IMG/VR virus record: IMGVR_UViG_3300017971_003441
Location: 1 to 20,866 of that record
Strand: one strand, 5' to 3'
Source of the DNA: a virus
Length of the DNA stretch: 20,866 nt
A model generated the notes under the pieces. It had not been told where the DNA came from, did no database searches, and was given only the letters and a program-made list of their open reading frames with translations. Below are positions 1-20,866 of this stretch, piece after piece. How positions within the stretch are numbered: the stretch's first letter is position 1; the number at the start of each line of letters is the position of its first letter. The position numbers and the translations under genes were made by a program.

Positions 1-282
1 TGTTCATTCCCGCAATCAAACGGCGTGCTCGACCCACCGGAGGGCGTGACGCTTGATGATTGCGGCGTTCTGTCTGTGTGCTTTACGCATTTCGACGATG
101 AGAAGCAAACGCCTGTAACTATCGCGTGCTGGAAGCTGACGGCCGGTGAGCTGGAAACCTTGAAGAAGACCGGCCGAATCTGGGTGGGCGGTCGCGGTCA
201 CACGATGCAACCGCTTTTTCTTACTGCGGATAATCCCTTTCAGGAGGACGGACAATGCCAGCAACCCCCAGCATCTTCTTGA
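1..282 (+). CDS. Small phage-type hypothetical protein, 5' end cut by window edge
   Basis: The reading frame is open from base 1, so the true start probably lies outside the window; a GTG at 25 is the only internal candidate start near the edge. The visible protein is about 93 residues, soluble, with no signal peptide or membrane segment. It contains a compact motif of the type CWKLTAGELETLKKTGRIWV followed by GRGHTMQPLFLTADNPF. I associate this pattern (Trp and Thr, TGxxW, then a Pro-Phe ending) with small conserved phage proteins of unknown role that often sit beside structural genes. Its last 28 bases overlap the next gene, so it is probably translated with the operon that follows. No function is assigned. 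Confidence 0.6.
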   Translation, partial: CSFPQSNGVLDPPEGVTLDDCGVLSVCFTHFDDEKQTPVTIACWKLTAGELETLKKTGRIWVGGRGHTMQPLFLTADNPFQEDGQCQQPPASS

Positions 283-926
283 TCGGTTGCGTGAACGGTG
301 GAACCAGCATTGTAGCCAAGCTGTACCAGACCCTCGGCTGGCGGTACAGCGAGGACAATGAGCACCACCGTAAGTTTATGGAGTGTTCGGCCGCCAATGC
401 CGTGACCGTCCGAATGCGCGACGAGATGGATCACCGCCCGAGTCGGCCACCGACGGTAGCCGAGGCGACCGAGCGGTTCCTTGCGTGGTTTCGCGATTGC
501 GAGAAGCCGGTCATCTGTAAAGATCACCGCTTCTCCTTTTGTCTGAGCCGGTTGTCCTCGGCCTTAATCAAGATTGAACCTACCACCGCGCTCGCATGGG
601 TCCAGAAAGACCTTGCCAGCGTCGCTCGGTCGATTCGCCGAAGGCGCGGAAACAAGGGGTGGTGGTGGAATCGGAGCCCAGAGGAATGGTTTGCAGCGGC
701 CGAGCGGGAGTATCAATTATGGCCCGGTCAGAAGTGGATAGTTCCCTTCGGAGCTATCAAGACGGCCGTCGCGACGGGAGCCAAGCGGAGGTTTCTTACA
801 TGCCTTGGGGTTGAATTATTTGTGCCACCCAGCTTAGAATGTGTGTCGGCAGCGATGGCCCTCTTTGACACGGGCCGAGACAATCCAGGGAATCCGAACC
901 AAGGAAAAGACGGATGGCAAACCTGA
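255..926 (+). CDS. Sulfotransferase-like protein
   Basis: This 223-residue protein resembles the PAPS-dependent sulfotransferase fold. An N-terminal beta strand leads into a P-loop-like turn, GCVNGGTS (residues 11-18), then a helix, where the family has the 5'-phosphosulfate-binding loop (RxGTS/T type). Further on, KDHRF (89-93) matches the usual K-D-P-R-F element, and QKDLASVARSIRRR (117-130) matches the 3'-phosphate-binding strand and helix (RDPxxxxxS). A lysine stands where the family usually has arginine, so activity is uncertain. A clear RBS (caggagg, 241-247) precedes the ATG. The end overlaps the next gene by 13 bases. Surrounded by glycosyltransferases, it could sulfate a sugar; this is inference. 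An alternative is another P-loop kinase-like fold. Confidence 0.6.
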   Translation: MPATPSIFLIGCVNGGTSIVAKLYQTLGWRYSEDNEHHRKFMECSAANAVTVRMRDEMDHRPSRPPTVAEATERFLAWFRDCEKPVICKDHRFSFCLSRLSSALIKIEPTTALAWVQKDLASVARSIRRRRGNKGWWWNRSPEEWFAAAEREYQLWPGQKWIVPFGAIKTAVATGAKRRFLTCLGVELFVPPSLECVSAAMALFDTGRDNPGNPNQGKDGWQT

Positions 927-1567
927 CTCACGAGATTGCTCGGAAGTGGTGCCCGATGTTCATGCTGCGAACGAAAGACGTGCCACCGCAGCATGGCGGA
1001 ATCCTACCGAGCGAAATGCTCCTATTTATATCGGCTTGCCTGGAATGCGGAGTACAGACGGTCATCGAGTCGGGCCGAAAGTTTGGGCACAGCACGGAGA
1101 TTCTCGCTTGCTTTGCCGACCAGTGGGAGGTTGTGAGCATAGAACGCCACCCCGATGCCGCGACAGACAAGCGGCTCAAGAATCGCCCGAACCTATCGCT
1201 GCTCAAAGGCGACGGCGCGAAGCACATGGCGCGATTGCTCAAAAGCTACCCTCGCGCCGCGCTGTTATTGGACGGCCCTAAGAATATGGCCGGGATCGAG
1301 CTGTACCTTATCCACAAGCGGGAGATCGTCTTGGCTGGCGTCCACGATCTTTGCAAGCGGATCGAGGGTGGAGATGCAAACGGTGGGCGCGAATGGGCGG
1401 AGTTCGAGATCGAGGGCTCCTACTTTTCAGATGACCCGGAGTACGTTGCCGAGTTTGGGCACCTGGACGAAGCGGCGCTCAAACAGGCGCAGCATACGCA
1501 CGCCTCGCTTTTGCCGGTCGCGAGCGTGCTTGGGATTCTTCCTGGCGGACTGGCAAAAGGAGAGTAA
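914..1567 (+). CDS. Class I SAM-dependent methyltransferase-like protein
   Basis: The 217-residue protein has a Rossmann-type methyltransferase core. Motif I is VIESGRKFGHST (50-61), with an acidic strand end and glycine turn as in the CmcI and Methyltransf_24 groups. The acidic residue that would hold the ribose of SAM is in SIE (75-77). Then come LLKGD (96-100) and the catalytic-face strand LLLDGPK (117-123). Those groups include enzymes acting on small molecules and sugars, so O-methylation of a glycan is plausible but not shown. The start ATG lies 5-8 bases after an aaggaa RBS and overlaps the sulfotransferase-like gene. The stop is followed one base later by the next ATG, which suggests coupling. 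Confidence 0.65.
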   Translation: MANLTHEIARKWCPMFMLRTKDVPPQHGGILPSEMLLFISACLECGVQTVIESGRKFGHSTEILACFADQWEVVSIERHPDAATDKRLKNRPNLSLLKGDGAKHMARLLKSYPRAALLLDGPKNMAGIELYLIHKREIVLAGVHDLCKRIEGGDANGGREWAEFEIEGSYFSDDPEYVAEFGHLDEAALKQAQHTHASLLPVASVLGILPGGLAKGE

Positions 1568-1568
1568 T

Positions 1569-1847
1569 ATGCCCAGTATGACCTTTACAGTCAACGGAGT
1601 CGAGCATCGCGTGTTCGGCAACCGAGACGAGATTAACGGAGTCAAGGCTTTGGTGGCCGAGCGCGACGCTTTGGCAGTGTCGGCAACCGATCCGAAACCA
1701 CAGGCGACGAAGAAAGGATTGTCTCGTGCGAATCGCCGTGAATCCCAAGGTGTATCGGGTGAAGTACCCGCGACAGCGGAAGACGCGACGGCTGATCTAT
1801 CTGGCAGCGATCGCGCACCGGATGGGCCACAAGGTTCGGATTCATAA
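1569..1847 (+). CDS. Small hydrophilic protein overlapping the next gene
   Basis: This 92-residue frame begins at an ATG placed 5-6 bases after a strong aggag RBS (around 1557-1563) and one base after the previous stop. Residues 1-50 look like a folded module (TFTVNGVEHRVFG, then a charged helix). Residues 53-92 are Ser, Gly, Asp and Ala-rich and probably disordered. The last 122 bases lie inside the following glycosyltransferase gene in another frame. This is far longer than the 1-16 base overlaps of the other junctions. The good RBS and start spacing support a real gene. The disordered tail may exist only because that DNA is constrained by the other frame. I recognise no family. Confidence 0.5.
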   Translation: MPSMTFTVNGVEHRVFGNRDEINGVKALVAERDALAVSATDPKPQATKKGLSRANRRESQGVSGEVPATAEDATADLSGSDRAPDGPQGSDS

Positions 1848-2718
1848 CCCTTGCGGCTACGCTCGCTACAAGTTTCAGGATGTGATTCGCACGCTGCCGG
1901 AGGATCGTGGCAAGCTCGCGACACCGCCTGACGTTTACCTTTGTTCCCACGCGCTGTTGTTGAAGCGACCGGATGTTGTGCCGAAGGGTTGCAAGGTGGT
2001 AGCTTGGAAAGAGTCGCTCCGGTTGCTGGATGACCAAGTGCTCGCCGACATGGCTGATCTGATTGTCGGCTACGTCTGGAAGCCAAAGGATTGGACATTC
2101 CGCAATGTCAAAGTGCGACCGGGGCACCTGGAAAACGTCGCGCACAAATACCTCCAAGTCCCCTGGCTCTGTCATGACCGGGTGCTGGAGGCGCTGCACT
2201 CCGCAAAGCTGACGAACGCTTACCTTGACGATGATCTGCCCGCCATCCGGTCGCGGTTCGGATCGACCGAGAAGAAACGGAAGGTCGGCTTTATCGGCCA
2301 TCGCCTCCCCCACCGAAGTAAGATCATGGAGCGGGTAGAGGCGGCCTTCGGTTTCGAGATCAAGCGGTGGGCTGGCGGGCACGATCCCGGCCTGCCACCC
2401 GGCGAATACCTCCGGTGGCTGACCGAGTGCGAGCTGAACCTCAACCTGGAAGGCGACACTTGGGGGTGCTCCCGGCTGGCCGAGTGCGCGATGATGGGGG
2501 CCGCTGTTGTCCAGTGTCGGCCTGACCGCTTCGATTATGACCCCCCTATATCGGCCGAGAACGCTATCGTGTGCAATGATTGGGCAGACGCCCCGACAAT
2601 ACTCGCCGGGCTCGACAGGGCCCCAGACGCTGCCAGGGGGGCCTCGGAGGCGTATTGCGGGGGCTGGAGCCTCCGAGGCCAGCTCAACCGGGTCTTTGCC
2701 CGCCTGGGGGTGGCCTGA
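1726..2718 (+). CDS. GT-B-type glycosyltransferase-like protein (divergent)
   Basis: A 330-residue protein starting at GTG, eight bases after agaaagga. The N-terminal half begins with a strand and a helix rich in R-L-x-x-L-A-x-x-x-H-x-M-G-H (residues 22-35), typical of the first Rossmann unit of GT-B enzymes. The second half starts with KVGFIGHR (186-193) and contains LNLEGDTWGCSRLAECAMMG (239-258), which resembles the nucleotide-sugar-binding region of exostosin and CgeB-like glycosyltransferases. It lacks the exact E-x7-E motif of the GT4 neighbours. The start is favoured because the first strand would be lost with any later start. The stop shares one base with the next ATG. The donor and acceptor are unknown. 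Confidence 0.65.
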   Translation: MRIAVNPKVYRVKYPRQRKTRRLIYLAAIAHRMGHKVRIHNPCGYARYKFQDVIRTLPEDRGKLATPPDVYLCSHALLLKRPDVVPKGCKVVAWKESLRLLDDQVLADMADLIVGYVWKPKDWTFRNVKVRPGHLENVAHKYLQVPWLCHDRVLEALHSAKLTNAYLDDDLPAIRSRFGSTEKKRKVGFIGHRLPHRSKIMERVEAAFGFEIKRWAGGHDPGLPPGEYLRWLTECELNLNLEGDTWGCSRLAECAMMGAAVVQCRPDRFDYDPPISAENAIVCNDWADAPTILAGLDRAPDAARGASEAYCGGWSLRGQLNRVFARLGVA

Positions 2719-3710
2719 TGCGCACCCCCCTCTTGGTGTATGACGTGAATCGGTGGGCTTGGCACTATCGGGCCACCGATACCGCAGCGGCAGCTCCGCC
2801 AGGGATCGACCCCACCACGATGCAGGCCAGCACGTTCCTCGCGCATGTCGGGGATCGTGGGTTTTGGGATCGGTATGATTCGCTATTCTTTATGAGTTGG
2901 GCTGGCTGCCCGATTGATCGAATACGCAAGTCGAGTTGTCGCCGCCTTGTTACGCTCGTCACGTCCGCTGGTCCCGCCTTTCGGGCCCTCGACGGAGATG
3001 ATTGGCGAACCTGGATCGTCACCGGCTCGCGCAACTTCGGCAACGCTCACTCAAAGCTGCCGAGGTTCGATGCGATCATTACAGTCAATCGGTTCCTCTA
3101 TGACGCTTGCCGGAAGCATACAGACGGTGAAGTTCGGATGATTCCAAGCGGCGTGAATTGCGAGTTGTTCCGACCGGCCGAGCAACCGCAGCCGGAAGGT
3201 CGCCCGTTTCGCGTTGGCTGGTGCGCGAATATCAAGGGCACGCATACCGTTAAGGGCCACCGCGAGATTCTCGTTCCGCTGATGTCGGAGCGGCCGGAGT
3301 GGGACTGGCAGGTCAACACGAACGATAGGCGCAGCGCATGGCCTCGCGAAGAAATGGCTGCATGGTATCGGACGCTGGACGCTTTTCTATGTACGAGCGT
3401 CATCGAGGGTACCCCCTCGCCAGTTTTCGAGGCTGCCGCATCAGGGGTGCCGATTGTCTCAACTGATGTTGGCTGCGTGGAGGATTGGCCGCTCCCTCAC
3501 GAGCTTGGTTTGATCGCCTCGCCATACCGCAACCCCGTCGAGGCGCAGGCAACGCAAAACCAACTACTTGACACGCTGACCGGCCTTTCCAGGCTTACCG
3601 CAGACGAGCGCCGGTCGCTTGGGCTCCAACTCCGGGCGGATGTCGAGCAGCGGTACAGCTACGAGGTGATTGCCCCGCAATACTTGGAGGTGATATGTCC
3701 AGAGTCCTAG
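2718..3710 (+). CDS. GT4-like glycosyltransferase, paralog 1
   Basis: This 330-residue protein is one of three related glycosyltransferases in the operon. The N-terminus LLVYDVNRWAWHYRA (5-19) carries the shared YDVxxWA signature. A linker strand PSGVNCELF (143-151) precedes the C-terminal Rossmann domain with VGWC (166-169) and a KGHREIL-type helix. The donor-binding motif E-x7-E is EGTPSPVFE (230-238), followed by AASGVPIVSTDVG (240-252), as in retaining GT4 enzymes. The chosen ATG overlaps the upstream stop (TGATG); a longer upstream extension in this frame would run into the previous gene and has no homologous look. The 3' end overlaps the next gene by 16 bases. Confidence 0.8.
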   Translation: MRTPLLVYDVNRWAWHYRATDTAAAAPPGIDPTTMQASTFLAHVGDRGFWDRYDSLFFMSWAGCPIDRIRKSSCRRLVTLVTSAGPAFRALDGDDWRTWIVTGSRNFGNAHSKLPRFDAIITVNRFLYDACRKHTDGEVRMIPSGVNCELFRPAEQPQPEGRPFRVGWCANIKGTHTVKGHREILVPLMSERPEWDWQVNTNDRRSAWPREEMAAWYRTLDAFLCTSVIEGTPSPVFEAAASGVPIVSTDVGCVEDWPLPHELGLIASPYRNPVEAQATQNQLLDTLTGLSRLTADERRSLGLQLRADVEQRYSYEVIAPQYLEVICPES

Positions 3711-4720
3711 TGGTCTATGACGTAGATGGGTGGGCGCAGCATCGGTTCGCCTCTGGCGTGGCGAAATATGCGCCGGAAGGTATGGAGGTTGTAACGTGCG
3801 ATACACCCGGTTACTTGAACCGGATGGAGCCGGAGGACCGCGCGAGGTTTGACGGGGTCTGCACGCCCTTGTTTGCCAGCTTCAAGAAGCCGGGCTGCAA
3901 GCGGCTCGTCGCGTTGCTGGCGTCTCACGCGCTGATGCACGATGCCTACGATCCCAAGAATTTCTTGACGCTCGGCGTCACCAAGGATCGCCACCGTCGG
4001 CTGGCTCGGAAAATCCTGACACGGGCCGATGCCGCAATCGCTCGCAACAATGCTCTGGCTTCCTCGCTTCGTCCATACAACACTCGGATTCAGGTCATCC
4101 CAGCGGGAGTCGATGTCGAGATATTTCATCCGCGAGGCCGGACACCTACACCCCACGGCAAGCTACGAGTCGGCTGGTGTGGGAACAAGCATTGCAAACT
4201 CAATCGGAACTTCAAGGGGTACGAGCATATCCTGCGACCTTTGATGTCGCGACCGTTTGCAAGCGACTTCGAGTGGCAAATAAACACTCGTGATTTTCGC
4301 AATGCCTTGTCTCCACCCGAAATGGCTCAGTGGTATCGGTCGCTCGACGTTTTTCTCACCACGGCGTCTGCCGAAGGTACACCGAATCCACCGATGGAGG
4401 CCGCCGCTTGCGGCTGCTGTGTCCTCGCAACGAACGTGGGGCAACTGAGTGATTGGGGCGAACTACACAGTCGACAGCTCTTGCTTCCAACTTACGAGAA
4501 CGACGAGGAAGCGCGCGGGGTTGTGCGGCTGTTCGAGCAAGAGTTGTCCCTGTTGAATCGCGACCGGGAGCGATTGCGAGAGTGCGGCGAGGCCCTGGCC
4601 GCCAGCATCCAGACGCGATATTCCTACGAGCATATCGCTCCGCGAGTCATAGCCCATGTCGCCGGAATAGATCGCCCGAAACTCATTAAGTATACAAGCC
4701 GAGACAGGCACGCGCGATGA
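3695..4720 (+). CDS. GT4-like glycosyltransferase, paralog 2
   Basis: A 341-residue GT-B protein closely patterned on its neighbour. It opens with VLVVYDVDGWAQH (4-16) and KYAPEGMEV (24-32). It shows the interdomain strand VIPAGVDVEIF (134-144), then LRVGWCGN (157-164) and NFKGYEHILRPLM (172-184). The E-x7-E motif is EGTPNPPME (227-235), followed by AAACGCCVLATNVG. These are the expected positions for nucleotide-sugar binding in GT4 enzymes. A strong ggaggt RBS lies 4-5 bases before the ATG. The stop overlaps the radical-SAM gene start as ATGA. The protein has no membrane anchor or signal, so it should act in the cytoplasm. Acceptor unknown. Confidence 0.8.
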   Translation: MSRVLVVYDVDGWAQHRFASGVAKYAPEGMEVVTCDTPGYLNRMEPEDRARFDGVCTPLFASFKKPGCKRLVALLASHALMHDAYDPKNFLTLGVTKDRHRRLARKILTRADAAIARNNALASSLRPYNTRIQVIPAGVDVEIFHPRGRTPTPHGKLRVGWCGNKHCKLNRNFKGYEHILRPLMSRPFASDFEWQINTRDFRNALSPPEMAQWYRSLDVFLTTASAEGTPNPPMEAAACGCCVLATNVGQLSDWGELHSRQLLLPTYENDEEARGVVRLFEQELSLLNRDRERLRECGEALAASIQTRYSYEHIAPRVIAHVAGIDRPKLIKYTSRDRHAR

Positions 4721-5952
4721 TCCACTTCGTCTATCCGCCACGACCGTATCTTATTGAGCCAAACGCCCAAGTTGGCCTCGGCCTATTGATGCTCGCAACC
4801 TATGCCCGAAACCTTGGGCTCCCTGTTGCTGTTCACAACTGGCAAGATGGCTTTGGCGACACCAACCTTCTCCGTGCGGCCGAGGATATTATCTGCGTGA
4901 CCGGCTGCTTGGCCGATGCTCGCGAGATCAATCGGCTTATCGCAGCCTATCCCGGTCGCGTGATTGTGGGCGGCCCCATCTCCTGCTCGCCAGATATTGT
5001 CCACGCGAAGGCAAGGCTCATTGTCGCCGGGCCTGGGGAATGGCTGATCGAGTCGATTGCAGGAGGGACAATCCCGTGCGCCCGTGTGCTCAACACTCCG
5101 CCCATGCAAGACTTCGACCGCTACCCATTCCCTGACCGTCGTTTACTCGGCGAGCATCTCGGTGGGCGGATTTTTCACCGGGTTGCTGGGGTCACTCCGC
5201 AGCCGTCAACAACCCTGGTCACGTCGCGAGGGTGCCGCTTCACTTGCGCGTTCTGTGAGTCAGGCCACAGTAAGACATTGCATGAATATCATTTGTCCCG
5301 CATCGAGATGGAGTTGGATGACATCGCTCGCCTCGGCATCAAGCATGTTCGGATCGGCGATGACAACCTGAACGCCACGCCACGCCGTCGCCGCAAGCTG
5401 ATCGACATGCTAGCACTCCACAAGATGAAATGGAGGGCGAGCCTACGGGCTGCCCCATCCAGCCTACAACTCTTTACGAGGATGCGCGATGCCGGATGCG
5501 TGGAGCTGAACATCGGCCTCGAATCCGCAGACCCGGCTGTGCTGCTGCGGATCGGCAAGCGGTCTACGGTGTCGCGGATCACTACTGCGATTGAGGAAGC
5601 GGTCGAAGCCGGAATACCTAACGTGCGAGCCTTAATGATGATGGGTACGCCGGGAGAAACGCGCGACACGCTGACCTTCAACAAGCGATGGGTGGAGGCT
5701 CACCCAGACGTGACGGTTTGCCTCACAGCGTTCTATCCTTTCCCAAACACCAGCATCGCGTTTCGGCCCGAAGAATACGGTGTCCGGCTTCGGACCACGC
5801 GAAACGTCAATTTCTACTCCTGGCGTCCTGACGGCTCGGAGCCGGACGCTCACATAGACATCATCGGCGGGCTTTCCCGGCAGCAACTAACCGCGCAGCT
5901 CCGCGAGTTCCGGATGTTCCTCGATTCGCGAGAGCAGCTCAACCACGGATGA
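4717..5952 (+). CDS. Radical SAM protein with cobalamin-binding-like N-terminal domain
   Basis: A 411-residue protein. Residues 1-120 follow the pattern of the cobalamin-binding domain in B12-type radical SAM enzymes: QVGLGLLMLATYAR (18-31), RVIVGGPISCSPDI (81-94) and AGPGEWL (104-110). I do not see the cobalamin-ligating DxHxxG motif. The radical SAM core has the cluster motif CRFTCAFC (Cys 173, 177, 180), then GDDNLNA (214-220), GLES (267-270) and MGTPGET (309-315), the typical core strands. Relatives include methylases and ring-forming enzymes, but the reaction here cannot be read from sequence. It could modify a sugar or a methyl acceptor for the neighbouring transferases. It is joined by ATGA overlaps on both sides, indicating operon membership. 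Confidence 0.85.
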   Translation: MIHFVYPPRPYLIEPNAQVGLGLLMLATYARNLGLPVAVHNWQDGFGDTNLLRAAEDIICVTGCLADAREINRLIAAYPGRVIVGGPISCSPDIVHAKARLIVAGPGEWLIESIAGGTIPCARVLNTPPMQDFDRYPFPDRRLLGEHLGGRIFHRVAGVTPQPSTTLVTSRGCRFTCAFCESGHSKTLHEYHLSRIEMELDDIARLGIKHVRIGDDNLNATPRRRRKLIDMLALHKMKWRASLRAAPSSLQLFTRMRDAGCVELNIGLESADPAVLLRIGKRSTVSRITTAIEEAVEAGIPNVRALMMMGTPGETRDTLTFNKRWVEAHPDVTVCLTAFYPFPNTSIAFRPEEYGVRLRTTRNVNFYSWRPDGSEPDAHIDIIGGLSRQQLTAQLREFRMFLDSREQLNHG

Positions 5953-6476
5953 TCGACATGCACCCAAACTGCCAAGCGATCTGGAAAGAACATTGCCTAC
6001 AATACTTCAAGCCGGGAATGACGGTGCTTGAAGCGGGGCCGAACCTAAGCGGTAGCTGGTACAAGAACAACCACCCCGACGGAAAGCGGCTCATCTGGGA
6101 GACAGTGGATATTCGCGAGGACCGCTCCCCAACAGGTCGCTTGCACGACGTAACTCACACAGGCACCGCCTACTCCTATCCAGTCCCGGCAAACTATTAT
6201 GATGTCGTCTTGGCTGTTATGGTCGCCGAGCACGTCCCAATGCCGTGGCGATGGGTGCCGGAGCTTGCCCGCTGCTGCAAGGTGGGCGGTCGCGTTATTC
6301 TCATCGCTCCCTTTGTTGGTCAAGAGCATGGGGATCAGGATTACTGGCGGTTTCTGCCTCGCGGTTTGCGCGTGCTGGCCGAAGAAGCGGGGCTTGAGGT
6401 TTGCAAGGCCGAGGTGATGGACTTGGTGCCGGATGACTACCACATTGACTGCCTTCTTGTCGCGAGGAAACCATGA
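5949..6476 (+). CDS. SAM-dependent methyltransferase-like protein (Methyltransf_11 type)
   Basis: A 175-residue single-domain protein. Motif I is VLEAGPN (26-32), a variant without the full GxGxG turn. VDIRED (53-58) gives the acidic residue at the end of the second strand. YYDVVLAVMVAEH (83-95) is the characteristic strand of the Methyltransf_11 family, and KVGGRVILIAP (111-121) is the strand after it. PFVGQEHGDQDYWRF then resembles the active-site loop of methyltransferases found in glycan clusters. The start overlaps the radical-SAM stop and the stop overlaps the next start (both ATGA). The most likely role is methylation of a sugar or glycan, from context only. Confidence 0.75.
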   Translation: MIDMHPNCQAIWKEHCLQYFKPGMTVLEAGPNLSGSWYKNNHPDGKRLIWETVDIREDRSPTGRLHDVTHTGTAYSYPVPANYYDVVLAVMVAEHVPMPWRWVPELARCCKVGGRVILIAPFVGQEHGDQDYWRFLPRGLRVLAEEAGLEVCKAEVMDLVPDDYHIDCLLVARKP

Positions 6477-7435
6477 CTGACATTTCGCTCGGATTCGTCT
6501 ACCGCAAAGGGAACCCGTACCTGAACAACATGCGGGCGCAGGTGAACATGCGGAAGCTGTTCTTCGTCGCCTTGCCTCGGCAACTCGGTGTGACGGTCGA
6601 GTATTACGGGAGCCCAGACGTGCTGGACCTCAAGCACGTCGCCGACAAGCATGATGCGTGGTTGTTCTTTGATGCAGTTGGTTGGGGTATTCCGAAGTTG
6701 TTGAATTGGGAGAAGCTGCGAGGGCCGAAGTTCTGTCATATCGGAGACAGTCACGGAGCGGCGAAGGTTTGCCCGGTCTACGGTAAGACCAAGCTGGAAC
6801 AATGCCGCGAGTTCGCCTTTGACGCCTATTTCTTTCAGCATCACCCCGAGTATTTCTATCGGTTCTTTCCTCGCGATTGGACTTATTGGTGGGTGCCGAT
6901 GGGGGTCGATTGGACGCTTTACAATACTCGATCCGGCAAGCCGTGGGAATTGCGACGGAAGGACAAGGTGCTCTTGACCGGCGTGGACGGCCCCGAATAC
7001 TACCCGCTGCGCACGAGGCTCCGGCATGACGCAAGGATTCATTACAATCAGCCGGGAGGCTACCAGGGGGACAGCTACTCCCCTGGTCAATACGACGGAG
7101 AACGATACCCTGTCCTGCTCGGCCAGTGGAGGGCGAGCGTTGCGAGCGGGTACTCGATCCTAAATAAGTGTTTCGAGGTCGCGGCCGGTGGGTGCCTGAA
7201 CCTGATCGAGGTAACGGAGGACAACGGCTGCGGCCTGATCGGATACCAGGACGGAAAGACAGCGGTGTTCATCACCCCGCAAACAGCGAGCGACAAGATC
7301 GACGAGTTTCTCGCCGATGCGGACAATCCTCGCTGGCAACAGATAGCGATGGCCGGTCGCGAGTTCGTCCTCAACAACTACACTCACATGAATTGCGCGG
7401 CCCGGCTGGTCGAGCATATCAGGAGGTCGCTCTGA
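6473..7435 (+). CDS. CgeB-like glycosyltransferase, paralog A
   Basis: This 320-residue protein has the layout of the CgeB or Glyco_trans_1_2 group. The N-terminal part includes WLFFDAVGWGIPKL (63-76) and FCHIGDSHG (87-95). The C-terminal domain begins with KVLLTGVDGPEYYPLR (165-180) and contains NKCFEVAAGGCLNL (231-244), where family members carry the Glu that contacts the nucleotide sugar. The end matches the family's usual capping helix with an RLVEHIR-like finish. A similar VLLxGVxxPxxYPLR element occurs in the gene at 9002, so the two are probably paralogs. It is coupled by ATGA upstream and TGATG downstream. Substrates unknown. Confidence 0.75.
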   Translation: MTDISLGFVYRKGNPYLNNMRAQVNMRKLFFVALPRQLGVTVEYYGSPDVLDLKHVADKHDAWLFFDAVGWGIPKLLNWEKLRGPKFCHIGDSHGAAKVCPVYGKTKLEQCREFAFDAYFFQHHPEYFYRFFPRDWTYWWVPMGVDWTLYNTRSGKPWELRRKDKVLLTGVDGPEYYPLRTRLRHDARIHYNQPGGYQGDSYSPGQYDGERYPVLLGQWRASVASGYSILNKCFEVAAGGCLNLIEVTEDNGCGLIGYQDGKTAVFITPQTASDKIDEFLADADNPRWQQIAMAGREFVLNNYTHMNCAARLVEHIRRSL

Positions 7436-8028
7436 TGCCACCCTTTGTCATACCAGAACGGTGCCGCGACTTGGCGGCGCTCCAAGTGTCGCAATACCCA
7501 GACGACCCTTCGGCTTTCGACTGGATCACCGAGCGGGAACTGGACGCCTTCTTGCCGAAGATCGACAAGCCTCGCCGCGTGATTGATCTCGGCTGCGGGC
7601 TCGGGCGAGTTGCCTGCGGGTTGCACATGGCCTACAATGATCCTGAGATCGAGTACATCCTTGCGGATGCAAACCGACACGATGGGCCACCGGCTACGGG
7701 CTGGAACCCTGGCGAAGAATGGTACAATCTATTTGAGCTGACGGTCGAGTTTTGCGAAGCGAACGGCTTGCGAAACTATCGCACTTGGGACTTGTTGAAA
7801 CACCCGCACCCGCCAGATGCCGACCTAACGGTGTCGATGCTGTCGGTGGGGTTCCACTGGCCGCTCAACGATTGGCTGAAACCTTGGACAAAGACGGAAC
7901 AGATGGTCTTCGGCTGCCGCGCGGGCATCTACTCGGCAGGCCCGTTCGCGCCGCACTTCCGATCCGTCGAGGTTGCGCCGGGCTTCTGTGACAAAGAGGA
8001 GATTTTCATTTTGAAAGGGATGCAGTGA
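7435..8028 (+). CDS. SAM-dependent methyltransferase-like protein
   Basis: A 197-residue protein with a textbook motif I, VIDLGCGLGRV (49-59), and a second-strand acidic end in ILADANR (75-81). DADLTVSMLSVGFHW marks the fourth strand region, where class I enzymes have the catalytic face. The remaining C-terminal strands (FGCRAGIY, SVEVAPGF, EEIFILKG) fit the Rossmann methyltransferase fold. I use the ATG that overlaps the previous stop (TGATG, after an aggagg RBS at 7421-7426). An upstream extension in this frame would run deep into the previous gene. It differs in sequence from the other two methyltransferase-like proteins, so it may act on a different position. Confidence 0.75.
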   Translation: MPPFVIPERCRDLAALQVSQYPDDPSAFDWITERELDAFLPKIDKPRRVIDLGCGLGRVACGLHMAYNDPEIEYILADANRHDGPPATGWNPGEEWYNLFELTVEFCEANGLRNYRTWDLLKHPHPPDADLTVSMLSVGFHWPLNDWLKPWTKTEQMVFGCRAGIYSAGPFAPHFRSVEVAPGFCDKEEIFILKGMQ

Positions 8029-9005
8029 AGTTATTGCTGATCTACGATGTTCCCGGCTGGGCTTTCCACCACATTGGCACCGGCCTACAAAAGTATGCGC
8101 CCGACGGATGCGAATTGACCCTCGTTTCGCACGAAGGGTACTACGCCGACTATTTTGAGCACCCCAGCGCTTGCGAACCGTTCGATGCGGCAGTGGCCTT
8201 GTCGATCTACACAGCAAGGGGGGAGATACGGCCGTGGTTTGCCTTCGCTTGTTCGCACGCCTTCCGCTTCGCAACCAAAGAGGAGTCCGACTGGCGGACT
8301 CGCGGCGTGAATCCGAACCGCTGCGAAAGTGCGGCGCGAAGTTTTCTGTCAGACGAGGTGGACTGGGTGTTTGCGTGCTGCTCGGAGGTCCAAGAGGCGT
8401 TTACTCGCCACGCAGACCGAGTGAGCTTGCTGCCGCAAGGATTGGATGACACGGTATTCTTCCCACGGAAGCGGAATCGCAGCGGCAAACTCCGCGCTGG
8501 GTGGTGCGGGCAAAGGTACGCGAACTTCAAGGGCTACGCCGAGATATTGTGCCCGCTGATGGCTCAAACGAGTGGGAAGTGGAGTTGGGAGATTAACAGG
8601 CGAGGATACCAGGGGGCGCGAACCCCGTTGCAGCAAGCCGAATGGTATCGGTCGCTCGATCTGTTCGTCTGTACCAGCATCGCCGAGGGTGGCCCCTTGC
8701 CTCCGTTCGAGGCTGCGGCGTGCGGTGTGCCCGTGCTGACAACCGATGTCGGTTCGGTCAAGGATTGGAAGATGCCGGAGGGCCCGTGGCGGGTCAAACC
8801 CTATCGTGATCGCCGAAGTGCAAGGGCAACCGTGAACCGGATGGCCCAAGTAATGTCATCTTTTGAGCCGGACCCATCGCTCGGCCGGGAGTTCGCCGAG
8901 AGTATCCAGCGGGATTGGACGTGGCGAGTTATTTCGCCTCGGTGGTGTGCGGAGCTTTCGCGATTACTGGCAACGTGGCCGGAATGGAAAGGAGAGACAT
9001 TGTGA
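8025..9005 (+). CDS. GT4-like glycosyltransferase, paralog 3
   Basis: A 326-residue protein starting at GTG within a GTGA overlap. It opens with LLLIYDVPGWAFHH (3-16) and KYAPDGCEL (23-31), almost the same layout as the gene at 3695. The interdomain strand is SLLPQGLDDTVFF (134-146). LRAGWCGQ (156-163) and NFKGYAEILCPLM (167-179) follow. The E-x7-E motif is EGGPLPPFE (221-229), then AAACGVPVLTTDVG. Conserved features of GT4 donor binding are therefore intact. It is separated from its two paralogs by four other genes, so the duplication is old or the cluster was shuffled. Predicted soluble and cytoplasmic; specificity unknown. Confidence 0.8.
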   Translation: MKLLLIYDVPGWAFHHIGTGLQKYAPDGCELTLVSHEGYYADYFEHPSACEPFDAAVALSIYTARGEIRPWFAFACSHAFRFATKEESDWRTRGVNPNRCESAARSFLSDEVDWVFACCSEVQEAFTRHADRVSLLPQGLDDTVFFPRKRNRSGKLRAGWCGQRYANFKGYAEILCPLMAQTSGKWSWEINRRGYQGARTPLQQAEWYRSLDLFVCTSIAEGGPLPPFEAAACGVPVLTTDVGSVKDWKMPEGPWRVKPYRDRRSARATVNRMAQVMSSFEPDPSLGREFAESIQRDWTWRVISPRWCAELSRLLATWPEWKGETL

Positions 9006-9961
9006 CGAAGATTCTCGTACTGTTCCCAAGGCAACTCTGGACCCGCAAGCAAAGCCCCGTCAGGCGACACGCGATTCTCGCCCTGCAAAGGCGCGATGAT
9101 ACCACCGTCAAGATCAGCGGGCAGGGGTGGCCCGACTGGCGGCATGACATCGACGGTGGCGCGGTCGCGATGATTGAACACCTGATGCCGGATGCCGACG
9201 CTGTGTTCTGGTACAAGCCGCTCGGGGCCAAGGGTATTCCGCCACTTATTGACTCACAAGCTGTAAAAGACCGCTGGTTGACGGTCGAATCTTTCAACGA
9301 GTGCTGGTGGCCCGACCATCGGGCGGAGCGTGAAGCGACGGAGGCGGGCACGTCACTAGTGATCTGCCACCACGCGAACGATCAGCAGCAGTTTCGGACG
9401 CTGCCGACGGTTCACATTCCGCATTGCGCCGAGAAGTCGATCTTCGCCAAGGCCGCGAAGCCTTGGGAGAAACGCGATATAGATGTTCTGCTGTGCGGCG
9501 TTCAGAGTCCGAGCATCTATCCGCTCCGCGCGAAGTGGCTCGAACTCTTCAAGGCTGGCAAATTGCCGGGGCGTGCTCATTATCACGAACGCCCACCCTA
9601 TCGGGCGAAGAACCTTGCGGCCTGCGATGACTTGGTTGCCGAGTACGCCTCCCTTCTCGGTCGATCTAAGATCGTTCTCGGCTGCTCGTCGCGATATAGG
9701 TACGCCCTTGCGAGGTTTCCTGAAGCGGCGATGGCGGGAGCGCTTCACTTGAGCGACATGCCGCACAATGCGCCACCATTCTACGCCGATTTTATCTGGC
9801 CACCGACTGACGGGGCTCTGGTGGACCATGTGAATGAGTGCCTGTGCGTACTCAACGAACTTGACGGCTGCACACCGATCCATGACCTCGCAAAGCAGTT
9901 TTACAGCCAAGAGGTCTACGCCGAGAAATTTCTTCATGCGGTGTCGGAGCGGTCGACGTGA
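9002..9961 (+). CDS. CgeB-like glycosyltransferase, paralog B
   Basis: A 319-residue protein. I choose GTG at 9002, which overlaps the previous stop as GTGA and gives a natural first strand, TKILVLFPRQLW (2-13). Longer in-frame starts lie inside the preceding gene. The middle contains DVLLCGVQSPSIYPLR (161-176), matching the gene at 6473, and FPEAAMAGALHLSD (239-252) corresponds to the nucleotide-sugar-binding segment of CgeB-like proteins. No E-x7-E motif is present. It is the last clearly enzymatic gene of the plus-strand operon; 41 bases separate it from the next gene. Function as a glycosyltransferase is likely, donor and acceptor unknown. Confidence 0.65.
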   Translation: MTKILVLFPRQLWTRKQSPVRRHAILALQRRDDTTVKISGQGWPDWRHDIDGGAVAMIEHLMPDADAVFWYKPLGAKGIPPLIDSQAVKDRWLTVESFNECWWPDHRAEREATEAGTSLVICHHANDQQQFRTLPTVHIPHCAEKSIFAKAAKPWEKRDIDVLLCGVQSPSIYPLRAKWLELFKAGKLPGRAHYHERPPYRAKNLAACDDLVAEYASLLGRSKIVLGCSSRYRYALARFPEAAMAGALHLSDMPHNAPPFYADFIWPPTDGALVDHVNECLCVLNELDGCTPIHDLAKQFYSQEVYAEKFLHAVSERST

Positions 9962-10002
9962 TTCGTTAAAGCTGTTTCGATGAGTAGCTTTGAGGTAATG
10001 GC

Positions 10003-10581
10003 ATGACAACAGAACACTCTGGCAACGTCGGCGTAATAAACATTGACGGTCGCCTTATTGCGCCGATTAGGTCGTGGCAGGTCGGGAGTGCGATAACGCG
10101 GGTAGTCGAACTGGCGTGCTGCATCGACATGGAATTACCACGGCAGCAGGTCGCGAGGACAGCGGACGCAACGGTCACTTGCACAATCCAAGTGCCTGCA
10201 TCCATAATTGAGCAATTCTCTAGCGTCTGCATCCCCGGTGTACCAACCAAGGTGCGATTAGGCCCACCGGAGTATGGATACCAGGGTGCGTGCGTGCTTA
10301 ACTCTGTGAATTTCGCAGGGCATGACGAGAGCTTACAGGTCTGGAATGTCAACCTCACTCTCTACCAAGCTGCTGACATATCCGCGCCCTTCGATATGCC
10401 ACCCAAGGTGGGTCACGTTATATCGTTTCGCGATACAAAGACCGACCAATGGCACGGCCACTACCTTTCTCCGCCTGCGGTGTCACTCGCTGCCCATCCC
10501 AAGACAGCCCGAGCGAAAAAGCCAGTGCCGAAACCAAAGCCGAAGGTCACTCGGCAGATTGTGTTTGACGATGAGGAATGA
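10003..10581 (+). CDS. Orphan beta-rich protein with basic Lys-Pro tail
   Basis: A 192-residue protein of no recognised family. Residues 1-145 alternate short hydrophobic strands (VGVINIDGRLI, ATVTCTIQV, WNVNLTLYQA), which suggests a beta-sandwich or barrel as in phage structural proteins. The end is a linker rich in Lys and Pro (AKKPVPKPKPKVTRQ) followed by an acidic FDDEE tip. The start ATG follows a gaggta RBS at 9992-9998. It sits alone after the transferases and its final 35 bases overlap the convergent gene on the other strand. It might be a virion or acceptor protein of the glycan system, but that is a guess. Confidence 0.65.
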   Translation: MTTEHSGNVGVINIDGRLIAPIRSWQVGSAITRVVELACCIDMELPRQQVARTADATVTCTIQVPASIIEQFSSVCIPGVPTKVRLGPPEYGYQGACVLNSVNFAGHDESLQVWNVNLTLYQAADISAPFDMPPKVGHVISFRDTKTDQWHGHYLSPPAVSLAAHPKTARAKKPVPKPKPKVTRQIVFDDEE

Positions 10582-10867
10582 GCCACGACTCGCACTCCGC
10601 AGCAAAGCGGCCCTTCCAGCCAACTAAGGCCCAGAACCAGAAGCGGCGCGTTGAGCAACCACGATTCATCTTGGCGCAATTCCCACTGGTGAAGTGTTTG
10701 CAATCCTGGCAGATCGAAAACCGCCGCTCGATCTCCGGCATGTCGTACAGCGTTTTCCCTGCCTCGACGGCTTCGGCTGCGCGGTACAGCGTCACGTCGC
10801 TGTATCGCTCTCCACCGCTGAGAACCTCCGCCCGATGACGGAGAAACCGTCGTATTGAGTCATTCAT
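10547..10867 (-). CDS. Small Cys-rich (zinc-knuckle-like) phage protein
   Basis: A 106-residue protein. The start is fixed by an ATGA overlap with the upstream gene (10864-10867); an earlier start in the same frame would enter that gene. Residues 1-50 are helical and charged. Residues 63-82 contain the cluster SICQDCKHFTSGNCAKMNRG plus a following Cys, so two CxxC-like pairs could bind zinc or iron. This C-x2-C spacing is common in small proteins near phage tail genes, though their role is not known to me. It is the last gene of the minus-strand operon and ends inside the convergent plus-strand gene. It could be a tail-tip or accessory protein. Confidence 0.6.
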   Translation of the reverse strand: MNDSIRRFLRHRAEVLSGGERYSDVTLYRAAEAVEAGKTLYDMPEIERRFSICQDCKHFTSGNCAKMNRGCSTRRFWFWALVGWKGRFAAECESWLIPHRQTQSAE

Positions 10868-11466
10868 ACCGCCGTGATGGTGCAGGTGGCTGAGGAGAAA
10901 TCGCACGCCGTCATCGTATCGGTCAGCGGATCGTATGTCAATGATTCGGCGCTCAAGCTACAATCGGGCTTACTTGCCCACTCTTTGTAGAAATCGACGG
11001 TGGTAGTTGCGCCATGCTGACTGTAAAGCGCGGCCTGGACGAGGATGCCGTAATTGCCGAGAAGCGTATACCAGTAGACCTGGATCAGATAACTTTGTGT
11101 GCCACACCCGTCTCCGCAATCATGTCCTGGGGTGTCATAATCGCTCGCTCCGGGTCCAGGGTAGTACATGAGGCAATTATTCACGGGCTCATCTGTGCTC
11201 GGAATCGCACGGAAGGTATCGTTCCAGTACGACGTGCAGTAAGCGGCTGTGTTGCATGTTCCGTTCGCAACCGAGGCGAAGGTCACATCGTAACCATCAG
11301 GCATTCCACCCGTGCAATAATCGCAAGGCGGGCCTCCTTCGCAACAGCAAGGGTAGCCGTAGCCGTACTCGCGAAAGAGCGGGAGTCGTCGCCGGTCGCG
11401 GCGTGGGCGGAAGTCGAGCGGGTCGCCGGGCCTCCACAATGTCTTGTCTGGAGTCCACAGTTTCAT
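10864..11466 (-). CDS. Cys-rich putative virion protein, tail-tip region
   Basis: A 200-residue protein starting at the ATG that overlaps the previous stop (ATGA at 11463-11466). The first 35 residues are basic. Then comes a dense cysteine patch, PCCCEGGPPCDYCTGGMPDG (around residues 39-58), and a beta-rich C-terminal region with more cysteines (GHDCGDGCGTQ) and several aromatic residues. The patch followed by a VTF strand is a pattern I associate with phage or prophage proteins of Planctomycetota. Disulfides or metal binding would both fit. By position, after the tape measure and two other late proteins, it probably belongs to the tail tip or fibre. No enzyme motif is seen. Confidence 0.6.
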   Translation of the reverse strand: MKLWTPDKTLWRPGDPLDFRPRRDRRRLPLFREYGYGYPCCCEGGPPCDYCTGGMPDGYDVTFASVANGTCNTAAYCTSYWNDTFRAIPSTDEPVNNCLMYYPGPGASDYDTPGHDCGDGCGTQSYLIQVYWYTLLGNYGILVQAALYSQHGATTTVDFYKEWASKPDCSLSAESLTYDPLTDTMTACDFSSATCTITAV

Positions 11467-12419
11467 GCCGGGCAGGGACCAACCAACGTGTCCCAATCCT
11501 CCTGTTCATCATTCCAGCCGAGGATCACAACGGCATTGTTGTCAAGCTCGCCGCCTGCCTGATTGTTCCCTTCTGTCGGAGCGGCTCCATCCGAACTCAT
11601 AAAGAGCGCGGTGTCCAGCGGCTGCATTATTGTCACATTGTCGATATTGTAGGTTGAATCGGTCGTGGCCACGCCACCAGCCTCATTCACCAAGGCCCGG
11701 ATCATCGTGGCGTGCGGTTGAAGTTTTTCGATCTCCCAAAGCTGGGAGTCGCCGAAATACCGAGCGCGACCCCGCGACCCAGCACAGACTCCGGCGTTCC
11801 GCGCGCGGCCACGAAACTCGGAGTGGCGATCATAAACCTCGAACTCGATGTCCGTGTTCGGGGTGAGGGTGCCGGACAAATCTTCAAGCAGGTAGGCCGT
11901 CGCTTGCCCACCAGGGGCCAGGGCGTCCTTCAATTCAAACCGCCACACGCTCAAAGGCGGCGCGAGCGATTCCCAGCGGCCCGATTGTTTTGACAGGCCA
12001 GCCACGAGTCTGTCGCCGCTTCCCCATCGCTCAATTCCAATCGCTATGCCCGAGTCGTTTCTGTGGACGTTTGGGCAGTAGAGCGTCCTGTCGTCATCGG
12101 TGAACGTCTGGTAAGTGTAGTCCGTCGGATGGTATCGCACGATCCGGCAGTTTTCAACCCACGGGACATCCGGTTCGCTGGCACTCCCAGCCGTCCGAGT
12201 TGGGTCAGGCCACTGCATCGCCTCGGTCAGCTCGAACATTTCAACTCGGCTGTACGCTTGACCCGTGACGGTGATACCACCAGGGCCTGCGCCGACAGCT
12301 ACGCCGCCTGCGCCAGCCACCTTGCCAGCCATCGCCGCTTGCTGCATCGCAGCGTTCATTCCGCTGGCCGAGGTTTGCCCCCACTTCTGACCCTTTTTGA
12401 ACTGCGGTAGTGGTTTCAT
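11463..12419 (-). CDS. Putative tail-tip or fibre structural protein
   Basis: A 318-residue protein. I choose the ATG at 12419, four bases after the previous stop; an upstream extension would run about 140 bases into the neighbouring gene. The first 45 residues are an Ala, Gly and Gln-rich segment (KKGQKWGQTSASGMNAAMQQ, then AGGVAVGAGPGG), like a flexible or coiled connector. The rest is strand-rich, with WRFELKD, LWEIEKLQPHATMIRALVNE and an acidic, Asn-rich end before a final GPC. This architecture (connector plus beta-rich body) fits a distal tail or fibre protein, inferred from its place downstream of the tape measure. No specific family named. Confidence 0.6.
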   Translation of the reverse strand: MKPLPQFKKGQKWGQTSASGMNAAMQQAAMAGKVAGAGGVAVGAGPGGITVTGQAYSRVEMFELTEAMQWPDPTRTAGSASEPDVPWVENCRIVRYHPTDYTYQTFTDDDRTLYCPNVHRNDSGIAIGIERWGSGDRLVAGLSKQSGRWESLAPPLSVWRFELKDALAPGGQATAYLLEDLSGTLTPNTDIEFEVYDRHSEFRGRARNAGVCAGSRGRARYFGDSQLWEIEKLQPHATMIRALVNEAGGVATTDSTYNIDNVTIMQPLDTALFMSSDGAAPTEGNNQAGGELDNNAVVILGWNDEQEDWDTLVGPCPA

Positions 12420-12423
12420 ACGA

Positions 12424-13278
12424 TCAGCCCAGAGCCGTGGCGAAGTCGAACAAGGGCAAAAGATCGACGAGCGGGTAGATGGAAGTCTCGCCCGTTTCGG
12501 TGTTTTCGAGAAGTTGCCAGGGTGGATCGGCTCCCGGTCGATAGAAGTGATTCCAGCCAATTCCGCTCGTCACGACACCCGCACTTGTGTAGGTGATATT
12601 CTTCTCGATGAATTCGTAGTGAAGGCTGTATGTCGGCAAGCCGTCCGCATCGTACTCGCGCTCGGAGCCATAGCCAGCGAAAAGGATTGTTCCAGCGCTT
12701 CCGCCAAAGATTATGGTTGAATTGGAACAGCCAATCTTCTCCCGCATGGCAGCGAAAGGCGGATCGCTTACGTTGTCCCACGTCAGACGGTGCGTGATAG
12801 TCGGTATCCGAATCGCGACGTTCAGCGTTGAGGGCAACGGGTCTTTCGGTGCAGTGGCCCACCGGAAGCCGTGGTTGGGTATGGTCATCATATCGACGCT
12901 CGCCTCCATGCTGTGCGTCAGATAGGTTCCCTCCGGCGTGTCGGGGTCCGTGTCGTCTTGCCCGTTCGCTTCGAGCAGCTTCCCTGTGTAGGTCAGGGTC
13001 GCCTTGCGGAAGGTGTAGATGGTTCCAGAAGACGGAGGCGTTTCGGGCTCCCAGTGTCCAAAGTTCAGGCCCGTCAATTTCATCCACGAGTATTCCGGGT
13101 GCTTTGCCTTCTCGGTGACGCGGAATCCCTGACCGGCCACAAAGGACGCGCCGAGCAATTCCTCCATGAGTGCTTCGACGTTGCTTCCGGCGATCTTCAC
13201 CTCGCGCGTTGCTGTTGCCGAGTTGCCGCTCCAAGTCGGACCCGTGCGCCGCAGCTCGTCGAGTATGACCGTTGACAT
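12424..13278 (-). CDS. Putative distal tail or tail-associated structural protein
   Basis: A 284-residue, beta-rich protein immediately downstream of the tape measure gene, the place where siphoviruses usually encode distal tail and tail-hub proteins. The N-terminus has STVILDELRRTGPTW, then alternating strands: GTIYTFRKATLTYTGKLLE, STLNVAIRIPTITHRLTW, TYSLHYEFIEKNITY. No lysozyme or peptidase motif is visible. A strong RBS (AGGAGT on the minus strand) lies about six bases before the ATG, with a gap of 8 bases after the tape measure stop. Position and strand-rich composition support a structural role; assignment to Dit or hub specifically is not justified by the sequence I can read. Confidence 0.6.
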   Translation of the reverse strand: MSTVILDELRRTGPTWSGNSATATREVKIAGSNVEALMEELLGASFVAGQGFRVTEKAKHPEYSWMKLTGLNFGHWEPETPPSSGTIYTFRKATLTYTGKLLEANGQDDTDPDTPEGTYLTHSMEASVDMMTIPNHGFRWATAPKDPLPSTLNVAIRIPTITHRLTWDNVSDPPFAAMREKIGCSNSTIIFGGSAGTILFAGYGSEREYDADGLPTYSLHYEFIEKNITYTSAGVVTSGIGWNHFYRPGADPPWQLLENTETGETSIYPLVDLLPLFDFATALG

Positions 13279-13286
13279 GACTACTC

Positions 13287-15530
13287 CTATTCCGCCATTC
13301 CGGCATCGGTTTCCTCGGTGTTCTTCGCAATCTTTTCCAACGCTTGCAGCTTCTTGAGGTCGGCCGCTTGCGCCTCCTTGGCGAGCCGGAGTTTTTCCTT
13401 GTCGCGAGATTCCGCAGCCGGAGGAACGAGGCTCGTTTGGAGTGTTCGTGCGTAGTCTTGAAGTCCGGCGAAGCCAACCTGCTGTGCGGAAGTCTTCTGT
13501 TCCATGCCAGCAATGTCTTTGTCCCGTTTCTTTATGCGACCGCGAAGAGTCTCCATCTCGATCCGATCAAACTCGGACAGGCGGAGGTTGGTGCGCTCGC
13601 TTGCCAAGTCTGCGAACGCCTTGTCCCACGTCCGCTCAAAGTCCGTCGGTTGCTCGCCGTACTTTGCTCGCCGCCGCCGCTCAATGTATGCGGCCTGCTG
13701 CCCTGCTCGCAGCGATTGCTTTTGGTCTGCCGTCATGCCGGGTGCTCGCTTTACGCCTCCCCCAGCTTCGTAGTTCGGCGCGAAGGGATACTCAGCCTTA
13801 CCGCCCTTCTTGAACATCGCGTCTATGTCGCGAGATACTCTATCGTATTCACGCTCCAACAATGTTAGTTCCTTGCGGGCCTCGCGCTTCATGTCCTCTT
13901 GGATGTTGCCAGTCCATTTCTCGGGCGAGGTCCAGTAGAAGCCGAGTTGCTCTGCCGCGCTCGGGCCGTCTGACTCATACCGCTTTACCTTCAACTCGGC
14001 CTTACGCTTCTGCCTCCCCAGCTCATTTCGCAGGTTCATGGCATTATTGAAGCGCCGCTTGGCTTTTTCAGGGTCGTTTGGATCATCCGGCTTTTGCGCA
14101 GCGGCCCGCAGTTTTTCGAGTCTGATCTGCTCTTGGGTCGCCTTATTCAATCCGAGCATCGCGCTGATGTTGTCCTTCAAGACCTCCTCGAACGCCTTGC
14201 CGGTCATCTTCGATTCGATCCACGCACCCCCAAGCGCGGTTACAGCAGCGGTGAGTGCAATAACAGCGACCACGGCCGGGTTGAGCGCGGCACCGGACAT
14301 GAGAGCGACAAGGCCCTTCATCGCCATCGCGACCTTCGGCATTGCAATCAAGAGCAAGAGCACCTTCCCGGTCAGTGCCGCTGTACTTAGGGCGTTCTTG
14401 ATCGAGGCTTCATCCCAGCGGGCCAGTCCGCGAGCCCATTCTTGAACCACCTTGACGGTGCTACGAAGCGTCGGAATCATCTTCTCGCCAAAAGCAATCG
14501 CTGCCGACTCGACCGCAGACTTCATAATGATGAACTGGCCTTGGAGCGTATTGAGTTGTATCTCGGCGATTCGCCTTGCTGTACCACCCGCACCCCTTAG
14601 CCGTTCCTCGAACTGCTTAATTGTCGCCCCGCCTTGCTCCATTAAGGCCATAAAGCCGGAGACGGCTCGGATGCCAGCGATCTGGCCGATAATCGCGTTC
14701 TTCTCGACCTCGCCCATGTGCTCCGTCGCCCTGGCTACGTCATCCACAATGTCCCCAAGGTGCCGCATCTGCCCGGTTTGATCCTTGACGGTAATGCCGA
14801 GCTTCTTGATCCCCTCTCCCACCTTGCCCGGCTGAATCTGGAGCCGAAGCAACATATTTCGGAGCGACGTGCCAGCCATCTGGCCTTGGATGCCAGCGTT
14901 CGACATAATCTGAATAGCGGCCGTCAATTCCTCGATGTCTTTACCGGCCGACTTGCCGACGGGCCCGACGTACTTCATTGCATCGCCGAGCATCGGCAGA
15001 TCGGTATTCGCGCTCGTGAACGCCTTGGTCAGAACGTCGACCGTATGCGTCAACTCGCTCGCTTCGATCCCCATGCCCGCCATGATCTTGGCGGTGATGT
15101 CTGCCGCCTGCGCCACATCCATCTGACCGGCAGCCGCGAGATCGAGGGTCGCTGGCATAGCCGCCATAATCTTTTCGGACTTGAAGCCTGCCAGGGCGAA
15201 GAACCCCATCGCCTGCGATGCTTGCCTTGCGGTGAAAACGGTCGTTGCGCCAAGCTCTCTCGCTTGATCCGACATGGCGCGAAACGCCTCGCCCGTTTCG
15301 CCGGTCAGAGCCTTCACTCGCGCCATCCCCTGCTCGAACCCACTCGCAACCTTCGCGATTGCACCGAACCCGGCCGTGCCGAGCAAGAGGGCGATCTTAG
15401 CTTTGTTCGCTACCGCTTGCATCTTCTTAATGCCGGTGGTGAAATGGGCGTGCGCGGTCGCCATGCCAGCCTTGAAGCCCTTTTGATCGACGAAGATATA
15501 GGCGAACGCCTCGCCGAGCGTGATTGGCAT
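13287..15530 (-). CDS. Tail tape measure protein (TP901-type core)
   Basis: At 747 residues this is the longest protein in the window. Residues about 60-370 follow the phage tail tape measure core: an alanine-rich helical stretch with GATTVFTARQASQAMGFFAL, ADITAKIMAGMGIEASELTH, VDVLTKAFTSANTDLPMLGD and AGTSLRNMLLRLQ. A hydrophobic segment of two or three helices follows (about 395-440). The C-terminal third is charged and probably coiled. It sets tail length and is ejected during infection in known siphoviruses; at roughly 1.5 angstrom per residue this one would predict a tail near 110 nm (inference). It sits directly downstream of the tail assembly chaperone, as expected, and an annotation tool should find it easily. 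Confidence 0.93.
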   Translation of the reverse strand: MPITLGEAFAYIFVDQKGFKAGMATAHAHFTTGIKKMQAVANKAKIALLLGTAGFGAIAKVASGFEQGMARVKALTGETGEAFRAMSDQARELGATTVFTARQASQAMGFFALAGFKSEKIMAAMPATLDLAAAGQMDVAQAADITAKIMAGMGIEASELTHTVDVLTKAFTSANTDLPMLGDAMKYVGPVGKSAGKDIEELTAAIQIMSNAGIQGQMAGTSLRNMLLRLQIQPGKVGEGIKKLGITVKDQTGQMRHLGDIVDDVARATEHMGEVEKNAIIGQIAGIRAVSGFMALMEQGGATIKQFEERLRGAGGTARRIAEIQLNTLQGQFIIMKSAVESAAIAFGEKMIPTLRSTVKVVQEWARGLARWDEASIKNALSTAALTGKVLLLLIAMPKVAMAMKGLVALMSGAALNPAVVAVIALTAAVTALGGAWIESKMTGKAFEEVLKDNISAMLGLNKATQEQIRLEKLRAAAQKPDDPNDPEKAKRRFNNAMNLRNELGRQKRKAELKVKRYESDGPSAAEQLGFYWTSPEKWTGNIQEDMKREARKELTLLEREYDRVSRDIDAMFKKGGKAEYPFAPNYEAGGGVKRAPGMTADQKQSLRAGQQAAYIERRRRAKYGEQPTDFERTWDKAFADLASERTNLRLSEFDRIEMETLRGRIKKRDKDIAGMEQKTSAQQVGFAGLQDYARTLQTSLVPPAAESRDKEKLRLAKEAQAADLKKLQALEKIAKNTEETDAGMAE

Positions 15531-15533
15531 AGC

Positions 15534-15788
15534 CTACCCTTTCTTCTTCTTCCGGCGTTTCTTCAACCAGTCTTTCCGCATCCTCTTCCACTCGGACCCG
15601 CTGACCAGTCGCGTGCCGGGGCCGAGGTCTTTTTCATCGGCGAGATAGCTGCGTATCTGATACAGCGTCATCTTTCCGACCTGCGCGGCTGTGAATCCAT
15701 AACCTTCGCCGAGCGCCCTTATGATGCGTCGCCAGGGGAATGCTCCTTCTTCTCGCCCTCCCCCTCCGACGGGTTCGGGCCAGTCGAG
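15534..15788 (-). CDS. -1 frame extension of the tail assembly chaperone (GT part)
   Basis: This 84-residue stretch has no start codon before its conserved part, so it is easily missed. It begins after a slippery site and reads LDWPEPVGGGGREEG, FPWRRIIRALGEGYGFTAAQ, VGKMTLYQIRSYL, and ends with a very basic tail (KKRRKKKKG) at TAG. The content looks like a genuine folded module typical of the T half of gpG/gpGT-like chaperones. The frame is open upstream to a TAA at 15906-15908, so a shift must occur between there and the zero-frame stop at 15719. The fused product would have 265 residues (181 + 84). Its stop lies three bases before the tape measure ATG. I infer translation only by frameshifting. 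Confidence 0.8.
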   Translation of the reverse strand, partial: LDWPEPVGGGGREEGAFPWRRIIRALGEGYGFTAAQVGKMTLYQIRSYLADEKDLGPGTRLVSGSEWKRMRKDWLKKRRKKKKG

Positions 15789-16330
15789 TTTCCCAAGCCG
15801 TCCTCCCCGGATGGTCGACCGAGCTGGCTTTGCATCGTGTCGACGAGTAACGACTCGGCCGCTGCCGCCGCCTCCTCTCCGGTCAGCTCTGTGTTCTTGA
15901 GGATGTTATCCAGCACGCGCTCAAACTCGTTGAGCAGCTCGGCGAGAATGGATTGTGGCGTCAACTCCTTGCATGATGTGAGCGGGTTCTCTGGATCGTA
16001 GTTAGGATCGTTGTGTCTAATCTGTATCCAGGTGCAATACGCCAGCCCATTCATCGAGTCCATCCACTCTGACAACTCCTTGCGGGTGACGCTCTTGACT
16101 CGGCACCGTTCCGCCATCGCCACTTCGAGCACCTGCTTGGTGAACTCTGGGTTATTGTCGCTGCTCATCGTCAACAGCTCTTTTGCAGCGACGAGCGGAT
16201 TTGCGCGGAGTGAAAGGAGGTGATCTTCCATCTCGGCGTAATGCTCGGCGATTCGTGGCCGAACACTCATCGTTTTACCCGCAAAGGTAAAGGTTGTCGG
16301 CGCAGCGAATGCGCGATTCGCACCATCCAT
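15719..16330 (-). CDS. Tail assembly chaperone, short form (G-like)
   Basis: A 203-residue protein with a strong RBS (GGAGG on the minus strand, eight bases before ATG). Residues 10-45 start with a PTTFTFAGKTMSVRPRIAEH strand-helix unit. The middle is helical, and residues 145-203 are Ala, Glu and Gly-rich and acidic, with no fold signature. Tail assembly chaperones of lambda-like phages are made in a short and a frameshifted long form, placed between the tail tube and tape measure genes; this gene occupies that position. The zero frame ends at TAA (15719-15721). The last 22 residues lie after the slippery site and are dispensable filler by appearance. A -1 shift replaces them with an 84-residue module. 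Confidence 0.85.
   Translation of the reverse strand: MDGANRAFAAPTTFTFAGKTMSVRPRIAEHYAEMEDHLLSLRANPLVAAKELLTMSSDNNPEFTKQVLEVAMAERCRVKSVTRKELSEWMDSMNGLAYCTWIQIRHNDPNYDPENPLTSCKELTPQSILAELLNEFERVLDNILKNTELTGEEAAAAAESLLVDTMQSQLGRPSGEDGLGNSTGPNPSEGEGEKKEHSPGDAS
15755..15780 (-). promoter_or_regulatory. Possible stimulatory stem-loop 3' of the slippery site
   Basis: Seven bases after the slippery heptamer, on the minus strand, GCCC (15780-15777) can pair with GGGC (15758-15755). An inner CCC (15773-15771) can pair with GGG (15764-15762) around a six-base loop. The spacing of seven bases matches known stimulatory structures. The pairing is short and the surrounding bases are G-rich, so alternatives exist and this remains a weak inference. 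Confidence 0.35.
15788..15794 (-). promoter_or_regulatory. Programmed -1 frameshift slippery heptamer GGGAAAC
   Basis: On the minus strand the zero-frame codons are TTG GGA AAC, giving G GGA AAC, a canonical X XXY YYZ heptamer very close to lambda's G GGA AAG. In the -1 frame the codons become GGG and AAA. It is the only heptamer of this class I found between the -1-frame stop at 15906 and the zero-frame stop at 15719. It is in register with codons 180-181 of the short form. Confidence 0.8.
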
Positions 16331-16369
16331 TGTTCTTGCCTCCGGGGTCTGCGGTTAAGGGGGCCGAGG

Positions 16370-16771
16370 TCAAGACGGATCGGTGACAGCACCGTGGCTC
16401 TGGTAGTTGGCTGTCCAGCGGATCGGCTCACCAGACGCGGCATCGACCGCAACCTGGAAGCTGGTAATCTCGAGGGTCAGCGTGTAGAACCGTGCGTCGC
16501 CACCCGTGACTGTCGAGAGGTAAAGCTCGGCGCTGTACTGCGAGCCGACCGCCAGCTCGTCCTCGGCCGGATCATCGAAGTCGTAGGGCCCTTCGAGTGT
16601 TCCGGTTGCACCCTTGGCACCCGAGCTGGAGTATTTCCAGCCGCTTGAGCCAAAGGTCGGAAAATGACCGGTGTCGGCTGCGATCTCCATGTCCCACTTG
16701 TCGGCGTAGGCCAGGATGTTCTCGCCAGCCTTGATGCGGCCGTATTTTCCTGTGCGGTAATCGTCACTCAT
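16370..16771 (-). CDS. Putative major tail tube protein
   Basis: A 133-residue protein. GKYGRIKAG (8-16), W26, FGSSG (40-44), KGATGTLEGPYDF and the ending EPIRWTANYQSHGAVTDPS (115-133) match the single-domain siphovirus tail tube pattern, in which an FQSxGAV-like C-terminus is common. It is not preceded or followed by a sheath gene, consistent with a non-contractile tail. A strong RBS (AGGAGAG) lies six to seven bases before the ATG. The 91-base gap upstream holds a row of stem-loops, the only such gap in the operon, perhaps to set mRNA abundance of this highly used protein. Identification is by pattern and gene order, not by an alignment. Confidence 0.75.
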   Translation of the reverse strand: MSDDYRTGKYGRIKAGENILAYADKWDMEIAADTGHFPTFGSSGWKYSSSGAKGATGTLEGPYDFDDPAEDELAVGSQYSAELYLSTVTGGDARFYTLTLEITSFQVAVDAASGEPIRWTANYQSHGAVTDPS

Positions 16772-16785
16772 TATTCTCTCCTATA

Positions 16786-16821
16786 AAGGAAAAGGGCCCC
16801 ACTCCAAAAGGAGAGAGGCCC
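16786..16821 (-). terminator. Stem-loop with T-tract just upstream of the tail tube gene
   Basis: On the minus strand a 12-position stem (16821-16810 with 16805-16794, two mismatches) closes on a four-base TTTT loop. It is followed directly by TTTT, CC, TTT. This looks like an intrinsic terminator. However, only about ten bases remain before the tail tube RBS, so no promoter could fit after it. A leaky terminator or an mRNA-stabilising or processing hairpin is more likely. On the plus strand there is no T-run after the stem. Confidence 0.55.
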
Positions 16822-16863
16822 AGTTGGTCTGGTACCTTCCAACGCTCGGGGTCTGCGGAGCGT
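16822..16863 (-). repeat. Two additional inverted repeats in the tail tube leader
   Basis: Directly 5' (on the minus strand) of the terminator-like hairpin lie two more perfect inverted repeats. One is CGCTC/GAGCG (16862-16858 with 16847-16843), extendable by one A-T pair. The other is GTTGG/CCAAC (16843-16839 with 16827-16823), with the palindrome GGTACC in its loop. Each is a five- to six-base stem. They nearly touch, so the leader could fold as three consecutive stem-loops. Confidence 0.45.
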
Positions 16864-17438
16864 CAGCGTGTGCCAACGAGAATTATGTCGTACTCAATAT
16901 CACCGCCGCTTGCAGCGGAGCCATCCCAAGCGATCTCCAGGATGTCTCCCGTGCCAGCGGTCACCTTAATTCCATCGACAGGCGCAGTCAATACTAAAAC
17001 ACCCCCCGAGCGAACCCTTGTCTTCGCGTTTGCTACGTCGTTGAGCCATTTCTGCCATGCGTTTGAGGACGCCCCCCCCACAAGAAGGTCTTGTCCAGCG
17101 GCCGTGGTCCATGAGTCGTCATCCGAGCCGTCGTTGCCAGCAGCGGGCAAGCCTTTGTTTTCGATCAGCATTGCGCGCACCGTGACAAACGTCAGGGCGT
17201 TGCCGTAGACATCGGTAAGGCTGCCCGCAAGATCGAGTTGGTCTGTCCCTGTGTTCGCTGTCAAGGTCCGGCGTGCGCGGTAGTGGAAGCGGCCGTTGTT
17301 CGCGCCATCCCCCTGCGTCAGAGCCATAACGTAGTGGTAGGCACCGCTGTCTTTCGGCGTGCTCAAACCAACATCGTCCAAGTCCTGAAAGGTCCAGCTG
17401 AACCGAAGATTCATTGTCGTGCTGAGTGTGGTGCCCAT
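16863..17438 (-). CDS. Conserved phage virion protein of unknown role
   Basis: A 191-residue protein starting at ATG 17438 (GTG at 17441 is an alternative, but the spacing to GGAGG favours the ATG; TGATG coupling with the previous gene). The body is beta-rich, with YHYVMALTQGDGANNGRFHY, LDLAGSLTDVYGNALTFVTV, WQKWLNDVANAK, VLVLTAPVDGIKVTAGTGDI and a final ILVGTR. This combination (LAGSLTDVxGN, then GGVLVLTAP and VTAGTGD) is one I know from hypothetical proteins in many phages, usually next to tail genes. It is located between the tail terminator and tail tube genes. Likely structural; specific function unknown. Confidence 0.75.
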   Translation of the reverse strand: MGTTLSTTMNLRFSWTFQDLDDVGLSTPKDSGAYHYVMALTQGDGANNGRFHYRARRTLTANTGTDQLDLAGSLTDVYGNALTFVTVRAMLIENKGLPAAGNDGSDDDSWTTAAGQDLLVGGASSNAWQKWLNDVANAKTRVRSGGVLVLTAPVDGIKVTAGTGDILEIAWDGSAASGGDIEYDIILVGTR

Positions 17439-17836
17439 CACCGTGCCTCCGAGTAACCGTATTGATAGTCAATTTCGCACCACCACAAACCCTCTTCTAT
17501 CTCGCTGTAACGGGTGGCTCGTTCTTCCAGCAGAAAGACGGAGATTCCGGTCACACTGAGTTGCGCCTCAATGTCCTTGAACACGTCGACCACGTGGTCG
17601 CGGTACGTCTTGCAAAGCTCTTGCGAGGCACCCTCGATGACGAAGGTGAACACGCCCGAGTGGAACCTGACCTTGAATCCATCGCGTATCTTTTCGTCCT
17701 CACTCACCTTGAGGACACAGAACGGGTTGTCTTCGCCACGTTTCGCATGGCCTTGGAACAGCTCGGAGAAGCCATCGGTCGATAGTTGCGAGTCGGCATC
17801 GAATCGCGTCTTGATTGTATCAAAGAAGGTAGCCAT
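17438..17836 (-). CDS. Putative tail terminator/completion protein
   Basis: A 132-residue protein in the classic place between the gp10-like protein and the tail tube. It begins with a helix (TFFDTIKTRFD) and then has alternating strands and helices, with FHSGVFTFVIEGASQELCKT, HVVDVFKDIEAQLSV and a closing WWCEIDYQYGY strand. The small alpha-beta sandwich with a long N-terminal helix fits the lambda gpU or HK97 gp10-neighbour tail terminator class, but the family is highly diverged and I rely on size, fold pattern and gene order. A strong AGGAG RBS lies six to seven bases before ATG. Coupled to the downstream gene by TGATG. Confidence 0.65.
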   Translation of the reverse strand: MATFFDTIKTRFDADSQLSTDGFSELFQGHAKRGEDNPFCVLKVSEDEKIRDGFKVRFHSGVFTFVIEGASQELCKTYRDHVVDVFKDIEAQLSVTGISVFLLEERATRYSEIEEGLWWCEIDYQYGYSEAR

Positions 17837-17845
17837 GACGTTCTC

Positions 17846-18382
17846 CTAAGCAAGGCGCATTCGCCCTTGAGCCGGTCGCACGATCAAAGCCATCAGTTTT
17901 CGCCGGTTCTTTTTCACGGTGCTGAAAATATAGGGCCGTGGTTTCATGCCTGGGTGTCGGACTCGCCGCTTGAAGACCCACACCCCATTGACACCGAAGG
18001 CCAGCAATTGTTTCCGCCTCGCAACGATTGTGTGAGGTCGCGTTCCTTTTTCCAGATACGCACCATACTTTTTGGTTGTCCCGACCTCGCCCAGCATCTG
18101 CGACTCGTGGACTTGCCCGTAGATTGATTGGCGGAGCTTCCCTGTGTCTGCCCGAGGCGGCTGCCCTGCCCGGCTGTGCTCGAATCGCATCGGTGGCCCC
18201 GCATTGGGGCCAGGGGTCCTCGATCCAGCACCGACTCGGCTACTCCTACTGATGACCGTGACGATCCGCTTGCGTGCATAGGTGGTCGCGAGGCGCAAAC
18301 CTCGAACGAGGTCTGCCCGCATCTGCTCGGACACCCTTGCACCGTACCATTGAATATGGGCTCGCCCGGTTCTTGGTATCAT
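17846..18382 (-). CDS. HK97 gp10-like neck/tail-completion protein
   Basis: A 178-residue protein with the hallmark of this family: ADTGKLRQSI (78-87), then GEVGTTKKYGAYLEKGT (98-114). These correspond to the DTGxLxxSI and YAxxLExGT motifs of HK97 gp10-type proteins, which sit at the head-to-tail joint. The N-terminus is helical and basic, and a Gly-Pro-rich loop precedes the first motif. The start overlaps the upstream stop by ATGA. The C-terminus, rich in Arg and Lys, is also usual. Gene order (adaptor, closure, gp10, terminator, tube) supports the call strongly. Confidence 0.85.
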   Translation of the reverse strand: MIPRTGRAHIQWYGARVSEQMRADLVRGLRLATTYARKRIVTVISRSSRVGAGSRTPGPNAGPPMRFEHSRAGQPPRADTGKLRQSIYGQVHESQMLGEVGTTKKYGAYLEKGTRPHTIVARRKQLLAFGVNGVWVFKRRVRHPGMKPRPYIFSTVKKNRRKLMALIVRPAQGRMRLA

Positions 18383-18717
18383 GTTTGATCCCTGTCTTTT
18401 TCGACGGCGTAGACCTGCCAGAGTCGATCAGCCTCAACGACATTCACCCCTTCGGCTGTAACCTCGAAGACTCGCGTACCATACTTGATCTCGTCACCTG
18501 GAGTCAAGGCGGGGTCATGGTCATAGAAGATCGTATGTGAAATCTCCGTCTCAAACTGTGAGGCAACGAGCCGGTCATTTGCGCTCACCGGCTGGATGAA
18601 ACAAGTATGCACGGCCCCTTCGGTCTGCGAGGGCGTCAAGCTGCCCGCTGTCCCCACCGTGGGCGAGTTCGAGTGATGTGTGACGGTGTGCTTGGAGCAC
18701 AGAGACTTGATACTCAC
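18379..18717 (-). CDS. Putative head closure (head-tail stopper) protein
   Basis: A 112-residue protein started from GTG in a GTGA overlap with the upstream gene. It has the sequence HTIFYDHDPALTPGDEIKYG (61-80), followed by FEVTAEGVNV. This resembles the SPP1 gp16 / HK97 gp7 closure fold (Pxx-GD-x-I-x-x-G before a strand). Several His, Ser and Thr residues crowd the N-terminus. Located exactly between the head-tail adaptor and the gp10-like gene, as in other siphoviruses. I assign it by motif and position. Confidence 0.75.
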   Translation of the reverse strand: MSIKSLCSKHTVTHHSNSPTVGTAGSLTPSQTEGAVHTCFIQPVSANDRLVASQFETEISHTIFYDHDPALTPGDEIKYGTRVFEVTAEGVNVVEADRLWQVYAVEKDRDQT

Positions 18718-19457
18718 AGGTGCCTCCCGTAACTGACAAAGCGGCGCAGCAACCGTTTGGATTCTTTCGGCAACTCCTGTACGCCCCCGGTGGCGTAGGT
18801 GACGGAGTATTGACCAAGCCGCTCTGACCTGACCTCTCCGGCATCGGGGCCATGCTGTGCAAAGGCGTTCTGCATCGCAATCAGTGCCGCCAGTTTCAAG
18901 TCAGCCGCAATGCCCGCTTCTCTATTCGTCGAGTCGTAGGTCATTTCTGCTTGAGTGAAGCCAGCAACGTAGACCACCTTGACCGTGCGCGGGAGCGACG
19001 GCCAGTAGGAGCCGCGACGGATCAGCTTCCCAGAATATGACAAGCCGCTTTCCAACTCGTCGAGTTGGTAGTCGGTCCCGCTTACCAGATTGTCGCCGGA
19101 GAAGTCGCTGCTGTTCTGCCCTCCATACGCCCCCTCGTCGACATTCACACTGGTAATGCTTCGCACGGGCCGCTCTGGCAGCCAGAGGTTGTGCGCCTCG
19201 AGTGATCGACCGGCCGACATAGAGACAGCCTTGTTGCCTCGGACATCCCAGGTGCGCACGGCCGTTGCACCGGGACCACGCCTCTGCCGTGGGAGGTAGT
19301 GCGTATAGGTTTTCTGCGGTTCCAGATTGCAGCCGCAATAAGCCTTGACGCTCCGCTCCACCATCGGCTGAATCATCGTGATGAGTGCCGCTTCGGTGTC
19401 GGTTAGCGTCGAACTCTTACCGAGCCAAACCGCGATTTCTGCCGGATCGAGAATCAT
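18714..19457 (-). CDS. Head-tail adaptor (gp6/gp15-like connector)
   Basis: A 247-residue protein. The helical N-terminus, TEAALITMIQPMVERSVKAY (21-40), matches the portal-binding helices of HK97 gp6-like adaptors. LPERPVRSITSV (93-104) and VKVVYVAGFT (159-168) are the family's strands. DLKLAALIAMQ (186-196) is the last helix, and a C-terminal ERLGQYSVTYATGG strand follows. It is longer than typical gp6, with an insert at about 105-150. An AGGTGA RBS precedes ATG. It sits between two decoration-like genes and the closure gene. In known phages the adaptor binds beneath the portal. Confidence 0.8.
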   Translation of the reverse strand: MILDPAEIAVWLGKSSTLTDTEAALITMIQPMVERSVKAYCGCNLEPQKTYTHYLPRQRRGPGATAVRTWDVRGNKAVSMSAGRSLEAHNLWLPERPVRSITSVNVDEGAYGGQNSSDFSGDNLVSGTDYQLDELESGLSYSGKLIRRGSYWPSLPRTVKVVYVAGFTQAEMTYDSTNREAGIAADLKLAALIAMQNAFAQHGPDAGEVRSERLGQYSVTYATGGVQELPKESKRLLRRFVSYGRHL

Positions 19458-19465
19458 ATCGTCAC

Positions 19466-19846
19466 CTATGTCTTTCCAACATCTCCACCGGCCGAAGGCC
19501 GAACCGCGACCACCCCCTTCTCGAACGCCTTAATGGCATCGGTGGGGCCTGTTTCGCTATCGTCTACAAGCGTCACCTCGCCGGAGTAGACGCCGTAAAG
19601 ATCGGAGGTGTCGTCTTGGCCGAGTCGGACAGTGACCTCGTTTGAGCCGTTTGTCGCGGTGATGAGACTGCCGCCGCTCAAAGCGGCGACGCTATCAACA
19701 TCGAGGATCGGCGTGCCGTGGTTTCTCGACAGCTTGAACCGCACAACGTCTCCGGTCGCGAAATTCACAGCCGTCGATCCGTCGTCCTCGTAGAGAGAAA
19801 CGGTGAAGTCGATGGTCCGGCCAGCGTCAACTACAATCTCAAACAT
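19466..19846 (-). CDS. Putative Ig-like structural/decoration protein
   Basis: A 126-residue beta-rich protein: TIDFTVSLYEDDGSTAVNF, VVRFKLSRN, EVTVRLGQDDT, YSGEVTLVDDS. The pattern (a strand ending DFTVxLYxDDGS, a central turn, and a VTVRL strand) recalls Ig-like or BppU-type modules of phage structural proteins. There are no cysteines and no membrane segment. The start follows an AGGAG RBS. The C-terminus is an acidic linker ending in GGDVGKT. It lies just upstream of the adaptor, between it and another small protein of similar class, so a capsid-surface role is reasonable but unproven. Confidence 0.65.
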   Translation of the reverse strand: MFEIVVDAGRTIDFTVSLYEDDGSTAVNFATGDVVRFKLSRNHGTPILDVDSVAALSGGSLITATNGSNEVTVRLGQDDTSDLYGVYSGEVTLVDDSETGPTDAIKAFEKGVVAVRPSAGGDVGKT

Positions 19847-19854
19847 GGCTTCTC

Positions 19855-20178
19855 CTAGTCGTCATCGTAGGAAACCATCGCGAACCCCTGGAAGGTTCCG
19901 CCGGTCGTCGTTAGGACGAGCCCCTGCCCGGTTTCCGTCTTGAGGTTGAACTTCGGATTCTCAGCCGGGCCGATCTCGAAAGGTCCGGCATCCGCGAGTA
20001 CCTGCATTGGCCCCGTTAGGTTTGTGCCGTCCGATTCCTCGATCATAATGGTCCCGTTCGCCGAGAGTGTGCCGAACAGCCGGTGCAGCGTGCAGACTTT
20101 CGAGTCCGCTGCCGCGCGAAGGGTGGTCGATCCCGCCGCTTGCTGGTCGATCTGTACCTGCTCATAAACTCGTCCCAT
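19855..20178 (-). CDS. Small putative head-decoration-like protein
   Basis: A 107-residue beta-rich protein with TTLRAAADSKVCTLHRLFGT, NGTIMIEESDGTNLTGPMQV, LADAGPFEIGPAENPKFNL and GLVLTTTGGTFQGFAMVSY. This arrangement (an early AAADSKV, a GTxxLTGP turn, then a Y-rich last strand) is one I see in small phage proteins encoded near the capsid gene. The strong RBS AGGAGAG lies just before ATG. It sits next to the GPG-repeat gene and before the Ig-like gene, so these may all be virion surface components. No catalytic residues are seen. Confidence 0.65.
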   Translation of the reverse strand: MGRVYEQVQIDQQAAGSTTLRAAADSKVCTLHRLFGTLSANGTIMIEESDGTNLTGPMQVLADAGPFEIGPAENPKFNLKTETGQGLVLTTTGGTFQGFAMVSYDDD

Positions 20179-20187
20179 CGTTCTCTC

Positions 20188-20649
20188 CTATCGTGAAAAA
20201 GTAACTCCGCCAGGGCCAGCTCTCACAAAGCTGGCATCGCCGGGACCACCCCGACTCGCTGCAAGGTCGCCGGGACCGATCCGCGCGAAACCCGCGTCAC
20301 CAGGGCCGTCGGGGGTCACGTCCGATCCCCCAGGCCCGTTCCTGGCCCATCCTGAGGCCCCAGGCCCCGCATACGCCACAGAAACGGCCCCAGGACCGCC
20401 CAGGGCACTCCCTAACGCACCCGCACCGAGGTACGCGATTGCAACACTCCCAGGCCCGTCCTCGACCAGGAGGGCGTCTCCGGGGCCACCCCGGCTTGCC
20501 GAAACATCGCCGGGACCGGCCGGGCTCCAGTCGGTGTCGCCGGGGTCACGGCGTGCGCCCGCTGGTTCGACCAGCATCGTGGCCCACTCGTCCACCGTCA
20601 TGCTGGCCCATTGGTCGACCGTCAGTGTTGTCCAGTAGAGTTGCGTCAC
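20188..20649 (-). CDS. GPG decapeptide-repeat protein
   Basis: A 153-residue protein that starts at GTG in a GTGA overlap with the upstream gene. Residues 1-28 hold a short duplication, TVDQWAS/MTVDEWAT. From residue 35 the rest is 12 tandem units of ten residues, with only the last short: DPGDTDWSPA, GPGDVSASRG, GPGDALLVED, GPGSVAIAYL, then further units of the same G-P-G start. The pattern is Gly-Pro-Gly, often Asp, then six variable residues, with Ser, Thr, Ala and aromatic side chains outward. This is not collagen (no GXY). A repetitive coil or solenoid on the virion surface is one possibility. No homolog recognised. Confidence 0.75.
   Translation of the reverse strand: MTQLYWTTLTVDQWASMTVDEWATMLVEPAGARRDPGDTDWSPAGPGDVSASRGGPGDALLVEDGPGSVAIAYLGAGALGSALGGPGAVSVAYAGPGASGWARNGPGGSDVTPDGPGDAGFARIGPGDLAASRGGPGDASFVRAGPGGVTFSR
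20191..20547 (-). repeat. 12 tandem 30-base units encoding GPG decapeptides
   Basis: The DNA behind the GPG protein is periodic at 30 bases. Each unit begins with a GGNCCNGG-like triplet run whose third positions vary (GGT CCC GGC, GGC CCT GGC, GGC CCA GGA). Unit 1 starts DPG and unit 5 starts GAG, the only two exceptions. The synonymous variation suggests age and selection at the protein level rather than recent slippage. Confidence 0.8.
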
Positions 20650-20866
20650 TTCTTTTCAGGCTCCGGTTGCTTGGGCTCGTCTTTGGCCTCGACTTCAATT
20701 TCTGGTGCGTTGTAGACTTGATCCATCAGCGGGTAGTGAGCGCGACCAAGGCCAAGTTCCGGCACGATCTTGTCCAGAGCCTTGGTGATTGTCTCGTAGT
20801 CTCTTTTGTCCACCAGGATTTCTTGCCCGCTCTTTTCAATCGTGTCTGCCAAGATGCCGCTGATAA
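20646..20866 (-). CDS. C-terminal part of a small phage protein, 5' end cut by window edge
   Basis: The frame is open from the window edge; a TTG at 20852 is the only nearby candidate start and I do not trust it, because the residues before it (I-S-G-I) continue a sensible helix. About 72 residues are visible. First comes ADTIEKSGQEILVDKRDYET, a charged helical stretch. The end is acidic and Pro-rich (EVEAKDEPKQPEPEKK), as in linkers. Its stop overlaps the GTG of the GPG-repeat gene (GTGA), so both are in one transcript. By position it is upstream of the decoration-like genes, near where a major capsid gene would be expected outside the window. Role unknown. Confidence 0.55.
   Translation of the reverse strand, partial: ISGILADTIEKSGQEILVDKRDYETITKALDKIVPELGLGRAHYPLMDQVYNAPEIEVEAKDEPKQPEPEKK

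Follow-up and report, generated by a model that had tools for sequence, protein, structure and literature searches.

A tail-linked glycosyltransferase cassette in a phage lineage and its possible role in virion glycosylation

Phage particles are usually regarded as bare protein. In the stretch of viral DNA analysed here (the window; 20,866 nt, positions 1–20,866 of IMG/VR record IMGVR_UViG_3300017971_003441), a long run of glycosyltransferase-like and tailoring genes converges on a tail operon, which raises the question of what a phage would build with such enzymes and on which target. A first-pass annotation had read the run as a pathway for an elaborate decorated glycan, and it left the virion, the host surface and DNA open as targets. 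Its account of the genes proved largely right and is partly confirmed: the glycosyltransferases, the radical SAM gene, the tight coupling and the convergence with tail genes stand, while the sulfotransferase and two of the three methyltransferases are weaker.

Table 1. Coordinates and supporting evidence for the features of the window
Feature	Coordinates	Strand	Evidence
3′ part of gene truncated by contig end; left cassette border	1..282	+	phrog_25433, E 2.6e-8
Sulfotransferase-like protein, candidate only	255..926	+	N-terminal GCVNGGTS P-loop-like motif
MT1, probable class I methyltransferase	914..1567	+	weak NCBIfam match (0.0076), SAM-binding-like motif
Small conserved protein	1569..1847	+	G001 homologue
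CgeB1, GT-B glycosyltransferase, core	1726..2718	+	AF2 and Foldseek
GT4a, GT4 glycosyltransferase, core	2718..3710	+	Glyco_trans_1_4, 6e-9
GT4b, GT4 glycosyltransferase, core	3695..4720	+	Glyco_trans_1_4, 2e-9
Radical SAM enzyme, predicted B12-binding type, accessory block	4717..5952	+	Radical_SAM, E 1e-19
MT2, methyltransferase, accessory block	5949..6476	+	Methyltransf_11, 1e-7
CgeB2, Glyco_trans_1_2 glycosyltransferase, accessory block	6473..7435	+	6.5e-6, above cut-off
MT3, probable methyltransferase, accessory block	7435..8028	+	Methyltransf_23, 1.2e-3, below cut-off
GT4c, GT4 glycosyltransferase, core	8025..9005	+	Glycos_transf_1, 3e-9
CgeB3, Glyco_trans_1_2-like glycosyltransferase, core	9002..9961	+	1.4e-4, below cut-off; homologous to CgeB2
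Last cassette gene, fast-evolving; KPKP linker, acidic C-terminus	10003..10581	+	sequence versus G001
Last tail-operon gene	10547..10867	-	nearly identical 106-aa orthologue in G001
T1, T2, T3, distal to tape measure	10864..13278	-	conserved in relatives
Tail tape measure protein	13287..15530	-	phrog_1533, E 7e-94
Rest of tail and head-tail connector operon	15719..20864	-	Neck1, head-tail adaptor, weak major tail match

Gene content of the cassette

The plus-strand operon extends from 255 to 10581 and converges with the tail operon, whose profile matches lie on the minus strand. It contains 12 genes at 255–9961 and one further gene, and the gaps at successive junctions (-13, +1, -122, -1, -16, -4, -4, -4, -1, -4, -4 and +41) bear out the single tightly coupled run described at first. 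Judged by substitution patterns, the cassette ORFs are real coding genes under purifying selection, because pN is 0.18–0.39 against a pS of 0.62–0.86, near saturation of synonymous sites, in the comparison with the cassette of the related contig G001. The 3′ end of the small conserved gene overlaps CgeB1 by 122 bases, and a nearly equal overlap occurs in G001. No DNA tandem repeats were found in the window.

At least six glycosyltransferases had been proposed, and six are supported: three GT4, two of the Glyco_trans_1_2 type, and one GT-B enzyme recognised by structure alone. The number holds because of the Pfam matches, the homology of CgeB3 to CgeB2, and the GT-B fold of CgeB1. The three GT4 enzymes are mutually paralogous, lie above the Pfam cut-offs (E 1e-8 to 1e-9), and show weak profile similarity to phrog_2170. 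CgeB2 barely passes the Glyco_trans_1_2 cut-off (26.6 vs 25), and CgeB3 falls slightly under it (22.3). A Pfam search with CgeB1 gave no match; its AF2 model (pTM 0.83) has a two-domain, GT4-like GT-B fold, with Foldseek hits to MshA (E 4.6e-8) and to many GT4 structures (prob 1.00, at modest TM-scores of 0.4–0.6).

The radical SAM gene is confirmed, and its domain carries the CxxxCxxC motif. The nearest NCBIfam models are PhpK-type methyltransferases, and the nearest PDB entry is AprD4. The protein has no Pfam B12-binding match, and a paralogue in G001 matches the B12-binding domain at 2e-7; it is predicted to be a B12-type radical SAM enzyme and may act on the glycan. Among the three proposed methyltransferases, MT2 is clear, and MT1 and MT3, whose matches are weak, are probable; comparison of the MT1 profile with Methyltransf_24 members was not significant. 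The gene once read as a sulfotransferase does carry a P-loop-like motif and has a 61% identical orthologue in G001, but it matches nothing significantly in Pfam, NCBIfam, PHROGs or PDB sequences, and its AF2 model is poor (pLDDT 42). It is a candidate sulfotransferase by virtue of that motif. The HMM search proposed with the first-pass annotation placed the GT4s and CgeB2 above cut-off, confirmed the radical SAM protein and MT2, and gave no significant sulfotransferase match.

The truncated left border gene belongs to a family without assigned function, and positions 1–304 are 95.7% identical in DNA to G001, versus about 65–80% in the cassette that follows, which probably marks a recent recombination tract. 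At the other border, the product of the last cassette gene is 33% identical to that of G001, and its neighbours on both sides are much better conserved. A plus-strand ORF at 10578–10838 was rejected as spurious because the conserved gene at that site lies on the minus strand.

Recurrence beside the tail module

The head-tail region matches Neck1 (8.9e-14) and a head-tail adaptor (8.6e-23), with a weak match for the major tail protein, and T1 in the tail operon is cysteine-rich. No named-phage relatives were found by DNA. The best tape-measure match is to Microcystis phage Mae-JY30 (40%), which was rejected as a close relative: its gene order differs, and the stretch examined contains no annotated glycan genes. 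When seven cassette proteins were searched against 50,697 phage records, the sole match was a partial one for the radical SAM protein; tblastn returned none for CgeB1, GT4b, CgeB2 or CgeB3.

Among IMG/VR contigs, the tail module and core glycosyltransferases co-occur in five (the window, G001, G002, G007 and G010), where the core lies at the tail module's distal end or close to it. CgeB3 is found in all five, CgeB1 homologues occur in G001, G002, G007, G008 and G010, and MT1 orthologues in G001 and G007. The comparison across related phages that had been suggested therefore recovers the core cassette beside the tail module, and the claim that the cassette is phage-borne is upheld because it is joined to that module and the two are found together again in four related contigs. 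The tail proteins diverge to about 35% identity and the cassette to a similar level, with like identities in both (70–77% for the window versus G001, about 30–55% for other pairs), and core order is largely kept across contigs with 35–45% identical tail proteins. Viewed at the sequence level, the glycan cassette is a core trait of this five-contig phage lineage.

The accessory content varies. The block of radical SAM, MT2, CgeB2 and MT3 genes is missing at the same place in G001; the radical SAM gene is present in G002 and G010, and G010 holds counterparts of CgeB2 (50% identical) and MT3 (39%). The cassettes of relatives reach roughly 20–28 kb and add GDP-mannose 4,6-dehydratase (G002 and G010), an FkbM methyltransferase, and true sulfotransferase families, the last by family-level matches. 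Several kb separate tail genes from the cassette core in G002 and G010, and the corresponding stretch of G010 additionally encodes a helicase, a deaminase and a DNA methylase. A sheath-tailed contig, G009, has similar genes convergent with tail genes.

A tolerant insertion site could likewise account for the adjacency to tail genes, and the three additional G010 genes and the recombination tracts are signs of one. This is a counterpoint to a virion target, as are the several kb between tail genes and core in G002 and G010 and the lack of detected homology to isolate-phage glycosyltransferases.

Likely product and target

The enzyme families, the operon, the selection acting on it and its co-conservation with the tail are directly observed, and they lead to a model in which acceptor, step order and chemistry are conjectural. 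With a probability of roughly 0.5, the product of the cassette is a mixed oligosaccharide, assembled in the cytoplasm while virions are being put together and carried by the phage's own virion protein(s), of which a tail protein is the likeliest acceptor. One soluble glycosyltransferase would start the chain on the protein, and the paralogous GT4 and CgeB-like enzymes would attach further sugars, which would be 6-deoxyhexoses in relatives encoding GDP-mannose 4,6-dehydratase. Capping or editing of the chain would then fall to the methyltransferases, the radical SAM enzyme of the B12 type and, where relatives encode them, sulfotransferases. The earlier reading of an elaborate decorated glycan fits this gene content and the additional nucleotide-sugar enzyme and sulfotransferases of relatives; in the window itself a sulfate cap stays putative. 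A tentative extension is a lineage-wide pathway of about 10–28 kb, core to these uncultivated phages, whose product would cover the virion with a deoxyhexose glycan that is methylated, sulfated and edited by the radical SAM enzyme; the virus would thus make its own sulfated sugar coating.

The choice among the three targets draws on two sets of negative results. The six glycosyltransferases are soluble, and the window cassette encodes no membrane protein (no hydrophobic 19-residue segment above 1.6), which disfavours classical serotype conversion and membrane-linked surface remodelling. In the lineage contigs tested, two of which look near complete, no thymidylate-synthase (hydroxymethylase) homologue was found and no TET/JBP homologue, the latter a weaker negative because its control did not exceed the cut-off. 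These absences disfavour DNA hypermodification by the best-known routes, and together with the lack of membrane proteins they favour virion protein glycosylation, to which the recurrent tail linkage also points.

The host surface could nevertheless be the target, remodelled in a capsule- or O-antigen-like manner for superinfection exclusion or receptor masking, if the soluble enzymes used lipid-linked precursors of the host. GT4 and GT2 glycosyltransferases in company with a dehydratase and with methyl and acyl transferases resemble polysaccharide loci, and among named NCBIfam models those closest to GT4a describe enzymes for exopolysaccharide and capsule. This explanation is unlikely: with no membrane protein, the window cassette has no flippase, polymerase or initiating transferase, and no prophage was found. 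The genome contigs scanned for a host with short peptide patterns from head-tail adaptor and tape-measure alignments, an insensitive approach, gave no match.

Glycan hypermodification of phage DNA against host nucleases, based on TET/JBP or hydroxymethylated bases, has precedent in multi-glycosyltransferase systems elsewhere (Pyle 2024, as cited in PMC12619734), and DNA methylases occur in G010 and G003. It seems quite improbable here, given the negatives above, the linkage to tail genes, and the presence of a C5-cytosine methylase in G003 alone among the window, G001, G002 and G003. The relationship of the radical SAM protein to AprD4, NocN and other natural-product enzymes would suit a small molecule or secreted glycan made or modified as in secondary-metabolite clusters, but no scaffold synthase is among the genes seen, and this is very unlikely. 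A chance collection of cargo in a tolerant site, with no common product, would account for the block missing from G001, the tract at 1–304 and the disagreement of tail and cassette trees in deeper branching, but it is already disfavoured, and highly improbable, against the conserved core order, coupled junctions and purifying selection.

The retention of 10–28 kb of tail-linked glycan enzymes over deep divergence would suggest that virions can have an elaborate sugar coat among their core traits, which, if true, would have consequences for adsorption and environmental persistence. The cassette would also be a source of new glycosyltransferases that are soluble, and of a radical SAM enzyme of the B12 type with possible activity on glycans.

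Comparison with known systems

Serotype-conversion loci of the gtrABC type also contain phage-borne glycosyltransferases, but these work via membrane proteins, which the window cassette lacks, and its enzymes are of the GT-B type. Bacterial polysaccharide and glycan loci share the mixture of glycosyltransferases, GDP-mannose dehydratase, and methyl, acyl and sulfo transferases; unlike them, the cassette is phage-borne and tail-linked, with soluble enzymes only in the window. Phage clusters for DNA hypermodification likewise bring multiple glycosyltransferases together with tailoring enzymes, whereas TET/JBP or thymidylate-synthase homologues were not detected in the contigs tested here.

For Che8 and related mycobacteriophages, virion glycosylation was reportedly described by Freeman et al. 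in 2023. Glycans occur on the capsid and tail tube of mycobacteriophages, according to PMC11256854 and PMC12619734. In the literature searched, no paper combined phage-encoded glycosyltransferase with sulfotransferase and methyltransferase, or with radical SAM. The Che8-type system resembles the cassette in its phage-encoded, soluble glycosyltransferases, whose predicted substrates are subunits of the capsid or tail. The cassette differs in that its acceptor is putative, in that its glycosyltransferases have no detectable sequence match in isolate phages, and in having at least six glycosyltransferases together with methyl and radical SAM enzymes, to which relatives add sulfotransferases and a nucleotide-sugar enzyme. 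The sugar coat, if made, would be richer than known phage sugar coats.

Enzymes of the cassette

Six glycosyltransferases stand in the glycan cassette, where the first-pass annotation had proposed at least six. GT4a, GT4b and GT4c, paralogues with 31–37% identity, exceed Pfam cut-offs as group 1 glycosyltransferases. CgeB2 lies above the Glyco_trans_1_2 cut-off, and CgeB3 falls narrowly below it and is counted by homology to CgeB2 ("CgeB" is only a working label for these window genes). CgeB1 gave no Pfam match and nothing convincing in a PDB sequence search, and is counted by predicted structure: its AlphaFold model (pTM 0.83) resembles GT4-type GT-B enzymes, among them MshA, BshA and glycogen synthase, with TM-scores of 0.4–0.6 at probability 1.00 (best E 4.6e-8). 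In G001, a related IMG/VR contig, a 685-aa fusion (L018:12826-14883) is CgeB1-like in one half and GT4-like in the other.

The proposed radical SAM gene is a secure member of its family (E 1e-19), and its closest matches are AprD4 and radical SAM enzymes of the B12 type. Of the three methyltransferase-like genes, one is a secure call and the other two probable; the candidate sulfotransferase is so called from a P-loop-like motif. L003, a further phage contig, groups a radical SAM gene (43% identical) with methyltransferase and Sulfotransfer_3 genes (L003:8554-11864).

Synonymous sites approach saturation between the window and G001, whereas pN in the enzyme genes is 0.18–0.39, which argues that these genes are kept functional. 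The last cassette gene evolves fast (33% identity with G001, against 74% and about 90% for its neighbors); its product combines a KPKP linker with an acidic C-terminus that is conserved (TRQIVFDDEE), and may be an acceptor or virion protein.

Features of the window
Feature	Position	Strand	Remark
Glycan cassette	255 to 10581	+	reported cassette
Sulfotransferase-like gene	255-926
MT1, methyltransferase-like	914-1567
Small gene	1569-1847		3′-terminal 122 bases lie within CgeB1, in a different frame; overlap nearly equal in G001
CgeB1	1726-2718
GT4a	2718-3710
GT4b	3695-4720
rSAM, radical SAM	4717-5952
MT2, methyltransferase-like	5949-6476
CgeB2	6473-7435
MT3, methyltransferase-like	7435-8028
GT4c	8025-9005
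CgeB3	9002-9961
Last cassette gene	10003-10581
Tail operon	20864 to 10547	-	tape measure, head-tail adaptor, Neck1, weak major-tail match
Final tail-operon gene	10547-10867	-	counterpart in G001 nearly identical
Cysteine-rich protein	10864-11466	-	13 Cys; 88% identical in G001; near operon's distal end
GPG-repeat protein	20188-20649	-	GPG every ~10 residues; 59% identity with G001 vs 90% or more for flanking proteins

Linkage to the tail module

The window is one entire IMG/VR contig (20,866 bases); it has no DNA-level match among 50,697 phage records and is probably a piece of phage genome. The claim that the cassette converges with tail genes was borne out: profile matches identify the tail operon by its tape measure (phrog_1533, E 7e-94), head-tail adaptor (E 8.6e-23), Neck1 (E 8.9e-14) and a weak major-tail match, and the two units meet tail-to-tail, sharing ~35 bases. 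A plus-strand ORF at 10578-10838 was rejected as spurious, the gene conserved there being the final tail-operon gene. At the other end, DNA identity with G001 falls from 95.7% (1-304) to ~65% where the cassette begins, a probable recombination border.

Among relatives taken from IMG/VR, the tail module (tape measure, T3, MTP, MTP2, T8, neck, adaptor, T12 and others) is found in G001, G002, G003, G007 and G010 at ~30–80% identity; G003, a fragment, stops short of the cassette position. The remaining four resemble the window in carrying CgeB1, GT4 and CgeB3 genes, in largely kept order near the module's distal end. The observation is real and, the trait being lineage-wide, stronger than first stated. 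The cassette converges with tail genes in the window, G001 and G007 (one G007 CgeB3 is on the other strand); in G002 and G010 it shares the strand of the tail genes and follows them downstream at a distance of some kilobases. Cassette and tail identities are similar: the window and G001 share 70–77% in CgeB1, CgeB3 and tape measure, other pairs ~30–55%. Trees of the two gene sets branch differently at depth, which makes some exchange or paralogy likely. G008 carries the core, with no tape measure detected in that contig. In G009, which has a tail gene of the sheath type, GT4 and CgeB-like genes run convergent with tail genes; at L031:10001-14108 a GT4 gene faces the tail-sheath gene of this different tail type.

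The rSAM-MT2-CgeB2-MT3 block is absent at this place in G001, and G010 has homologues of rSAM, MT3 and CgeB2, which sets a stable core (CgeB1, GT4s, CgeB3) apart from a variable capping block. The G001 cassette extends upstream with GT64-, GT2- and GT4-type enzymes, methyltransferases, a B12-type radical SAM, Sulfotransfer_2 proteins (best E 5.7e-5) and, by eye, a GT8-like protein. G010 and G002, which may be near complete given tail operons at both ends of the contig, encode GDP-mannose 4,6-dehydratase (E about 1e-103); related enzymes of the dehydratase/epimerase type occur in G001 and G007. G010 further encodes Sulfotransfer_3 (6e-8) as well as an FkbM methyltransferase; a hexapeptide transferase is present in G002. 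The region is mixed in content, given a helicase, N4/N6 DNA methylase and deaminase in G010 and, by eye, a primase-like gene in G001. At L018:491-2102 in G001, a papain-like peptidase adjoins a putative exported protein (by eye).

Likely acceptor

The proposal that the phage builds an elaborate glycan on its virion, or remodels host surface or DNA, is partly supported. A virion protein is favored as acceptor by our analysis, given the soluble enzymes, the recurrent tail linkage and the mycobacteriophage precedent for virion glycosylation (as reported in the citing papers PMC11256854 and PMC12619734). Surface export by a lipid-linked pathway is less likely because no membrane protein occurs among the window's cassette proteins, which is still compatible with use of host machinery. 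For modification of DNA, marker genes were not found: none of the contigs tested had a homologue of thymidylate synthase or of TET/JBP, and C5-methylase was missing from the window, G001 and G002. The TET/JBP negative carries less weight, as its control stayed below the cut-off. The cassette, a proposed variant among phage glycan systems, probably works in the way that virion glycosylation does.

Follow-up and report, generated by a model that had tools for sequence, protein, structure and literature searches.

In the stretch of viral DNA analyzed here (20,866 nucleotides, hereafter the window), the gene that precedes the tape measure gene ends at a stop codon, and a second reading frame without a start of its own continues from it toward the tape measure gene. 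The question raised by this locus is whether the second frame is reached by a programmed -1 ribosomal frameshift, as occurs in the lambda G/GT system, which is widely conserved among long-tailed phages (reviewed in PMC5009743). Frameshifted chaperone genes of this kind often stay unjoined in phage genome annotation (PMC10274946). The observation, initially made from the DNA letters of the window, is confirmed as a whole and the interpretation given to it by that sequence-only reading is supported: comparison with related contigs indicates that the gene of this uncultured tailed phage very probably yields a G protein and a GT protein by a programmed -1 ribosomal frameshift.

The Zero-Frame Gene, Its -1 Extension and the Neighboring Tail Genes

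Minus-strand positions 15719..16330 hold the zero-frame ORF, a putative G-type tail assembly chaperone of 203 aa. The extension in the -1 frame, a putative T-type module of 84 codons plus stop (15534..15788, minus strand), was delimited by its reading frame and its conservation. A slip on the heptamer described below would cause the last heptamer base to be read again and 84 more codons to be added, giving a fusion of 265 residues, and re-reading of the DNA agreed with the coordinates and lengths reported initially for the ORF, the fusion and the terminal stop. The stop codon of the extension is at 15536-15534 (minus strand) and is followed by a spacer of 3 nt and the ATG of the tape measure gene at 15530. 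The last upstream stop in the -1 frame is a TAA at 15908-15906; the frame had been described as open back to 15908, and its openness was verified with the limit corrected to 15905.

No ATG, GTG, TTG or CTG was found in the -1 frame of the window upstream of an ATG at 15671. This first start codon lies inside the conserved core of the extension, in line with the proposal of a protein-like module that lacks its own start. Such an extension would escape a gene caller based on start codons.

The tape measure gene (13287..15530, minus strand) is identified with certainty from its sequence matches (phrog_1533, 7e-94; PF10145, 3.9e-51). On the other side of the G/T locus, a gene for a probable major tail (tube) protein (16370..16771, minus strand) was assigned by its position and by a weak match to phrog_10528 (E = 0.0036). 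The resulting order, tail-protein-like gene, G/T and tape measure, bears out the location between tail tube and tape measure noticed at first, with a strong match on the tape measure side and a weak one on the tail protein side. Adjoining the tail protein gene is a gene of unknown function (16863-17441, minus strand) that matches phrog_22694 (5.3e-25).

The Slippery Heptamer

The heptamer G GGA AAC (15788..15794, minus strand) is in register with the zero frame and has the canonical slippery form attributed to it. It is the only strict in-register X XXY YYZ heptamer within the open -1 stretch, and its description as the sole one fitting the allowed region was accurate. The window has few in-frame heptamers of this form (Y = A or T), 6 among its 6682 codons, which corresponds to 0.046 heptamers expected by chance in the 62 permitted codons (P ~0.045). 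As the chance of a heptamer is about 4.5%, the window sequence on its own is merely suggestive; preservation of the heptamer in relatives argues for far more than chance.

Conservation in Independent Relatives

Contigs L002 and L003/L004 are >99.9% identical to the window at the DNA level and were given no independent weight. The independent relatives comprise the L005 group (L005/L006/L007), L017/L018, and L052. Members of the L005 group share ~71% DNA identity with the window over the tail genes (G, 67%; extension, 73-74%), and identities of G and T to the window are 41 and 48% in L017/L018 and 54 and 60% in L052. GGGAAAC is identical and occurs at the same place in all three, within a block, GAGGA(C/T)G(G/A)C(T/C)T-GGGAAAC-T(C/T)GACTGGCC, that is conserved in the window and the three relatives. 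A scan of viral contigs with this slip-site block returned exactly the window-group and relative contigs already found.

Past the zero-frame stop, where protein selection is possible on the -1 frame only, differences between the window and L005 number 17, 12, and 35 at codon positions 1, 2, and 3, respectively (third-position excess, p = 3.6e-4). Near the slip site, zero-frame codons are unchanged in excess between the window and L005 (11/15 vs 38/107 elsewhere in G, p = 0.003) and between the window and L017 (8/10 vs 25/57, p = 0.02), and the excess was not significant between L005 and L017 (p = 0.22). The zero-frame tail beyond the heptamer is partly conserved in the relatives as well. Both frames are protein-coding and conserved, and so is the slip site.

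In L005, a stop codon interrupts the -1 frame ~four codons 5' of the heptamer, therefore the frame change is confined to ~five codons including the heptamer; homology of the extension begins with the first codon past the slip. Both features weigh against the extension being a separate gene with its own internal start and no frameshift, a reading for which the SD-like GGGGAGGA and the ATG at 15671 could be invoked. This ATG is also preceded by the conserved LDWP...PWRR, with no standard start 5' of it in the window, and a separate gene is considered very improbable. The short room in L005 applies equally to a change of frame at another site or by transcriptional slippage, a mechanism used by some phage and bacterial genes (PMC5009743): GGGAAAC does not contain a long homopolymer and is the only strict heptamer of the allowed stretch, so that neither variant is given more than a slight chance.

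A different arrangement was found in L052, where the contig has G and T in a single frame and keeps the heptamer. One extra base is present in a G-rich stretch ~20-30 nt upstream of GGGAAAC (contig positions 4700-4760), and when this junction was sought elsewhere by a DNA scan, L052 alone was recovered. The sequence-only reading had named two outcomes that would speak against it, an extension without homologs in the -1 frame and related phages with a single intact frame and no slippery site. Homologs in the -1 frame were found together with the same slip site, and L052 is a relative with a single intact frame that has retained the heptamer. The kept heptamer and the conserved overlap suggest that its extra base is an error of the contig; L052 may instead be a natural fusion of G and T.

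L052 is also what would favor the view that the window carries one gene, split through mutational decay or faulty sequencing. Nevertheless, the same split occurs at the same base in three lineages (window group, L005 group and L017/L018) from different metagenome records, the zero-frame tail after the heptamer is conserved in part, and the indel of L052 is the likelier error because the heptamer is kept and the single extra base falls in a G-rich stretch. A broken gene is accordingly regarded as highly unlikely, and the programmed frameshift as the preferred reading.

Candidate Stimulatory Elements

A stem-loop is predicted by RNA folding 4 nt past the heptamer (15752..15783, minus strand), with a lower stem formed by CUGGCCC and GGGCGAG and an apical helix above it; similar stems were predicted in L005, L017, and L052. 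The 51 nt that follow the heptamer had folding energies of -20.7 kcal/mol in the window, -29.7 in L005, -21.4 in L017, and -26.5 in L052, with z-scores of -1.8, -3.8, -3.1, and -3.0, respectively. Ranked along 1200 positions, these folds were 13th in the window, 4th in L005, and 13th in L052; the stem of L017 is unexceptional, since it ranked 186th. Across the lineages the stem starts ~4-5 nt past the heptamer and pairs CUGGCCC with GGGCCAG in L005 and L052, has one mismatch in the lower stem of the window and takes a compressed version in L017. The sequence of the apical helix varies between lineages and its pairing is kept. Clean covariation is absent because the invariant 5' arm is also doubly coding.

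Upstream of the slip site, the SD-like sequence GGGGAGGA (15801..15808, minus strand) places GGAGG 7 nt 5' of the heptamer, and GAGGA is kept in the four lineages. By analogy with dnaX, it is plausible that the stem-loop and the SD-like element act as stimulators. A more tentative proposal, which we hold to be possible and rather doubtful, is that these genes form an unnamed tail-chaperone family with a dnaX-like stimulator pair (upstream SD-like element and adjacent stem-loop) kept across several uncultured phage lineages.

Family and Fold Searches

Tail chaperone proteins diverge fast. Neither half of the fusion gave a match above the cut-off in Pfam or PHROGs, and a tblastn search with the fusion in 50,697 phage records returned chance matches only, in phiKZ-like phages (E = 5). 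The structural model of G (pLDDT 73) consists of a beta hairpin and a helical bundle, followed by a low-confidence tail (residues 172-203) that bears the slip site and is probably disordered; the T model is of low confidence (pLDDT 60). The best BFVD match of the G model was an uncharacterized phage protein (E 0.007). Against the PDB the model found nothing convincing, and the Foldseek and VIA-align lists were without solved tail chaperones. Rfam and tRNA scans were empty. The name tail assembly chaperone, proposed at the outset, is suggested by position and architecture, which point to this function, and finds no direct family match in Pfam or PHROGs.

Candidate Frameshift Signals in a Wider Set of Loci

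The tape measure was used to gather loci (86 non-duplicate) in GTDB genomes and IMG/VR, and these were searched with an automated rule in which a slippery heptamer is located near the gene end and the -1 continuation must end at the tape measure. The heptamer/-1 rule was satisfied by 55 of the 86 loci, and 8 were obtained for a +1 shift. Permuted heptamer orders served as decoys, a test informative for the class with X not equal to Y only, in which the XXXYYY order was found at 14 loci vs a mean of 2.6 and a maximum of 9 for 19 decoy orders; GGGAAA was present at 11 loci and any permutation of it at 6 or fewer. Counts that include A6 or T6 runs were poorly separated (55 real vs 42-48 permuted), and these runs are poorly judged by decoys because they count in every order. 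Many T-rich matches of the screen, for example TTTTTTC with a long zero-frame tail, may be coincidental. The arrangement recurs in distant loci whose tape measures are related, with one or the other of two heptamers in several of them: the same G GGA AAC is carried by L016, whose tape measure is 44% identical, and L014 and L015 have A AAA AAC instead. A profile of T detected no similarity in the A AAA AAC group.

Proposed Mechanism and Relation to Known Systems

Slippage, its efficiency and the chaperone roles of the products are what we infer from these comparisons. The majority of ribosomes would complete the 203-aa G protein, and a minority would shift by one base into the -1 frame on G GGA AAC to produce the 265-aa GT protein, aided probably by the downstream stem-loop and perhaps by the upstream SD-like sequence. 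By analogy with lambda, G would coat the tape measure protein, and tail tube subunits would be recruited by the T part, with neither G nor GT expected in the finished virion.

The window gene resembles lambda G/GT in gene order, with the tape measure directly after it, and in the predicted low-abundance C-terminal extension that a -1 shift close to the end of the first of the two frames would add. It differs in that its halves match no curated chaperone family and in its heptamer, G GGA AAC; that of lambda G/GT is reportedly G GGA AAG. In its layout, its slip site and the missing start of its extension, the window gene has what defines a lambda-type G/GT gene architecturally. Because these features fit and the sequence families do not, the locus is viewed as a divergent member of this known kind. 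The g-t gene of the haloarchaeal tailed virus HCTV-1 is of the same kind and has the same G_GGA_AAC (PMC5009743), although HCTV-1 is, unlike the window phage, an archaeal virus, and the likeness rests on its published description. Escherichia coli dnaX combines an upstream SD-like element with a downstream stem-loop, as is possible in the window phage; it is a different gene, with A AAA AAG, ~1:1 products and stimulators proven by experiment (PMC5009743).

The -1 frameshift is a well-known device of tailed phages and the picture of tail building is unchanged. The locus contributes a name for a chaperone pair whose two proteins, in this phage lineage, have no match among known families, and it adds a clear example, based on comparison, of frameshifting on G GGA AAC.

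Other Genes in the Window

A block of glycosyltransferase genes extends over 2580-9961 on the plus strand, opposite to that of the head and tail genes. It includes genes at 2580-3710, 3695-4720, 6473-7435, and 8025-9005, with a weak assignment at 8915-9961, and encloses genes for a radical SAM protein (4717-5952; PF04055, 1e-19) and a methyltransferase (5949-6476). The block is possibly sugar-modifying cargo on a phage contig. On the minus strand, the gene at 10864-11496, near where the tail gene block ends, predicts a protein with a cysteine-rich stretch (CCCEGGPPCDYC). Another minus-strand gene, at 20188-20649, predicts a glycine-, proline- and alanine-rich protein of short repeats built around GPG/GPGD.
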